64,000 nucleotides of DNA from positions 62,001-126,000 of the forward strand of contig NZ_AMSF01000095.1 of assembly GCF_000334915.1 (NCBI RefSeq). Reading direction: 5' to 3'. This stretch comes from Dyella ginsengisoli LA-4 (lineage in GTDB: Bacteria; Pseudomonadota; Gammaproteobacteria; Xanthomonadales; Rhodanobacteraceae). The notes beneath the pieces are model-generated. The model was not told the DNA's origin, ran no database searches, and saw only the letters and a program-made list of their open reading frames with translations. This document shows, piece by piece, positions 1 through 64,000 of the stretch. Made by a program: the position numbers and the translations under genes. Position 1 is the stretch's first letter; each line of letters begins with the position of its first letter.

Positions 1-129
1 CTCCAGCCGGGTACCGATGAGGAACAGCGCGTTGCAGACCACAGCACAGGAAAAGGCGATCTCCAGCACCAGCAGCCCCGCCGCGATCCGGTGGCGTCCC
101 AAGGCACGAAGAATGTGGCGTAGATGCAT
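1..129 (-). CDS. FtsX/MacB-type ABC permease, B-type of pair 5 (partial, 3' end outside window)
   Basis: Only the first 43 codons are in the window. The ATG at 129 follows an AGGA-type ribosome site. The visible part is a short basic leader (RALGRHR) and the first membrane segment (LLVLEIAFSCAVVCNALF), closely matching the starts of the four complete B-type permeases on the right. It begins 10 bases after the stop of permease A5, the same junction seen in the other pairs. It belongs to the subgroup of B3 and B4 (IAxxCAVxCNA) rather than that of B1 and B2. By inference it is a half-subunit of a split MacB-like exporter. The end of the gene and of the operon lie to the left. Confidence 0.85.
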   Translation of the reverse strand, partial: MHLRHILRALGRHRIAAGLLVLEIAFSCAVVCNALFLIGTRLE

Positions 130-139
130 CGTGGGTGTC

Positions 140-1432
140 CTAGTTCGACTTCAGGGCCACGGCCGGGGCGACGTGCATGGCCCTCCAGGCGGGCAGGAGT
201 CCGGCCAGCAGGCTGCTGAGCAGGGCCAGCACGAAGGTCGCCAGCAGCATGCTCGGATCCATGCGGATCAAGCCGGCGTAGTCGGTCGGCTGATGGCGTA
301 CCAGCACCAGGCCCAGGCCGGCCAGCGCCAGCCCGCACACGCCACCGGCCAGTCCGACCACTCCGGCCTCGACCAGGCACTGCATGAAGATCGCGCGACG
401 CGACGCACCCAGCGCGCGCCGCACGCTGATCTCGCCGCTGCGACGCAGGAACTTGGCCAGCAACAGGCCCACGGTGTTGAGCAGGCAGATGCCGAGAAAG
501 CCCAGTGCCAGCCACACCTGCAACCGCACGTCCGAAGGCACCACGCCCTTGGCGTCCAGCCACTGCATCACGTCCAGCAGGCGGATCTGTCCGGGGTGGG
601 TGAAGCGTCCGGCCTGTCGCTGCTGGGCCATGTAGTTTTGCAGGTATTGCCGGTAAGCCCGTCGTGTCGACGGGGCGTCGAGCTCGGCCCAGTACTGCAG
701 CCACAGACAAGGCGCATCCGCGGCGTGCTCGTCGGGAACATTGCCCCAGCAATTCATCGTGCCGCTGGTCGCCAGATGCAGATCCAGCGCCGTAGCCAGC
801 GGGACGAACACCTGCTCGCTGTCACCGAACCGGCCGTTGCTGAGATCGTAGAAGCGGGGATTCATGCTCCAGTCGTCCAGCACGCCGACGATCCGCAGCG
901 ACTGGCCTCCCACCTGCAGCATCGAGCCGGTGCTGTCGCGACCGCCGAACAGCTGATCGTTCAACGCGGCCGAGATCACCGCCACCCGGGCGTGGTGACC
1001 GTCGTCGCCACGATCCCAGCCGTGACCGAAGCGAAACGGCACGGCGAACATCGCGAAGAAATCCGCCGTGGTGTAGCGCGCCTCCAGGCTCAACGGATCG
1101 CCCTGTGCCGGCGTCACCACCATGGTGCCGGCCGACATCATCGCCTGGCGATCGGCACGGGCGTCGCGCAGCAGCGCCTCGGCATCCCGACGGGTCAGGT
1201 TGTCCGGCACCTTGTCGCCGGGCCTGAAATTGTCGTCCGGAAACACGTTCAGGCCCACGCGGAACAGGTCCGCGCTCTTCTGCGGGATCGGATCACCCGA
1301 CAGCACGTGCATGACCGTCAACGTGGTCATGCTGGTACCGATACCCACCGCGATGGCCAACACCATCAGGGCGGTGAGAACCTTGTTGCGTTTCAGGCTG
1401 CGCAGGGCCAGATCGAGGTAGTAACTGATCAT
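140..1432 (-). CDS. FtsX/MacB-type ABC permease, A-type of pair 5
   Basis: A 430-residue membrane protein without its own ATPase domain. The start (MISYYLDLALRSLKRNK) follows a GGAGGAG ribosome site and matches the other A-type starts. One N-terminal membrane helix (about 18-42) is followed by a large periplasmic MacB_PCD-like domain, then three C-terminal helices with the FtsX-family motif VRRALGAS. The periplasmic domain holds two cysteines 13 residues apart (NCWGN and PCLW) that recur in all five A-type proteins. The family exports drugs, peptides or lipoproteins together with a MacB-type ATPase and a MacA-type adaptor; the substrate here is unknown. Confidence 0.88.
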   Translation of the reverse strand: MISYYLDLALRSLKRNKVLTALMVLAIAVGIGTSMTTLTVMHVLSGDPIPQKSADLFRVGLNVFPDDNFRPGDKVPDNLTRRDAEALLRDARADRQAMMSAGTMVVTPAQGDPLSLEARYTTADFFAMFAVPFRFGHGWDRGDDGHHARVAVISAALNDQLFGGRDSTGSMLQVGGQSLRIVGVLDDWSMNPRFYDLSNGRFGDSEQVFVPLATALDLHLATSGTMNCWGNVPDEHAADAPCLWLQYWAELDAPSTRRAYRQYLQNYMAQQRQAGRFTHPGQIRLLDVMQWLDAKGVVPSDVRLQVWLALGFLGICLLNTVGLLLAKFLRRSGEISVRRALGASRRAIFMQCLVEAGVVGLAGGVCGLALAGLGLVLVRHQPTDYAGLIRMDPSMLLATFVLALLSSLLAGLLPAWRAMHVAPAVALKSN

Positions 1433-1487
1433 CGGGGACTCCTCCGCCCTGTACGCTCGCTGCACTCCTGCATCGCCATGGGTCGCC

Positions 1488-2711
1488 TCACACCGATCGC
1501 GTCGCCACTACCGGCGGCACGGCAGCCGCGCGCAGCGCCGGTCCCAGCACGGCGACCTGGCCGATCAGCCACAACGCGACGGCGCCGACCGGGAAGTAGA
1601 TCGCGGGCAGGCGCGGCAGCTCGTAGTGCTGCATCAGGAACAGGTTGATGCCGTAGGCCAGCACCATGCCGAGGCCGATGCCGATGGTGGCGAGCAGGAA
1701 GTTCTCGGTCTGGAAGTAGTGCAGGATGTTGGCGCGGGTGGCGCCCAGCGCCCGCCGCACGCCGATCTGCCGGCGACGCTGTGCCACCCAGAAACTGCCC
1801 AGCCCGACGATGCCCAGCGCGGTCACCACCAATAGCGCGATGCATACCCCCACCAGCAGCACGGCCATCGCACGGTCCTGGCGGAAGAAATCGCTGCGCA
1901 TGTCGTCCCAGATGTGCTGCGCGATCACCACCCGGTGCGGGTCGCTCTTCTTCAGTGCGGCGATGGCCGCCTTGAGCACGCGATCGCGCTCGCCGGGCGC
2001 CGTGCGCAGGATGTAGTTGCCGTCGAACACGCGCACCGGGAGGATGCCGGTGTACTGGGCCATGGCGTCGTCCCAGATCGAGGGGCGCACCAGCCCCCTA
2101 ACCACCCCGACCACCCGCAGCGGCACCTCACTGCCCAGGTAGATCTGCTTGCCCAGGGCGCTCTGCCCCGGCCACAGGCGCTCGGCCAGTGCCTGGGTGA
2201 TCACGATGACGCTGGGCAGGTGCTTCAGGTCGCCCGCCTGCGCCGCGTGCACCACCGCGTCGAAGTCCATGTAGTCGTCCGGCTGCAGCATCCGGCCCGA
2301 CACCAGTTGCACGCCGAACGCCTGGGCGAGGTTCTCGCCGAAGTACGTGGTCATGTTCAGCGTGGACTGGCTCTGCTTGGGATCGAGCTTGATGCCGCTG
2401 TTGTTGGACGAGTTGCCGAACGGCACCTGGTTCACCGAGGCCACCTCGGTTACCCCGGGGATCTGCCGCAGCAGCGCCAGGTCTTCGGCCGTACGCGCCT
2501 TTTCGTCGTCGCGGCGGCCGATGTCGGCCAGCCGCAGGTGCACCAGCTCGTGCTCGGCGACGCCGCTGGGCATGTCCATGCGGTGCAGGCGCTGGGTGAT
2601 CAGGAACACCGCATTGCAGACGATCGCGCAGGTCAGCGCGATCTGCAGGATCAGCAGCGTGGCCGTCACCTTGTGGCGGCGCAGGGTGGCAAGGATCGGA
2701 AGGATGTCCAC
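1488..2711 (-). CDS. FtsX/MacB-type ABC permease, B-type of pair 4
   Basis: A 407-residue B-type permease. I start it at the GTG at 2711 (VDILPILATLRRHK), which follows GAGG at six bases and is 8 bases past the stop of A4; longer frames run into that gene. Helix 1 is ILQIALTCAIVCNAVFLI. A periplasmic domain follows, then three helices with the motif FWVAQRRRQIGVRRALGA and the C-terminal signature VPPVVATRSV shared by the B-types. Relative to A-types it has a shorter leader and lacks the cysteine pair. It probably forms a heterodimer with A4 and uses the shared ATPase encoded at 12053-12778. Confidence 0.87.
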   Translation of the reverse strand: MDILPILATLRRHKVTATLLILQIALTCAIVCNAVFLITQRLHRMDMPSGVAEHELVHLRLADIGRRDDEKARTAEDLALLRQIPGVTEVASVNQVPFGNSSNNSGIKLDPKQSQSTLNMTTYFGENLAQAFGVQLVSGRMLQPDDYMDFDAVVHAAQAGDLKHLPSVIVITQALAERLWPGQSALGKQIYLGSEVPLRVVGVVRGLVRPSIWDDAMAQYTGILPVRVFDGNYILRTAPGERDRVLKAAIAALKKSDPHRVVIAQHIWDDMRSDFFRQDRAMAVLLVGVCIALLVVTALGIVGLGSFWVAQRRRQIGVRRALGATRANILHYFQTENFLLATIGIGLGMVLAYGINLFLMQHYELPRLPAIYFPVGAVALWLIGQVAVLGPALRAAAVPPVVATRSV

Positions 2712-2719
2712 GGCGGACC

Positions 2720-4024
2720 TCACTGGCTCTTCAGTTGCAGGGCGGGCGCAACCTGGCAGGCACGCCAGGCGGGCAACAGGCCGGCCAGCAGGCTGGCGCC
2801 CACGGCAAGCAGGAAGGTGGTCAGCAGCATGGTCGGGTCCAGGCGCGCCAGCTCGGCGTAATCGGAGGGTTGGTGGCGCACCGCCCACAGGCCGAGCAGA
2901 GCCAGGCCGAGGCCGCCAAGGCCGCCGGCCAGGCCGATCACCCCGGACTCCACCAGCAGCTGCGCGAACACGTTGCGGCGCGAGGCACCCAGCGCCCGGC
3001 GCACGCCGAGCTCGCCGGCGCGTCGCATGAACTTGGCCAGCATCAGGCCCACCGTGTTCACCAGGCACACCAGCAGGAAGCCGAACGCCAGGTACACCTG
3101 CAGCCGCACGTCGCTCGGCACCACCTTGTTGTAGTCCAGCCACTGCATCAGGCTGCGCAGCCGCACGTTGGGCGGGCGCTGGAAGCGGCCCAGGTCGTGC
3201 TGCTCGCGCGAGTAGTTGACCAGGAACTGCTTGTAGGCGGCGGCCTGGCTGGCGTCGTCCAGTTGCACCCAGAACTGCAGCCAGACGCAGGTGGCCGTTT
3301 CCAGGTGATCCTCGTCGCCACCGCCGCGGCCCCAGCAATCCATCGAGCCGTTGCGGTCCAGCCGCAGGTCGCGGAACGTGGTCAACGGCAGGAACGCGTC
3401 TTCCACGCCGCGATAGCCGCCTGTGTTGAGATCGTAGAAGTGCGGGTTGGGACGCCAGTCGCCGAGCACGCCGATGACCCGGAACGCGGTGTCCTTGATG
3501 CGCAGCGTCTGTCCGGTACTGTCCTTGCCGCCGAACAGCTTGTCGTTGAGCTTGCGGGTGATCACCGCCACGCGCGCCTTGGCATCGTCGTCTGCCGCAT
3601 TCCAGCCGTGGCCGTACAGGAACGGCGCCTGGAACATGGCGAAGAAATCGGCCGTGGTGTAGCGCGCATCGCTGAAGAACGGGTCCAGATCCGATTGCGC
3701 CGGCTGCACCGGCACCGCGCCGCCGGTCATCAGCGCCTGACGAACGCCGCGATGGGCCCGGAGCAGGTTCATGCCGTCGATCCAGGTGACCTGCGCCGGC
3801 GGCTCCTTGCCCGGCTGGTAACCGTCCATGTCCTGCGGATCGAGCTGCGGATAGAACAGCGTTCCGCTGGCCCCGGGAATCGGGTCGCCCGACAGCACGT
3901 GGAACACGGTGAGCGTGGTCATGCTGGCGCCGATGCCGAGCGCGACGGCGAACACCATCAGCGCGGTGAGCGCCTTGTTGCGCTTAAGGCTGCGCAGCGC
4001 GAGATCGAGGTAGTACTGGAACAT
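2720..4024 (-). CDS. FtsX/MacB-type ABC permease, A-type of pair 4
   Basis: A 434-residue A-type permease starting MFQYYLDLALRSLKRNK after a GGAG ribosome site. Helix 1 spans about 18-42 (SMTTLTVFHVLSG at its end), the periplasmic domain about 45-300, and three helices follow at roughly 305-328, 355-380 and 395-418. The FtsX motif is VRRALGAS and the tail is ALQLKS. The paired cysteines lie in MDCWG and TCVW, 15 residues apart. It resembles A3 and A5 more than A1 and A2. A 135-base gap containing a REP-like palindrome separates it from B3 upstream, the longest gap between pairs. Confidence 0.88.
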   Translation of the reverse strand: MFQYYLDLALRSLKRNKALTALMVFAVALGIGASMTTLTVFHVLSGDPIPGASGTLFYPQLDPQDMDGYQPGKEPPAQVTWIDGMNLLRAHRGVRQALMTGGAVPVQPAQSDLDPFFSDARYTTADFFAMFQAPFLYGHGWNAADDDAKARVAVITRKLNDKLFGGKDSTGQTLRIKDTAFRVIGVLGDWRPNPHFYDLNTGGYRGVEDAFLPLTTFRDLRLDRNGSMDCWGRGGGDEDHLETATCVWLQFWVQLDDASQAAAYKQFLVNYSREQHDLGRFQRPPNVRLRSLMQWLDYNKVVPSDVRLQVYLAFGFLLVCLVNTVGLMLAKFMRRAGELGVRRALGASRRNVFAQLLVESGVIGLAGGLGGLGLALLGLWAVRHQPSDYAELARLDPTMLLTTFLLAVGASLLAGLLPAWRACQVAPALQLKSQ

Positions 4025-4056
4025 GGGGTTACTCCGCGCTCATCGTCGAATTTCCC

Positions 4057-4136
4057 GTAGGAGCCCGCTTGCGGGCGATGCTCTTGGCTTCGATGCGAAA
4101 CCAGAGCAAGGGCATCGCCCGCAAGCGGGCTCCTAC
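4057..4136. repeat. REP-like palindrome, copy 1 (25-bp perfect arms)
   Basis: The arms 4057-4081 and 4112-4136 are perfect 25-base inverted repeats around a 30-base loop; GCTCT/AGAGC just inside extends the stem. A second copy with the same arm design occurs at 21030-21115, differing at one arm position in each arm (CTTGCGGG versus CTCGCGGG). It sits between permeases B3 and A4. The form is that of REP/BIME elements spread by RAYT transposases. A transcript would fold here, so it may limit read-through or protect the upstream mRNA. Confidence 0.88.
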
Positions 4137-4159
4137 AGGCAGGCTCGTCATCGGGACTG

Positions 4160-5389
4160 TCATGCCGACCTCGTCGCCACCACCGGCGGCACCGCGGCGG
4201 CGCGCAGTGCCGGGCCGAGTACCGAGGCCTGGCCTATCAGCCACAGCGCGATGGCGCCGGCGGGCAGGTAGAACCAGGGCATGCGGGCCATCTCGTAGCG
4301 GTGCATCAGGTACACGTTGATGCCGAAGGCGAGCGCCATGCCCAGTGCCACGCCGCCGGTGCTGAGCAGGAAGTTCTCGGTCTGGAAGTACTGCAGGATG
4401 TGCGCGCGGCTGGCGCCGACCGCGCGGCGGATGCCGATCTGCCGGCGTCGCTGGTTCACCCAGAAGCTGGTCAGGCCGACGATGCCGAACGCGGTGACCG
4501 CCAGCATCACCACGCACACCAGCACCAGCATCCAGGCCATCGAGCTCATGTCGGCGAAGTAGCGACGGCGGATCTCCGGATAGCCGCGTCCGTGCGCCAC
4601 GCCGCCGGGATTGAGGTCGGCGATCTTCTGCTCGGCTTCGCGCACCAGCCGGTCGCGGTCGCGTGGCGCGCTGCGCACCACGTAATGGGACAGCGCCCCC
4701 TTGGAGCCGGCCGCGCTCATCGGGAAGAACGCCGCGTCGTAGTTGGCCGGAGAGTTCGCGTCGCCGATGTACGGACGCAGCACGTCGGCCACGACGCCGA
4801 TCACCGTGTAGTAGTGCGGCGTGGCATACAGCGTCTTGCCCACGGCCGGCTGCCCCGGCCACATTTTCCCGGCCAGGCTGCGGGTGACCAGCACCACGTG
4901 GGTTTCCGGCAGCGGCGACTTGTCAAAGTGGCTGTCGGCGTAGTCGCCGTCGTTGAAGGAGCGACCCTCGAGCACCTGCAGGCCGAGCGCCGCATCGCCA
5001 CCGCTGCCAAGGAAGTACATCGATACGTTGCGGCTGCTGCGGTCGGTGAGCGCGTCACCCGGCTTGGTGCCGAAACCCCAGCCCCAGTTGTTCTGGCTCA
5101 GCGGCAGGGTGCTCACCACGGCGGCGGCCTGCACGCCCGGCAGGCCACGCAGGGCCGCCAGATTGCGCGGGATGTCGCTGCCGGCCAGTTCGGGGTCGGT
5201 GCCATTGAGCGTGACCTCGGCAATGCCGGCCTCGTCGATGGCATTGGGCAGGTGGATCGAGGCCACGCGCTGGCTGATCATGAACACGGCGTTGCACAGC
5301 ACCGCGCAGGCGAGCGCGATCTCCAGCACGATCAGCAGGGCCGGGATGCGATGCCGGCGAAGGCTGGCGAGAATCGGTCGGATATCCAT
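4160..5389 (-). CDS. FtsX/MacB-type ABC permease, B-type of pair 3
   Basis: A 409-residue B-type permease starting MDIRPILASLRRHR. The ATG at 5389 follows GAGG that overlaps the stop of A3, which lies 8 bases upstream. Helix 1 is LIVLEIALACAVLCNAVFMI. The C-terminal membrane block carries FWVNQRRRQIGIRRAVGAS and the tail VPPVVATRSA. Family and architecture match B4 and B5. Being the last gene before the REP-like palindrome, it may end a transcript segment. Confidence 0.87.
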   Translation of the reverse strand: MDIRPILASLRRHRIPALLIVLEIALACAVLCNAVFMISQRVASIHLPNAIDEAGIAEVTLNGTDPELAGSDIPRNLAALRGLPGVQAAAVVSTLPLSQNNWGWGFGTKPGDALTDRSSRNVSMYFLGSGGDAALGLQVLEGRSFNDGDYADSHFDKSPLPETHVVLVTRSLAGKMWPGQPAVGKTLYATPHYYTVIGVVADVLRPYIGDANSPANYDAAFFPMSAAGSKGALSHYVVRSAPRDRDRLVREAEQKIADLNPGGVAHGRGYPEIRRRYFADMSSMAWMLVLVCVVMLAVTAFGIVGLTSFWVNQRRRQIGIRRAVGASRAHILQYFQTENFLLSTGGVALGMALAFGINVYLMHRYEMARMPWFYLPAGAIALWLIGQASVLGPALRAAAVPPVVATRSA

Positions 5390-5397
5390 GGTCGGCC

Positions 5398-6702
5398 TCA
5401 CATCGCCTTGAGCTGGGGAGCGGGCGCCAGCAGGCAGGCGCGCCAGGCCGGCAGCAGGCCGGCGATCAGGCTGGCCACCAGTGCCACCACGAACGTGAAT
5501 GCGAACATCGCCGGGTCCAGATGCGCCAGGTGCGCGTACTGCGCCGGCTGGTGGCGGATGCCGAACAGGCCCAGCTCGGCGAACGCCAGCCCCAGCGCGC
5601 CCCCGGCGAGGCCGACGATGGAGGCCTCCACCATGAACTGCACGAAGATCTCGCGCCGCGTGGCGCCCAGGGCACGACGCACGCCGATTTCCTGCGAGCG
5701 CCTGAGGCACTTGGCCAGCAGCAGGCCGACAGTGTTCACCACGCAGATCAGCAGGAAGCCGAAGGCAAGGTAGACCTGCAGGCGCACGTCGTCCGGCACC
5801 ACGTGCTGGTCGCGCAACCAGCCCATCAGGTCGAGCAGGGAACTATCGGTGCGCTGGAAGCGGCCGAGGGCGACCTGCTCCTTCACATAGCCATCGAGGA
5901 AGCGGCGGTAACTGGCCACGGCGGAGGAGTCGTCCAGTTCCACCCACAGGCCGAGCCATTGGCAGGGGGCCGTTTCCAGATGGGTGAAATCGTCGACGGC
6001 CTGATAGCACTCGGTGTCCTGCGGCCCCATCTTCAATGCGCGCGCGGCTTTGAGCGGCAGGAATACCGCGTCGCCGTCGCCGTAGTGGTCGCCACCCAGT
6101 CCCAGTGTGTAGAAGCGCGGCTGCGGCGCCCACGGCTTGAGCACGCCGACCACCCGGAAGTCGTGGTCGTTCAGGCGCACCATCCGCCCCACGCTGTCGG
6201 CGCCATCGAACAGCTTGTCGTTGAGGAAGCTGGCGATCACCACCACCTGCGAGCCGCCCTCGTCGTCCGTGGCGCTCCAGCCGCTGCCGTACTGGAACCC
6301 GGCATCGAACATCGCGAAGAAGTCGGCGGTGGTCATCACGCCGTCGCTGAAGAACGGATGCGCATGGGCCTGCGGCGGCATGATCTTGGCCTGGGTCAGC
6401 GCCATCACCGCCTGGCGCGTCGCCCGGTGGGCGTGCAGCAGGTTCATCGCATCCACGTAGCCCATCGTCCGCGGCAACCTGCCGTTCGAGTCGATCGCGC
6501 TGTTCTTCGGGCTGGGATCGAGCTGCGGGTAGAACAACCGCGCACTCTTCTGCGGCAGCGGGTCGCCCGAGAGCAGCCGCAGCACGGTGAGCGTGGTGAT
6601 CGACGCACCGATGCCCAGCGCCAGCGCCAGCACCATCAGCACGGTGAGCACCCGGTTGCGCCGGAGACTGCGTACGGCCAGATCGAGGTAGTAGACCAAC
6701 AT
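5398..6702 (-). CDS. FtsX/MacB-type ABC permease, A-type of pair 3
   Basis: A 434-residue A-type permease starting MLVYYLDLAVRSLRRNR after an AGGGG ribosome site. Helix 1 ends in SITTLTVLRLLSG. The periplasmic domain contains the conserved cysteines (TECYQ and PCQW, 14 residues apart) and the A-type block TTADFFAMFDAGFQYGSGW. Three C-terminal helices include IGVRRALGATRREIF and the tail PQLKAM. Gene B3 follows after 8 bases. Residues of roughly 60-130 differ most from the other A-types, which suggests that the periplasmic face rather than the membrane core has diverged. Confidence 0.88.
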   Translation of the reverse strand: MLVYYLDLAVRSLRRNRVLTVLMVLALALGIGASITTLTVLRLLSGDPLPQKSARLFYPQLDPSPKNSAIDSNGRLPRTMGYVDAMNLLHAHRATRQAVMALTQAKIMPPQAHAHPFFSDGVMTTADFFAMFDAGFQYGSGWSATDDEGGSQVVVIASFLNDKLFDGADSVGRMVRLNDHDFRVVGVLKPWAPQPRFYTLGLGGDHYGDGDAVFLPLKAARALKMGPQDTECYQAVDDFTHLETAPCQWLGLWVELDDSSAVASYRRFLDGYVKEQVALGRFQRTDSSLLDLMGWLRDQHVVPDDVRLQVYLAFGFLLICVVNTVGLLLAKCLRRSQEIGVRRALGATRREIFVQFMVEASIVGLAGGALGLAFAELGLFGIRHQPAQYAHLAHLDPAMFAFTFVVALVASLIAGLLPAWRACLLAPAPQLKAM

Positions 6703-6747
6703 CCCATTGCCCCTTGAGGAATCGTCCCGGCGTTGCCGCCGCCAAGC

Positions 6748-7989
6748 TCACACCGAGCGCGTCGCTTCCACCGGCGGCACGCGCGAAGCCTTCAGGGCGG
6801 GGGCGAGCACGGCCCCTTGCCCCAGTACCAACAGCAGCAGTACGCCGACGATCAGGTAAGCCATCGGCATCGGCTGCGAGGCGAAGCGCAGCATCAGCCA
6901 GAGGTTCATGCAGATGGCCAGCAGCAGCCCCAGCAGCACGCCGCCGCCGGTGATCAGCAGGTTTTCGGTAAGGAAGTAGCTCAGGATGTCGCGCTGACGG
7001 GCACCGAGCGCCCGGCGTACGCCGATCTGCTTGCGCCGCTGCCCTACCCAGAAACTGGTCAGGCCCACGATGCCCGCGGCGGTCACCGCCAGCAGCACCA
7101 CGCAGATGATTGCCATCAGCACGGCCATGCCGCGATCGGTCTCGAACACCTTCTGACGGATGGCAGCGTAGTCCTGGATGCCGTCTTTCGGATCGATGAT
7201 GCGCATGCGGCTCTGGGCGAGCAGTGCCTTCGGCGCCTCGCGCATCGCCGCAGCGAGCTGACCAGGCTTGGCGCGCACGATGTAATGGATGCCGCGCACG
7301 TCGGCGCTCCGCAGCGGCCAGATCAGCGACTGCCCGGCGTACCTGTTGCTCGACAAATCGACCCCTTGCCGATGCAGCGGATCGATGATGCCGATGATGG
7401 TGCTTGGCGTGGTGCCCATCGCGTAGAAGCTCTTGCCCAATGCTTTTCCATCGGGAAACAGGCGATCGGCCAGCGCTTTGCTCACGATCACCGTCGCCGG
7501 AGTGATGTTCTGCTGGGTACCCACCACCGACACTTCGTCTGGACGGAAATTGCGCCCCGCAACGAGCTTGAGACCCAGTGCATTGATGAAGTGCTCGTCG
7601 CCGAGATATACCGCCGCGTCGGTGGTCGGCTTGACCTGGTCGAGTGTCATGGTGACCAAGTTGTCCCAACCGCCGCCCTGCAACGGGTAGCCGCTGGCGG
7701 GCGCCGCATCCAGCACGCCAGGCAATTGCCGAAGAGCGAGCAAGTCGGCACGCACCTGCGCATCGACCTGCGATGTCGACTCGTCGGCGTTGGCCCACTG
7801 GTTGCTGATGACGAACACGTTGGCCTCGTCCACGCCGCTGGCCTGGGACAGATTGGCCAGCCGCTGGTGGATGATGAACAGCGCGTTGCACACGATGGCC
7901 AACGTCAGCGCGATCTGCAATGCGATCAGCGCGGTACCTGCCTTGTGCCGCCGCAGCGCGATGAGGATGGGCCGAATCTGGATATTCAT
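6748..7989 (-). CDS. FtsX/MacB-type ABC permease, B-type of pair 2
   Basis: A 413-residue B-type permease starting MNIQIRPILIALRRHKAG after a GGAG site, 10 bases past the stop of A2. Helix 1 (LIALQIALTLAIVCNALFII) places it with B1 in a subgroup distinct from B3-B5. The distal membrane block reads FWVGQRRKQIGVRRALGARQRDIL and the protein ends PPVEATRSV. It has no ATP-binding motifs and so depends on a separate ATPase, presumably the one at the head of the operon. Confidence 0.87.
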   Translation of the reverse strand: MNIQIRPILIALRRHKAGTALIALQIALTLAIVCNALFIIHQRLANLSQASGVDEANVFVISNQWANADESTSQVDAQVRADLLALRQLPGVLDAAPASGYPLQGGGWDNLVTMTLDQVKPTTDAAVYLGDEHFINALGLKLVAGRNFRPDEVSVVGTQQNITPATVIVSKALADRLFPDGKALGKSFYAMGTTPSTIIGIIDPLHRQGVDLSSNRYAGQSLIWPLRSADVRGIHYIVRAKPGQLAAAMREAPKALLAQSRMRIIDPKDGIQDYAAIRQKVFETDRGMAVLMAIICVVLLAVTAAGIVGLTSFWVGQRRKQIGVRRALGARQRDILSYFLTENLLITGGGVLLGLLLAICMNLWLMLRFASQPMPMAYLIVGVLLLLVLGQGAVLAPALKASRVPPVEATRSV

Positions 7990-7999
7990 GGCGGTCTCC

Positions 8000-9319
8000 T
8001 CAGCTGGACTTCAATTGCCAAGCTGGCTGCACGCGCGCGGCACGCCACGCCGGGTAGAACGCCGCAAGCACGGTGGCAACGATGGCCACAGCGAACGTCA
8101 AAGCAACGAGCGACGGATCGAGCTTGGCCAGCTTCGCGATTTCCGGGCGGAACAACACGCCAACACCAGCCACGCCTATCGCGGTGAACAACAGGCCCAG
8201 CAGGCCGCCGGCCAGGCCCACCGTGCCGGCCTCGATCAGGTATTGCGTATAAATCTCGCCGCGGGTCGCGCCCAGGGCGCGGCGCACGCCGATCTCGCCG
8301 GCGCGGCGCATGAATTTCGCCAGCAACAGACCGATCGTGTTGACCAGGCAGATCAGGAAGAACCCGAGCGCCACGGCCAGCGAAATGCGGCTCTCCGGCG
8401 GCACCACCTGTTCGTAGTCCATCCACTGCATCACGTCACGCAACCGCACGTTCGGCGCCCAGTTGAAGCGGCCGGCATGCTGCTGCTCGGCGGCGTAGTT
8501 GGTCAGGAAGCGACGATAGCCCGCGACTTCGGCGGGACTGTCCAGCTCCACCCACGGCGTGATCCATACGCAGTTGCTTTGCAGGTACTCCTGCCAAGTG
8601 GTGTAGCTGAGCGAACCGCGGCAACTGTTCCGACCGCCCGGACGCATCTCCAGATCCATCGCGCGGTTGAACACCATGTAGATGTCCGGCTCCTTCCCGA
8701 AGCCGTTGGTGCTGAACAGGTCATAGAAACGAGGACGCGGGTTCCAGTGACTCGTGACACCCACGATCTGGTAGTCGTGGCCGCCGAGGTCGAGGGTGCG
8801 ACCCACGCTGTCGGCGCCCCCGAACAGCTTCTGGTTGAGCACGTCGCTGATGACGATCCCACTGGCACGCGCGTCGTCATCCCGAGTGCTCCAGCCCCCG
8901 CCATAGCGGAAAGGAACCTCGAACATGGTGAAGAAATCGCTGGTGACGGCATAACCATTGGCGTTCAGAGGCAGATCGCGGTTGCCGCCCGGTATCACCG
9001 AGAGCTGCACCTTGTAGAGCACCGTCTGGCGCCTAGCCTTATGCGCTGTCATCAAAGCCATCGCGTCGATGTAGCCCAGCGCTTCGCCCGGCTCGTTGTT
9101 CTGCAGGTTCTGCTGCGGCCCCCAACCGTCGATCTGCGGCGTGAACAGCCGCGCCGACTTGTCCGGAATCGGGTTGCCCGACACCGCGCGAAACACCGAG
9201 TAGGTGGTCATCGATGCGGCCACGCCGAAGCCAATCGCCATCACCATCAGGGCGGTGAGCATCGGGTTGCGCCGCAGGCTGCGCAATCCCAGCCGGAAGT
9301 AGTAGTCGAGCATCACCAT
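8000..9319 (-). CDS. FtsX/MacB-type ABC permease, A-type of pair 2
   Basis: A 439-residue A-type permease. I chose the ATG at 9319 (MVMLDYYFRLGLRSLRR) because GGAG lies seven bases upstream; the ATG two codons later aligns better with the other A-types and is the alternative. Helix 1 ends SMTTYSVFRAVSG, as in A1. The cysteines are in NSCRG and NCVW, 16 residues apart. The distal block has IGVRRALGATRGEIY and the tail AWQLKSS. The gap from B1 is 52 bases. Confidence 0.87.
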   Translation of the reverse strand: MVMLDYYFRLGLRSLRRNPMLTALMVMAIGFGVAASMTTYSVFRAVSGNPIPDKSARLFTPQIDGWGPQQNLQNNEPGEALGYIDAMALMTAHKARRQTVLYKVQLSVIPGGNRDLPLNANGYAVTSDFFTMFEVPFRYGGGWSTRDDDARASGIVISDVLNQKLFGGADSVGRTLDLGGHDYQIVGVTSHWNPRPRFYDLFSTNGFGKEPDIYMVFNRAMDLEMRPGGRNSCRGSLSYTTWQEYLQSNCVWITPWVELDSPAEVAGYRRFLTNYAAEQQHAGRFNWAPNVRLRDVMQWMDYEQVVPPESRISLAVALGFFLICLVNTIGLLLAKFMRRAGEIGVRRALGATRGEIYTQYLIEAGTVGLAGGLLGLLFTAIGVAGVGVLFRPEIAKLAKLDPSLVALTFAVAIVATVLAAFYPAWRAARVQPAWQLKSS

Positions 9320-9371
9320 GGATGGACTCCGCGCGGCAGGTGCCGATGGACGGGTGGTGGCGAGCGGTGCG

Positions 9372-10625
9372 TCATGCCGACCGCGTAGCCACCACCGGCG
9401 GCACGTTCGATGCACGACGCGCCGGGGCGAATACCGCGCCCTGCCCCAGCGCCATCACCGCCACGATGCCGGCCAGCACGTACAGCACCGGCAGGCGGTC
9501 CATCTCGAAATGCTTCATCAGCAGCATGTTCAGTCCGATCGCCAGGCCCAGCCCGATCAGCGCACCGGCACCGGAGATCAGCAGGTTCTCCATCTGGAAG
9601 TAGTGCAGGATGTCGATCTTTCGCGCGCCCAGCGCGCGCCGCACACCGATCTGACGGTGGCGCTGGCCGACCCAGAAGCTGGTCAGGCCGACGATGCCGG
9701 CGGCGGTGACGCCCAGCAGGATCAGGCAGACCACGCCCATCAGGATCGCCATGCCGACGTCGGAGCGGTAGGCCTCCTGGCGGATCTGCGCGAACGACTT
9801 GACGCTGTCGTCGTCCAGTACGCGCATGCGGCTCACCCCGTACAGCACGTCGGGCACGGCGTGCATCACCGCCTGCAGACGCCCCGGCTTGGTGCGGATC
9901 GCGTAGCGCGAGAAGTTGGCGTTCAGGCGGAACGGCTCGATCGTCGCGTTCCAGAGGAAACCGTTGACCCAGCTGCCGGTGGACGGAGCCTGCAAGCGCT
10001 CCACCTCGCCGATGATGGTGCTGGGCGAGCTGCCGCCGTCCAGGTAGATCGCCTTGCCCAGCGCGTCGCCCTTCGGATACAGCTTGTCGGCCAGCGCCTT
10101 GGTCACGATGATCACCGCCGGCGTGCCGCTGTCGCGGAAGCCGCGGTTGCGCACGTCGGCCGCAGTGAAGCCGCGCCCGGCCACCAGCTTCAGGCCCAGC
10201 GTCTTGAGCAGGTGCTCGTCGCCGAAGTAGTAGACGCTGCGGGCGTTGCCCGCGCGCAGGTCGCTGCCGGGCTTGAGCGCCACCGAGCCGGTCCACGACG
10301 AGTTGAGCAGCGGCAGCGAATTGATCGGCACCACCGATTCCACGTCCGGCATCGCGCGCAGGGCGGCGAGGTCGGCCTGCAGCAGGCTGTCGAGCTTCTC
10401 CACGTCTCCGGGCTGGTCGCCGCTGGGTGCACCGACCCAACTCTGGGTGACCAGCATCAGGTTGTCTTCCACCAGGCCGGTGGGCCGGTTCACGCGCTCG
10501 ATGCGCTGGCCGATGATGAACACCGCGTTGCAGACGATGGCCAGGGTCAGTGCGATCTGCAGGGCGATCAGCACCACGCCCGCCTTGTGCCGGCGCAGGG
10601 CCGCGATCATGGGATGGAGCTTCAT
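9372..10625 (-). CDS. FtsX/MacB-type ABC permease, B-type of pair 1
   Basis: A 417-residue B-type permease starting MKLHPMIAALRRHKAG, with AGGA in the stop region of A1, 10 bases upstream. Helix 1 (LIALQIALTLAIVCNAVFII) is almost the same as in B2. After the periplasmic domain come three helices with FWVGQRHRQIGVRRALGARKIDIL, and the tail VPPVVATRSA. With A1 it forms the pair nearest the ATPase gene, possibly the ancestral unit of the array. Confidence 0.87.
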   Translation of the reverse strand: MKLHPMIAALRRHKAGVVLIALQIALTLAIVCNAVFIIGQRIERVNRPTGLVEDNLMLVTQSWVGAPSGDQPGDVEKLDSLLQADLAALRAMPDVESVVPINSLPLLNSSWTGSVALKPGSDLRAGNARSVYYFGDEHLLKTLGLKLVAGRGFTAADVRNRGFRDSGTPAVIIVTKALADKLYPKGDALGKAIYLDGGSSPSTIIGEVERLQAPSTGSWVNGFLWNATIEPFRLNANFSRYAIRTKPGRLQAVMHAVPDVLYGVSRMRVLDDDSVKSFAQIRQEAYRSDVGMAILMGVVCLILLGVTAAGIVGLTSFWVGQRHRQIGVRRALGARKIDILHYFQMENLLISGAGALIGLGLAIGLNMLLMKHFEMDRLPVLYVLAGIVAVMALGQGAVFAPARRASNVPPVVATRSA

Positions 10626-10635
10626 GGCGTGATCC

Positions 10636-11952
10636 TCAGTTCGACTTCAGCTGCCAGGCGGGCTGCACGCGCGAGGCCCGGAAGGTGGGATAGAGACCGG
10701 CCAGCATCGTGGCGACCACGGCGACGAGCAGGGTGATGGCCAGCAGCGAGACGTCCAGCCGCGCCAGCGAGGCGATGTCCTTGGGCATCACCCAGCCCAC
10801 GCTGGCCACGCCGACGCCGGTCAGCAGCAGTCCCAGCACGCCACCGGCCAGGCCGACGATGCCGGCCTCGGTGAGGAACTGCGCGTAGATCGCGCTGCGC
10901 TGCGCGCCCAGGGCGCGGCGCACGCCGATCTCGCTGCTGCGACGCAGGAACTTGGCCAGCAGCAGGCCGGCGGTGTTGACCAGGCAGACCACCAGCAGGC
11001 CCAGGGCGACCAGCAGCGAGACCTTGGTGTCGCTGGGCACCACGTGCTCGGCGTCGAGCCAGGCCGGCACGTCGCGCAGACGATTGTTGGGTGCCCAGCC
11101 GAAACGCCCGGCCTTCTGCTGGTCCCGCGCGTAGCCGTCGAGGTACTCGCGATAGGCCTGCACCGCCGCGGCATCGTCCAGCTGCACCATGTAGGCCATC
11201 CACACGCAGCTCGAATGCTGCAGGCCGACGAAGCCGGACTCCTTCGGCACTTCGTTGCAGTTGGTGTTGCCGTTGTTCGGCATGCCCACGTCGATGGCGC
11301 GATTGAACGGCAGGAACACGTCCTCGGCGCCGTCGGTGAAGCCGCCGGTGTTGACCACGTCGAAGAAGCGCGGCTGCGGGTTCCAGTGGTCGGTCACGCC
11401 GACCACGCGGTAGTCCTTGCCCTCGATGTCCAGCGTGCGGCCGACGCTGTTCTGCCCACCGAACAGCTTGTCGTTGAGCTTGCTGCTGATCACTGCCACC
11501 GCCGAGCGCTGGGTGTCGTCGTCCGCGGTCCAGCCGGCGCCGTACTTGAACGGCACGTCGACCATCGGGAAGAACTCACTGAACACCGCATGCCCGCTGA
11601 CGTTGATGGGATGCTTGCTGGCGTTGGCCGGGACCACCGACGGCGAGATCTGGTACATCGCCGACTGGTACCTGGCGCGGTGCGCGCGCATCAGCGCCAT
11701 CGCATCGGTGTAGTCCATCGCGTCCGGCGGGTCGCCGTTCGGGTCGCGCGCCTTCGGTCCCCACATGTCGATCTGCGGCACGAAAAGCTTGGAGGATTTC
11801 CACGGAATCGGATCGCCCGATACCGCGCGGAACACCGAATAGGTGGTCATCGACGCGGCGACGCCGAAACCGATCGCCAGCACCATCAGCAGGGTCAGGC
11901 CGCGGCTGCGCTTGAGGCTTCGCAACGCCAGTTCGAAATAGTAGGCAAACAT
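10636..11952 (-). CDS. FtsX/MacB-type ABC permease, A-type of pair 1
   Basis: A 438-residue A-type permease. The start MFAYYFELALRSLKRSR follows GAGGAT and aligns with the other A-types; a longer in-frame start at 11997 is less likely. Helix 1 ends SMTTYSVFRAVSGDP. The cysteine pair is TNCNE and SCVW, 16 residues apart. The distal block has IGVRRALGAQRSAIY and the tail AWQLKSN. It lies 100 bases after the ATPase gene and is the first permease gene transcribed. Confidence 0.88.
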   Translation of the reverse strand: MFAYYFELALRSLKRSRGLTLLMVLAIGFGVAASMTTYSVFRAVSGDPIPWKSSKLFVPQIDMWGPKARDPNGDPPDAMDYTDAMALMRAHRARYQSAMYQISPSVVPANASKHPINVSGHAVFSEFFPMVDVPFKYGAGWTADDDTQRSAVAVISSKLNDKLFGGQNSVGRTLDIEGKDYRVVGVTDHWNPQPRFFDVVNTGGFTDGAEDVFLPFNRAIDVGMPNNGNTNCNEVPKESGFVGLQHSSCVWMAYMVQLDDAAAVQAYREYLDGYARDQQKAGRFGWAPNNRLRDVPAWLDAEHVVPSDTKVSLLVALGLLVVCLVNTAGLLLAKFLRRSSEIGVRRALGAQRSAIYAQFLTEAGIVGLAGGVLGLLLTGVGVASVGWVMPKDIASLARLDVSLLAITLLVAVVATMLAGLYPTFRASRVQPAWQLKSN

Positions 11953-12052
11953 GAGCCGATCCTCGGAATGACTTGCACGACCGGGGACGCGCGGCATCGC
12001 TGCCGCGGACCTTTCCCCTGCATGACGCGGCGGCCGTGGCCGCCGCAGACGC

Positions 12053-12778
12053 TCAGCTGCGTCCCTGCCCCTGGCGGGCCTCGACGACGTGCGCGTGGAA
12101 GCGCGGGTCTTCGGCGAGGTCGACCACCTGGCCGTCGATGATGTGCACGTTGCGCTGCGCGCGCGCCGCCAGCTCCGGATCGTGCGTCACCATCACGATG
12201 GTCGCGCCCTCGCGATGGATCTCCTCCAGCAGTTCCATCACGCCGCGGGCCATCTGGGTGTCCAGGTTGCCGGTCGGTTCGTCCGCCAGCAGCAGGCGGG
12301 GGGAGCCGGCCAGCGCCCGGGCGATCGCCACGCGCTGCTGCTGACCGCCCGACAGTTCCGCCGGATAGTGCTTGGCACGCGAGGCCAGGCCGACGCGCTC
12401 GAGCGCACCCATGATGCGCTCCTTGCGCTCGGGCGCCTTCATGCCGCGGTAGCGCAGCGGCACCTCGACGTTGTCGAACACGTTGAGGTCGGGGATCAGG
12501 TTGAACGCCTGGAAGATGAAGCCGATTTTCTCGTTGCGGATCTTCGAGCGGGCGTTGTCGTCGAGCTGGCTCACCTCGATGCCATCCAGGTGGTATTGAC
12601 CACCGGTGAAGGTCTCCAGCAGGCCGGCGATGGTGAGGAAGGTCGTCTTGCCCGAACCGGACGGGCCGGTCACGGCGACGAATTCGCCTTCCTTCACGTC
12701 GATGTTGAAATCGCGCAGCGCATAGGTTTCCACCACTTCGGTGCGGTAGACCTTGGACAGGTGGGTCATCTTGAGCAT
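12053..12778 (-). CDS. MacB/LolD-type ABC transporter ATPase
   Basis: A 241-residue cytoplasmic ATPase that powers the export permeases. The visible motifs are Walker A GPSGSGKT (38-45), Q-loop Q90, signature LSGGQ (142-146), Walker B with LLLADEPTG (162-170) and the switch histidine in MVTHD (199). This is the MacB/LolD/FtsE class, in which the ATPase drives a mechanical permease cycle. In E. coli MacB the ATPase and permease are fused; here they are separate. It is the only ATPase gene in the operon, so up to ten permeases probably share it. The start follows AAGGA. A 182-base gap holding a large hairpin separates it from the adaptor gene. Confidence 0.95.
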   Translation of the reverse strand: MLKMTHLSKVYRTEVVETYALRDFNIDVKEGEFVAVTGPSGSGKTTFLTIAGLLETFTGGQYHLDGIEVSQLDDNARSKIRNEKIGFIFQAFNLIPDLNVFDNVEVPLRYRGMKAPERKERIMGALERVGLASRAKHYPAELSGGQQQRVAIARALAGSPRLLLADEPTGNLDTQMARGVMELLEEIHREGATIVMVTHDPELAARAQRNVHIIDGQVVDLAEDPRFHAHVVEARQGQGRS

Positions 12779-12815
12779 GGCTTTTCCTTACTCGTTGGTG
12801 GTCTGGAGGGTGGTG

Positions 12816-12954
12816 GCGGGGAACGGGGGATGGAGAGTCGGGAACACCGCATTCGCTGATCTGGGGAGAGCACCTCGCGGTCCCGTCGTCCGGCAGTCAC
12901 GGCAAACTGCGGCGGCGGATCTGATTTCCCGACTCTCCATCCCCCGTTCCCCGC
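12816..12954. repeat. Large hairpin element with 29-bp perfect inverted repeats
   Basis: Arms 12816-12844 and 12926-12954 are perfect 29-base inverted complements separated by 81 bases. One arm is purine-rich (it contains GGGGGATGGAGAG) and the other is its complement. The element fills most of the gap between the adaptor stop (12961) and the ATPase start (12778). It resembles in design, though not in exact sequence, the pepA-holC element at 39071-39235. It could be a small non-autonomous repeat element. In the operon transcript it would form a very stable stem that may reduce read-through from adaptor to ATPase. Confidence 0.85.
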
Positions 12955-12960
12955 GCGTCT

Positions 12961-14232
12961 TCAACTGCTGATGGCGACGCGCTGGGCGCCCTTGAAGCTG
13001 TCGGTACCGGAGATCACGATCTTGTCGCCTTCCTTCAGGCCGTCGAGGATCTCCACCTTGTCGATGCTGCTGGCGCCCACGCGGATCGGCGTCTTCACGG
13101 CGATGCCGTCGCGCACCACGTAGGCATAGTTGCCACCGGACTCGTCGACGAACGAGCCGCGCTGCACGGTCAGCACGTTGTCGCGCTTGTCCAGCAGCAC
13201 GCGCACCGACAGACGCTGGCTCTGGCGCAGCTGCTTGGGCGTGGCGCCATCGAAGGCCAGCCGCGCGGCGACCTCGCCATTGACCACTTCCGGCGAGATG
13301 GCGCTGACCTTGCCGTGCCAGGTCTGGCCGTTGCCGGTGATTTCGCCGGGCATGCCGATGCCCAGGTCGCGGGCAAAGCTCTCCGGCACCTGCATCTCCA
13401 CCTGCAGCGCGGTCAGGTCGATCACGCTGAGCAATTGGGCGTCCTTGGCCACGGTGGCGCGCTCGGCGATGAACAGCTGGCCGACCTGGCCGTCCACCGG
13501 CGACTTCACGTTGAGGTCGTCGACCTGGCGTTGCAGGTCCTGCACCAGCAGCTTCTGCCGCTCATAGGCGAGCTTCTTCGATTCGATGTTGAAGTTCAGG
13601 CTGTCGTTGTCCAGGCCGAGGTTGGCCTTGGCGTGGCGCTCGGCGATCTGCGCCTTCTCCAGGGTGTCGTGGGCGGTGTCGACATCGGTCTTGGACACGG
13701 CGCCCTTGGCGTAGGCGGCCTCGTTGCGATCGACCGTGCGCTTGGCGGCCTGGGCGTCGATCTGCGCATTGTCGTAGGCCTGTTGCAGCGCCGCGCGCTG
13801 CTTCTTCGCGTCGATCTGGGCGCGCTTGTAGTCGACTTCCATCGCATCGGCGTTGGACTGTTCCTGCGCCAGCTTGTTGGTCAGTTCGGGACTGACGATG
13901 GTCGCCAGTACCTGGCCCTTCTTCACGGTGTCGCCGGCGTGCACCTTCAGCGTGACCGCGCCACCCGAGGTCGCGTAGAGCGTGGGGCTGTTCGCCGCCA
14001 CCACCTTGCCCTCGGCGGCGATGTCGCGCACGAACGGACCGCGGGTCACCGTGGCGAAAGCCAGGCGCGAGGCGCTGACCGAGGCGTCGGCGGAGAACAT
14101 CCGCATCACCCCGGGCAACGCCAGCGCCAGCACGGCGACCACGGCGACGCCCACGCCGATCAGCAGCATCCGGCGCTTGCGGTTGGATTTGACCTCGACC
14201 AGGCGGTCTTGGGCGGAGGTGTCACGGATCAT
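12961..14232 (-). CDS. HlyD/MacA-type periplasmic adaptor subunit
   Basis: A 423-residue membrane-fusion protein. A basic leader is followed by one membrane helix at about 20-43, then a lipoyl-like half-motif, a long charged coiled-coil hairpin (about 110-245), the second lipoyl half (SPVDGQVGQLFIAERATV) and a beta-barrel/membrane-proximal region. In the family, such adaptors link an inner-membrane ABC exporter to an outer-membrane TolC-type channel. No TolC homologue is in the window. It is the first gene of the export operon, with a sigma-54 promoter ending 49 bases upstream of its ATG. Confidence 0.93.
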   Translation of the reverse strand: MIRDTSAQDRLVEVKSNRKRRMLLIGVGVAVVAVLALALPGVMRMFSADASVSASRLAFATVTRGPFVRDIAAEGKVVAANSPTLYATSGGAVTLKVHAGDTVKKGQVLATIVSPELTNKLAQEQSNADAMEVDYKRAQIDAKKQRAALQQAYDNAQIDAQAAKRTVDRNEAAYAKGAVSKTDVDTAHDTLEKAQIAERHAKANLGLDNDSLNFNIESKKLAYERQKLLVQDLQRQVDDLNVKSPVDGQVGQLFIAERATVAKDAQLLSVIDLTALQVEMQVPESFARDLGIGMPGEITGNGQTWHGKVSAISPEVVNGEVAARLAFDGATPKQLRQSQRLSVRVLLDKRDNVLTVQRGSFVDESGGNYAYVVRDGIAVKTPIRVGASSIDKVEILDGLKEGDKIVISGTDSFKGAQRVAISS

Positions 14233-14280
14233 CGCTCGGTCCCCAACGGCTGCGGACAGGTGCAGCCACGTAGACCTTTC

Positions 14281-14296
14281 AGCAATGGCCGTGCCA
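14281..14296 (-). promoter_or_regulatory. Sigma-54 (-24/-12) promoter of the export operon
   Basis: Read on the minus strand the sequence is TGGCACGGCCATTGCT, an exact match to the sigma-54 consensus TGGCAC-N5-TTGC(A/T). It points at the adaptor gene, whose ATG is at 14232. The -24 element is 14291-14296 and the -12 element 14281-14285, so transcription should start near 14268-14272. Confidence 0.88.
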
Positions 14297-14355
14297 ACGC
14301 CGGATATCGCCTAAAAACACCTTGATAACAACGATATACAGAAACCCTGCCTGTT

Positions 14356-14410
14356 GCCGGACGGTGTCCGCGGACACCCGGACGGACAGCCGGACAAGAC
14401 CCCGGACACG
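14356..14410 (-). promoter_or_regulatory. Upstream activator array of GGACA/TGTCC half-sites
   Basis: Contains a 16-base perfect palindrome GGTGTCCGCGGACACC (14363-14378) followed by further GGACA copies at 14384-14388, 14392-14396 and 14404-14408 and a partial GGAC on each side. The array lies about 70-115 bases upstream of the -24 element, the usual distance for a sigma-54 enhancer-binding activator. No activator gene is in the window. Confidence 0.72.
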
Positions 14411-14414
14411 GCGA

Positions 14415-14960
14415 TCAGGCGACCAGCGCCACGCCCTCGGTGCGTACCAGCTCGCGCACCGTCCGCCAACTCAGCACGCAGTCCGGCAGCGCCGTGCTGG
14501 TGCACACCAGCGACCATGGCCCGATCGACTCCACCTCGAAGCGCAGACGACGCCCGCGGTGGGCCCGCCAGCGCGGCCGCGCCGCGGGCGCCACGGTCGC
14601 GTCGGCATGAGCCAGCAAGGCATCCCAGGCGAGATAGTCGGTATCTGGCAGCAGATACAGGCGGCAGCGGGGTTTGCCGGCGCGGTCGTGCACGGTGATC
14701 CATTCGCGCGGTCCGTCGATCGTGACCGCGCAGGCATGGGCGAGCAGCCCGGGATGCGCAAGCACCAGCCCGTCCGGGCTCCCCGACGCAATGTCCGGCG
14801 CTCCTGCGGACAGGTCGGCGGCCGGCCCGGCCCAGGCGCAGAACACCGGCCCCAGGGCGGCCAGGTCGCGGGCGAAGCACCGCGGATCGGGGGCGAGCCA
14901 GCTGGGTGGTGTCTCGACGGGGTTTGCGGCGACCAGGAAACGCGCACTCGGCAACGGCAT
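14415..14960 (-). CDS. Protein of unknown function downstream of hemP
   Basis: A 181-residue protein without signal peptide or membrane helix. The ATG at 14960 is preferred because GGAGG lies seven bases upstream; another ATG two codons earlier is too close to it. The middle (ITVHDRAGKPRCRLYLLPD, then a WDALLA segment) weakly recalls the repeated half-domain of HemS/ChuX heme-handling proteins, but I cannot confirm homology. It follows hemP by 104 bases on the same strand, so a heme-related role is inferred from context only. Confidence 0.7.
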   Translation of the reverse strand: MPLPSARFLVAANPVETPPSWLAPDPRCFARDLAALGPVFCAWAGPAADLSAGAPDIASGSPDGLVLAHPGLLAHACAVTIDGPREWITVHDRAGKPRCRLYLLPDTDYLAWDALLAHADATVAPAARPRWRAHRGRRLRFEVESIGPWSLVCTSTALPDCVLSWRTVRELVRTEGVALVA

Positions 14961-15064
14961 GACCATGCCTCCATTGCGGTGGGGCCTGGCTGACCGTGCG
15001 GGACGGTGCTGGCGGTGGGCCGGTGGGGAGAAGGGCGCGGCGACAGCAGCCAGCGCCCCGGGAA

Positions 15065-15268
15065 TCACTTGGTGAGGATCAGCTTGTCGTTGCGGGTCAG
15101 GCGCAGGCGGTACTCGCCTCCCTGATGGCGGATCACCAGCTCGCGGGCGCCTCGCAGCAGGGTGTCGCTGCTCACGCTGGGAACCTCTCGCGCGGCCAGC
15201 GGCAGGCTCAGGCTGCCGACCGGCAGGGCCGTCGCCTCGTCCGGAGTCATGTGCAGGGGTCGATTCAT
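15065..15268 (-). CDS. hemP: HemP-family hemin uptake protein
   Basis: A 67-residue protein. The C-terminal half (LVIRHQGGEYRLRLTRNDK, then LILTK) is the HemP signature, matching the family's pattern of a Y-R-L-R-x-T-R core and a terminal KLILTK. In other proteobacteria hemP lies at the head of Fur-regulated heme-uptake loci, and in some it acts as an activator of the heme receptor gene. I start at the ATG at 15268, which has GGAG upstream; a GTG five codons earlier overlaps that site. A candidate Fur box lies 35 bases upstream. No heme receptor or ABC transporter gene is adjacent, which is unusual. Confidence 0.9.
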   Translation of the reverse strand: MNRPLHMTPDEATALPVGSLSLPLAAREVPSVSSDTLLRGARELVIRHQGGEYRLRLTRNDKLILTK

Positions 15269-15302
15269 TGCGGCTTTCTCCACAAGGGGTTACGACTCAG
15301 AT

Positions 15303-15321
15303 GATAAGCATTCTCATTTAC
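15303..15321. promoter_or_regulatory. Candidate Fur box upstream of hemP
   Basis: GATAAGCATTCTCATTTAC matches 13 of 19 positions of the Fur consensus GATAATGATAATCATTATC. It lies 35 bases upstream of the hemP start and sits in a conspicuously A/T-rich patch between hemP and the binding-protein gene. Iron-dependent repression of hemP is the expected outcome. Confidence 0.72.
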
Positions 15322-15349
15322 AAGTCAACGCCCTTGTTCCTCACTCAGG

Positions 15350-16147
15350 TCACCGTGCTGCCCATGCCGCGATGATCCGGTGCAGCGCGTCGAGGCCATC
15401 GAACAGCGCGGCCGGCCCCGGCTGCAGGATGATCCGCGACTTCACCTCGAACAGCTGCCCGTCGCGCACTGCCGGAATGGCCTGCCAGCCGGGCCGGGCC
15501 GCAACCTTCTCCGGCCGGAAGCGCTTGCCGCACCAGGAGCCGAGGATGATGTCCGGTGCCCGCTCGATCACCGGGGCACCATCGGCGAGGATGCGCTGCT
15601 TGGCCAGCGGCTCGCGCGCCCGCTCGGGAAAAATGTCGTCGCCGCCGGCGATGTTGATCAGCTCGGCGACCCAGCGGATGCCGGTGATCAGCGGCTCGTC
15701 CCATTCCTCGAAATACACCCTGGGCCGGCGCGGCAGCGCGTCGGCGGCCTCGCGCACGGCGGTGATGTGCGCCTCGGCGCGTTGCGCGTAGGCCTCGGCC
15801 TTGTCGTGCGCACCGACCATCGCGCCGAGCCGGCGGATGTAGGCGACGATGCCCTCGACACTGCGATGGTTGGAGATCCACACCTCCACGCCCGCCTTGA
15901 TCAGCTCGCGCGCGATGTCGGCCTGGATATCGGAGAAGCCGATCGCCAGGTCCGGCTCCAGCGCGAGGATCTCGCCGATCTTCGCGCTGGTGAACGCCGA
16001 CACCTTGGGCTTTTCCCTGCGCGCGCGCGGCGGGCGCACGGTGAACCCGGAGATGCCGACGATGCGGTGCTCCTCGCCCAGCGCGTAGAGCACCTCGGTC
16101 GGTTCTTCGGTGAGGCAGACGATGCGCTGCGGGAAGGCGTCGGTCAT
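15350..16147 (-). CDS. Cobalamin-binding-like protein (BtuF family)
   Basis: A 265-residue protein of the BtuF/FepB type periplasmic binding fold. The N-terminal strand-loop IVCLTEEPTEVLYALG, the central ILALEPDLAIGF and the second-lobe pattern (WVAELINIAGGDDIF, APDIILGSW) are typical of cobalamin and iron-chelate binding proteins. No signal peptide is visible at the chosen start (MTDAFPQRIV), and no upstream in-frame extension supplies one, so it may be cytoplasmic or a family variant. It is upstream of, and co-directional with, hemP. No BtuC or BtuD genes are nearby. Confidence 0.82.
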   Translation of the reverse strand: MTDAFPQRIVCLTEEPTEVLYALGEEHRIVGISGFTVRPPRARREKPKVSAFTSAKIGEILALEPDLAIGFSDIQADIARELIKAGVEVWISNHRSVEGIVAYIRRLGAMVGAHDKAEAYAQRAEAHITAVREAADALPRRPRVYFEEWDEPLITGIRWVAELINIAGGDDIFPERAREPLAKQRILADGAPVIERAPDIILGSWCGKRFRPEKVAARPGWQAIPAVRDGQLFEVKSRIILQPGPAALFDGLDALHRIIAAWAAR

Positions 16148-16191
16148 GGTGGGCGATCACTGGAACGGAATCGCCCATGGTAACGGCGCGC

Positions 16192-16632
16192 TCAGCCGGC
16201 GCCGATCACCGTCACCTGCACCTTGCGCTGGTGCGCATCGATACGGTGCTCCCACAGGTACAGGCCCTGCCACGTGCCGAGCGCCAGCCGGCCGCCGTGC
16301 ACCGGTACGGTGAGGCTGACGCCGGTGAGGATGGAGCGTACGTGGGCAGGCATGTCGTCCGGACCCTCATCGTCGTGGCGGAACAACGGGTCGCCATCGG
16401 GAACGGCACGGGCGAACCAGCGCTCCAGGTCCTCGCGCACGGTGGGGTCGGCGTTCTCGCCGATCAGCAGCGAGCAGCTGGTGTGTGCGGTGAACACGTG
16501 GGCCAACCCGGTCTGCACGCCGCTGGAGGCGATCGCGTTGGCCACCTCGTCGGTGATCTCGCTGAAACCGCGACCGCGCGTGTGTACGGTGAACCCGCCC
16601 TGCGCAACGTGATCGACAGCCTGGCGACGCAC
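16192..16632 (-). CDS. YjbQ family (UPF0047) protein
   Basis: A 146-residue protein matching E. coli YjbQ throughout: GLAHVFTAHTSCSLLIGENA, then DPTVREDLERWF, EGPDDMPAH and GTWQGLYLWEH. The family has a compact beta fold with conserved histidines and a weak thiamine-phosphate-synthase-like activity in some members; its physiological role is unsettled. No ATG is available at the right place. The GTG at 16632 has a strong GAGGAGG site and gives the normal length. It lies 13 bases after pdxH, implying co-transcription. Confidence 0.88.
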   Translation of the reverse strand: MRRQAVDHVAQGGFTVHTRGRGFSEITDEVANAIASSGVQTGLAHVFTAHTSCSLLIGENADPTVREDLERWFARAVPDGDPLFRHDDEGPDDMPAHVRSILTGVSLTVPVHGGRLALGTWQGLYLWEHRIDAHQRKVQVTVIGAG

Positions 16633-16645
16633 CTCGGCGGCCTCC

Positions 16646-17233
16646 TCAGGGATACAGCAGGCGATGGGTCCAGGTCTGGCCGTGGCGGCTCCAGCGCACG
16701 CGCTCGTGCAACCGGAACTGCGCGCCGTACCAGAACTCCACCGTGTCCGGCTCGACCACGTAGCCACCCCAGTGCGCCGGGCGTGGCACGTCGCGCCCCT
16801 CGAACTCCTGCTCGTAGCGCGCCACGCGCTGCTCGAAGGTCTCGCGGTCAGGCAACGTCTGCGACTGCAGCGAGGCCCAGGCGCCGACCTGGCTGCCGCG
16901 CGGCCGGGTGGCGAAATAGGCGTCGGATTCCTCCGGCATCAGCTTGCGCGCCGCACCCTCGATCCGAACCTGCACGCCCTCGCGCACCCCCTTCCAGTGG
17001 AAGTTGAGCGCCACCTGCGGATGCGCCTCGATCTGGCTGCCCTTGTCGCTGTCGTAGTTGGTGAAGAAGCGGAAACCGCGCTCCTCCACATCCTTCAGCA
17101 GCACCACGCGGGAACTCACCCGCCCGGCCGCATCCACGGTGGCCAGGTTCATGGCTGTGGGCTCGCGGTCGCCGCTGGCCTTGGCCTCCTCCAGCAGCTG
17201 CGTGAAGGTGTCCAGAATCTCGCGATTGAGCAT
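16646..17233 (-). CDS. pdxH: Pyridoxamine/pyridoxine 5'-phosphate oxidase
   Basis: A 195-residue flavoenzyme that oxidises pyridoxine or pyridoxamine 5'-phosphate to PLP with FMN. Family motifs are PTAMNLATVD, SSRVVLLKDV, FRFFTNYDSDKG (FMN site), the RPRGSQVGAWAS block, and the C-terminal WGGYVVEPDTVEFWYG with HERVRW. E. coli PdxH has 218 residues; relatives in Xanthomonadales are shorter at the N terminus, which supports the ATG at 17233. An earlier start at 17263 would overlap the promoter region of the divergent kinase gene. Confidence 0.94.
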   Translation of the reverse strand: MLNREILDTFTQLLEEAKASGDREPTAMNLATVDAAGRVSSRVVLLKDVEERGFRFFTNYDSDKGSQIEAHPQVALNFHWKGVREGVQVRIEGAARKLMPEESDAYFATRPRGSQVGAWASLQSQTLPDRETFEQRVARYEQEFEGRDVPRPAHWGGYVVEPDTVEFWYGAQFRLHERVRWSRHGQTWTHRLLYP

Positions 17234-17264
17234 AGGTCTTGAATCGTGGCCGGGGCGCGTCATC

Positions 17265-18104
17265 ATGGCGCGGATGAACAACGATCCTAGCACGCAGAAT
17301 CAGGCGCTGGCCGTGCTTCTGCTCGACCACTACGCCGGTCGCATCGCCCGGGCGCGGCGCACCTACCTGATGGGCCTGTCCGGCCTGCAGGGCAGCGGCA
17401 AGAGCACGCTGGCCCGCGTCATCCGGACGCAGGCCGAATCGCGCGGCATCCCCACCGAAGTGCTGTCGCTGGACGACTTCTACTATTCGCGTTCGGACCG
17501 CGAGCTGATGGCGCGCGAGATCCACCCGCTGCTGCGCACCCGCGGCGTGCCGGGCACGCACGAGATCGAGCTGCTGATGTCGGTGCTTGCCGGCCTGCCC
17601 AAGGCGTCGGACAAACTGCCGGTGCCCTACCCGCGCTTCGACAAGGGTCGCGACACGCGACTGCCTCCGTCACGCTGGCCGAAGGTCACCCGGCCGCCGA
17701 AGCTGGTGATCCTGGAAGGCTGGGCGCTGGGTATCCGTCCGCAGACCGTCGCCGCGCTGGCCGCACCGGTGAACGGACTGGAACGCACCGAGGATCCCGA
17801 CGGCGCCTGGCGTCGCTGGGTCAACAAGCAGCTGCGCGGCTACCAGCCGCTGTGGCGCAAGCTCGATGCGCTGATCGTGCTGCAGGCGCCGAACTGGGAT
17901 GTGGTGCGCCGCTGGCGCAGCGAGCAGGAGCAGCGGCTGATCGCCCGCCATGCCCCGCTGGCGATGGACGGCGAAGCTATGCAGCGTTTCCTGGCGCACT
18001 TCGAGCGGCTCAGCCGCCACGCGCTGGCCACCCTGCCGAACCTCGCCGACAGCTGGGTCGAATACGACACCGAGCGCCACGTGATCGGACTCAATCACAA
18101 CTGA
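17265..18104 (+). CDS. P-loop kinase, D-glycerate 3-kinase type
   Basis: A 279-residue kinase with Walker A GLQGSGKST at about residues 38-46, a following LSLDDFYYS motif, and VILEGWALG as the Walker B-like strand. These motifs and the PGTHEIELL segment match glycerate kinase/Tda10 family proteins related to phosphoribulokinases and uridine kinases. The likely reaction is ATP-dependent phosphorylation of D-glycerate, not shown here. The start could also be the ATG at 17274. It is divergent from pdxH. Confidence 0.85.
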   Translation: MARMNNDPSTQNQALAVLLLDHYAGRIARARRTYLMGLSGLQGSGKSTLARVIRTQAESRGIPTEVLSLDDFYYSRSDRELMAREIHPLLRTRGVPGTHEIELLMSVLAGLPKASDKLPVPYPRFDKGRDTRLPPSRWPKVTRPPKLVILEGWALGIRPQTVAALAAPVNGLERTEDPDGAWRRWVNKQLRGYQPLWRKLDALIVLQAPNWDVVRRWRSEQEQRLIARHAPLAMDGEAMQRFLAHFERLSRHALATLPNLADSWVEYDTERHVIGLNHN

Positions 18105-18119
18105 CGCCCGCCCCCGCTC

Positions 18120-18464
18120 TCAACCGCCTGGTTCAACCTGCACGGCGGTGCCATAGGCCAGCACCTCGGTGACGCCCTGCGCCACTTCATTGGCGTCGTA
18201 GCGCATGCCGATCACGGCGTTCGCGCCCAGTGCCGCGGCATGGTCGAGCATCAGCTCGAACGCCTCGACGCGGGCCTTCTCGCACAGCTCGGTGTACAGC
18301 GTGATGTTGCCACCGACCAGGGTCTGCAGCGCTGCGCCGACGTTGCCGACGATGCTGCGTGAGCGCACGGTGATGCCGCGCACGATGCCGAGCGGACGCA
18401 CCACGCGATAGCCGGGAACGTCGTTGGTGGTGCTGACCATGTGGCGGGAAACCGGGGTCGGCAT
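18120..18464 (-). CDS. YbjQ family (UPF0145) protein
   Basis: A 114-residue protein. The pattern [21 protein letters not shown] near the start and the helix [27 protein letters not shown] are characteristic of the YbjQ/UPF0145 heavy-metal-binding-like family, a small oligomeric beta-alpha fold of unclear function. Length is normal for the family (about 105-110). It is convergent with the kinase gene and lies downstream of the epimerase-like gene on the same strand. Confidence 0.87.
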
Positions 18465-18506
18465 GACAGGCTCCTTGAGGTAGGTGGCTGCGCGAAGACA
18501 GCCGGT

Positions 18507-19355
18507 TCAAGACTGCGGTTGGGCATCGTCCCACAATGCCGTGTAGCCGGAACGGGCATCCGGCCAGCGCGGCGCCCAGCCGCTGGCGCGCAGGCGCGCA
18601 TTGGAGAGGCGCTTGCTGCCGATGCCGGCCGGTGCCGGGCCGTCCGCCGGTACCGGCGCCCCGACCAGCGTGGCGAGATGGTCGTACAGCACGTCCAGCG
18701 GCAGCGGCGTGTCGTCGGCGCCAAGGTACACCGGGTGCGGATCGGGTACGGCGAGCAGATGGGCGATGGCCCCGGCTGCATCCTCGACGTGGATGCGGTT
18801 GGCCCAGTGCGGCTGTCGCCTCGGCACGCGGGCCTGCCCGGTGCGCACGCGCTCGAGCAGTTGCAGGCGCCCGGGGCCGTACAGGCCGGCCAGCCGCAGC
18901 GCGATCGATCGCACCGGTTGCGCGGCCAGCCAGCGCTCGGCCTCGAGCAGCACCGCGCCGTTGAATCCCGGCGGGTCGGCGGGCGTGTCCTCGTCCACCC
19001 AGTCACCGTCGTGGTCGCCGTGGACGGCGCTGGAGGAGACGAACAGCACGCGGCGCAGCGCCGACGGATCCAGCGCCGCCATCACCCGGCGCAGGCCGTC
19101 GACGAACACCGCGCGATACGCCGCCTCCGTGCGCGCGCCCGGTGTCGGCAGATGCACCAGCTGCGTGATGCCGGGTGGCAGCGCTGGCAAACCGTCGTCG
19201 CGCGACAGGTCGCCGGCCAGCCAGGCGATGCCCTCGGCCACGCCTTGCGGCGGATGCCGGCGCAGCGCGAAAACCGTGTCGCCGCGGGCCTGCAGGCTTC
19301 GGGCCACACGCATGCCCAGGTCGCCGCAGCCGGACAGCAACACACGCTCGCTCAT
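18507..19355 (-). CDS. NAD(P)-dependent sugar epimerase/reductase-like protein (YeeZ type)
   Basis: A 282-residue short-chain-dehydrogenase-related protein. The N-terminal dinucleotide site is [16 protein letters not shown] (G-x-G-x-x-G). SSSAVHG is the catalytic serine strand, but the usual YxxxK pair is not obvious after it, as in other YeeZ-type members. The pattern [10 protein letters not shown] and [14 protein letters not shown] are typical of extended SDRs. The substrate is unknown. It is divergent from aroK with 50 bases between them. Confidence 0.84.
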
Positions 19356-19405
19356 GGCCCTGGAATTCCCCTCTGACGCCGGATCGGCCCTGCTAGCATG
19401 CGCGC

Positions 19406-19945
19406 ATGAATCCGTCGTGCAACCTGTTCATCGTCGGACCGACCGGAGCCGGCAAGACCTCGATCGGCCGACGCCTCGCCGAACATTACCAGCTCGCCTT
19501 CGTCGACCTCGACCAGGAGATCGAGCGGCATTGCGGCGTGCCGGTGGGTACGGTGTTCGAGCTGGAAGGCGAGGCCGGCTTCCGCCGCCGCGAGAGCGAC
19601 ATGCTCGACCACTGCACGCAGCCGCAGGGCATCGTACTGGCCACCGGTGCCGGCGCCGTGCTCGATCCGGTCAATCGCCAGCGCCTGGCCGCGCGCGGCT
19701 ACGTGCTGTGGCTGCAGGCCGGCATCGAGCAGCAGCTCGAGCGGCTCGCCCGCGACACCAAGCGGCCACTGCTGGCGGGGGAGGATCGCCGCGCGAAGCT
19801 CGCCGCGATGCGCGAGGCACGCGAACCGCTGTACCGCGAACTGGCCGACCTGGTGCTGCCGGACGAGCACGAGAGCGTGCACGCGGCCACCCAGCGCGCC
19901 ATCGCCCTGATCGACACCCACTGGAACCGTACCCGAGCCGCATGA
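19406..19945 (+). CDS. aroK: Shikimate kinase
   Basis: A 179-residue kinase for the fifth step of chorismate synthesis (shikimate to shikimate 3-phosphate). Walker A is GPTGAGKTS (11-19), the shikimate-binding aspartate lies in VDLDQEIE, and FRRRESDML and ATGAGAVL are the second shikimate and Walker B-like motifs. The LID region has DTKRPLL. Its TGA overlaps the ATG of aroB (ATGA), so translation of the pair is likely coupled. Confidence 0.96.
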
Positions 19946-21033
19946 ACACCCCTGCCCTCCGCTCCATCGACGTCGCCCTCGGCCACCGCAGCTACGCGGT
20001 GCGCATCGGTCCGGGCCTGCTCGCCGACAGCGCCGCCTGGCGCGCCGCGATCCGCGGTCGACACGTGCTGGTGATCAGCAACACCACGGTGGCGCCGCTG
20101 TACCTGGACACGGTGGCGAAGGGGCTGGAGGGTCTGACCTGGGATCGCTTCCTCATCGAGGACGGCGAGGCCCACAAGACCTTCGACAACGTCGGCCGCG
20201 CGCTGGCCGCGCTGGCCAAGCTCGGCGCCACCCGCGACGCCTGCATCATCGCGCTGGGCGGCGGCGTGGTCGGCGACCTGGCCGGTTTCACCGCGGCCTG
20301 CTGGATGCGCGGCATCGACTTCATCCAGCTGCCGACCACGCTGCTGGCGATGGTCGACTCCTCGGTCGGCGGCAAGACCGGCGTGAACCTCCCGGCCGGC
20401 AAGAACCTGGTCGGCGCGTTCCACCAGCCGCGCGGCGTGTTCGCCGACATCGACACCCTGGCTACCCTGCCCGCGCGCGAATATCGCGCCGGCCTGGCCG
20501 AGGTGGTCAAGGGCGCGGCGATCGGCGATGCGGATTTCTTCGCCTGGCTGGAGGCGCACGCCGGTGCGCTGGCCGCGCGCGATCCGGCGACGGTGAGCGA
20601 GGCGATCGCGCGCAAGGTCGCCTACAAGGCCGGCGTGGTCGCCCGCGACGAGACCGAACAGGGCGAGCGCGCCCTGCTCAACCTCGGCCACACCTTCGGC
20701 CATGCGCTGGAGACCGCCGGCCGCTACACCGCCCTGCTGCACGGCGAGGCGGTGGCGGTCGGCATGGTGCTGGCCGCGCAGCTCTCGCAGCAGCTCGGCA
20801 TGGCCACGCTGGACGATACCCTGCGCCTGCAGCGCCTGCTCGACATGCTGGGCCTGCCCACCGACATCCCCGAAGGCATGGATCCGCAACAGCTGCTCGC
20901 ACTGATGCGGCTGGACAAGAAGAACACCGCAGGCACGCTGCGGTTGATCCTGTGGCGCGGCATCGGCCGGGCGGAGATCGTCAGCGGCGTGGCCGAAGAC
21001 GCCGTGCTGGGCGTACTGCAGGCGGCCGCGTAG
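19942..21033 (+). CDS. aroB: 3-Dehydroquinate synthase
   Basis: A 363-residue NAD- and metal-dependent enzyme converting DAHP to 3-dehydroquinate. Motifs are [49 protein letters not shown] and [12 protein letters not shown], the last with the metal-binding histidines. The start at 19942 is fixed by the ATGA overlap with aroK. Its TAG stop lies inside the left arm of a REP-like palindrome that may end the aroKB transcript. Confidence 0.97.
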
Positions 21034-21115
21034 GAGCCCGCTCGCGGGCGATGCTTTTGCCTTTTGCTTCGATGCGGATCAGGAGCAGGGGCATCGCCCG
21101 CGAGCGGGCTCCTAC
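21030..21115. repeat. REP-like palindrome, copy 2 (25-bp perfect arms)
   Basis: Arms 21030-21054 and 21091-21115 are perfect 25-base inverted repeats around a 36-base loop. The outer arms are the same as copy 1 at 4057-4136 apart from one base in each arm; the loops share only short motifs (GCTTCGATGCG). It lies between the convergent aroB and EamA genes and overlaps the aroB stop codon by three bases, so it could act as a bidirectional transcript end. Confidence 0.88.
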
Positions 21116-21126
21116 CCGGCTGTCCG

Positions 21127-22041
21127 TCACACCTCGTGGTGGATCGCCTCGGCCGGCATCGCCTCGGCCCTGCGCGCGCTGCGTCGCGGCGCCAGCTCCA
21201 CCAGGTACATCGCCGCCAGCACCAGCGCGCCGCCGCCGAGCATGCGCCAGCTCAGCGACTCACCGCCGAAAGCCACCGCGAAGCCGGCGGCGAACACCGG
21301 CTCCAGTGTCATCACGATCGCCGCGCGGGTGGCCGGCATGTGCGCCTGCGCCCAGGTCTGCACCAGCATCGCGCCGGCACCGGCGGCCAGTGCCATGTAG
21401 ATCAGCGCGAACCACACGCCGCGGTCCGGCGGCAGCTTCGGCCCATGCGGCAACGTGGCCAGCAGGCAGACCACGGCGATCGCCAGCATCTGCACGGTGG
21501 ACAGCGCGAACGCATCGCCCGGCCGCGACCACTGCCCCAGCCCGACGATGTGCAGGCCGTACAACGCCGCCGAGAGCAGCACCAGTACCACGCCGCGGTT
21601 CACGCTGAAGCCCTGCAGCGACAGCAGTGCCAGCCCTCCGGTAGCCAGCAGCACCGCGATCCAGGTGACCGATGGCAGACGCTGGCGCAGCAGCACGGTG
21701 CCGAGCAGCGGGGTGAACACCACGTACATGCCGGTGACGAAGCCGCTGACGCTGGCCGACGCGTAGATCTGCCCGGTGGTCTGCAGCAGCTGTGCCACGC
21801 CATACACCACGCCCAGCGCCAGCGCCTGCAGCCACTGCCGCCGGGGCAGGCGCATCAGCGGACGGGCGAACATCAGCGCCATGGCCAGCGCGGCGATCAC
21901 GAAGCGCACGGCCAGGAAATCGGCCACTGCCACGCGCTGCACGACATCCTTGATGAGAAAAAAGGTGGAACCCCACACCGCAGTGACCACGACCAGCGCC
22001 AGGGTGGCGAGCGCGCCGGTGCGCGCAGGGGAGGTGCTCAT
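21127..22041 (-). CDS. EamA/DMT-family inner-membrane transporter
   Basis: A 304-residue protein with about ten membrane helices in two EamA repeats. The first repeat starts ALVVVTAVWGSTFFLIKDVV; the second includes ALYGLHIVGLGQWS and ends VLAAMYLVELAPRR. Members export metabolites or amino acids; the substrate cannot be predicted. Its ATG overlaps the stop of the upstream glycosyltransferase by four bases. Confidence 0.9.
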   Translation of the reverse strand: MSTSPARTGALATLALVVVTAVWGSTFFLIKDVVQRVAVADFLAVRFVIAALAMALMFARPLMRLPRRQWLQALALGVVYGVAQLLQTTGQIYASASVSGFVTGMYVVFTPLLGTVLLRQRLPSVTWIAVLLATGGLALLSLQGFSVNRGVVLVLLSAALYGLHIVGLGQWSRPGDAFALSTVQMLAIAVVCLLATLPHGPKLPPDRGVWFALIYMALAAGAGAMLVQTWAQAHMPATRAAIVMTLEPVFAAGFAVAFGGESLSWRMLGGGALVLAAMYLVELAPRRSARRAEAMPAEAIHHEV

Positions 22042-22946
22042 GCGGGGGCCATGGTGGAGCTGCGCCGACGACGCAGCAGCTGCCCGGGCACCTGCAGCGC
22101 GAAATGCACCCAGATGCTGAGCCAGACCAGTGCGGCCACGTGCGGCTTGCGTGCCGCCGGATCGAACTTGCGGAACCAGCGCCACATGCCGCGATGCTTG
22201 TGACGGCTGACGAACACCGGCCGGTGACGGCTGGAGCCGCCCTTGCCGTGCAGCACGCGCACGTCTCCGGCGAGCATCACGCGGTAGCCGGCGTCCCGCA
22301 CGCGGCGGCACAGGTCCAGGTCCTCGCAATGCAGGAAGTAGCCTTCGTCGAAGCCGCCCAGGTACTCGAACACGCGGCGCGAGACCAGCATCAACGCACC
22401 GGAGACGGCCTCCGCCTCGACCGCATGGTCGGGGATCGGTCCGTCGATGTTCACGCCCTCGCCGGGGCGGTCGAACATCGTGTTGAGCGAGCGTTCGAGC
22501 AGCGGGTCGCGCCGGTACGAGGCGGGATCGGGATGGCCCGCGGCATCGCAGACCACCGCACCGACCAGGCCGGTGCGCGACTGTGCGTCGAAGGCGGCGA
22601 CCAGCCGCGGCACCGTGTCCGGCTCGAGCAGGCAGTCCGGATTGAGTATCAGCAGCCGCTGCCCGCTCGCACGTTTCGCCGCTCGGTTCACTGCCGGTCC
22701 AAAGCCGAGGTTGGCGTGGTTGTAGATGAGGGTGAGCCGCAGGTCCTGCTCGTGTGCGCGGGCGATGGCCTCGGGCATGCCATCGCGCGAGCCGTTGTCG
22801 ATCAGCAGCACTTCGCGCACGCCGGGACAGGCCAGCGCGCGCCGCACGCACTCGTGCAGCCCCGGGCCACTGTCGGCCGAGACCACGATGACACTCACGT
22901 CGGGCACGCCCGCGGCATGCGCAGGAGGGGAAGAAGGGGTGCTCAC
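22038..22946 (-). CDS. Family 2 glycosyltransferase
   Basis: A 302-residue GT-A fold enzyme. DVSVIVVSADSG and VLLIDNGSRDG form the nucleotide-sugar site; LLILNPDCLLEPD contains the D-x-D-like metal motif (NPDC), as in rhamnosyltransferase-type GT2 enzymes; GGFDEGYFLHCEDLDLCRR is the acceptor/catalytic block. A hydrophobic segment near the C terminus (ALVWLSIWVHFALQVPG) suggests membrane association. The GTG at 22946 is the most plausible start; there is no ATG nearby. It probably adds a sugar to a surface polysaccharide. Confidence 0.88.
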   Translation of the reverse strand: MSTPSSPPAHAAGVPDVSVIVVSADSGPGLHECVRRALACPGVREVLLIDNGSRDGMPEAIARAHEQDLRLTLIYNHANLGFGPAVNRAAKRASGQRLLILNPDCLLEPDTVPRLVAAFDAQSRTGLVGAVVCDAAGHPDPASYRRDPLLERSLNTMFDRPGEGVNIDGPIPDHAVEAEAVSGALMLVSRRVFEYLGGFDEGYFLHCEDLDLCRRVRDAGYRVMLAGDVRVLHGKGGSSRHRPVFVSRHKHRGMWRWFRKFDPAARKPHVAALVWLSIWVHFALQVPGQLLRRRRSSTMAPA

Positions 22947-22986
22947 CTGCACAAGTATGCGCGCGTGGCGGCGATTGGAAAACGGC

Positions 22987-23745
22987 TCAGTCGGCCGGCT
23001 CGCGCCGCAGCGCCTCGTCCAGCGGCACCGGCATCTCGCCCGGGCCCGACTGCAGCCAGGGACGGCCCGCATACCAGCCGCACAGGCTGCGCCGGCGCAG
23101 CCGGTGCACGCGCCCGCCCCGACGATCCCAGAGCAGGACGCCCGGTGGTATCTCCACTGCCAGCCAGCCGCCGCCGGGATCGATCGCGCAACGTCCGGGC
23201 GGTGCCTCGACGTCGCTGCCGTCATCGAAACGGAAGCCGGCAAAACCCGCCTCCCGCACGTAGTGCAACTGGCCGCCAGGCTGGCCCGCAGGGGACGCCG
23301 GCAATCCTGCCGAGCAGGCATGCCAGCTCGGCGGCGCCAGCTCGATGATGCCGCTGCCCACCGGCGCCGGCGCCAACACGCGCTCCGGCCATTCGTCTCC
23401 GGCAGACGGAGTCCCGGCGGCCTCCCGTTCCGCACGGCGATGGCGGTCCAGCCAGGCCTCGAGCCCGGCCAGCAGGGTGAATCCTGCCAGCGCGGCCACC
23501 GCGGCCACGGTCCAGCCGAGCGCCGCCTCGGCGAAGCCATGACCCAGCGCGAACGATACGCCGGGCAAGCCCCAGCGCAGCGACAGCCGCAGACGTCCCT
23601 GCCAGGCATGCAGGCGCTCCACCTGCACCAGCAGTGCCGCAGCGATGCCGAGCAGCAGCGGCAGCCCCAGCCACCACGGCACCAGCGCCAGCGCGATCAG
23701 CCAGAGCGCGAATGGCCAGGTGCGGCGCAGGGCGAGGCCGCGCAT
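22987..23745 (-). CDS. Membrane protein of unknown function
   Basis: A 252-residue protein I do not recognise. The first half has three to four hydrophobic segments (about 12-40 and 60-92). The second half is soluble and rich in Gly, Pro and Arg, with motifs such as RCAIDPGGGWLAVEIPPG and LCGWYAGRPWLQSG. It lies 47 bases after purL and 40 bases before the glycosyltransferase start, so it belongs to the same co-directional run. Confidence 0.72.
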   Translation of the reverse strand: MRGLALRRTWPFALWLIALALVPWWLGLPLLLGIAAALLVQVERLHAWQGRLRLSLRWGLPGVSFALGHGFAEAALGWTVAAVAALAGFTLLAGLEAWLDRHRRAEREAAGTPSAGDEWPERVLAPAPVGSGIIELAPPSWHACSAGLPASPAGQPGGQLHYVREAGFAGFRFDDGSDVEAPPGRCAIDPGGGWLAVEIPPGVLLWDRRGGRVHRLRRRSLCGWYAGRPWLQSGPGEMPVPLDEALRREPAD

Positions 23746-23751
23746 GGCTCA

Positions 23752-23772
23752 GCCGCCGCGGATCGCGGCGGC
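23752..23772. promoter_or_regulatory. Short perfect hairpin between purL and the next gene
   Basis: GCCGCCGCG and CGCGGCGGC form a 9-base perfect stem with a GAT loop. It sits between the purL stop (23793) and the next start (23745) and would cover the region just upstream of that start. No T-run follows, so it is not a classical terminator; it may stabilise mRNA or limit translation. Confidence 0.4.
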
Positions 23773-23792
23773 GCGGGAGGATCCGCTGCCGC

Positions 23793-26700
23793 TCAGCCGC
23801 ACCATGCCCGCGCGTTGCGGAACATGCGCATCCACGGCGAGTCCTCGCCCCAGCTGTCCGGGCACCAGCTCAGCTGGGCGCTGCGGAACACCCGCTCGGG
23901 ATGCGGCATCAGGATGGTCACCCGGCCCTCGGCCGCGGTGAAGCCGGCCAGGCCGCCCGGCGAGCCGTTCGGGTTCAACGGGTAGTTCTCGGTCGGCTTG
24001 CCGCGGTTGTCGACGAAGCGCACCGCCGCCTGCGCCTTGGACGGGCTGCAGACATTGGGGAAATGCACGCGGCCTTCGCCGTGCGCCACCGCCACCGGGA
24101 TGCGCGAGCCGGTCATGCCCTTGAAGAACAGGCTGGGCGAATCGAGGATCTCCAGCGTCGCCACGCGCGCCTCGTACTGCTCGGAGGCGTTGCGCAGGAA
24201 CTTCGGCCAGTGCTGCGCACCGGGGATGATGTCCTTCAGCTGGCTGAGCATCTGGCAGCCGTTGCACACGCCGAGGGCGAACTTCGACGGATCGGCGAAG
24301 AACGCCTCGAACTGCGCGCGCAGATCGGCGTTGTAGAGGATCGACGTGGCCCAGCCACGGCCGGCGCCCAGCACGTCGCCGTAGGAGAAGCCGCCGCAGG
24401 CGGCGAAGCCGCGGAAATCGGCCAGCTTCATCCGGCCCGAGGCCAGGTCGGACATGTGCACGTCCACCGCGTCGAAGCCGGCGCGGGTGAACGCGGCGGC
24501 CATCTCCACCTGACCATTGACGCCCTGCTCGCGCAGGATCGCCACGCGCGGGCGCGGCGCGCCGCTTTCCAGGTACGACGCGGCGACGTCCTTGGCGATG
24601 TCGAAGGTGAGCTTCGGCGTGATGCCCGGGTCGGTGTCGTCCAGCCGCCACTCCAGCTCGGCATCGGCGCTGAGCGGGTTGTCGCGCAGCCGCTGCATCG
24701 CGTGGCTGGTCTCGTTCCACGCCTTGTACAGCGTGGACCACTGCCACTTGAAGGCGGCTTCGTTGCCGAGGAACAGCTTGATGCCGAGCTTTTCCTTCGG
24801 CCGGCCGATGCGATGGCTCAGCCCGGCCAGCCCGTGCTTGACCAGCAGCGCCTCGAACGCCTCGCGGTTGGCGTCGGCCACCTGCAGCACGGCACCGAGT
24901 TCCTCGTTGAACAGCGCGCGCAGGGTCGCCTCGGCCCAGCCGTCCAGATGGATCTCCAGACCGCAGTGACCGGCAAAGGCCATCTCCAGCAGGGTCACGA
25001 TGACGCCGCCATCGGAACGGTCGTGGTAGGCGAGCAGCAGCCCGGCGCGGTTGGCCTCCTGCACCAGGTCGAACAGGCCCTTCAGGCGCTTGGCGTCCTC
25101 CAGGTCCGGCGGCACGCCGCCGGCGCGGTTGAACACCTGGGTCAGCGCCGAACCGCCGAGGCGGTCACGGCCTCCGCCGAGGTCGACCAGCCACAGGTCG
25201 GACGGACCGCGGTCGAGCTTGATCTGCGGCGTGAGCGTACGGCGCACGTCGCTGACGCGGGCGAAGCCGGTGATCACCAGCGACACCGGCGACACGGTGG
25301 ACTGGCGCTGCTCGCCGTCCATCCAGACCGTCTGCATCGACAGCGAGTCCTTGCCGACCGGAATCGAGATATCCAGCGTCGGGCACAGCTCCATGCCCAC
25401 TGCCTTGACCGCGTCGAACAGCGCGGCATCCTCGCCCGGCGTGTTCACCGCGGCCATCCAGTTGGCCGACAGGCGCACTTCGCCCAGCGAATCGATCGCC
25501 GCGGCAGCCAGGTTGGTGATCGCCTCGCCCACCGCCAGCCGCGCCGCGTCGGCGCTGTTGAGCAGCGCCACCGGGGCGCGCTCGGCCATCGCCATCGCCT
25601 CGCCGGCGTAGCCGTCGAAGTCGGCGATGGTCACCGCGCAGTCGGCCACCGGCACCTGCCACGGACCGACCATCGGATCGCGATGGTTGAGGCCGCCGAC
25701 GGTGCGGTCGCCGATGGTGATGAGGAAGTTCTTCGAACCCACCGTCGGCAGGCGCAGCACGCGCAGCACCGCCTCGTCCATGCCCACGCCGGACAGGTCC
25801 GGCACCAGGTCGATGCGCGCCTTGATGCGCGTGGCGTCGCGATGCATGCGCGGCGGCTTGCCGAACAGCACGTCCATCGGCAGGTCGATCACGGTGAGGT
25901 CGCGACGCGGGTCGATCACCTTCAGCAGGCGCTCTTCGGTGGCCGTGCCGACCACCGCGTACGGGCAGCGCTCGCGGGCACAGTAGGCCTCGAACTCGGG
26001 CAGGTCCTCGGCGGCGATGCCGAGCACGTAGCGCTCCTGCGACTCGTTGCTCCACACCTGCATCGGCGACAGCGAGGGGTCGTCGCAGGGCACCGTCGAC
26101 AGATCGATCTCGCCACCGACACCGGCGTCGTTGAGCAGCTCGGGGATCGCGTTGGACAGGCCGCCGGCGCCGACATCGTGGATGCTGACGATCGGGTTCT
26201 TGTCGCCGCGCGACCAGCAGGCATCGATCACCTGCTGGCAGCGACGTTCCATCTCGGCGTTGTCGCGCTGCACCGAGGCGAAGTCCAGCTCCGCGCTGGA
26301 GGTGCCCGAGGCCACCGACGAGGCGGCGCCACCGCCCAGACCGATCAGCATCGCCGGGCCGCCCAGCACGATCACCTTGTGACCGGGCTTGAGTTCGCGC
26401 TTCTGCACGTGGTCGGCGCGGATGTTGGCCAGGCCGCCGGCGATCATGATCGGCTTGTCGTAGCCGCGGCGGAAGCCGACCTGACCGGGCAGCTCGTTCT
26501 CGTAGGTGCGGAAGTAGCCGCCCAGGCAGGGGCGGCCGAATTCGTTGTTGAACGCGGCGGCGCCGAGCGGGCCGTCGCGCATGATCTCGAACGCGGTGGC
26601 CATGCGCGGCGGCAGCGGACGCTCCACCTCCCACGGCTGCCAGTGGCCGGGGATGCGCAGGTCGGATACCGAGAAACCGGTCAGGCCGGCCTTGGGCTTG

Positions 26701-27659
26701 GCTCCGCGGCCGGTCGCGCCCTCGTCGCGGATCTCGCCTCCGGCACCGGTGGCGGCGCCCGGCCACGGCGCGATCGCGGTGGGATGGTTGTGCGTCTCGA
26801 CCTTGATCGCGTAGTCGATGCGCTCGTCGTGCGCACGCCAGATGCCGTCGTCGTCGGTGAAGAAGCGCTTGCCTTCATTGCCCTGGATCACCGCCGCGTT
26901 GTCCTTGTAGGCCGACAGCGTGTGCGCGGGCGAGTGCTGGTGGGTGTTCTTGATCATGGCGAACAGGCTCTTGTCCTGCGCTTCGCCGTCGACCGTCCAG
27001 CTGGCGTTGAACACCTTGTGGCGGCAGTGCTCCGAATTGGCCTGGGCGAACATGAACAGCTCGGCGTCGGTCGGGTCGCGGCCCAGGTCGCCGTAGCGGG
27101 CGGCCAGGTACTCGATCTCGTCCTCGGCCAGCGCCAGGCCGAGCCGCGCATTGGCTTCGGCCAGCGCCGCCAGCGGATCGCCGCCCAGCGTGATGTGCAC
27201 CAGGTCGCCCGGGGTACCGGCGAGGAACAGACCCTGCGCCCGGGAAAGGTCGGTCAGCACCGACTGCGTCATCGCGTCGTGCAGCACGCCCATCACTGCT
27301 TCGTGGTCCGGCGCACCGGCCTCGGGCAGGCCGACCGCCAGCCACGCCATGCCGCGTTCGACGCGGCGCACGTCGAAGCCGGCGCCATGCAGGATGTCGG
27401 TGGCCTTGCTCGACCACGGCGAGATGGTGCCCAGCCGCGGCACCACCCACAGCGTGGCTTCCTCCGGCTCGGCGTCCTTCGCCTCGAGCACCTCGAGCAG
27501 GCGCTTGCGCTGCTCGCCTTCAGGCAGGTGGTCGGCGTCGAGGAAGTAGACGAACCAGGATGCCTGCACACGGGCACCGCGATGCAGCACATCGAGGCGG
27601 GCGTTGAGGCGGTCGAGGCGGAACGGCGAAAGGGCGTTTTGCCCGTCGAAAGCGATCAT
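23793..27659 (-). CDS. purL: Phosphoribosylformylglycinamidine synthase (FGAM synthase)
   Basis: A 1288-residue, single-chain ATP-dependent enzyme of de novo purine synthesis (FGAR plus glutamine to FGAM). The order is N-terminal PurS-like domain, two AIRS-type synthetase halves ([19 protein letters not shown]; the [13 protein letters not shown] block; [20 protein letters not shown]) and a C-terminal glutamine amidotransferase with nucleophile cysteine in GVCNGCQ near residue 1129 and HPERVFR. Length equals E. coli PurL (about 1295). The ATG at 27659 gives the normal N terminus; a start 12 codons earlier is possible. No clear ribosome site is seen. Confidence 0.97.
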
Positions 27660-27746
27660 GCGAGGGGGAATGGCGCTGTACGGGAAAACCGCCATTCTAC
27701 CCGATGCTGCACCACCGCATCGCCCTGCCCCCCGGGGCGTCCCGGG

Positions 27747-28520
27747 TCAGCTGCCGGAACCGGGGTGCCGGGCCAGGTCGTCCAGCACCTGCTGGGCGGT
27801 CACGTAACCACCCAGCTCGCGGCCGTCCGGGGTGAAGATCGCAGGCGTGCCGCTGACGCCGATCCGCTGGCCGAGCTCGTACTGGGCCTTGACCGGGTTG
27901 TTGCAGGTGGCTGGCTTGGGCTCGTGCCCTTCCTTGGCCTCGGCGAACGCCTGCTTGCGGTCGGCGGCGCACCAGACCGAGACCATCTCGGTATAGGTCG
28001 GCGTGGGCCGACCCGCGGTGGTGGCGACCCCCTCGCGCGGCCAGGCCAGGTATTCGACCGCGATGCCGGCTTTCATGAAGTCCCCGATGTGCTCGTGCAG
28101 CTGGCGGCAGAAGCCGCAGTTGACGTCGGTGAACACGGTCAGCGTGGTTTTCGGATGCGGCGGCGCGAAGACGATCCGCTGCGACGCCGGCACCGAGGCC
28201 AGCTGGGCCTTGCGGAAGCTGGCCCAGGCCGCATCACCCAGGCTCTTGTGGCCGTCGACCTGCACCAGGTCGCCGTTGAGCATGTATTTGCCATCGTCGC
28301 TGACGTAGACCATCTGGCCGGCGGCGATCACGCGGTAGAAGCCGGGGACCTCCGCCGGCGCGATGCGCTCGATCTTCACGCCCGGCCCGAAACTGGCGAT
28401 CGCTGCGCGGACCGCGCGCTCCGCCTGCGGCGACACGCCGGTGCCACGTCCGCCGTCGGCCGCCGCGACCGCCACCGACATCGCGCCCAAGCCCAGGGCC
28501 AGGACCAGCTGTTTCCACAT
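27747..28520 (-). CDS. dsbC: Periplasmic thiol:disulfide isomerase DsbC
   Basis: A 257-residue secreted protein. The start MWKQLVLALGLGAM begins a signal peptide ending near AVAAADG. An N-terminal dimerisation domain (GVKIERIAPAEVPGFY) precedes the thioredoxin-fold domain with catalytic C-G-F-C at about 133-136 (E. coli has CGYC) and the cis-proline loop GVSGTPAIFTPDGREL. It isomerises wrong disulfides in the periplasm. It follows xerD on the same strand, a conserved order in gammaproteobacteria. Confidence 0.94.
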   Translation of the reverse strand: MWKQLVLALGLGAMSVAVAAADGGRGTGVSPQAERAVRAAIASFGPGVKIERIAPAEVPGFYRVIAAGQMVYVSDDGKYMLNGDLVQVDGHKSLGDAAWASFRKAQLASVPASQRIVFAPPHPKTTLTVFTDVNCGFCRQLHEHIGDFMKAGIAVEYLAWPREGVATTAGRPTPTYTEMVSVWCAADRKQAFAEAKEGHEPKPATCNNPVKAQYELGQRIGVSGTPAIFTPDGRELGGYVTAQQVLDDLARHPGSGS

Positions 28521-28634
28521 CGCGCCAACCTCGTCATGCATGCGACGGCCCGGGGCGCCGCCGAAAAGAGCCCGGATTCTCGCACAGCCGCCTGAACCGT
28601 TCCGGCGACCGCGTCATGCGGCGACGACGCCTCT

Positions 28635-29552
28635 TCACCCTCGCGGGTGGTGCTGCGCGTGCAGGCGCTTGAGCCCTTCCTTTGCCACCAGGGTGTAGAT
28701 CTGCGTGGTGCTCAGCGCACTGTGGCCGAGCAGCATCTGCAATGCGCGCAGGTCGGCTCCGTGGTTGAGCAGATGAGTGGCGAAGGAGTGCCTGAGCACG
28801 TGCGGCGAGATGCGCTTGGGCGTGATGCCGACCCGCACGGCATAGCGCTTGACCAGGGTCCAGAACATCTGGCGGGTCATGCCCTCGCCACGGCGGCTGA
28901 GAAACAGCGCCGCCGGCTGGCGGCCGCGAGCGAGCACCGGCCGCGCCTCGCGCAGGTAGGCCTCGATGCGCTCCAGCGCCACCTCGCCGACCGGCACCAG
29001 CCGGTCCTTGCCGCCCTTGCCAGTAACGCGCAACACCCCCTGGCGCGGGTTGAGTCCGCTCAACGGCAACTCCACCAGTTCGGACACGCGCAGGCCGCAG
29101 GCGTACATCAGCTCCAGCATCGCCTTGTCGCGCAGGCCGAGGGTGGTCCCGGTATCCGGCGCCTCCAGCAGCGCCTCGATCTCCCGCTCGGCCAGCGCCT
29201 TGGGCAGGCTGCGCGGCATCTTCGGCCGCTCGATCAGCCGGGTCGGATCCTCGAAGCCGGGCTCGTGCCGGGCGAGATGACCATAGAAACGGCGGAACGC
29301 CGATTGCCGCCGCGCCAGCGAGCGCACCGCCACCGGCTGCGCACCGTGGTAGGCGGACAGGTCCTCGCGCCGGGCATTGCGCAGGCTGCGCCCGCGCGTG
29401 GCCAGCCAGCGCGCCAGGCCTTCCAGGTCGCGCCGATAGGCGTCCAGCGTGCGGTCGGACAGGCCATCCTCCGACCACACCCCCTCGAGGAAGGCGGCGA
29501 TGCTGCGCTGGTCGGCTTCGGCGATACTGGGGGGCGATTCCTGTTCTCTCAT
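28635..29552 (-). CDS. xerD: Tyrosine recombinase XerD
   Basis: A 305-residue site-specific recombinase resolving chromosome dimers at dif together with XerC. The N-terminal SAM-like domain is followed by the catalytic domain with Arg in CGLRVSEL (about 152), Lys in TGKGGKDR, HVLRHSFATHLL (H-x-x-R), LLGHSALSTTQIY with the last His and the nucleophile Tyr. The length fits XerD (298 in E. coli). I use the ATG at 29552; earlier ATGs at 29561 and beyond would overlap the divergent RDD gene region. XerD rather than XerC is suggested by the adjacent dsbC. Confidence 0.93.
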   Translation of the reverse strand: MREQESPPSIAEADQRSIAAFLEGVWSEDGLSDRTLDAYRRDLEGLARWLATRGRSLRNARREDLSAYHGAQPVAVRSLARRQSAFRRFYGHLARHEPGFEDPTRLIERPKMPRSLPKALAEREIEALLEAPDTGTTLGLRDKAMLELMYACGLRVSELVELPLSGLNPRQGVLRVTGKGGKDRLVPVGEVALERIEAYLREARPVLARGRQPAALFLSRRGEGMTRQMFWTLVKRYAVRVGITPKRISPHVLRHSFATHLLNHGADLRALQMLLGHSALSTTQIYTLVAKEGLKRLHAQHHPRG

Positions 29553-29595
29553 GCACGCCATGCTCGACGTGGCGCGCACATCACGCAAGCTGCCG

Positions 29596-30090
29596 ATGAC
29601 CGACACCGCCGATTCCCTGCCTGCTCCGCTCTGGTTGCGCCTCATCGCGCTGGTCTACGACCTGCTGATCGTGGTGGCGATCATGCTGGTGGCGAACATG
29701 CTCGGCCTGGCCCTGACCGGCGGCCATCTGCTGGATGAGCACCAGCACCTGGCGGCATGGTGGTTCCCGTTCTTCGAGGCGGCCTGCGTGGGCGGCTACT
29801 TCGTGGCGTCCTGGCGGCGCGGCGGTCAGACCGTGGGCATGCGTCCGTGGCGCTTGCGCGTGGTGTCCGCCGTCGGCGCCACGGTGCCGACGGCGCACCT
29901 GCTGCTGCGCCTGGCCGTCGCCGCGCTGCCGCTGCTGGCGCTGGGGCTGTCGCCGGCGATCGGCCTGCGGGATGCCGCGCTGGCGATGCTCGCGATCTGG
30001 GCGGTCTGGTTCGCCGTCGCCCTGGTCGATCCGCGCCGCCGCGCCCTGCACGACCTCATCGCCGGCACCGAGGTACGCCGCGTCGGCTGA
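29596..30090 (+). CDS. RDD family membrane protein
   Basis: A 164-residue protein with three to four membrane helices. It starts PLWLRLIALVYDLLIV, where the R and D are the first two residues of the RDD signature, and ends VDPRRRALHDLIAGTEVRRV, the family's C-terminal block. Members are implicated in ion transport or membrane organisation in a few cases only. The ATG at 29596 is chosen because RDD proteins begin shortly before the first helix; upstream ATGs at 29551 and 29560 are possible. It is divergent from xerD. Confidence 0.88.
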   Translation: MTDTADSLPAPLWLRLIALVYDLLIVVAIMLVANMLGLALTGGHLLDEHQHLAAWWFPFFEAACVGGYFVASWRRGGQTVGMRPWRLRVVSAVGATVPTAHLLLRLAVAALPLLALGLSPAIGLRDAALAMLAIWAVWFAVALVDPRRRALHDLIAGTEVRRVG

Positions 30091-30190
30091 GCCTGTGTGC
30101 CGGCCGCCCGTGCAAGTTCTTGCGGCACCGCAACACAATTCAGCTTGAAAGGAACTAAGATCAGGACTTTAGAGTTCGACGGTCCTGCCC

Positions 30191-31444
30191 ATGCTTTACC
30201 AGATCCACGAGTGGCAGCGCGCCTTTCTGGGCCCGCTCAGCCACTTCGCCGACGCCAACGCCAAGATGCTCAACGATCCCTCCAGCCCGCTCGCGCAGTG
30301 GCCGGGCATCGAGCGCTGGGCGGCCGGCTTCGAGTTGATGCACCGCATCGGCAAGGATTACGAGAAGCCGGAATTCGGCATCCACCAGGCGATCGCGCAC
30401 GACCACGAGATCGCCATCGTCGAGCGCGTGGCGCTGGACAAGCCGTTCTGCCAGCTCAAGCGGTTCAAGCGCTTCAGCGACGACCCGGCGACCATCGAAA
30501 AGATGAAGAACGACCCGGTGGTACTGGTGGTGGCGCCGCTGTCGGGGCATCACTCCACCCTGCTGCGCGACACCGTGCGCACGCTGCTGCGCGACCACAA
30601 GGTCTACATCACCGACTGGGTCGACGCGCGGATGGTGCCGGTGGACCAGGGCACGTTCGGGCTGGACGACTACGTCGCCTACGTGCAGGAGTTCATCCGC
30701 CACATCGGCGCCGAATCGCTGCACGTGATCTCGGTGTGCCAGCCGACCGTGCCGGTGCTGGCGGCGATCTCGCTGATGGCCTCGCGCGGCGAGACCACCC
30801 CGCGCTCGATGACCATGATGGGCGGTCCGATCGATCCCCGGCGCAGCCCCACCAGCGTCAACAACCTGGCCACGCGCCAGCCGCTGTCCTGGTTCAAGGG
30901 CAACGTGATCCACACCGTGCCTACGAACTACCCGGGGGCCGGGCGCGAGGTGTATCCGGGCTTCCTGCAGCACGCCGGCTTCATCGCGATGAACCCCAGC
31001 CGCCACCTCAACTCGCACTGGGATTTCTACCAGGACCTGGTGCGCGGCGACCTCGACGACGCCGAGTCGCATCGCAAGTTCTACGACGAATACAACGCGG
31101 TGCTCGACATGCCCGCGCAGTTCTATCTCGACACCATCGCCAAGGTGTTCCAGCAGTTCCTTCTGCCGCGCGGCGTGTGGGACGTGGCCGGCGAGCGGGT
31201 CGATCCGTCGGCGATCAAGCGCACCGCGCTGTTGACCATCGAGGGCGAGCTGGACGACATCTCCGGCCTGGGCCAGACCGAAGCCGCGCACGACCTGTGC
31301 AGCGGCATCCCGGCGAAGTCGCGGGCGCATCGGGTGATCGAGGGCGCCGGCCACTACGGCATCTTCAGCGGCCGCCGCTGGCGCGAGACGGTCTACCCGC
31401 AGGTGCGCGACTTCATCCGCCGGTTCGACCCGCGCAAGGCGTGA
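30191..31444 (+). CDS. phaZ: Intracellular poly(3-hydroxybutyrate) depolymerase (PhaZ)
   Basis: A 417-residue alpha/beta hydrolase that mobilises stored PHB inside the cell. The nucleophile elbow is SVCQPTVP with cysteine at residue 183 instead of serine; Asp355 (GELDD) and His388 (GAGHYG) complete the triad. These positions match the C183-D355-H388 triad I recall for PhaZ1 of Ralstonia eutropha. No signal peptide is present. No PHA synthase or phasin gene is in the window. The last 19 or so codons have a decayed duplicate at 32412-32467. Confidence 0.93.
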   Translation: MLYQIHEWQRAFLGPLSHFADANAKMLNDPSSPLAQWPGIERWAAGFELMHRIGKDYEKPEFGIHQAIAHDHEIAIVERVALDKPFCQLKRFKRFSDDPATIEKMKNDPVVLVVAPLSGHHSTLLRDTVRTLLRDHKVYITDWVDARMVPVDQGTFGLDDYVAYVQEFIRHIGAESLHVISVCQPTVPVLAAISLMASRGETTPRSMTMMGGPIDPRRSPTSVNNLATRQPLSWFKGNVIHTVPTNYPGAGREVYPGFLQHAGFIAMNPSRHLNSHWDFYQDLVRGDLDDAESHRKFYDEYNAVLDMPAQFYLDTIAKVFQQFLLPRGVWDVAGERVDPSAIKRTALLTIEGELDDISGLGQTEAAHDLCSGIPAKSRAHRVIEGAGHYGIFSGRRWRETVYPQVRDFIRRFDPRKA

Positions 31445-31478
31445 TGCCGCGTCGCACGCACGGCACGGCGCGACGCGC

Positions 31479-32402
31479 ATGAGCACGCCGGATTACCAGC
31501 GCATCCTCGACGTCATCCGCGAGGAGCTGCGCCCGGCACTGGCGCAGGGCGAGGTGGCCGACTACATCCCGCGCCTGGCCAGCGTGCCGCGCGACAAGTT
31601 CGGCATGGCGGTGGTCACGCTGGATGGCCAGCTGTACCGCACCGGCGATGCCGACGAGGCGTTCTCGATCCAGAGCATCTCCAAGGTCTACACGCTGACC
31701 CTCGCCCTGCAGTCGGTCGGCGAGCGGCTGTGGGAGCGGGTCGGCCGCGAGCCGTCCGGCAGCGCGTTCAACTCGCTGGTGCAGTTGGAAGTGGAGCACG
31801 GCGTGCCACGCAACCCGTTCATCAACGCAGGCGCGCTGGTGGTGGCCGACGTGGTGCTGGGCAGCCACGCCGACGCGCGGGCCGACCTGCTGGCCACGGT
31901 GCGCGGCTGCGCTGCCAACCCCGACCTGCGCGACGACCCCGAAGTGGCCGCCTCCGAACAGGCGCACGGCTACCGCAACGCGGCACTGGCGAACTTCATC
32001 CGCAGCTTCGACAACCTCGCCCAGCCGATCGACGCGGTACTCGATTTCTACTTCTACCAGTGCTCGCTGGCGATGAGCTGCACGGATCTCGCCCGCGGCT
32101 TCCTGTTCCTGGCCAACCAGGGCCGCTGCCCGTGGTCGGGCAAGGCACTGCTGTCGCCGGACCTGGCCAAGCGCATCAACGCACTGATGCTGACCTGCGG
32201 CACCTACGATGCGGCCGGCGATTTCGCCTACCACGTGGGCATGCCGGCCAAGAGCGGCGTGGGCGGCGGCATCGTGGCGGTAATCCCCGGCAAGCTGGCG
32301 ATCGCGGTGTGGTCGCCCGCGCTCAACGCCAAGGGCAACTCGCTGGCCGGCAGCCTCGCGCTGGAGCGCTTCACCAGCCTGACCGGGCTGTCGATCTTCT
32401 GA
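31479..32402 (+). CDS. glsA: Glutaminase (serine-dependent, GlsA family)
   Basis: A 307-residue enzyme hydrolysing glutamine to glutamate and ammonia. It has the beta-lactamase-like catalytic S-x-x-K at Ser66-Lys69 (FSIQSISKVY), then EPSGSAFNSLVQLE, PRNPFINAGALVV, the tyrosine-containing YFYQCSLAMSC and PAKSGVGGGIVAVIPG. Length is normal (E. coli YbaS 310). It begins 35 bases after phaZ and is followed by a phaZ-tail remnant, so it sits between direct repeats. Confidence 0.95.
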   Translation: MSTPDYQRILDVIREELRPALAQGEVADYIPRLASVPRDKFGMAVVTLDGQLYRTGDADEAFSIQSISKVYTLTLALQSVGERLWERVGREPSGSAFNSLVQLEVEHGVPRNPFINAGALVVADVVLGSHADARADLLATVRGCAANPDLRDDPEVAASEQAHGYRNAALANFIRSFDNLAQPIDAVLDFYFYQCSLAMSCTDLARGFLFLANQGRCPWSGKALLSPDLAKRINALMLTCGTYDAAGDFAYHVGMPAKSGVGGGIVAVIPGKLAIAVWSPALNAKGNSLAGSLALERFTSLTGLSIF

Positions 32403-32411
32403 TCGGCTGGA

Positions 32412-32467
32412 GCTGGCACGAGACGGTCAACCGCAGGCGCGCAAGCTCATCCGCCAGCTCGACCGCC
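32412..32467 (+). pseudogene. Decayed duplicate of the phaZ 3' end
   Basis: About 56 bases align with the end of phaZ (31388-31444) with one deletion. The genuine tail reads WRETVYPQVRDFIRRFD; here WHETV is followed, after a one-base frameshift, by PQARKLIRQLD. The identity in bases is roughly three in four by eye. The remnant starts 10 bases after the glsA stop. No other part of phaZ is recognisable, so only a C-terminal scrap survived. Confidence 0.72.
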
Positions 32468-32478
32468 GACCGGCTCGC

Positions 32479-33603
32479 CTAATGCCAGCACGCCACGCCG
32501 GCACAGCTGAGCGTGTTGAAGTCGTACAGGGTGGAATGCCCCAGCGTGCCCTTCGGGCGCGGCACGCCCTTGGGCACGAAAAACGTGGCGCTGTGCGCGC
32601 CGTACAGGCCGGCCGGCAGGGTGAATGGCTTCAGCACGACGTAGGCGTGGTACATCCCGATCGGCCGGGGCTTCGTGCCGCCGTAGACCGGCGGCACATC
32701 GCCCGGCCCGCGGGCCGCGGCGGCCGCCCTCTGCCAGTCGCGTGCATCGGCGGGGGTCGCCTCCCGCAGATAGCCCTTGCGCACCGCATCGTCCAGGCCG
32801 GCTTCACCGGCCAGCGGCGTATCGGCAAGGCGGAACGACTCGGTCGACTGCGCCGCACGGTCGGTCACCCAGCTGCCCGCCTCGGCTCCGCTCTCGCTGA
32901 CCAGCGCTTTGCCGCTGCGCGCCGGGAATACCATGTCGACGTTGCGTCCGAAGACTTGCCGGGCGGCCGCGTTGAGCGAGTTGAGGCGATCGCCCGACAG
33001 CGAGAACGACGGACAGGCCCCGCGGTTGTCGTGGCTGCTGACGATGCGCGGCACGCTGGATGGCAGGCCGTTGATCACCTGCCGGTGGTAGCCGCTGACC
33101 AGCACCGCGAGGATGCGCGTGCCGGGTGACCAGCCCACGTTCCACACGGTCGGTTCGTAGCTGCCGAGCATCAGCACCACCGGTGCCGACGGCTGGTGCA
33201 CCGCCACGTCCATGCGGGTGGCCTGGTGCCCGCTCTGGTCGATCTGGAACGACTGCGCCGCCCCGCCATAGCCACCGGCGGCGTAGACCTTGGTACCCGG
33301 CGGCAGATGGAGCCCCTCGAAACGACAGACCGCCGGGCCGACGCCGCCGGAGGCCCCGGCAAAGTCGAACGGCTTGACCGCTCCGTCCGTGGTCGCCGCA
33401 CGGATCGGCGGTGGCACGGGCAGCGAACCGGTGACAGGAGCGACTGTCGTGGTGGTGGAAGGTGGCGCCACGATCACGTGGGCGGATGCGTCCGCGGGCG
33501 GCGGCAGGCTCGCCTGCTGGCGCCCGTCGGCCGCATCGTTCGACGGCTGGCACGCGGCCAGCATCACCGCTCCACCGAGCCAAAGCGTGCGCAGGTGTCG
33601 CAT
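32479..33603 (-). CDS. Lipoprotein of unknown function
   Basis: A 374-residue predicted lipoprotein. The start MRHLRTLWLGGAVMLAAC gives a signal peptide with lipobox LAAC at residue 18; a start six codons earlier is less suitable. A Pro/Thr-rich linker (about 35-75) is followed by a soluble domain with motifs such as VNGLP-like turns and a C-terminal block with HSTLYDFNTLSCAG ending CWH. I do not recognise the family. It is convergent with glsA and the phaZ remnant. Confidence 0.72.
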   Translation of the reverse strand: MRHLRTLWLGGAVMLAACQPSNDAADGRQQASLPPPADASAHVIVAPPSTTTTVAPVTGSLPVPPPIRAATTDGAVKPFDFAGASGGVGPAVCRFEGLHLPPGTKVYAAGGYGGAAQSFQIDQSGHQATRMDVAVHQPSAPVVLMLGSYEPTVWNVGWSPGTRILAVLVSGYHRQVINGLPSSVPRIVSSHDNRGACPSFSLSGDRLNSLNAAARQVFGRNVDMVFPARSGKALVSESGAEAGSWVTDRAAQSTESFRLADTPLAGEAGLDDAVRKGYLREATPADARDWQRAAAAARGPGDVPPVYGGTKPRPIGMYHAYVVLKPFTLPAGLYGAHSATFFVPKGVPRPKGTLGHSTLYDFNTLSCAGVACWH

Positions 33604-33669
33604 CGGGAATTCCTCTTCCATGAAAACTCACCGGCCAGAGTAGCCGCTGCGTCGCATCCGTCCAGAAGC

Positions 33670-34686
33670 CTATGCGGCGAAGAACGCCTCGAACGCCTCC
33701 ACCGTGCGCGCCACGCCCTCGTCGTCCACGTCCAGGTGGGTCACCAGCCGCAGCGTGGGCGTGTAGCCGATGCCGATGCGGATCTCGCGCTCGCGCAGAT
33801 GGACGTCCAGATCGCGCAGCCGCTCCACCGGCACGTCGACGTAGACCATGTTGGTGTGGTGGCCGAGCAGTTTGACGTTCGGGATCGCCGCCAGCCCCTC
33901 GGCCAGTCGCGCGGCGCGGGCATGGTCGTCGGCCAGGCGCTCCACGTGATGATCCAGCGCGTGTTGGCAGGCCGCGGCCAGCAGGCCGGCCTGGCGCCAG
34001 CCGCCGCCGGCGACCTTGCGCCAGCGCCGCGCCTTGTCGATCAACGTGGCCGAGCCGACCAGTACCGAGCCCACCGGCGCGCCGAGCCCCTTGGACAGGC
34101 ACACCGACACGCTGTCGAAGTGTTTCGCGATCTCCCGCGCCGGCACGCCGCAGGCGACCGCCGCGTTGAACAGCCGCGCGCCATCCAGGTGCAGCGCGAG
34201 GCCGCGCTCGCGGGTGAGCACGCGGGCGGCGGCAAGGTAGTCCAGCGGCAGCGCGCGGCCCCACCAGGTGTTCTCCAGCGCGAGGATCTTCGTGCGCGGG
34301 AAGTGCGGGTCGACCGGCTTGATCGCGGCGGCCACCTTGTCCAGTGGCAGCGTGCCGTCGGCCTCCTGCGGAATCGGCTGCGGCTGGATCGAACCGAGCA
34401 CCGCGGCGCCGCCGCCCTCCCAGCGATAGGTGTGCGCATCGGCGCCGACGATGTACTCGTCGCCGCGCTCGCAGTGCGCCATCAGGCCGACCAGGTTGGA
34501 CTGGGTGCCGGTGGGCACGAACAGGCCGGCCTCGAAGCCGAGGTCGGCGGCCAGCCGCGCCTGCAGGGCGTTGACCGTCGGGTCCTCGCCATAGACGTCG
34601 TCGCCGACGGGGGCGGCCGCCATCGCCGCGCGCATCGCCGCGGTCGGTTGCGTCACCGTGTCACTGCGCAGATCCACCCAGGCCAC
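33670..34686 (-). CDS. ltaE: Low-specificity L-threonine aldolase
   Basis: A 338-residue PLP enzyme cleaving threonine or allo-threonine to glycine and acetaldehyde. Motifs are [15 protein letters not shown] at the start, [40 protein letters not shown] and the PLP-lysine motif [14 protein letters not shown], followed by [11 protein letters not shown]. Length is normal for LtaE. The start at 34686 yields [10 protein letters not shown], in register with the family. Confidence 0.95.
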
Positions 34687-34767
34687 CGGCGCGTCTCCTC
34701 ATGTCGTTCAGGGAACGGCGAGCATGCCGCCGACCGGGGGCAACGACAAGCCGCGCGCCCGGCGCGG

Positions 34768-35169
34768 TCAGCTCAGGTGGCGCGAGTCGATCGCGTCGCG
34801 ATACGGCAGCTTGAGGTGGCCGTAGCGCACCACCACCACGGCCACCGCCAGCAACAGGATCGCCACCGCGGTGCCCAGCAGGTCCAGCGCCGGCAGCTGC
34901 TGGTCGACCAGCATGTGACGCGCCAGGGCCACCATCGCGATGTACAGCGGCATGCGTACCGGCAGCTTGCCGGCGCTCCAGTACACCTCGACCATCGAGA
35001 TCAGCTCGAGGTACATGAACAGCAGCAGCAGATCACTGACGCCGGCGTGGCCGGCCACGACCATCTGCCGGACCTCGCTGAAGCCGGCGAACAGCGTCGC
35101 CGCCAGGATGGCCAGCAGGCCGACCTTTTCGATGAGGGAGAACGAGCGACCGATCAGCGGCGTCTGCAT
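34768..35169 (-). CDS. psiE: PsiE family (phosphate-starvation-inducible) membrane protein
   Basis: A 133-residue protein with four membrane helices (about 13-33, 45-65, 77-95 and 105-125). The pattern YLELISMVEVYWSAGKLPVR and the following LYIAMVALARHMLVD match PsiE. In E. coli psiE is induced by phosphate starvation through PhoB; its function is unknown. No PHO box was identified upstream. Confidence 0.9.
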   Translation of the reverse strand: MQTPLIGRSFSLIEKVGLLAILAATLFAGFSEVRQMVVAGHAGVSDLLLLFMYLELISMVEVYWSAGKLPVRMPLYIAMVALARHMLVDQQLPALDLLGTAVAILLLAVAVVVVRYGHLKLPYRDAIDSRHLS

Positions 35170-35268
35170 GGCGTGTCCTCGGCATCGGCGGAAAACCGCG
35201 CGAGGCCATCATGGCCACGGCCGCGGCCCCGCTGCAAGCCGCTCCGGCGCGGCGGGACGACGCAGACC

Positions 35269-36369
35269 TCAGCGATGCCGGCGGAAGTAGAACCAGGCGA
35301 TCGACGCCAGCACCAGGGCAGGAAGCAGGTTGGCCAGCATCGGCGGCACGCCGTAGACGGTGCCGAAATTGATCAGCGCCTGCTGCAGGAAGTACCAGGC
35401 GATCGCCATCAGGATGCCGATGAAGATCCGCTTGCCCAGGCCGCCGGAACGCAGGCTGCCGAACGCAAACGGCATCGCGCACAGCACCAGCACCAGCACG
35501 TTCAGCGGATACAGCGCACGCGTCCAGAACGCCACCGCGTAGACGCCCGGGCTCTGCCCGTTGCTCTCCAGGTAACGCATGTTGCGGCGCAGGTCGCGCA
35601 TCGGCAGGTACTGTGGCTGCACCAGCGACTGCTCCAGCACGCGCGGGTTGAGCCTCACGCTCCATGGCTCGCTGGCCACCGTGGTGGTGTGGGTCCCGGT
35701 GGCGTCCAGCGTGGTGCTGCGCACCTGCGACAGCGTCCACTGGCGGCCGTCGTGGGTCGCGCTCTTCGCCCAGTCGAAACGGGTGAGTTGTCCGTCCGGA
35801 GTGAAAGTGAAGACGCGCACGTCGGCCAGTTCCACCTGGTTGTGCCCGTCCACCTCCTTGAGCAGGCTGCGCTTGGCGTTGATGACGCGGTCGCCATCGC
35901 GTGCCCACAGTCCGGTGGAGCCGGCCATGCCGAGTCCGCCGGAACGCTGCGCCAGCTGCATCGCCTGGGCCTTCTGGTCGCCCCACGGCGCCGCCGTCTC
36001 GCCCAGGATCACCACGCCGACGATCAGCACCGCCACCACGCCGGCCGCCGAGGCGGCGATGCGCAGCTGCGACATGCCGGCGGCACGCAGCGCGGTCAGC
36101 TCGCCGCTGCCGGCCAGGCTGCCCAGACCGAGCAGGCCGCCGATCACCGTGGCGTAGCCGAAGTTCTCGTAGAGACGGCGTGGGAAGGTCACCAGCACGT
36201 ACAGTGCCGCGTCGGCCACGGTAAAGCCGTTCTTGCCGACGTGGCCGAGCTGGCGCAGAAACTGCAGCAGCGCGTCCAGGCCGGCGATCAGGATCCACAC
36301 CGTCAACAGCGAGCCGAGCACGGTGGTGCCGATCAGCCAGTCGACCCGGCGCAACCGCAGCGCCCTCAT
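35269..36369 (-). CDS. lptG: LPS export ABC transporter permease LptG
   Basis: A 366-residue inner-membrane permease of the YjgP/YjgQ family. Three N-terminal helices carry ENFGYATVIGGLLGLGSLAGSGELTALRAAGMS, with the family motif SGELTALRAAG, before a periplasmic beta-jellyroll (about 135-270) and three C-terminal helices (LVLVLCAMPFAFGSLRSGGL). It extracts LPS from the inner membrane with LptF and LptB. The ATG at 36369 overlaps the lptF stop by four bases. Confidence 0.95.
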   Translation of the reverse strand: MRALRLRRVDWLIGTTVLGSLLTVWILIAGLDALLQFLRQLGHVGKNGFTVADAALYVLVTFPRRLYENFGYATVIGGLLGLGSLAGSGELTALRAAGMSQLRIAASAAGVVAVLIVGVVILGETAAPWGDQKAQAMQLAQRSGGLGMAGSTGLWARDGDRVINAKRSLLKEVDGHNQVELADVRVFTFTPDGQLTRFDWAKSATHDGRQWTLSQVRSTTLDATGTHTTTVASEPWSVRLNPRVLEQSLVQPQYLPMRDLRRNMRYLESNGQSPGVYAVAFWTRALYPLNVLVLVLCAMPFAFGSLRSGGLGKRIFIGILMAIAWYFLQQALINFGTVYGVPPMLANLLPALVLASIAWFYFRRHR

Positions 36370-37481
36370 GCCGATGCCCCAGCGGCCGCACGCACGCGAC
36401 GCGGCTGATACTGGTTGCGGAACATCCACGCCCCGATGCCGAAGGCGACCAGGCTGACCAGCCACATGGGGCCGGAGCCGTGCCAGTGACCCTTGCTGAT
36501 CTGCCCGTTACACAGCGCCAGCAGGTTGTAGTAGAGGAAGAACGCCAGCACCGCCAGCAGCAGCCGGCCGTAGCGCGCCTCGCGCGGGTTCTGCTTCGCC
36601 AGCGGCAGCGACAGCATCATCAGCACCAGCGCCATCACCGGCGAACCCACGCGCCAGGCCAGCTCCGCCCGCGCCTCGTTGGAGTCGGTGCGGGTCAGTG
36701 CCAGGGTGTCCACGTTGTGGATCGGGTTGTTGTCGTCGCCGTCGTCCTGCACGTTGCTCAGCGAGGCATCGTTGCCCTGGTAGCGGATGCGCCGCCAGTT
36801 GTCGCCGCCCAGCGGCACGTCGTACTGCCAGCCGTCGCGCAGGCCGAGGAAGCGGCCCCCGCCGTCGCTTTCCTGGAACAGCTGGCCGTGCTTGCCGGTG
36901 ATCAGGCGCAGGTGCACGGTGCCGTCGCTGGACTTGCGTTCGGTGGCGATGAACGTACGGCCGAGCTGGCTGCCGTCGCGGCTGAGCGAATCGACGAAGA
37001 TCACCCCATCCTTGCCCGGCAGTTCGGTGAAACGCCCCGCGTCGAGGCCGGCGGCGATCACCGAGCGGTTGGCCGCGTCGATCAGCGCGGCGGACGTGTT
37101 CGAGGCCCACGGCCCCAGCCACAGCGACACCATGCCCACCGCCAGCGCGATGCCGACCGCGAGCATCGCCACCGGACGGAGCAGGCCGCGGGCGCCCATG
37201 CCGGAGGAGGCCAGCACGTGCATCTCGCTCTCGCGATACATCCGCCCCATCGCCCACAACGCGCCGACGTAGCCGGACAGCGGCAGCAGGTTGGAGAGGC
37301 CGTCGAGCATGTTCAGCCCCAGCACCTGGAACATCACGCTGGCCGGATAGCTGCCGTTGGCCACCTGCTGCAGCACGTGGGCGAAGGTGCTGCCGGCCAG
37401 CACCGTGACCAGCACGATGGCGGTGGCCGCCATGGTCTGGCCCAGCTCACGCAGGAAGTAACGGTCGAGGATGCTCAGCAT
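36366..37481 (-). CDS. lptF: LPS export ABC transporter permease LptF
   Basis: A 371-residue permease paired with LptG. The start MLSILDRYFLRELGQTMAAT matches LptF; an earlier start 18 codons upstream is rejected. Helices surround LPLSGYVGALWAMGRMYRESEM and SSGMGARGLLRPVAML. The central periplasmic jellyroll (about 130-270) and the C-terminal helices with PLAKQNPREARYGRLLLAVL complete the fold. It is divergent from pepA with 99 bases between, the conserved gammaproteobacterial arrangement. Confidence 0.95.
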   Translation of the reverse strand: MLSILDRYFLRELGQTMAATAIVLVTVLAGSTFAHVLQQVANGSYPASVMFQVLGLNMLDGLSNLLPLSGYVGALWAMGRMYRESEMHVLASSGMGARGLLRPVAMLAVGIALAVGMVSLWLGPWASNTSAALIDAANRSVIAAGLDAGRFTELPGKDGVIFVDSLSRDGSQLGRTFIATERKSSDGTVHLRLITGKHGQLFQESDGGGRFLGLRDGWQYDVPLGGDNWRRIRYQGNDASLSNVQDDGDDNNPIHNVDTLALTRTDSNEARAELAWRVGSPVMALVLMMLSLPLAKQNPREARYGRLLLAVLAFFLYYNLLALCNGQISKGHWHGSGPMWLVSLVAFGIGAWMFRNQYQPRRVRAAAGASA

Positions 37482-37580
37482 GCGATAGAATCGGGGGCTT
37501 GCGCCGGGGTCCTTCGGGGCGTCGGCAAACCGCAAGTCTAGCCTGTCCGGCGATGCCGGCGCCTACTGCAGGACCCTTAC

Positions 37581-39074
37581 ATGACGCTCCAGTTCAGCCT
37601 TGCCTCCGCCTCCCCCGAAACCGTCGAAACCGCCTGCGTGGTGGTCGGCGTATACGAAGGCGGCGTGCTCACCAGCGCCGCGGCGCGTATCGACAGCGCG
37701 GCCGAGGGTGCGATCAAGCGGCAGGTGGAGAGCGGCGACATCACCGGCAAGGGCGGCAGTGCCGCCGTGCTGTTCGCGCCGGCCGGCGTGACCGCCCGGC
37801 GCGTGCTGGTGGTCGGGCTGGGCCAGCAGAAGGCCTTCGATGCCGCCCGCTTCCAGCGCGTCCACGCCGACGCGGCCCGTGCGCTGGGCCGGCTGCCGGT
37901 GGACAGCGCAGTGTCCTACCTGAGCGAGATCGACGTGCCCGGTCGCGATGCGACCTGGCGCCTGCGCACCGCCGTGCTGGCCACCGACCACGCCAGCTAC
38001 CGCTACACCGCGACGTTCAAGCCGCGCGAGAAGAGCGCGCAGCCGGAACTGGCCAGCATGGCGTTCGCCGGCAACGCCGACGCACAGGCCGGCCTGGACC
38101 AGGGCGTGGCGATCGCCGAGGGCGTGCGCTTCGCCCGCGAGCTGGCCAACCTGCCGCCGAACATCTGCAACCCGGCCTACATCGCCAGCCAGGCGCAGGC
38201 CTTCGCGGCCGAGCACGCCGACACGGTGAGCTGCCGCGTGCTCGACCACGAGGAGATGGAAAAGCTCGGCTTCGGCTCGCTGCTCGCGGTCGGCCGCGGC
38301 TCGACCAACCGGCCCAAGCTGGTGGCACTGGAGTACGCCGGCGGCGCCGAGGGCGACAAGCCCTACGCCTTCGTCGGCAAGGGCATCACCTTCGACTCCG
38401 GCGGCATCAGCCTCAAGCCCGGTGCCGGCATGGAAGAGATGAAGTTCGACATGGGCGGCGCCGCCGGCGTGCTCGGCGGCTTCGTCGCGGCGGTGAAGCT
38501 GGGCGTGAAGCTCAACCTGGTCTGCGTGGTGCCGGCGGCGGAGAACATGCCCGACGGCGACAGCTACCGTCCCAGCGACGTGCTGACCAGCCTGTCCGGC
38601 CTCACCATCGAGGTGCTCAACACCGACGCCGAGGGCCGCCTGATCCTCTGCGACGCACTGACCTGGACCGTGCAGACCTACCAGCCGCAGGCGATCGTCG
38701 ACGCGGCCACCCTCACCGGCGCCTGCGTGATCGCGCTGGGCAAGCACGCCACCGGCCTGATGAGCAAGCACGACGACCTCGCCGCCGAGCTGCTCGCCGC
38801 CGGCGAAGCCACGCTCGACCGCGCCTGGCGCCTGCCGCTGTGGGACGACTACCAGACCCAGCTCGAGTCCGGCTTCGCCGACGTCGCCAACATCGGCGGC
38901 AAGAGCGCCGGTGCGATCACCGCCGGCTGCTTCCTCTCGCGCTTCACCGAGGGCCAGCGCTGGGCGCACCTGGACATCGCCGGCACTGCATGGGACGAGG
39001 GTCGCAAGGGCCTGGCCACCGGCCGCCCGGTACCGCTGCTGGCGCAGTGGCTGCTGGACCGCAGCGAGAAGTGA
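37581..39074 (+). CDS. pepA: Leucyl aminopeptidase (M17)
   Basis: A 497-residue dinuclear-metal cytosolic aminopeptidase. The metal and active-site motifs are VGKGITFDSGGISLKPG, KFDMGGAAGVLG and NTDAEGRLILCDAL. Length matches E. coli PepA (503), which also has DNA-binding roles in XerCD recombination and carAB control. The ATG at 37581 has no strong ribosome site. The stop lies just inside the left arm of a large inverted-repeat element. Confidence 0.96.
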   Translation: MTLQFSLASASPETVETACVVVGVYEGGVLTSAAARIDSAAEGAIKRQVESGDITGKGGSAAVLFAPAGVTARRVLVVGLGQQKAFDAARFQRVHADAARALGRLPVDSAVSYLSEIDVPGRDATWRLRTAVLATDHASYRYTATFKPREKSAQPELASMAFAGNADAQAGLDQGVAIAEGVRFARELANLPPNICNPAYIASQAQAFAAEHADTVSCRVLDHEEMEKLGFGSLLAVGRGSTNRPKLVALEYAGGAEGDKPYAFVGKGITFDSGGISLKPGAGMEEMKFDMGGAAGVLGGFVAAVKLGVKLNLVCVVPAAENMPDGDSYRPSDVLTSLSGLTIEVLNTDAEGRLILCDALTWTVQTYQPQAIVDAATLTGACVIALGKHATGLMSKHDDLAAELLAAGEATLDRAWRLPLWDDYQTQLESGFADVANIGGKSAGAITAGCFLSRFTEGQRWAHLDIAGTAWDEGRKGLATGRPVPLLAQWLLDRSEK

Positions 39075-39235
39075 GTGGAGAGGAGTGAGGAGTGAGAGAA
39101 CGGCGTAGAGCAGCACGCCAGTCCCACGCCTCACTCCCTTTCATCGCGCCACGCAGCGAGGCTGCGGACCCAAAGCCCCATGCTCGCCGCACGCTGCTCT
39201 TCTCTCACTTCTCACTCCTAGTTACTCACTCCTCG
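39071..39235. repeat. Large imperfect inverted-repeat element between pepA and holC
   Basis: The left arm (39071-39114, with GGAGTGAGAGAA and AGAGCAGC) and the right arm (39193-39235, with GCTGCTCT and TCTCTCACTTCTCACTCC) are imperfect complements of about 40 bases around a 78-base loop. One arm is made of GAGTGAG-type purine repeats. It fills nearly the whole gap between pepA and holC and overlaps the pepA stop. Its architecture resembles the element at 12816-12954. Confidence 0.75.
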
Positions 39236-39240
39236 CCCCT

Positions 39241-39663
39241 ATGCCCCGCGCCGACTTCTACCTGATCGACAAGCCGCGCTTCCGCGAGCAGCCGCTGTTG
39301 CTGGTGTGCGAGCTGGCCAAGCGCGCGTACGCGGCACAGCAGCCGGCGCTGGTGCTGTGCCGGGACTTCGAACAGGCTGAGGCGCTGGACGAGCTGCTGT
39401 GGGATTTCGACGAGGACGCGTTCATCCCGCACCAGCTCGCCGGTGACGACGACGACGCGCAGACCGCGGTGCTGCTGGTGCCGCCGGGTATCGAGACACC
39501 GGATCGCCCGCTGCTGATCAACCTGCGCGAACAGCGTGCGGAAGGACGCTACGAGCGCGTGCTGGAAGTGGTGGCAGCCGATCCGGCCGAACGCGAGGGA
39601 TCGCGGCAGCGCTGGCGCGAGTACGCCGGGCTGGGCTTCACCGTCAACAAGTTCGACATGTGA
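39241..39663 (+). CDS. holC: DNA polymerase III chi subunit
   Basis: A 140-residue protein matching HolC: ADFYLIDKPRFREQPLLLVCELAKRA at the start and LWDFDEDAFIPHQL, the interaction region, and the later GIETPDRPLLINLRE. Chi links the clamp-loader complex to single-strand-binding protein through the SSB C-terminus. Gene order pepA-holC is typical of gammaproteobacteria. Its usual downstream neighbour valS is absent; a hybrid kinase gene converges on it with 13 bases between. Confidence 0.93.
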   Translation: MPRADFYLIDKPRFREQPLLLVCELAKRAYAAQQPALVLCRDFEQAEALDELLWDFDEDAFIPHQLAGDDDDAQTAVLLVPPGIETPDRPLLINLREQRAEGRYERVLEVVAADPAEREGSRQRWREYAGLGFTVNKFDM

Positions 39664-39676
39664 CCGGCCGGCCGCC

Positions 39677-42600
39677 TCAGGCGGTCGGCTGATCGGCACG
39701 GCCTGCGCGCAGTGCCACCGCCGCCAGGGTGTCCTCGATGGCCCGCGCCAGCTGGGCGCCGGACACCGGCTTGCGCACGAATCCGTCCATGCCCGCCGCA
39801 CGCGTGCGGGCTTCGTCGCCGGCCACCGAGCGTGCGGTGATCGCCACGATCGGAAGATAGGCGCCCACCGGCTCGCGCTGGCGCACCAGCCGGGCCACCT
39901 GGAAACCGTCGACGCCGGGCAGGTCAAGATCGAGCAGCATCAGGTCGAAGCTGGCCGTGCTCAGCTCGGCCAGCGCGGCAAGGCCGTGCGCCACGCCGGT
40001 CACGCGATGACCCTGCGCTTCCAGCAGGCCACGGATCACCGACGCGACGATTGCATCGTCCTCCACCAGCAACACCCGGCAGGACGGCCGGCCGCCGGCG
40101 TCGACGACCGGCATCACCGGTTCCGCCAGCTCATCCTCGGGCAACGGCAACGGCAGCCGCACGCTGAACACGCTGCCGATGGTCAGCCGCGACTCGAGAT
40201 CGATGGCGCCGCCCATCAGGGTGACCAGTTCGCGGCAGATCGCCAGACCCAGCCCACTGCCGGCACGGCGCAGCGGCCCCTCGGCCTGCTCGAAGCGCTG
40301 GAACAGCCGCGACTGGCTCGCTTCGGGAATGCCCGGGCCGGTATCGCGCACGCTGAACTCCACGCCCCCGGGCAGCGGTCGCGCGGCCAGCGTGACGCGC
40401 CCGCGCTCGGTGAACTTCACCGCGTTGCCGGTGAGGTTGAGCAGGATCTGCTTGATCCGCATCGCGTCGCCCACCAGGCGGCCCGGCAAACCCGCCGCTG
40501 CCTCCAGGGTGAAACCGATGCCCTTGCCGCGCGCCTGCGCCGCAGTCATGCGGGCCACATCCTGCAGCAGCTCGTAGGGATCGAACGGCGCCAGCTCCAG
40601 TTCCAGCCGCCCGGCCTCGATGCGCGCCAGGTCCAGCGCGTCGTTGAGCAGCTTCAACAGCATCGCGCCGGAGCGCTGCATGGCCTGGGCGTACTCGCTC
40701 TGCTCGGGCTTGAGCGGAGTGGACAGCAACAGCTCGGCCATGCCCATCACCCCGGTCATCGGCGTGCGGATCTCGTGGCTCAGCGTGGCGAGGAAGCGGG
40801 TCTTCGCCGCGCTGGCCTGCTCGGCCAGCTGACGCTGCTGCTCGGAGAGGTCCAGCCGATGACGCTGGTCCACTCGACGCTGCCACAGCTTCAGCGTCAG
40901 CATCGCCAACAGCAGCAGTCCGATGGCGTAGCCGAACCAGGCCCACCAGCGCTCCCACGGCGGCGCGTCGACCCGGATGTTCAACGGCGCGGACAGCTCG
41001 GTCCAGCGACCGTTCGCCCCGGCTCCCATCACGTCCAGCGTGTAGTTGCCCGGCTCCAGCGCGGCAAACTCGCGCTCGCCGCGATTGCCCACGTCGACCC
41101 AGTTGCCGTCCAGCCCGGACAGGCGGAAGCGGTAGTGATTGGCCGCCGGATCGATGTAGGAATAGAGCCGCGCGACCACGCCAAGCTCGCGGTCGTGCCA
41201 GCCCACATGGAGCACGCCCGACACCGGCAGATCGACCAGACGACCGTTGCGGCGCACGTGCACCCCGGTGATCTGCAACGGTGCGGCGCCGTCCTGTTCG
41301 GTGATGCGGTCGGGGTTGAACCCCACCACGCCGCCGAAGGTCGGCGCGTAGATGGTGCCGTCGGCCAGGCGGCTGTAGCCGCGGAAGAACTCGCCGTTGG
41401 CCAGTCCGTCCTGCAGGCCCATCTGGCGGAAGCGACCGGTATCGGGGTTGTAGCGCCACAGGCCGTCGCTGCCGAAGATCCACACGCGGCGATGCGCGTC
41501 GATGCGCAGGTCCACCACGTTGATCGACGGCCAGCCCTGGTCGGCCAGCACGCGCCGGTCCAGCCGCAAGCCGTCGCGGGCCAGCTGGTAATGCTCCAGG
41601 CCATCGGGCCGGGCCAGCCAGAAGCCGTCGGGCGAGGTGTCGAAGGCATTCACCGCCTGGCTGTTGTCCACGCCGGGCACCGGCTCGAAGTGGTCGTGGC
41701 TGGCGTCGAGACGGTACAGACCGCCGTCGCCGGCGTACCAGAACACGCCGAAACGCAGCGTCATCTGGCTGCCCCAGCGCGCGCGGTCGTCGCCGCCGAC
41801 GATCGCCACCGGGCTGACCGCCAGCGTCTTCGGATCGATGCGGAACAGGCCCTGGTTGAAAGTGCGCACGTACAGGCGGCCGTCCGGCCCGGCCTCCACC
41901 TCCAGCGGATTCTTGAGGACGCGCTGCTCCGGATCGACCTGGTCGACGTGGCCGTCGCGGTAGCGGTAGAACGAGCCCTTGGTGGCGATCCACAGGTTGT
42001 GATCGACATCCTCGGTCATGCCGACCACGTCGCCATGCAGGCCGGAGATCACGTGCTGCACCCGTCCGGTGGACGGATCGAGCTTGTCCACCCGGCCGCC
42101 GCGCTCGCCCACCCACACCTGCTCGTCGCGGGCATGCGCCATCGCCGTGGCCATCGAATCGCGCAGGCTGTCCGGATCGTCCGGGATGTGCGTGTAGCGG
42201 CTCATGCCGGACCAGCCCGGCGCGAGGTAGCCGACGCCGCCGTCGTACAGCGCGAACCACAATCCGCCCTCGCGGTCGGCCAGGATCTTCCACACCCAGC
42301 TGCCCGGAAGGTTGCCGTACATCACCGGCCGGTCGATCACCGGAATCAGCGGCTGGTGCGGTGCCGGCTGCAGGAACAGCCCCTTCTGCGTGCCGATCCA
42401 CAGGCGACCGGCCCGGTCGCGCGCGCTGGTCATGATGTTGGTGTCGGGCAGGCCCGGCACATCGAGCGGACGCGCCACGTCGTCGTCGCCGACGAAGAAC
42501 AGGCCGCGGGTCGAGGAAATGCGGATCTCGTCGTCGTCGGCATCACCCTCGATCGACCAGGCATCGATCAGCAGCCCCGGATCCAGGCCTTTGATGGCGC

Positions 42601-43267
42601 GGATGCGGCCGTCCGGATCGCGCCGGAACACGCCGTTCGCGCTGCCGATCCACAGCCGGTCGTGGCGATCCACGTACAGCGCGCCCACCGCTCCGAACCT
42701 GCCGGGGTGGCCATCGACCTGGGGCGGCCGGATGTGGTCGAAATGGCGTCCGTCCGCACGCATGCGGTCCAGCCCCGCCTCGGTGCCGACCCAGATCGTG
42801 CCGCCGGAGCATTCGGCGATGGTCCACACCTTGTCGATCGACAGGCTGGCCGGATCGGCCGGGTCGTGCCGCCAGTGCAGAAAGCCGCCGGTGGTGGGAT
42901 CGTAGCGGTTGAGGCCCGCCTCCAGGCCGCTGGTCCACAGCCGGCCGGCATGATCCACCAGCAGCGCGCCCACGGTGTTGTCCGGCAACGAGGTCGGGTC
43001 GCCGGCGACGTGGTGGAACACCTGGAAGCCGACGCCGTCGTACCGCGCCAGGCCGCCCTTGGTGCCGAACCACATCGCGCCGTCATGGTCCTGCACGACC
43101 GCGTACACGCTGCTGCTCGGCAGGCCGTCGGCGGTACCGAAACGACGGAATTGCGGGGTGGGCAACGCCCCGCCCGCATCGACCGATGTCTCCGGCGCGG
43201 CCGTGTGCGGTGGCGTGACACCCCCACCGGCGAGCAGACCGATCGACATCAGCAACGACAAGAACAT
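39677..43267 (-). CDS. Hybrid sensor histidine kinase with two-component-regulator propeller (paralogue 1)
   Basis: A 1196-residue membrane-bound hybrid kinase. Signal peptide (1-25); periplasmic Reg_prop repeats forming beta-propellers (about 40-690), a Y_Y_Y domain (about 700-765), one membrane helix (about 775-795), HisKA with phospho-acceptor His at about 831 in [11 protein letters not shown], an ATPase domain ([38 protein letters not shown]), and a C-terminal receiver with Asp near 1111 ([12 protein letters not shown]). Unlike the HTCS family of Bacteroidetes there is no AraC output domain, so an unlinked phosphotransfer or regulator is needed. The ATG at 43267 follows AGGGG. It lies downstream of its paralogue. 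Confidence 0.93.
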   Translation of the reverse strand: MFLSLLMSIGLLAGGGVTPPHTAAPETSVDAGGALPTPQFRRFGTADGLPSSSVYAVVQDHDGAMWFGTKGGLARYDGVGFQVFHHVAGDPTSLPDNTVGALLVDHAGRLWTSGLEAGLNRYDPTTGGFLHWRHDPADPASLSIDKVWTIAECSGGTIWVGTEAGLDRMRADGRHFDHIRPPQVDGHPGRFGAVGALYVDRHDRLWIGSANGVFRRDPDGRIRAIKGLDPGLLIDAWSIEGDADDDEIRISSTRGLFFVGDDDVARPLDVPGLPDTNIMTSARDRAGRLWIGTQKGLFLQPAPHQPLIPVIDRPVMYGNLPGSWVWKILADREGGLWFALYDGGVGYLAPGWSGMSRYTHIPDDPDSLRDSMATAMAHARDEQVWVGERGGRVDKLDPSTGRVQHVISGLHGDVVGMTEDVDHNLWIATKGSFYRYRDGHVDQVDPEQRVLKNPLEVEAGPDGRLYVRTFNQGLFRIDPKTLAVSPVAIVGGDDRARWGSQMTLRFGVFWYAGDGGLYRLDASHDHFEPVPGVDNSQAVNAFDTSPDGFWLARPDGLEHYQLARDGLRLDRRVLADQGWPSINVVDLRIDAHRRVWIFGSDGLWRYNPDTGRFRQMGLQDGLANGEFFRGYSRLADGTIYAPTFGGVVGFNPDRITEQDGAAPLQITGVHVRRNGRLVDLPVSGVLHVGWHDRELGVVARLYSYIDPAANHYRFRLSGLDGNWVDVGNRGEREFAALEPGNYTLDVMGAGANGRWTELSAPLNIRVDAPPWERWWAWFGYAIGLLLLAMLTLKLWQRRVDQRHRLDLSEQQRQLAEQASAAKTRFLATLSHEIRTPMTGVMGMAELLLSTPLKPEQSEYAQAMQRSGAMLLKLLNDALDLARIEAGRLELELAPFDPYELLQDVARMTAAQARGKGIGFTLEAAAGLPGRLVGDAMRIKQILLNLTGNAVKFTERGRVTLAARPLPGGVEFSVRDTGPGIPEASQSRLFQRFEQAEGPLRRAGSGLGLAICRELVTLMGGAIDLESRLTIGSVFSVRLPLPLPEDELAEPVMPVVDAGGRPSCRVLLVEDDAIVASVIRGLLEAQGHRVTGVAHGLAALAELSTASFDLMLLDLDLPGVDGFQVARLVRQREPVGAYLPIVAITARSVAGDEARTRAAGMDGFVRKPVSGAQLARAIEDTLAAVALRAGRADQPTA

Positions 43268-43307
43268 GCGATCCCCTTGCGCCCGGGACGACCGGGACGC
43301 AACCGCG

Positions 43308-43318
43308 ATCATGCCAAA
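43308..43318 (-). promoter_or_regulatory. Motif TTTGGCATGAT shared by the two hybrid-kinase upstream regions
   Basis: On the minus strand TTTGGCATGAT lies 41 bases upstream of this kinase's start. The same motif with one change occurs at 46988-46998 upstream of the paralogue. It may be a shared promoter or operator element. The evidence is only the similarity of two sites. Confidence 0.35.
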
Positions 43319-43346
43319 TTGCGCGCTCCCTTACCCGCCTCCGGGA

Positions 43347-46300
43347 TCACGCCGGCACCGCCGCGCTGGCCATCGCCGCCTCCATCGCCCGGGCCAGTTG
43401 GGCGCCGGACAGCGGCTTGCGCAGAAACCCGTCCATCCCGGCCTGGCGAGCACGCAGCTCCTCGTCGCCGCCGGAACGCGCGGTGATCGCCACGATCGCC
43501 AGATGCTCCCGGTCACGCTCGCGTTGGCGGATCAGCCGTGCCAGCTGGAAGCCGTCGAGGCCGGGCAGGTCCAGGTCCAGCAGCAGCACGTCGGGCGGGC
43601 CGCGCTCGAGTTCGGCAAGCGCGGACAAACCATTCGCCACATGCACCACGGCGTGCCCCTGTCGCTCCAGCAGTCCGCGGATCACGGCCGCCACGGTGAT
43701 GTCGTCCTCGACCAGCAGGACCCGCCACGCCGGGGATGGCGACGCCGCCGGCGCAGGCGCGGCCGCGCCCGGCGCCAGCTCGGCCAGCGGCAGGCGCACG
43801 CGGAACGTGCTGCCCTGGCCCAGCCGCGACTCCAGCTCGATCGAGCCGCCCATCAGGGTCACCAGCTCGCGGCAGATCGCCAGCCCCAGACCGCTGCCCG
43901 CGCGTCGCTGCGGCCCTTCGGCCTGCTCGAAGCGACCGAACAGGCGCGACTGGCTGGCCTCGGGAATGCCCGGGCCGGTATCGCTGACGCTGAACATCAC
44001 GCCGCCGGCGATGCGCTGCCCGCGCAGCGTGATGCTGCCGTGCTCGGTGAACTTCACTGCGTTGGTCGCCAGGTTCAGCAGGATCTGCTCGATGCGCAGC
44101 ATGTCGCCCATCAGCGAGGCCGGCAGGTCGGCGGCGATCTCCAGCCGGAAATCGATGTCCTTGGCACGCGCCTGCCCATCGACCAGTCGCGCCACGTCGT
44201 CCAGCAGCTGGCGCGGCGCGAAGGGTGCCGGCTCGAGCTCGAAACGGCCGGCCTCGATGCGGGCCAGATCCAGCGCGTCGTTGAGCAGCTTCAGCAGCAT
44301 CGTGCCGGAACGCTGCATGGCCTGCGCGTACTCGCGCTGGCCGGGTTGCAACGGCGTGGCCAGCAGCAGCTCGGCCATGCCGATCACGCCGGTCATCGGG
44401 GTGCGGATCTCGTGGCTCAGCGTGGCCAGGAACTGCGTCTTGGCCGCGTTCGCCTGCTCGGCCAGCAATCGCTGCTGCTCGGCCATCTGCATGCGGTGCC
44501 GCTGCGCCTCGCGCCGCCGCCAGGCCAGTGCCAGCGCCACCGCGCCAGCCACCGCGACGAGGGCGTAGCCCGCCCAGGCCCACCACCGGTCCCAAGGCGG
44601 TGCCTGCACATGGATCGCCAGCGGCACGGTGAGCCGGCCCCACGGCCCGTCCGGCCCGGCCGCCATCACCTGCAGGGTGTAGTCGCCCGGGCGCAGGCCG
44701 GCGAATTCGCGCTCGCCGTGCGCACCGACATCCACCCAGTCGTGATCGAGCCCGACCAGGCGGAAGTGATAGCGGTTACCCGCCGGATTCACGAACGAGG
44801 CGACCCGCGCCTGCACGCGCAGGTCGCGGTCGCGCCAGCCCAGGTCGAGCTGCCGCAGGCCCTCGCCGGAAAGCGTGCGGGGATCCCGCCCGCGGACGCT
44901 GATCGCCGCCAGCGATACCGGCGGCGCCTGCGTCGGCACGCTGCGGCTGTCCAGTTGCTCCGGATCGAAGCCGACCACGCCGCCGTGCGTGGGGGCGTAC
45001 ACCGGCCCGCCCGCCACCGGCTGTGCGACGCCGCCGAGGAACTCGCCGTTCATCAGGCCGTCCTCGGCGCCGAGACGATGCAGCCGGGTCGCGCCGGGCT
45101 CCAGTCGCCACAGGCCGGTCTCGGTGAAGATCCACAGCGCGCCGCTGGCGTCCTCGTACACGTCGCGCACCACCGGCGCCCGCCAGCCGTTCGATGCATC
45201 GACCACGCGATCGCGGGTGGCGCGGTGATCGTTCCAGCGGTAATGCTCGAGCCGATCCTGCCGGATCAGCCAGAAGCCGGCCGTGTCGAACGACAGGCCC
45301 TGCACGTCCTCGCCGCGCGGCACACCGGGCACGAAAGCCATCCGGCCCAGCGCCGCATCCCAGTGCATCACGCCCTCGTGATTGGCGTACCAGAGTACGC
45401 CGTCGGCCAGGCCCAGCGCGGCCGGGCGCAGGTCGGGCTGGTTCGCATCCGGCGGCATCGGCACCGGCGTGATCGCCTGCGTCCGCGTGTCGATGCGCAC
45501 GATCGCCGCGCCGGACACCGTGGCATAAAGCACGCCCGGCCCGCCGCTGGCGAGGATCTCCGGCCGCTTCAGCCAGCGCCGCTGCGGATCGACCACCTGC
45601 CTGCGGCCGTCCGCATAGCGCTCAAGCAGGCCGCGCAGGGTGAACCACAGCGCGCCGTCCTGCTCGACCATCGCGACCGGATCGGTCTTCAGATCCGACA
45701 GCACGTGCTCGACCTTGCCGGTGACCGGATCGAGCCGGTCGATGCGTCCGGGCTCGCCGATCCACAGCGTGCCGTCGGCCGCCGGAGCCACGCCGGAGGC
45801 CAGGCTGTCGCTGAGGCTGTCCGGGTCGTCCGGCACATGGGTGAAGCGCGCGAAGTTCTGCCAGTTCGGCGGCAGATAGGCCACGCCGCCGTCGTAGAAG
45901 GTCAGCCACAGGCCGCCCTCGCGATCGGCCAGCACACGCCAGGTCCACTCCCCGGGCAGGCCGCCGACCAGCAGCGGCTGGCGGTGGAACGCGTGCAGTC
46001 CGCTGCGCGGATCGTCCAGCACCACGCCGTGCAGGGTGGCCATCCACAGGCGGCCGGCGCGATCGCGCGTGCTGGCGAACACGTAGCTCGGCGCCATCTG
46101 CGCCGCGGTGTAGGCCGGCTGCGCCACGCCGTCGACGATCCGGTACAGGCCGAACTTGGTGCCGATGCGCAGGTCGGCACCGCTGCCCTCGATGCGCCAG
46201 ATCTGGTTCGGCTTGTCGCTGGGGTTGTGCACCGGCACGCGCTCGATGTGCCCGTCCGGCGAGCGCTTCAGCAACACGCCGGACCAGGTGCCGATCCACA

Positions 46301-46904
46301 GCGTGCCGTCCGCTTGCGCGCGCAGCGCGCCGACCACCGTATCGCGGGTACCCGGCTTGCCGTCGAACGCCGCCAGGTAAGATACGTGGGCCAGCGAGCG
46401 GCCATCGGCCGAAAGGTGATCCAGCCCCGACGCGGTACCGATCCACAGGCTGCGGTCCGGCGCCAGCGCGAGGGAATAGATGACGTCGTCGGACAGGCTG
46501 TCCGCGCGCCTGTCATCGTGACGCCAGTGGCGCACCCGACCGGTCGCCGGATCGAGCCGGTCCAGGCCGGCATCGCCGGTGCCGATCCACACCGTGCCGT
46601 CGCCCGCGTCCACCAGCTGGGTGACGTCCTGGCTGCCCAGCGAAGCCGGATCGTCCGGCTCGTGCACCCAGGTGGTGAAGCCGACGCCGTCGTAGCGGCT
46701 CACACCGCCCGAGCCGCCGAACCACATCATGCCGTCGCGGTCCTGCATCACCGCGTTCACCGCCGCTCCCGGCAAGCCGTCGGCGATGCCGTAGCGACGG
46801 AACTGTGGCGTAGCCAGCGGCGGAGCCGCCGGGCGGGCAGTGGCTGGCGCGCTTCCCGCGGTCGCGGCCAGGGCGAGCATCCATCCGAACAACAACGACA
46901 CCAT
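43347..46904 (-). CDS. Hybrid sensor histidine kinase with two-component-regulator propeller (paralogue 2)
   Basis: A 1185-residue kinase with the same layout as paralogue 1: signal peptide (1-22), propeller repeats (about 35-690; e.g. [18 protein letters not shown]), Y_Y_Y domain, membrane helix at about 775-795, HisKA with His near 831 ([11 protein letters not shown]), ATPase motifs ([38 protein letters not shown]) and a receiver with Asp near 1110 ([12 protein letters not shown]). The ATG at 46904 is preferred, having AGGGG six bases upstream; an ATG two codons earlier abuts that site. The kinase domains are nearly identical to paralogue 1 while the sensors differ, implying different ligands. 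Confidence 0.93.
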
Positions 46905-46987
46905 GAGCATCCCCTGCTGGCGCGCGGCGCTTTCCGGCTCCCCGACAACGCGGACGAGCCACGCTTCATCACCGGCGCAAGCCCGGA

Positions 46988-46998
46988 ATGATGCCAAA
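46988..46998 (-). promoter_or_regulatory. Motif TTTGGCATCAT upstream of hybrid kinase paralogue 2
   Basis: This is the second copy of the motif described at 43308-43318, here 84 bases upstream of the paralogue 2 start and preceded on the minus strand by a run of T. It lies in the 164-base divergent gap between this kinase and the GTPase gene. Confidence 0.35.
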
Positions 46999-47068
46999 AA
47001 ATGTCCGTCCGGGCCGACGGGCACGGTCGGGACACGCCAGGACGGCGCGTGCGCCTAGAATCGGGCAC

Positions 47069-48550
47069 ATGTCACATCGCCTGCGCCTGCTGCTCTCCGC
47101 CCTCGCCGTCGCCGCCCTGCTGTGGCTGCTGTTCGGCGCCGCCGAACGCGCGCTGGCACTGGCGCAGCGCTTTCTCGCCCTGCCGACCTGGCTGCAGTGG
47201 ACGCTGGGTGCAGTGCTGGTGTTCTTCGCCCTGCTCGGCGCCGCCGTGCTGTGGTGGCTGCTGCGGCCACCGCGCAAGCGACGCCCGGTCGCCGCGCCGG
47301 ACCGCGCCAGCCTGGAGCAGCGCATCGCCACCCTGGACGAACGCGGCGCCGACACCGGCGCACTGCGCGCCGAACTGGGCGAGCTGGACCGCCGCCGCGC
47401 CGGCGGGCGCGTCTACGTGGCGCTGTTCGGCGAGATCTCCACCGGCAAGTCCAGCCTGATGCGTGCGCTGGCGCCGCATGCCGATGCGGCCAGCGACGTG
47501 CGCGGCGGCACCACGCGCCAGGTGCAGCACGTCGACGGCAACCTGCCCGACGGCCGCGCGCTGGTGCTGGCCGACGTGCCCGGCAGCCGCGAGGCGGGTG
47601 GTGAGGCACACGAGGCGCTGGCCCGCGCCGAAGCGCTGCGCGCCCATGCGGTGATCTACCTCTGCGCCGGCGACCTCACCCGCAGCCAGGCCGAGGAGGT
47701 GCGCTGGCTGGCGCATTTCGGCAAGCCGCTGGTGCTGGCATTGAACAAGGCCGACCAGTGGCCGGCGGACGACCTGCAGGCGCTGCTCGCGCGCCTGCGC
47801 CGCACCGCCGACGGCGCCGCCGCGGCCGTGGTGGCGATCAGCGCCGGCGGCCGCGAGCGCTTCGTGCGCGCCCTTCCCGACGGCGGCAGCGAGCAGGTGG
47901 AACGCGCCCGCGCACCGGCCATCGCGCCGCTGCTCGAGTCGCTCTCGCGGCTCACCGCGCCGGGCGCCGAGGCGCTGGAAGGCGACCGTGCCAACGCCGT
48001 GCTGGCCGAACTGCACCAGCGCACCGGCACGCTGGAGGCGAGCACCCGCGCCGAGGCGGCTGAACGTATCGTCAAACGCTACGCCCGCCGTGCCGTGGTC
48101 GGCGCAATGGCGGCGGTGGCTCCCGGCAGCGATCTGCTGATCCAGGGCGCGCTGGCCACCGCGCTGACCCGCGAGCTGGCGCAGCTGTACGGCGTGCGCG
48201 TGAGCGAGGTGCAGATCGACGACTTCGTGCGCCAGGCCAAACTCACCGTGCGCACAGGCAGCTCCATCGTGCTGGCCATTGCCGGCAACGCGCTGAAGGC
48301 CTTCCCCGGCCTGGGCACGCTGGGCGGCGGCGTGCTGCACGCCTTCGCCTACGCGCTGATCTTCGATGCGATGGGACGCGCCCTGGCCGGCTCGCTGGCC
48401 GAGCGCCACGCGCTGGACCAGCACGACGCCGGCGAGCGGCTGAAATCGATGCTGGCCGACGCCAGCAGCAGCCGGCTGCGCCGGCTCGCCTCCTTGACGA
48501 TGGAAGCGATCGGCGAGCGCTCCGGCGCGGACGCGTCGCCGGGCGCCTGA
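47069..48550 (+). CDS. Membrane-associated Era-like GTPase with DUF697-type domain (1)
   Basis: A 493-residue protein. Two N-terminal hydrophobic segments (about 5-25 and 38-65) are followed by a GTPase domain with G1 LFGEISTGKSSL, G3 DVPGS and G4 NKAD. The C-terminal part (about 350-460) has the helical DUF697-like region GAMAAVAPGSDLLIQGALATALTRELAQLYG and hydrophobic helices. The role of such GTPases is unknown; related YcjF/YcjX-type proteins are stress-linked. A second member lies at 52744-54099. Confidence 0.87.
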   Translation: MSHRLRLLLSALAVAALLWLLFGAAERALALAQRFLALPTWLQWTLGAVLVFFALLGAAVLWWLLRPPRKRRPVAAPDRASLEQRIATLDERGADTGALRAELGELDRRRAGGRVYVALFGEISTGKSSLMRALAPHADAASDVRGGTTRQVQHVDGNLPDGRALVLADVPGSREAGGEAHEALARAEALRAHAVIYLCAGDLTRSQAEEVRWLAHFGKPLVLALNKADQWPADDLQALLARLRRTADGAAAAVVAISAGGRERFVRALPDGGSEQVERARAPAIAPLLESLSRLTAPGAEALEGDRANAVLAELHQRTGTLEASTRAEAAERIVKRYARRAVVGAMAAVAPGSDLLIQGALATALTRELAQLYGVRVSEVQIDDFVRQAKLTVRTGSSIVLAIAGNALKAFPGLGTLGGGVLHAFAYALIFDAMGRALAGSLAERHALDQHDAGERLKSMLADASSSRLRRLASLTMEAIGERSGADASPGA

Positions 48551-48593
48551 AGCCCCGGGCAGATCGCCGACAAGTCAACTTCACACGACAATT

Positions 48594-48646
48594 TGTCAGG
48601 TTTGCTTGACATCTCGTTAGGGCGATGTGTAAGGTTTACTTGTCAT
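48594..48646 (+). promoter_or_regulatory. Promoter with two 19-bp operator-like direct repeats upstream of the TraB/GumN gene
   Basis: TGTCAGGTTTGCTTGACAT (48594-48612) and TGTAAGGTTTACTTGTCAT (48628-48646) agree at 16 of 19 positions, spaced 34 bases start to start. TTGACA at 48606-48611 can serve as a -35 box with a TAAGGT-like -10 inside the second repeat. A further short palindrome GACAATTTGTC (48587-48597) overlaps the first. Candidate binder: the XRE regulator encoded 1 kb downstream. Confidence 0.6.
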
Positions 48647-48725
48647 TCTGTCGCGCCTACCTTCCATCGTGCTGGGCGCGACACCTGACTCCGCCTTCGC
48701 TTCCATCTGACCAGGAGTTGTCGCC

Positions 48726-49619
48726 ATGCATGCCTCGAAGGAATCCGTCCGGCGCCGGCTGCGTCTCGCACTCGGCCTGTGCGCCCTGCTCTGCTCCGGC
48801 GCGGCACTGGCCGATCCGGCGCTGTGGCTGGTCAAGGGACCGCACGCCAGCCTGTACCTGTATGGCACGGTGCACGTGCTGCGCCCGAACCAGCCGTGGG
48901 AAACCCCGGCACTCGACAAGGCGCTCGCCGCCAGCCAGGACCTGTGGCTGGAGGTCCCCGACGCCGACAACGCGGCGAAGATGCAGCCGCTGATCAGGAC
49001 GCTGGGCATGGACCCCGCGCATCCACTCTCCTCCAAGCTGGACAAGGCCGACGTGGCGCGCGTGGACGCCGCCGCGCGAAGCGCCGGCATCCCGGTCGGC
49101 GAGCAGGCGCTGGAGCCGATGCAGCCGTGGCTGGCCAGCCTCTCGCTGGCGACGCTGCCCCTGATGCAGGCCGGCTACGACCCGAAGAGCGGCGTGGAGA
49201 TCCGGCTCAAGGCGCGCTCGCAGGCCATGGGCAAACCGGTGCGCGGGCTGGAGACGCTGACCCAGCAACTGCACTTCTTCGCCGACATGCCGCAGACCAC
49301 CCAGGTTGCCATGCTGCGCGCCACGCTGGCCGAGGTGGACGCCGGCCCGAAGCGGCTCGACGCGCTGGTCACCGCCTGGGAAGCCGGCGACCTGGACGGC
49401 ATCGCCCGGATCACCGCGCAGGAGATGGCAAGCCAGACGCCCACGCTGTACGAGAACCTGATCGTTCGACGCAACCGCCAATGGGCAACCCAACTGGACG
49501 AGCGGCTGAGGGGAGCCGGCACCAGCTTCGTCGCCGTCGGTACCGCACACCTGGTCGGCCCGGACAGCGTGCAGACGCTGCTGGCCCGACGCGGTTACAC
49601 CATCGAGCGGGTGCAGTAG
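48726..49619 (+). CDS. TraB/GumN family secreted protein
   Basis: A 297-residue protein with a signal peptide ending near GAALA-DP. The family motifs are LYLYGTVHVLRP near the start, LEVPDADN, the central GVEIRLKARSQAMGKPVRGLE (given here in part) and VAVGTAHLVGPDSV near the end, with paired G-T-x-H motifs as in Tiki/TraB metal-dependent proteases and GumN. It may be a periplasmic protease-like enzyme. AGGAG precedes the ATG. It is followed by the XRE regulator gene after 54 bases. Confidence 0.88.
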   Translation: MHASKESVRRRLRLALGLCALLCSGAALADPALWLVKGPHASLYLYGTVHVLRPNQPWETPALDKALAASQDLWLEVPDADNAAKMQPLIRTLGMDPAHPLSSKLDKADVARVDAAARSAGIPVGEQALEPMQPWLASLSLATLPLMQAGYDPKSGVEIRLKARSQAMGKPVRGLETLTQQLHFFADMPQTTQVAMLRATLAEVDAGPKRLDALVTAWEAGDLDGIARITAQEMASQTPTLYENLIVRRNRQWATQLDERLRGAGTSFVAVGTAHLVGPDSVQTLLARRGYTIERVQ

Positions 49620-49673
49620 CACCCGCCCCCGGGGCGATGGCATCCACCCGCCGCCCCATCCGGAGGACGCTTC

Positions 49674-49898
49674 ATGGAAAACAGACTGCGCGTGCTGCGC
49701 GCGGAACAGGGCTGGAGCCAGGCCGAGCTGGGCGACCGCATCGGCGTCTCGCGGCAGGCCGTGAACGCGATCGAGACCGGCAAGCACGACCCCAGCCTGC
49801 TGCTGGCATTCCGCATCGCCGACGTATTCGGACTGACGGTCGAAGCGGTGTTCCGACCGGACCTCAAAACCACCACGGGAGCCCTTCCCCATGACTGA
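49674..49898 (+). CDS. XRE-family transcriptional regulator
   Basis: A 74-residue protein that is essentially one helix-turn-helix domain: RAEQGWSQAELGDRIGVSRQ as the DNA-binding helices and AVNAIETGKHDPSLLLAFRI behind them, then VFGLTVEAVF. It is of the small YozG/PlcR-N type, which often regulates an adjacent membrane protein. GGAGG precedes the start. Its stop overlaps the next start by 8 bases, so the two proteins are probably made together. Confidence 0.92.
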   Translation: MENRLRVLRAEQGWSQAELGDRIGVSRQAVNAIETGKHDPSLLLAFRIADVFGLTVEAVFRPDLKTTTGALPHD

Positions 49899-50550
49899 CG
49901 ATGCTGCCATCAAGTCGAGAAAGATCCGCAACATCGCTGCGCTGTCCTTCGCCGGCATGCTGGTGGGCGCCGCCGCCGGATTCGGACTCGGTCGATTCCT
50001 CAAACACGGCGTGCCCGCCGGCGCACACTTGGGGTGGTCGGACATCGGCGCACTCGCGATCAGCCTGTGGATGCTGGTGTCGGGCATCTTCATCGCCACC
50101 GCCGGTTCGCACCGCCGCCTGGCCGGGCGGATGGTCGACCCGGGCGAACCGCGCCCGGCCACGCCGGAGCAGATGCGCTTCTACCGCGCACAGGCCTTCG
50201 TGCTGATCCTCGCCGGGCTGCTGCTGGCCCTGCCTGTGCTGGCCGGCTTGCTGCCGGCCGCATCGACCGACGTGCGCGTCGCTGCGATGGGCACGCTGGT
50301 AGTGCTGTTCGCACTGCAGACATGGTGGAACATCGGCATCTGGCGCCGCGCGGACGAGTTCCTGCGTGCGCTCATCGCCGACACGGCGATCATCTGCTTC
50401 TGGGTGCTGCAGTCAGCACTGCTGTTCTGGGCCGCAGGCGAGAAACTCGGACTGCTGCCGAGCGCCAGCCTGTGGGATGCGCTGGTGGTGCTGATGGCGG
50501 TGTACCTCGTGGTCAGCGCGACCCAGTCGATCCGCAAAGGCTTCACCTGA
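49891..50550 (+). CDS. Integral membrane protein coupled to the XRE regulator
   Basis: A 219-residue protein with six hydrophobic segments at about 16-36, 48-68, 101-121, 130-150, 163-183 and 190-210. I do not recognise the family. The polar loop at about 70-98 (HRRLAGRMVDPGEPRP) is the main soluble region. The start at 49891 overlaps the regulator gene. A role as the sensor or target of that regulator is an inference from context. Confidence 0.8.
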   Translation: MTDDAAIKSRKIRNIAALSFAGMLVGAAAGFGLGRFLKHGVPAGAHLGWSDIGALAISLWMLVSGIFIATAGSHRRLAGRMVDPGEPRPATPEQMRFYRAQAFVLILAGLLLALPVLAGLLPAASTDVRVAAMGTLVVLFALQTWWNIGIWRRADEFLRALIADTAIICFWVLQSALLFWAAGEKLGLLPSASLWDALVVLMAVYLVVSATQSIRKGFT

Positions 50551-50590
50551 GGCCCGCTGGCAGATCGTCTTTCCCATCGGAGACAAGGCA

Positions 50591-50884
50591 ATGATCGAAT
50601 TGAAGAACGGCTCGGGTCAGGTCCTGCTCCGGCTCGAGGGCGCGGAGATCCGCAACCTGATGGGCCAGACCGTCGGCCGCATCCGCGACAACGTGCTGAG
50701 CAACTTGCAGGGGCAGGAGCTGGCCGAAGTACGCGACGGCAAGGTGTATCGGGGCGGCACGGCGCTGTTGGAAGTACGCGGCAACGACATCCTAAATGCG
50801 GCCGGCCAACGCCTCGCATCGACAAGCGGCGGCGATGCCAATCAGCGCGGCCTGCTCGGCGCCGCCTTTCTCTGCTTCTGCTGA
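50591..50884 (+). CDS. Small 4-fold beta-flap-like protein
   Basis: A 97-residue soluble protein made of four related short repeats of the form LxGxEIRNxxGQxVG: IELKNGSGQVLLRLEG, AEIRNLMGQTVGRI, VLSNLQGQELAEVRDG and GNDILNAAGQRLA. This internal repetition suggests a small beta flap. It ends GAAFLCFC with two cysteines. GGAG precedes the ATG. Its function is unknown. It lies 40 bases after the membrane protein gene. Confidence 0.75.
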   Translation: MIELKNGSGQVLLRLEGAEIRNLMGQTVGRIRDNVLSNLQGQELAEVRDGKVYRGGTALLEVRGNDILNAAGQRLASTSGGDANQRGLLGAAFLCFC

Positions 50885-50984
50885 GAGGCCGGGCCGCGCG
50901 CAGGGACGATCCAGCGCGCTGGCCGAACACTCCGTTCCGGCCGGAGCGCTGGAACGGTAACGGTTTCTCGGCCAGACTCATTGC

Positions 50985-51614
50985 ATGTCTACGCGCCTGA
51001 CCGTCCCGACGCTGCTCGCCGGCCTCGCCCTGGCTTTCGCCACCTCGGCGTATGCCGCCACCGACAGCTACCGCTTCGATACCGTGCACAGCCAGGTGCT
51101 GTTCAACATCACCCACGACGGCTACTCGCGCCCTTGGGGCCGATTCCACATCGCCCGCGGCTGGCTGCGCTTCGACCCGGACCACTGGGAGCGCTCGGCC
51201 ACCGCGCTGGACATTGATCTCAACAGCCTGGACATGGGCGACGCCGACTGGAACAAGGCCGTGCTCAAGCCGTCCCTGCTCGATGCCGCCGGCCACCGCT
51301 ACGCGCACTTCGCCAGCACCTCGGTGGAGCGCACCGATGCCAGCCACGGCGTGATCCACGGCCAGCTCACCCTGCGCGGCATCACCAAGCCGGTGGACGT
51401 GCCGTTCCAGTTCAACCGGCTCGCCCGCACCATTTTCGGCCTGCATACCGTCGCCGGCTTCTCCGCCACCGCCGCGCTGGACCGCCGCGACTTCGGCATC
51501 ACCGCTTTCAAGAACTCCATCGGCGACCAGGTGCTGGTGCGGCTGGAGATCGAGGCGATCCGCGACGACGGCGCCCAGCCCGCTTCTTCCACTTCCGCCA
51601 GGAACACACCATGA
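50985..51614 (+). CDS. YceI family periplasmic protein (1)
   Basis: A 209-residue protein. Signal peptide ends near AYAATD. The lipocalin-like fold is marked by YRFDTVHSQVLFNITHDGYS, the SLDMGDADWN segment, ASTSVERTD, LTLRGITKPVDVPF and ALDRRDFGIT. YceI proteins bind polyisoprenoids such as ubiquinone derivatives. It overlaps the cytochrome b561 gene (ATGA), and a second YceI gene follows that. Confidence 0.92.
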   Translation: MSTRLTVPTLLAGLALAFATSAYAATDSYRFDTVHSQVLFNITHDGYSRPWGRFHIARGWLRFDPDHWERSATALDIDLNSLDMGDADWNKAVLKPSLLDAAGHRYAHFASTSVERTDASHGVIHGQLTLRGITKPVDVPFQFNRLARTIFGLHTVAGFSATAALDRRDFGITAFKNSIGDQVLVRLEIEAIRDDGAQPASSTSARNTP

Positions 51615-52165
51615 GTCTTCGCAGCACCGACCGCCAGTGGGGCAGCGTCGCCCGGTTCTTCCACTGGATCATGGCACTGGCGATCCTGGTCAACGGCGTG
51701 TGGGGCCTGCTGATGACCGACATGACGCCGTCGATGAGCAAGATCAGCGTGTACGCCTGGCACAAGTCGATCGGCCTCACCGTGCTGGCGCTGTTCGCCC
51801 TGCGGCTGGCATGGCGTGCGTTCGATCGTCGCCCGAAGGACGAGCCCGGCCCGCGCTGGCAGCAACTCGCCGCCCACGCGGTGCACGGCGTGCTGTACCT
51901 GATGATCGCGGCGCTGCCGCTCACCGGCTGGTGGTTCAATTCGCTGCGCGGCTTTCCGCTGCAGTACTTCAAGTGGTTCAACCTGCCGGCGATCGCCGCC
52001 AAGAACGAAGACCTCGCCAAGGTCGCGCACGAGGCCCACGAGCTCCTGTTCTGGGCGCTGCTGCTGGTGCTGGTGGCGCATGTCGGTGCGGCCATCAAGC
52101 ACCACGTGTTCGACAACGACAACGTGCTGCGCCGGATGCTGCCGTTCGGCCGTCCGCGCAATTGA
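51611..52165 (+). CDS. Cytochrome b561 family protein
   Basis: A 184-residue membrane protein with four helices. The haem-ligand histidines lie in RFFHWIMALAILVNG (helix 1), YAWHKSIGLTVLALF (helix 2), then AAHAVHGVLYLMIA and the late VAHVGAAIKHHVF. It probably passes electrons from ubiquinol in the inner membrane, with the flanking YceI proteins as quinone carriers in the periplasm. Confidence 0.94.
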   Translation: MSLRSTDRQWGSVARFFHWIMALAILVNGVWGLLMTDMTPSMSKISVYAWHKSIGLTVLALFALRLAWRAFDRRPKDEPGPRWQQLAAHAVHGVLYLMIAALPLTGWWFNSLRGFPLQYFKWFNLPAIAAKNEDLAKVAHEAHELLFWALLLVLVAHVGAAIKHHVFDNDNVLRRMLPFGRPRN

Positions 52166-52187
52166 ATCCCCGCAAGGAGCCTCCCCG

Positions 52188-52736
52188 ATGAAACGTCTCG
52201 CCCTGATCGTCCTCGCGCTGGCCCTGCCGGCACTGGCCAGCGCCACCGACTACACCGTGCAGCCCGCCGGCAGCACGCTGGCCTTCCACGGCACCTTCCA
52301 GGGCGCCGGCTTCGACGGCCACTTCGAGAAGTTCGATGCGGCCATCGCCTACGACCCGGCCCATCTCGACGCCTCGAAGTTCGACGTCACCGTCGACCTC
52401 GCCAGCGCCAAGACCGGCGACAGCGACCGCGACACCGCCCTGCCCGGCAGCGACTTCTTCGATGTCGCCAAGTTTCCCAAGGCGCACTTCGTCACCACCG
52501 CGTTCCATCAGAACGGCGGCACGGTCACCGCCGACGGCAACCTCACCCTGCACGGCGTGACCAAGCCGGTGAGCCTCACCGTCGACTTCAAACCGACCAC
52601 CGCCGGCGCCACGCTGGACGTGAAGGGCACGGTCAAGCGGCTGGACTTCGGCGTGGGCGGCGGCGACTACGCCGACACCTCGGTGATCGCCAACGACGTG
52701 ACGGTCAGCGCGCACCTCAACCTCGTCGCCAAATAG
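52188..52736 (+). CDS. YceI family periplasmic protein (2)
   Basis: A 182-residue secreted protein. Signal peptide MKRLALIVLALALPALASA. It has the YceI pattern STLAFHGTFQGAGFDGHFEKF, the block ASKFDVTVDLASAKTGD, FFDVAKFPKAHFVTTAF and LTLHGVTKPVSLTVDF. AAGGAG precedes the ATG. It is more compact than the first YceI and nearer to the typical length. The b561-YceI order matches known paired loci. Confidence 0.94.
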   Translation: MKRLALIVLALALPALASATDYTVQPAGSTLAFHGTFQGAGFDGHFEKFDAAIAYDPAHLDASKFDVTVDLASAKTGDSDRDTALPGSDFFDVAKFPKAHFVTTAFHQNGGTVTADGNLTLHGVTKPVSLTVDFKPTTAGATLDVKGTVKRLDFGVGGGDYADTSVIANDVTVSAHLNLVAK

Positions 52737-52743
52737 GTCCACC

Positions 52744-54099
52744 GTGCGAGGCGGCGGCTGGTGGCAACGCCTGCGCAACCGGTTCACACCGGTCCGGGCC
52801 GTTGCGCCAGCGCCGCGTGCGAGCGGTGACGCGCCCGATCGCGTCGCCGACAGCCTGCGCCACCTGCTGGACGATCCGCAGATCCCGCCCAGCGTGCGCG
52901 AGGCGATGGCCGCCGACTTCGCCCGCGTCGAGGCGATGCTGAAGCGGCTGGAGCACGGCGAGCTTCACGTCGCCGTGTTCGGCCGCGTCTCCGCCGGCAA
53001 GTCGGCGCTAGGCAACGCCCTGCTCGGCCGCGAGGCGTTCGCGGTCGGCGTGCTCCACGGCACCACCACCGAGGCGGCGCAGGCGCCGCTGGACGAGGCG
53101 GCCGCCAATGGCCTGGTGCTGGTCGACACCCCCGGTATCAACGAACTGGACGGCGAAGCGCGCGAACGGCTCGCCTTCGAGGTCGCCGAGATCAGCGACC
53201 TGGTGGTGTTCGTGTGCGACGGCGACCTCACCCGCGACGAACTCGACGCCCTGCGCACCCTCGCCGCCACCCAGCGCCCGCTGCTGCTGGCGCTGAACAA
53301 GGCCGACCGCTACGGCGAGAGCGAGCGCGCCGACCTGCTGCAGCACCTGCGCGGCAAGGTCGCCGGCCTCGTCGCGCCGGACGACGTACTCGCCGTCGCC
53401 GCCCGCCCCGCGCCCCGGCGCGTGGTCGACGAAAACGGCGAACGGCTGGAACAGGTGCCGCCGCAGGTCGCCGCCCTGCGCGAACGCCTGCGCGCCATCG
53501 CCGAGCGCGAAGGCCGCACGCTTACCGCGCTCAACGCCGGCCTGCACGCCAGCCGCCTCACCGACCAGGTCAGCGCGCGCATCGCCGAAACGCGCCGCAG
53601 CGTCGCCGCCCAGCTCATCCGCAACTACGCGCTCGCCAAGGGCCTCGCCGTCGCGCTCAACCCGGTGCCGGTGGCCGACCTGCTCGCCGCCGCAGGACTC
53701 GATGCCGCGATGGTGGTGCAGCTCTCCCGCGTCTACGGCCTGCCGCTGACCCGCGCCGAATCCGGCCGCCTGGTCGCCACCATCTCCGCGCAACTGATCG
53801 CCCTGATAGGCGCGATCTGGGGCATGCAACTCGTCGCCTCCGCGCTGAAAGGCGTCAGCGCCGGCCTCTCCGTCCTGTTCACCGCCGCCGCGCAAGGCGC
53901 CATGGGCTACTACGCCACCGTCCTGATCGGCCGCGCCGCCGAACGCTACCTCGTCGCCGGCAAATCCTGGGGCGCGCTCGGCGCCAAGCGCGCCGTCGCG
54001 GACGTGGTGGAGAGCCTGGACCGGGATTCGATCCTGCGGGAGGCGCGGGAGGAGATTCTCAGGCGATTGCGGGCGCGGCAAGACCGTCCCAGCGCTTGA
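52744..54099 (+). CDS. Era-like GTPase with DUF697-type domain (2)
   Basis: A 451-residue protein that starts at a GTG, 7 bases after the YceI stop. The GTPase domain has G1 FGRVSAGKSALGNALLG, G2-like threonines in LHGTTTEAA, G3 VDTPGIN and G4 LALNKADRYG. The C-terminal part (about 290-440) has helical, partly hydrophobic DUF697-type segments (KGLAVALNPVPVADLLAAAG, SALKGVSAGLSVLFTAAAQG). It has the same organisation as the protein from 47069 but no N-terminal membrane anchor. Confidence 0.87.
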   Translation: MRGGGWWQRLRNRFTPVRAVAPAPRASGDAPDRVADSLRHLLDDPQIPPSVREAMAADFARVEAMLKRLEHGELHVAVFGRVSAGKSALGNALLGREAFAVGVLHGTTTEAAQAPLDEAAANGLVLVDTPGINELDGEARERLAFEVAEISDLVVFVCDGDLTRDELDALRTLAATQRPLLLALNKADRYGESERADLLQHLRGKVAGLVAPDDVLAVAARPAPRRVVDENGERLEQVPPQVAALRERLRAIAEREGRTLTALNAGLHASRLTDQVSARIAETRRSVAAQLIRNYALAKGLAVALNPVPVADLLAAAGLDAAMVVQLSRVYGLPLTRAESGRLVATISAQLIALIGAIWGMQLVASALKGVSAGLSVLFTAAAQGAMGYYATVLIGRAAERYLVAGKSWGALGAKRAVADVVESLDRDSILREAREEILRRLRARQDRPSA

Positions 54100-54165
54100 C
54101 GCGGCAGGTCGTCTCCGAGCAAATAGCCGGGGCCAAGAAGGCTCGCCGAGGGTGGCACCATCAGC

Positions 54166-54606
54166 ATGCAGACGGATCCGCCAGCACGAACCTCGGTATT
54201 TCAGGCCGCGCTTTACGCCCCCCTTGTTACACCTCTGGTGGCTATTCCGCTGACCGCAGTGGTCATGAACATCTACGCAAACGGCGTGGACCAGCTGGTC
54301 AAACTGCCCTTCGTGGCCATCGGCGCACTCGTCTATGGCTATCTGGGGATGTTGCTGATCTGCCTCCCCATCATGGGAGTACTCAGTCGTTTCCGCGCAC
54401 TCGACGCCATCCGTCTCTGCACAGGCACCTCAACCCTGGGCGCACTGGCGTGGTTCTGGCTCAACAGTGCGACCGGTGCGCCCGAGGCACTGGGGCCATT
54501 CTCGGAACTGTTGATTGGGGCGATTTGCAGTCTTGTGGTGTCCACCGCTTTTTGTATCCTGCGGGAGATACCTCTCCGTCTGAGCAGGAGAACCTTGCAC
54601 ACTTAG
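54166..54606 (+). CDS. Small integral membrane protein of unknown function
   Basis: A 146-residue protein with three to four hydrophobic segments (about 14-37, 47-70, 85-100 and 112-130). No family recognised. Its codons use more A and T at third positions than neighbouring genes. It starts a run of small orphan genes up to 57126. Confidence 0.65.
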   Translation: MQTDPPARTSVFQAALYAPLVTPLVAIPLTAVVMNIYANGVDQLVKLPFVAIGALVYGYLGMLLICLPIMGVLSRFRALDAIRLCTGTSTLGALAWFWLNSATGAPEALGPFSELLIGAICSLVVSTAFCILREIPLRLSRRTLHT

Positions 54607-54714
54607 CTGCAAGTCACCGCACAGAATGCAGCCAGAATCGAGTGACAGCGCGAAATCGCTGAATCCAAGCCAGCCTGCTGGCGTTCCAAGATCAGATACC
54701 CGAGTGGGACTTCA

Positions 54715-55101
54715 ATGAGCTTTGATCTGATGGTGTTCGACGCTGCTGCGGCGCCCAGAAGTCGCGCCGCCTTTATGGATTGGTACGAGCAGCAGACAGA
54801 ATGGTCCGAGGGTCACAGCTATGCCGACCCTGCTGTCACGTCTCCCGCCCTTCAACGTTGGTTTGCCGAGATGGCCGCGTTCTTTCCGCCCATGAATGGG
54901 CCGCTGTCCGACCCTGCGGCTTGCGGATCCGAGGTAACCGACCATTGCATCGGGCGGCACGTCATTTATTCCGCATTCGCCTGGTCCGTGGCGGACAAGG
55001 CTCACTCGAAGATGCGGGAGCTGGCGATCAAGCATGGCGTCGGCTTTTTCCACGCCAGCGACGACCCTGGCGAAATCCTTTTTCCGGACTCAAGTCTGTA
55101 G
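54715..55101 (+). CDS. Hypothetical protein with MSFDLMVFD start
   Basis: A 128-residue acidic protein, probably soluble. The N-terminal MSFDLMVFDAAAAPRSRAAF followed by WYEQQTEW, and the central WFAEMAAFFPPMNGP, recur in small hypothetical proteins of various proteobacteria, but I know no function. The ribosome site is weak. Codon use is less G/C-biased than in the housekeeping genes. Confidence 0.7.
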   Translation: MSFDLMVFDAAAAPRSRAAFMDWYEQQTEWSEGHSYADPAVTSPALQRWFAEMAAFFPPMNGPLSDPAACGSEVTDHCIGRHVIYSAFAWSVADKAHSKMRELAIKHGVGFFHASDDPGEILFPDSSL

Positions 55102-55201
55102 CCCGAGCGCCAAAGGCGCTAGTTGTATTGGCGGTGACGGCATTGTTGCCTCGCCGCAGTCGATGCCGCTAGATAGTTCAACCTCAGCGAGTTCCAATCC
55201 C

Positions 55202-55561
55202 ATGGAAGACGAGTCAGCTGATCTCACGGCCCGGAACGAAGTGGTGTCGAGCATTATCGATGCATTGGTGCAAGGCGACTTCGAGGGTGTGATCGCAGCG
55301 GCACCGTCATCGCGCATCGGCGCTCGGGACATGAAGCTAGCGGTGGCGAATTACGGTCGTACGCTCGTGCGGCCGCCGCTGGGCTGGCTTGAAGAGATTG
55401 ACTACGTTCGCATTCAAGCAGCGGAACCGGTCGCCTGGTCGGTGGTTGCGCCCCTGTTCACCGCGCAGGAGGGGGAGTCGGATCTGTCGCTCGAACTAAC
55501 GCTTGTCGCATCTTCGGAAGGGCGCTACGAGGCGCGTATCGATGACATCCACGTTCTCTAG
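55202..55561 (+). CDS. Hypothetical protein
   Basis: A 119-residue protein (MEDESADLTARNEVVSS at the start). A starting point at 55163 would add 13 residues; neither has a clear ribosome site. The body (IIDALVQGDFEGVIAAAPSS, the segment VANYGRTLVRPPLGWLEEID) suggests a compact alpha/beta domain. I do not recognise the family. Confidence 0.6.
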   Translation: MEDESADLTARNEVVSSIIDALVQGDFEGVIAAAPSSRIGARDMKLAVANYGRTLVRPPLGWLEEIDYVRIQAAEPVAWSVVAPLFTAQEGESDLSLELTLVASSEGRYEARIDDIHVL

Positions 55562-55656
55562 CATGCTGCGCACGGCGCACTTCCACTCACGCAAACGGGT
55601 TCAGGCCCACTTATCTGACCCGCAAGGTGAATCTGGCGCCGCTTCCGGAGAAGCCG

Positions 55657-56106
55657 ATGCATGTACGGATAGCAGTTCCTGACGACGCAGCGGCTATCGC
55701 TTCGTGCCTGGCAGAACTGGGATACGACACAGCTGAGGAGCTGGTGGTCGAACGTTTGCGGGATTTCTCCACCGCTGCCAACGACAAGGTATTCGTCGCC
55801 GAAGATGCCCACGGCCGAGTTATGGGCGTGGCCAGCGCGCACCGCCTGCCGCTCTTCCACGTCAGCGGTTACCTCGTCCGCATCACCGCGCTTGCCGTCA
55901 GCAAGGCCGCGCAGGGAGCCGGCCTCGGCCGCATGCTGGTGACGGCAGTCGAATCATGGGCATGGAGTGCCGGGGCAAGACGTATCGAGGTGACCAGTAG
56001 TGACCATCGGCCGGCGGCGCATGCGTTCTACCAGGCGGTCGGGTACGTCATCGACGAGCGTCGCTTCGTCAAGAGCTCGCCCGTCCAACAGGACGAAGGC
56101 CGCTGA
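55657..56106 (+). CDS. GNAT-family N-acetyltransferase
   Basis: A 149-residue acetyltransferase. The ATG at 55657 has CCGGAG six bases upstream and is preferred over a GTG ten codons earlier. The acetyl-CoA site is SKAAQGAGLGRMLVTAVESW (the R/Q-x-x-G-x-G/A pattern QGAGLG). N-terminal IRVAVPDD-like start (MHVRIAVPDDAAAIASCLAE) is typical. Substrate is unknown. It lies within the orphan-gene run. Confidence 0.85.
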   Translation: MHVRIAVPDDAAAIASCLAELGYDTAEELVVERLRDFSTAANDKVFVAEDAHGRVMGVASAHRLPLFHVSGYLVRITALAVSKAAQGAGLGRMLVTAVESWAWSAGARRIEVTSSDHRPAAHAFYQAVGYVIDERRFVKSSPVQQDEGR

Positions 56107-56322
56107 TTCGACCTCGGACGGTCGCTCGCGATCGGACGGAGGGCCCCAGGGCGCAGTCCGACCTGACGGTCGCCCCGATCGGATCCACTCCGGACGAGTA
56201 TCGGCACGCCATCGCGCAAGCAGACCACTCGGCAAACGGCGTTATGCCATGCGGCTAGACTGAACAGCACGCCACCGGAACCCGTGGCGTGAGTGCACAC
56301 GCATTGGCAGAAGGGATGAGGC
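56107..56322. other. Intergenic stretch of 216 bases, nothing recognised
   Basis: No convincing ORF, tRNA or repeat is visible. It contains some GGAC/GTCC-containing inverted patches (for example around 56125-56170) but no clean palindrome, and ends in the AAGGGATGAGG ribosome site of the next gene. Confidence 0.5.
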
Positions 56323-56514
56323 ATGCAGTATCAGATCTTGCGGGTCAACGCGACGAAATTCCTCGGGACCGATGTGGAGCAGGCCGCCAGGGACCTGGCC
56401 GAACAGGTCAACCGCGCCATGCGCGAGGGATGGCGGCCGCAGGGTGGCGTGGCCGTGGAGGGATTCAAGGGCGGCTCGCACCACTACCTGTTCCAGGCGA
56501 TGGTCAAGGACTGA
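56323..56514 (+). CDS. DUF1737-like small protein
   Basis: A 63-residue protein. The layout QYQILRVNATKFLGTDVEQA followed by the segment LAEQVNRAMREGWRPQGGVA and HHYLFQAMVKD is that of DUF1737 proteins (short beta-alpha-beta, with conserved L-x-x-x-V-N and G-W-x-P-x-G-G). GAAGGGATGAGG gives the ribosome site. Function is unknown. Confidence 0.82.
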   Translation: MQYQILRVNATKFLGTDVEQAARDLAEQVNRAMREGWRPQGGVAVEGFKGGSHHYLFQAMVKD

Positions 56515-56688
56515 TCCGGCAGCAGCCCGTCCTGTCGCGCGACTCGAATGCTGCGCAGCGACCCCAAATGGGTCCAGAGTCGACTTCGCACTTTTCCCGG
56601 TCATGAGCACGTGCGCTCTGGGCCGCTTTTTCCTGCCTCCGATGCTCGGCGTTATCGTCGAAGCATCACCTTCAAGGATGGGATCTCC

Positions 56689-57126
56689 ATGCTCACGGTC
56701 ACACGCACCCAGATCCGCACGACCTGCGTAGCGCTCGGCATGCTTTGCGCAGCGACCATGCTGTCGATATGGGCTGAACGACACGGCTACCTCGGCTCCG
56801 TCGCACACCGTGCCAGCACCTGGAACTATCAGGGTTTGCTCGTTCCAGTGTGGCTGCTGGAGATCGTCGCGCTGGCTCAGCTTGCCCTGCTGACGCTTGG
56901 CATCGTGGGCACATTCATGCTCAGGACCTGGGGGCGGCACCTCCTGGCTGTCGCATTGTTGCTGGCATTACTTGCTGCCCCACTACGCGGCGAGGCCGTG
57001 TTCGGGCCATTGAGTCTGTTCGTCGGTGGCCTGACTGGCTTTGTCCACATGTGGTTGTTGACGGTGATCTACTGGTCACCGGCAAGCATGCTGTTCGTTG
57101 GCAAGGCTCCTGCGGTCGCCGGCTAG
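56689..57126 (+). CDS. Four-helix membrane protein of unknown function
   Basis: A 145-residue protein with four hydrophobic segments (about 9-26, 43-70, 80-96 and 105-132). The ATG at 56689 follows a GGGAT ribosome site; a longer frame exists upstream but lacks a matching signal. No family recognised. It is convergent with the secreted protein gene at 57165. Confidence 0.68.
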   Translation: MLTVTRTQIRTTCVALGMLCAATMLSIWAERHGYLGSVAHRASTWNYQGLLVPVWLLEIVALAQLALLTLGIVGTFMLRTWGRHLLAVALLLALLAAPLRGEAVFGPLSLFVGGLTGFVHMWLLTVIYWSPASMLFVGKAPAVAG

Positions 57127-57164
57127 ATCCCTCGACTTCGATGAATGCTTCGCCAAGGCAGGCG

Positions 57165-57710
57165 TCAGGGTGCGCTCCTGGGCGCCGCTTCCGGGCCAGG
57201 GGCAGGCGCGGCGGTTGATGCCTCCGATGCGGGCGGCACGCCGCCGGAGCGTTTCATCCACCCCATCCGCCACTGCCCGTGGTCCAGCGTCCACAGCTGG
57301 ACGAACCGCCCACCCGGCACGGTGCAGGGGCGGCCGTCGATGGCGCAGAAGCGCTGCACCCCGCTGACCAGCGCGCTGTCGTCGCCCACCGCACGCACCG
57401 ACAGACTGCCGGGCACCACCTCCCGACGCAGGCGTCCGCAGATGCGGTTGCGCGCCTCGGTGAGCGGGTCGACGCGGCGGCCGTCGGGCGTCGCAATGCG
57501 GGTACCGGCGAACACGCTGGCGCGCAGCGCGTGCAGGTTGCAGGTGTTGTAGGCGCGAGTCAGTGCGGCTTCGCGCACGGCGAGGGTCTGGCGTAGCCAG
57601 GCCTCGTCGGTCCGATGGCCCGGCGAGGCGGGTGAGGCGAAGGCGGCGGAGGCGACCAGGCTGGTGGCCGTGGCGGCGATGGCACGATGCAGAACGGTGC
57701 GGTTTTCCAT
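57165..57710 (-). CDS. Secreted NTF2/SnoaL-like protein
   Basis: A 181-residue protein with a signal peptide ending near ASAAFASPA. The mature domain has the pattern of DUF4440/NTF2-like folds: an N-terminal helix with EAALTRAYNTCNLHALRAS, the segment VFAGTRIATPDGRRVDP, then strands with VRAVGDDSALVSGVQRF, CTVPGGRFVQLWTLDHGQWR and MGWMKRS. The C terminus is Pro/Ala-rich. AGGAG precedes the ATG. It lies 147 bases downstream of the M56 peptidase gene. Confidence 0.75.
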   Translation of the reverse strand: MENRTVLHRAIAATATSLVASAAFASPASPGHRTDEAWLRQTLAVREAALTRAYNTCNLHALRASVFAGTRIATPDGRRVDPLTEARNRICGRLRREVVPGSLSVRAVGDDSALVSGVQRFCAIDGRPCTVPGGRFVQLWTLDHGQWRMGWMKRSGGVPPASEASTAAPAPGPEAAPRSAP

Positions 57711-57857
57711 GGCATGGCTCCTGCTGTGGGGGAGTGGCCGGGCAAAGCGATGCCCTGGCGGTCGTCGGGGGACGGCCGCGGAGGTGCATGAACGGGTGGA
57801 GGTCGGTCGAGGCCGGGCGTGGGGAGCGCCCGGCTTGCAACCGTTGAGCGCGGTGGA

Positions 57858-59420
57858 TCAGCGGTGGCGGAACGCTCTCGCCAGCGTGCCGTCGGGGTCG
57901 ACCACCAGGGCGATGGTTTCCGTACCGTGGGCGTGCTTCACCGAGTACACGTCGTCGCCGTACTGGTTGACGCCGGTGAAGGTGTACGAGAGCACCGGGC
58001 CGAGTTCGGCGAGGTACTGTTCGCGCGAGGTGCGCTGCTTCTGACGGATCTTCGCCAGGTCCTTGCTCATGCCGGCGCCGTCGACGGGATCGCGCAGCAG
58101 GAGCTGCAGCGCCTTCAAACTACCCGGGTATGGCTGCTCGTCGCGGATACGTTTGGCCAATGCGGCGTCGATCCGCCCGGCCTCGGTGGCGTCGATGCGC
58201 TGCGTGTCCAGCACGGTTTCGCCATGCATCTCGAGAACCATGCGCTGGGCGTGCCCGCTGGCATCCATGACGAAATGCGCGATCGCGGGCTTTCCCTGGA
58301 CCGCGAAGCGGTCGGCGCCCAGCGGCACCGCATAGAACGGCCTGGGTGCCGCCATCTGCGCACTGATCGCGATGACCAGGCCGTTGCCGGAGCGGGTGAC
58401 CGCGACCCTGGAGATCGCGCCGATCTTGTAGAAGCCGACGTAGCGATCCAGCACGGTGGGCGGCAGCGTGACCGCGTCCTTCACCTCCGGTGCTGCGCCG
58501 CCCGGCGGCGTCACCTGCGCCGCGAACACGGTCATGCCCAACGAGGCACACACCAGCACCAGCGCCGATACGCCGGCCCATTTGTTTCGCCTGGTCAACA
58601 TGAGCTTGATCCTCTGTTCCAGGAAGGAGCCGGATTCGGACATCGCCGGCACCAGGCCGATGCGGGAGGACTGGCACTGCCCCACGTGCAGCAGCGTTTC
58701 GCAGTACGCGACGGGGTCGCGGCCGCCGCGCAGCACGCGGGCATCGCAGTCCACTTCGATCGCGCGGCGCAGCCGGTGGAACTGCCACCACAGCAGCGGA
58801 TTCCAGGGCATCAGCGCGAGCAGCGTCACGGCCAGCGCAATGAGACGCGGATCGCCGGCTTCGAGGTGCGAACGCTCGTGGGCCAGCACGTCGCGCTGCT
58901 GTTGCTCCGACGCCTGCAGCAGCCACGCCGGCACCACGATGCGCGGCTGCCACAGGCCGGCCACGGCGGGGCCGGCATCTGCCGCCACCAGCACGTGTTC
59001 GCCGCACATCGTGGCTTCGCGCCAACCTCGCTTGCGCCGTTGCAGCAGCGCCGCACCGACCAGCAGCGCACACAGCGCCAGCACCGAGAGGACGAGCCAA
59101 CCGGTCCGCAGCCACATCGCTACGGGATCGGGTGCGCCATAAGGCTGTGAGCCATCCAGCGGCATCAGCAGGGCCGGCATCGGAATGGAGGTGACATCAC
59201 GCAGCACGACCGGCGGCGGCATGGCGCCGGACTGCAGCATGCCGGGCAGGCGCAGCGTCACCGAGGAGATCAGCGCCGGCAGCGCCAGCGAGCCGAGCAT
59301 CGCGATGAGCCAGACCCAGCGCGTGGCCCTGCGGCGCACCCGTGCCGCGCGTTCGGCGGTGAACGCGGCCGCGCCCAGCGCCAGTGCCACCAGCGTGGCG
59401 TAGATCATCCAGGCGATCAT
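57858..59420 (-). CDS. BlaR1/MecR1-type membrane metallopeptidase (M56) with atypical sensor domain
   Basis: A 520-residue protein. Four membrane helices surround the zinc motif HERSH near residue 180 (LAHERSHLEAGDP), the M56 signature. A further helix at about 278-295 (VSALVLVCASLGMTVFA) leads to a periplasmic C-terminal part (about 300-520). In BlaR1/MecR1 that part is a penicillin-binding domain with S-x-x-K; here no such motif is visible, and the segment VLDRYVGFYKIGAISRVAVT resembles DUF3471-type tails of serine hydrolases. It overlaps blaI by four bases and likely inactivates BlaI on sensing an unknown signal. Confidence 0.88.
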   Translation of the reverse strand: MIAWMIYATLVALALGAAAFTAERAARVRRRATRWVWLIAMLGSLALPALISSVTLRLPGMLQSGAMPPPVVLRDVTSIPMPALLMPLDGSQPYGAPDPVAMWLRTGWLVLSVLALCALLVGAALLQRRKRGWREATMCGEHVLVAADAGPAVAGLWQPRIVVPAWLLQASEQQQRDVLAHERSHLEAGDPRLIALAVTLLALMPWNPLLWWQFHRLRRAIEVDCDARVLRGGRDPVAYCETLLHVGQCQSSRIGLVPAMSESGSFLEQRIKLMLTRRNKWAGVSALVLVCASLGMTVFAAQVTPPGGAAPEVKDAVTLPPTVLDRYVGFYKIGAISRVAVTRSGNGLVIAISAQMAAPRPFYAVPLGADRFAVQGKPAIAHFVMDASGHAQRMVLEMHGETVLDTQRIDATEAGRIDAALAKRIRDEQPYPGSLKALQLLLRDPVDGAGMSKDLAKIRQKQRTSREQYLAELGPVLSYTFTGVNQYGDDVYSVKHAHGTETIALVVDPDGTLARAFRHR

Positions 59421-59794
59421 TCCGGCTTCTCCTTGTCCGCGTGCTCGGCCAGCAGCTGGCGCATGCGGGTGAGCTGGTCGGCGCTGAGCTTCTGCTCGGA
59501 GACCAGGTGCGAGAACAGCAGCTCGGTGGAGCCCTTGAACAGTTTCTGGGTGAGGTGCTGCACCGCGTTCTTGCGCGCCGCCTGCTGCTTCACGGTGGCG
59601 AAGAAGCGATGGCCGCGGCCGGCTTCCTCGTGGCCTACGTAGCCCTTGGCCTCCAGCGTGCGCAGCACGGTCAGCACGGTGGTGTAGGCCAGCGGATCGG
59701 CGAGATGCTCGCGCACCTCGGCCACCGTCGATGCGCCGCGATCCCACAGCGCCTGCATCACGTCGGCCTCGCGGTCGGTGAGAGAGATCTTCAT
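59417..59794 (-). CDS. blaI: BlaI/MecI-family repressor
   Basis: A 125-residue winged-helix repressor. It matches BlaI in ISLTDREADVMQALWDRGAS, the wing segment YTTVLTVLRTLEAKGYV with GYVGHEEAGRGHRF, and the dimerisation helices to the C terminus. In BlaR1 systems the peptidase cleaves BlaI to release the operon. The ATG at 59794 is used; a GTG three codons earlier is an alternative. Two operator-like palindromes flank its promoter. Confidence 0.93.
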   Translation of the reverse strand: MKISLTDREADVMQALWDRGASTVAEVREHLADPLAYTTVLTVLRTLEAKGYVGHEEAGRGHRFFATVKQQAARKNAVQHLTQKLFKGSTELLFSHLVSEQKLSADQLTRMRQLLAEHADKEKPE

Positions 59795-59814
59795 GACGTC
59801 CACCCGCCCTCATC

Positions 59815-59874
59815 TACTAGAGTTGTAGTAGATACTAGACCGGGCGCCAGCTTTGTCAACTATAGATCTAGTAG
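59815..59874 (-). promoter_or_regulatory. blaI promoter flanked by two BlaI operator-like sites
   Basis: On the minus strand, TTGACA (59854-59859) is followed after 16 bases by TAGTAT (59832-59837). Operator 1 (59815-59830, TACTAGAGTTGTAGTA on the plus strand) resembles the TACTACAnnTGTAGTA operator of BlaI/MecI and lies between the -10 box and the start. Operator 2 (59859-59874, ACTATAGATCTAGTAG) lies upstream of and touching the -35 box. Autorepression is expected. Confidence 0.78.
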
Positions 59875-59954
59875 ATGGGCCCGCGCCGCGCACCCGCGCA
59901 GGTCATCCACGCAGGTGCGGCGGCTAACCGACGGCACCACCGCCCTGCTCCTGA

Positions 59955-61757
<1,803 letters not shown>

Positions 61758-61823
61758 GAGTGGTTCCCCGTGTGGATCGCGCGAAGCGAACGATGCAGCC
61801 TAGGCAGGCGCCCCGGGCAGGGT

Positions 61824-61840
61824 CAACGGGCGTCCCGTTG
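61824..61840. promoter_or_regulatory. Short palindrome in the amidohydrolase-AraC divergent region
   Basis: CAACGGG and CCCGTTG form 7-base perfect arms around CGT, 67 bases upstream of the amidohydrolase start and 110 bases upstream of the araC-type start. It is a candidate operator for the divergent pair; no experimental or statistical support. Confidence 0.35.
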
Positions 61841-61949
61841 GTACCCCCCGGCCGCGCCACCGGCCAGGCCCGATATGCCCAGCCCCTGGCGCACGGTGAC
61901 GTATGCGGCGGGCTATGCTTTGCCGTCCCCGTTCGCCGTCGCCCCCACC

Positions 61950-62711
61950 ATGCATCCGGCCTCGCCCCTCTCGCTCGATATCCGCAGCTACGGCCGGGAC
62001 GGAGCCGCCGACGCACACGCGTTCGCGCAGCTGGTGCTGCCGCTGGGCGGCTCGATGGAGGTGGACGTGGAAGGCCGCGGCGCGTGGCTGGACCGGACGC
62101 GGGCGGCGTTCGTCGCGCCGACGGCGAGGCACGCGCAGTCCAGCGGCATCGCGAACCGGTTCCTGGTGGTCGACGTGGATGCCCGGTCGCTGGGCGAGCA
62201 GACGCTCGAACGGCTGGCCGCGCGGCGCTTCCTGCCGGTCGGGCCGGCCGCCGCGCACCTGATCCAGTACATGGCGGCCAGCCTCGGCGACGACGGCCTG
62301 CCGCAACGCGCCGCAGGGTGGCTGCCGTTGCTGCTGGATGCGGTCGAGCGCAACGCGCCGGGACCGGCCTCACGTCTGGCCGGCCTGCTGGCGACCCTGC
62401 AAGCGCATCCGGAACGCGACTGGACCGCTGCCGACATGGCTGCCCGCGTGGGACTGAGCGCGAGTCGGCTGCACGCGGTGTTCCGCGAGGAACTCGACAC
62501 CACCCCGCAGGCCTGGCTGACCGACCGCCGGATCGAGCGGGCGCAGCGGTGGCTGGCAGACACGTCGCTGCCGCTGGCGGAGATCGCACTGGCCTGCGGC
62601 TATGCCGACCAGAGCGCGTTCACCCGCGCGTTCGGGCGGGCCGTCGGCCTGCCGCCCGCGGCCTACCGGCGGCAGGCGCAGGCGTCCCGGCAAAGCCGGG
62701 GCGAGCCCTGA
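61950..62711 (+). CDS. AraC-family transcriptional regulator
   Basis: A 253-residue regulator. The N-terminal half (about 1-150) is a cupin-like sensor (LVLPLGGSMEVDVEGRGAWL). The C-terminal two-HTH domain has WTAADMAARVGLSASRLHAVF, then ERAQRWLADTSLPLAEIALA and CGYADQSAFTRAFGRAVG, followed by PAAYR, the classical AraC signature. There is no ribosome site before the ATG. The EamA gene 38 bases downstream is the likeliest target along with the divergent amidohydrolase. Confidence 0.9.
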   Translation: MHPASPLSLDIRSYGRDGAADAHAFAQLVLPLGGSMEVDVEGRGAWLDRTRAAFVAPTARHAQSSGIANRFLVVDVDARSLGEQTLERLAARRFLPVGPAAAHLIQYMAASLGDDGLPQRAAGWLPLLLDAVERNAPGPASRLAGLLATLQAHPERDWTAADMAARVGLSASRLHAVFREELDTTPQAWLTDRRIERAQRWLADTSLPLAEIALACGYADQSAFTRAFGRAVGLPPAAYRRQAQASRQSRGEP

Positions 62712-62749
62712 ACAAGACCGGGCGCAGACACTGCGCCACGCTGGCCGAC

Positions 62750-63715
62750 ATGAACCTGCCTTCGCCTTCCACCTCGTCGCGCACCGCCGCCGGCATCGGC
62801 TACGGCATGGCCGCGGGCGCGATCTGGGGACTGGTGTTTCTCGCCCCCGCCCTGCTGCATGGCTTCACGCCGTTGGAGCTGACCACCGGGCGCTACACCG
62901 CCTACGGCGCACTCGCGCTGGCGCTGCTGGCACCGCGCTGGCGGGTGGCCACTGGCGCGCTCGGGCGACGCGAATGGCTGGGACTGGCGGGGCTGGGGCT
63001 GGTCGGCAACGTGGTGTATTTCGTGCTGCTGTCCAGCGCGGTGCAGCTCGGTGGCATCGCCATCACCTCGCTGGTGGTCGGCTTCCTGCCGGTGACGGTC
63101 ACCGTGATCGGCAGCCGGGACCACGGCGCGGTGCCGCTGCGCCGCCTGCTGCCCTCGATCGCCCTGTGCATCGCCGGCGCAGTCTGCATCGGCTGGCAAG
63201 CGCTGCTGCCGAGCGGCTATGCGAGCGGAACCCGCGCCCTGCTCGGTCTGCTGTGTGCCACCGGCGCGCTGGCCGCGTGGACCTGGTATGCGGTGTCCAA
63301 CAGCCGCTGGCTGGCGCGCCTGCACGATATTTCCGCACACGACTGGAGCCTGCTCACCGGCGTGGTGACCGGCGCGCTGGCACTCGCCCTGGTGCCGTTC
63401 GCCCTGCTCGGCGACACGGCGCGCCATGCCTCCGTCGACTGGCTGCGCTTCGGCGGCATATCGGCAGCTCTGGCGCTGCTCGCATCGATCACCGGCAACG
63501 CCCTGTGGAACCGCATGAGCCGGCTGTTGCCGCTCACCCTGGTCGGCCAGATGATCCTGTTCGAGACCCTGTTCGCGCTGATCTACGGCTTCGCCTGGGA
63601 GCACCGCCTGCCGACCACGCTGGAGGCGCTGGCCTTCGTGCTGCTGGTCACCGGCGTGGTCACCTGCGTGCTGGCGCACGGCGCGGCGGTGGATCCGATC
63701 GGCGCGGAGAGCTGA
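62750..63715 (+). CDS. EamA/DMT-family transporter
   Basis: A 321-residue membrane protein with ten helices: AAGAIWGLVFLAPALLHGF, YTAYGALALALLAPRW, LGLVGNVVYFVLLSSAVQLG, then ITSLVVGFLPVTVTVIGS, CIAGAVCIGWQALLPSG and others in two EamA-like halves, ending VLLVTGVVTCVLAHGAAVD. It lies 38 bases after the AraC gene. Substrate unknown; co-regulation with it is inferred. Confidence 0.9.
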   Translation: MNLPSPSTSSRTAAGIGYGMAAGAIWGLVFLAPALLHGFTPLELTTGRYTAYGALALALLAPRWRVATGALGRREWLGLAGLGLVGNVVYFVLLSSAVQLGGIAITSLVVGFLPVTVTVIGSRDHGAVPLRRLLPSIALCIAGAVCIGWQALLPSGYASGTRALLGLLCATGALAAWTWYAVSNSRWLARLHDISAHDWSLLTGVVTGALALALVPFALLGDTARHASVDWLRFGGISAALALLASITGNALWNRMSRLLPLTLVGQMILFETLFALIYGFAWEHRLPTTLEALAFVLLVTGVVTCVLAHGAAVDPIGAES

Positions 63716-63737
63716 TACCGGATCGTCGGCAGCGAAC

Positions 63738-63881
63738 TTAACGGGCGATCGACGCGGCCGGAGCCGGCCCGGATGCCGGACGTGCCTCGTCATGCATGGC
63801 CGCGCGGAAGAAACCCACGGCGATGATCAGCAACAACGCGACGACGAAGACGATCCAGGCCAGACGGCGTGGCTGTTTCAT
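63738..63881 (-). CDS. Small single-helix membrane protein
   Basis: A 47-residue protein starting MKQPRRLAWIVFVVALLLII. It has a basic leader, one membrane helix (about 8-26) and a short Ala/Pro-rich tail. A longer start to 63968 is possible, but lacks a ribosome site. No family recognised. Confidence 0.55.
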   Translation of the reverse strand: MKQPRRLAWIVFVVALLLIIAVGFFRAAMHDEARPASGPAPAASIAR

Positions 63882-64000
63882 GGGATCGATGATCCGCTCG
63901 ACGAAAGCCCGAGTCTGAACGTCAGCGTGTTGGATGGGTGTCGAGGCAGCCTGAACGAAGGGAGCCACCCGGTCGCGGCGACAACGACGCGCGCGGCCGA

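Follow-up and report, generated by a model that had tools for sequence, protein, structure and literature searches.

The 64-kb window analysed here lies in Dyella ginsengisoli LA-4 (G000:C95:62001-126000, G000 being the genome analysed). Its minus strand carries, in order of transcription and in the same direction throughout, an adaptor gene, a gene for a stand-alone ATPase and the permease genes A1-B1-A2-B2-A3-B3-A4-B4-A5 (Table 1). Permeases A1 through A5 span 11952 down to 140, giving nine complete permeases inside the window, and B5 (L009:14906-16129) is represented by its first 129 bases only. Beyond the left edge follow B5, A6, B6, A7 and B7, a 202-aa ORF without an assigned family, a DUF885 gene, an NtrC-type sigma-54 regulator, a 107-aa ORF and a histidine kinase. 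The full array is composed of one adaptor and one ATPase ahead of seven alternating A-B pairs, the 14 permeases being encoded as separate genes of 430-439 aa (A) and 405-417 aa (B).

The preliminary description had read this locus as an adaptor and an ATPase followed by five A-B pairs, with single copies of both serving at least ten permeases. The gene order and the single copies hold, but the number of pairs does not, as the window edge cuts an array that really contains seven. Additional ATPase genes immediately left of the window were named there as evidence against a shared motor, and a profile search reaching 8 kb from the array, with a threshold of 60 bits, identified no second ATPase of the array's family. 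Profile search also identified no TolC gene in the array operon of this strain. No candidate substrate gene was identifiable near the array, and no RNA families or tRNAs were present in the 64-kb window.

Table 1. Positions of the array features within the 64-kb window.
Feature	Position	Strand	Basis
Sigma-54 (-24/-12) promoter-like element	14281..14296	-	sequence match; 48 bases before adaptor start codon
Periplasmic adaptor (MacA/RND-type membrane fusion protein), 423 aa	12961..14232	-	HlyD-type by Pfam; TIGR01730 RND_mfp
Stand-alone type VII-like ABC ATPase, 241 aa	12053..12778	-	ABC_tran (Pfam)
Permease A1	10636..11952	-	MacB_PCD + FtsX; ADOP positions 7-401 of 803
Permease B1	9372..10625	-	MacB_PCD + FtsX; ADOP positions 411-802 of 803
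Permease A2	8000..9319	-	profile from the set
Permease B2	6748..7989	-	profile from the set
Permease A3	5398..6702	-	profile from the set
Permease B3	4160..5389	-	profile from the set
Permease A4	2720..4024	-	profile from the set; AlphaFold2 model, pLDDT 83.8
Permease B4	1488..2711	-	profile from the set; AlphaFold2 model, pLDDT 91.0
Permease A5	140..1432	-	profile from the set
Permease B5, first 129 bases	1..129	-	profile from the set; remainder left of window

Permeases, adaptor and promoter-like element

The MacB_PCD and FtsX assignment was tested with Pfam on three permeases (A1, B1 and B7), and the remaining ones were recognized with profiles derived from the set. For A4 and B4, AlphaFold2 models showed four transmembrane helices, the first two separated by a large periplasmic domain, the arrangement that marks type VII ABC permeases. 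Their top structural matches were MacB structures 5nik and 5gko (E 4e-19 and 1e-21), followed by LolCDE and others, with BceAB and FtsEX chains among the weaker matches.

Across 436 pairs, the parts facing the ATPase are conserved while the periplasmic parts diverge, with a mean pairwise identity of 0.80-0.82 in the major coupling helix and 0.33-0.43 in the periplasmic part. All 14 coupling helices of the D. ginsengisoli LA-4 array share one motif; among 436 permeases of each kind, 30 A and 33 B lack its strict form. The coupling motif is widespread among type VII permeases generally, and its conservation is not proof of docking on the array ATPase.

The adaptor matched TIGR01730 RND_mfp at 135 bits (cut-off 94.9), and its closest solved relatives are MacA chains; its score of 60.9 against the MacA equivalog model PRK11578 lies below the cut-off of 342. 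In the ATPase, segments recognized by eye were taken to be the Walker A, LSGGQ, Walker B and H-loop motifs. Elsewhere in the genome there are 25 matches to PF02321 (TolC-type), and in relatives a TolC-type gene is found inside the array in 7 of 76 complete arrays (PF02321 confirmed in the one tested). These in-array genes, together with an adaptor in all 76, would point to a trans-envelope duct.

Ahead of the adaptor lies the only perfect match to TGGCAYGNNNNTTGCW across the 64-kb window, an element resembling the sigma-54 -24/-12 consensus. Matches of at least 10 of 11 positions to TGGCACNNNNNTTGCW were present within 250 bases before the adaptor in 131 of 146 regions, beginning 47-83 bases ahead of its start, and the same search upstream of the ATPase returned 0 of 146. 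The whole operon would presumably be switched on as a single unit from this promoter, with the operon's own NtrC-type regulator and kinase as the presumed activators.

Array survey and cassette exchange

In order to compare pair and motor numbers in related genomes, as the preliminary description had proposed, 76 complete arrays were surveyed. Genes were counted by profile search on stop-to-stop frames; for some genomes, gene-finder calls were fragmented or incomplete. The array is common in the order Xanthomonadales and holds 1-11 pairs, with one adaptor in 76/76, one full ATPase in 75/76 and the alternating A-B layout in 74/76. Searches of open PMC papers listed no report of arrays of this kind.

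Distances among A permeases track those among B permeases pair by pair (r 0.908; within-genome shuffles gave 0.13), and between close relatives changes in A are accompanied by changes in B (r 0.964; 387 comparisons, 131 genome pairs). On these correlations, evolution by free exchange of partners between pairs is unsupported, and the suggestion of a combinatorial exporter was not borne out in that sense. Counting against such agreement, the nearest outside relative was the same pair by A and by B in just 163 of 283 cases. Recent tandem duplication was likewise rejected as the source of the pairs; within-array cassette identity never exceeded 0.69 in 750 comparisons, and the earlier term "tandem expansion" is misleading.

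In close relatives some cassettes have been replaced as A-B units with neighbouring cassettes retained. Cassettes were matched by rank and compared with the identity of the backbone, that is, adaptor and ATPase. Both permeases lay within 0.05 of the backbone in 49 of the 387 comparisons and both fell below it in 297, a count that is an upper bound on replacement because rank matching ignores inserted cassettes and permeases evolve faster than adaptor and ATPase. Only A fell below in 5 and only B in 36, indicating faster drift of B or occasional exchange of B without A. Between G000 and G045, silent-site divergence was 0.39-0.94 in replaced cassettes and 0.12-0.30 in adaptor, ATPase, regulator and kinase. 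Unreplaced cassettes gave dN/dS values of 0.03-0.12 in this comparison and 0.03-0.14 over the three closest same-genus comparisons.

Differential loss may explain part of the differences in cassette type. However, loss from a large ancestral repertoire is hard to fit to cassette 2, which is of the same type and in the same position in G000 and G045 but whose silent sites have diverged roughly 2-4 times as much as those of neighbours 1 and 3. Lateral transfer fits a group of cassettes in which A as well as B is more similar between two regions than the adaptor is, seen in 2790 of 81,936 comparisons and by 0.10 or more in 60, with many repeat hits of a few cassettes. At some conserved cassette ends silent sites are only mildly more alike than elsewhere; gene conversion of these ends is a possible recombination handle.

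Possible ATPase sharing and the proposed exporter

Six genomes carry A-B pairs outside the array without an intact ATPase alongside. No ATPase-like ORF (E <= 1e-3) was detected near the pair in five of these six regions, and the sixth (G550) retains a 127-aa remnant beside an intact pair, matching only positions 1-50 and 173-224 of the ATPase model. The six genomes contain a single array-type ATPase each, scoring 454-507 bits, with the runner-up at no more than 307. Along with the 1-11 pairs per ATPase and the conserved ATPase-facing parts, these pairs support the shared-ATPase model of the preliminary description, in which one ATPase would serve all A-B pairs at the protein level.

Evolutionary rates were compared in 25 single-pair and 30 multi-pair genomes. 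The ATPase tree length relative to the regulator was 0.45 in multi-pair lineages compared with 0.55-0.58 in groups with one pair. No difference was seen in the pairwise ATPase/adaptor ratio (0.31 in multi-pair vs 0.32 in single-pair genomes). The array ATPase evolves only modestly slower in multi-pair lineages; an initial signal of strong constraint came from five single-pair genomes and shrank with the larger sample.

On balance, the locus probably encodes a tripartite-type ABC exporter of type VII (MacB/FtsX) whose cores can be exchanged on a constant chassis. This chassis would combine a single ATPase and a single adaptor with a TolC-like duct, supplied by TolC-type genes elsewhere in the genome or, in some relatives, within the operon. 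Each A-B pair would form one heterodimeric core of two 4-helix permeases with MacB-like periplasmic heads. Through their conserved coupling helices, any of the A-B dimers would be able to receive an ATPase dimer on encounter, and the adaptor would link that A-B dimer to the duct. The divergent heads may choose the periplasmic substrate for export, perhaps peptides or lipopeptides, and the repertoire would shift as recombination between lineages replaces or adds cassettes.

The histidine kinase and NtrC-type regulator of the operon could also suggest that the pairs do not export at all, acting as mechanotransmitting sensors or relays (BceAB- or FtsEX-like) that feed these two proteins with information on envelope stresses or peptides. 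The weaker BceAB and FtsEX matches of A4 and B4 agree with this, and type VII systems do include sensing and signalling members (PMC5985334). Nevertheless, the MacA/RND-type adaptor in every complete array, the in-array TolC-type genes and the top rank of MacB for both permeases argue for export, and we regard sensing as improbable. The operon ATPase might instead serve one or a few pairs, with the others borrowing further type VII-like ATPases, of which the genome encodes one that is 58% identical (contig C58) and others at 39-49%. This, too, appears unlikely considering that the C58 ATPase is already accompanied by three fused permeases of its own and the C75 ATPase by a set of two, that all 14 coupling helices carry one motif, and that outside pairs occur in genomes with a single high-scoring ATPase, one of them beside a decayed remnant.

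Finally, a copy number from 1 to 11 and frequent cassette differences between close relatives would be expected of a largely passive, recombination-prone locus piling up alleles without distinct functions. We consider this very improbable in view of the within-array identity ceiling, the low dN/dS of unreplaced cassettes in the closest same-genus comparisons and the A-B alternation kept in nearly all complete arrays.

The array has a possible link to a published plant-immunity gene. According to PMC11928319, dssA of Rhodanobacter R179 encodes an ABC permease and belongs to an operon of 17 genes, termed a defence suppression system; dssA orthologues occur in 74.7% of Xanthomonadales genomes. 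The eight Rhodanobacter arrays examined contain 13-27 genes, that of R. panaciterrae exactly 17, and by this analogy dssA may lie in this kind of operon. An extended scheme, which we put forward tentatively and hold to be rather doubtful as a whole, would have one ATPase and adaptor drive all A-B cassettes, each with its own substrate and drawn from a cross-genus recombination pool, with the output in root-dwelling Rhodanobacteraceae helping to dampen plant immunity as the dssA system. For the dssA phenotype of root commensals, which lacks an explanation, the array supplies a concrete hypothesis that can be checked. If sharing is real, it would also provide a natural type VII ABC motor that accepts many cores, revealing the residues for docking and those for substrate choice. 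The cassettes represent a natural swap experiment, as close relatives differ in single cassettes within an otherwise near-identical operon.

Comparison with known systems

The ADOP family (TIGR03434) is noted for large paralogous sets of MacB/FtsX permeases, and A1 and B1 align with the N-terminal and C-terminal halves, respectively, of the fused ADOP permease model. However, ADOP is one chain of ~800 aa with two permease units whereas array A and B are separate genes, and A1 (188.1 bits) and B1 (164.5) score far below the ADOP cut-off of 622.3. ADOP genes are described as orphans with no adjoining ATPase gene, in contrast to the full ATPase of nearly all complete arrays and the adaptor that shares the operon. 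The MacAB-TolC system resembles the array in the MacB fold of both permeases, the MacA-like adaptor and the occasional in-array TolC-type gene. In MacB, however, the ATPase is fused to the permease, while the array has a separate ATPase and A-B pairs, up to 11 per ATPase gene; A1 reached 54.5 bits against the MacB model PRK10535 (cut-off 966).

The darobactin exporter DarBCD (NF038007, NF038008, NF038010) includes the nearest NCBIfam model of the array ATPase, DarD, at 255.5 bits, and the adaptor matches DarC at 89.2 bits, but these scores are below the respective cut-offs of 375 and 450 bits, and DarB is one fused permease (~777 positions by model length) whereas array permeases are paired. 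LolCDE, a type VII system whose permease is a heterodimer and whose ATPase is encoded by a gene of its own (PMC8277102), shares with the array the separate ATPase, the structural match and, presumably, the heterodimeric pairing, LolD being the second-best ATPase model. It differs in that the LolCE models score below their cut-offs and the array has an RND-type adaptor and many pairs. A comparable use of one ATPase for several permease sets is that of the multitask importer ATPases MsmX, MsmK and also MceG (PMC7658222; compare PMC9947336); in the array the gene ratios and the pairs lacking an intact ATPase alongside are consistent with such sharing. These are import systems, whereas the array is type VII exporter-like and gathers its cores in one operon.

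Layout and components of the Dyella array

The array lies on the minus strand and opens, within the window, with the gene for a MacA-like adaptor; a stand-alone ABC ATPase gene comes next, and then permeases of two types in the order A1-B1-A2-B2-A3-B3-A4-B4-A5. The window start cuts B5, the remainder of which lies leftward on the same contig, and B5 is succeeded there by A6, B6, A7, B7, a 202-aa ORF, a DUF885 gene, the gene for an NtrC-type sigma-54 regulator, a 107-aa ORF and a histidine kinase gene. A profile search found no second ATPase of the array's family above 60 bits within 8 kb of the array. The 202-aa protein was found also in two other Dyella genomes, Dyella lutea (G029) and G045, and was not found in genome G003.

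MacB_PCD and FtsX domains were present in each of the three permeases scanned (A1, B1 and B7). Because A1 aligns to positions 7-401 and B1 to positions 411-802 of the model for the fused, duplicated MacB/FtsX permease ADOP (TIGR03434), both far below its cut-off, the A-B pair, or cassette, is the counterpart of an ADOP permease split in two, and it most likely forms a heterodimer. AlphaFold2 models of A4 and B4 (pLDDT 83.8 and 91.0, respectively) both had MacB as closest structural match, with LolCDE, YbbAP, BceAB and FtsEX among the further matches. The adaptor scored above the RND_mfp cut-off and has MacA as its nearest solved relatives; 25 matches to PF02321 (TolC-type genes) lie elsewhere in the genome. 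The preliminary description of many permeases served by one ATPase and one adaptor is borne out in its arrangement, and its extent of five pairs was too small, as fourteen permeases lie downstream of the single adaptor and ATPase genes. The array is real and is best read as a type VII ABC gene set with a fixed chassis, including the MacA-like adaptor, and exchangeable split-ADOP cores.

Coordinates of array-related and other features (L, fetched loci; L009, stretch of the contig left of the window)
Feature	Location	Description
202-aa protein	L009:9029-9637	between B7 and DUF885 gene; without Pfam or NCBIfam match
Hybrid histidine kinases	window 39677-46760	two adjoining propeller/Y_Y_Y proteins, 1196 and 1137 aa
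Low-G+C stretch	window 54100-56322	G+C down to 0.61; no genes from gene finder, short ORFs present; no known RNA families or tRNAs found
Peptidase-repressor pair	window 57858-59803	BlaR1-like M56 peptidase and BlaI-like repressor
Inserts between cassettes	L027:13306-15277	genome G073
Outside pair	L018:9190-13682	genome G045
ATPase-like ORF	L198:10630-11010	genome G550; 127 aa
Cousin locus	L011:8026-18953	contig C58 of the same genome; adaptor, ATPase, three fused ADOP-like permeases, NtrC-type regulator, kinase
Sigma-54 element of cousin locus	L011:7998-8013	one mismatch

Distribution and evolution of cassettes

A-type permeases were present in 139 of 147 sampled genomes of the window's family; each of these genomes has between one and 11 or more, counts being capped at 11. 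An order-wide sample of 151 genomes contained them in 86, of which 62 lie outside the family (46 of these 62 with a single match), and a class-wide sample in 8 of 321, the genome of the window among them. The adaptor occurs in named relatives including Dyella, Frateuria, Rhodanobacter, Luteibacter, Fulvimonas and Pinirhizobacter. The 76 complete arrays, a non-random sample from genomes picked to cover the range of pair numbers and one in which short arrays are over-represented because some loci end 10 kb beyond the adaptor, hold one pair in 29 cases, two in 12, three in 4, four in 6, five in 7, six in 6, seven in 6, eight in 3, nine in 2 and eleven in 1. All 76 have one adaptor and 75 have one full ATPase, the exception being genome G068, in which the gene is spread over two frames. 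Alternation of A and B is strict in 74 (exceptions, locus L115 and genome G492), and a TolC-type gene lies within seven. Among 72 partly visible arrays, one adaptor was found in 71 and one ATPase in all. The array of Rhodanobacter glycinis MO64 comprises adaptor, ATPase, TolC, eleven pairs, regulator and kinase, that of Rhodanobacter C01 reads as six A and seven B, and a further family of the order has arrays with several pairs as well (genomes G550, G582 and G311). Ankyrin-repeat and/or alpha/beta-hydrolase (serine aminopeptidase-like) genes are inserted between cassettes in genomes G073, G145 and G046. A contig labelled Candidatus Eremiobacteraeota (L138) carries an adaptor 76% identical to the array adaptor and is possibly mis-binned Rhodanobacteraceae DNA.

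Cassettes of one array are never more than 0.69 identical to each other (median 0.45, 750 comparisons); the nearest outside relative has a median identity of 0.83 (436 pairs, 151 regions). Clustering at 65% identity gave 89 cassette types, of which 46 have a single member, and the number still climbs as sampling grows. Distances of A and B agree pair by pair (r 0.908 versus 0.129 +/- 0.021 for within-genome shuffles, 283 pairs), and the nearest outside relative by A and by B is the same pair in only 163 of 283. Between D. ginsengisoli and G029 or G045, nucleotide identities, which as medians of the best local match are upper bounds, are 0.91-0.97 for the operon and flanking genes other than permeases, 0.88-0.97 for cassettes 1, 3 and 5, and 0.68-0.84 for cassettes 2, 4, 6 and 7, in A and B alike. 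The low identity of the latter four reflects more than faster protein evolution, since silent sites diverge too: relative to G045, silent-site divergence is 0.39-0.94 in these cassettes, 0.14-0.35 in cassettes 1, 3 and 5, and 0.12-0.30 in adaptor, ATPase, regulator and kinase. Cassette 6 differs likewise between G029 and G045, and an eighth pair is present in G029 and absent from G045. When cassettes at the same position were compared between close genomes (387 comparisons, 131 genome pairs), the identity of A tracked that of B with a correlation of 0.964. Non-replaced cassettes are under purifying selection, with dN/dS values of 0.03-0.14 in the three closest comparisons within a genus; for the full set of five cassettes in G550 and G582 the range is 0.07-0.30.

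Possible ATPase sharing and regulation

The gene ratio by itself is no proof of a shared ATPase, and two further observations help. One to three A-B pairs lie outside the array in six genomes, and in five of the six fetched regions no ATPase-like ORF was found (E <= 1e-3). In the sixth, from G550, a 127-aa ORF immediately precedes an intact pair remote from the array; its matches to the ATPase model are confined to the two ends (positions 1-50 and 173-224), so the protein has lost its middle. This decayed ATPase remnant is a naturally occurring indication that an A-B pair can persist without an ATPase of its own. Each of the six genomes has exactly one ATPase at 454-507 bits against the array family, the next reaching at most 307, and some have additional scattered A matches beyond the fetched regions. 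Across 436 pairs, mean pairwise identity is 0.80-0.82 in the major coupling helix, 0.80 (B) and 0.66 (A) at the C-terminus, and 0.43 (A) and 0.33 (B) in the periplasmic parts; the strict coupling motif is present in 406 A and 403 B. Multi-pair lineages show slightly slower ATPase evolution when the regulator is the reference (tree-length ratio 0.45 versus 0.55-0.58), but with the adaptor as reference the pairwise ratios are alike (0.31 versus 0.32), which makes this a weak line of evidence.

The only perfect sigma-54 element of the window ends 48 bases ahead of the adaptor. Elements with at least 10 of 11 consensus bases precede the adaptor in 131 of 146 regions, the ATPase in 0 of 146, later A genes in 6 of 327 cases and the regulator in 1 of 77; none precedes the first A in seven regions without an adaptor, one of which (G116) is a main array with its adaptor beyond the fetched stretch. 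The element before the adaptor, together with the NtrC-type regulator at the operon end, suggests a single switch for the whole gene set. According to a sigma-54 regulon survey, COG0577 permeases show enrichment in Gammaproteobacteria, Opitutia and Bacteroidia (PMC12316311). The outside pairs of G045 and G010 (locus L093), far from the array and without ATPase, lie instead behind genes for a histidine kinase and a LytTR-type regulator, an assignment Pfam-checked in G045.

Fused cousins and possible function

The C58 locus is a distant cousin of the array, alike in layout with fused permeases (802-818 aa) and an ATPase 58% identical to that of the array. Two and three adjoining copies of fused permeases were also found in other Gammaproteobacteria (genomes G186 and G264).

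No substrate was identifiable. Weak hints of peptides come from the neighbouring DUF885 gene and, in some arrays, from inserted aminopeptidase-like and ankyrin genes. A lead comes from dssA, described in a published screen in Rhodanobacter R179 as an ABC permease in a 17-gene operon, without which flg22-triggered root growth inhibition and FRK1 induction are not fully suppressed, and with orthologues in 74.7% of Xanthomonadales genomes (PMC11928319). Eight Rhodanobacter arrays comprise 13-27 genes by gene calls, that of R. panaciterrae exactly 17, and the dssA operon may be such an array.
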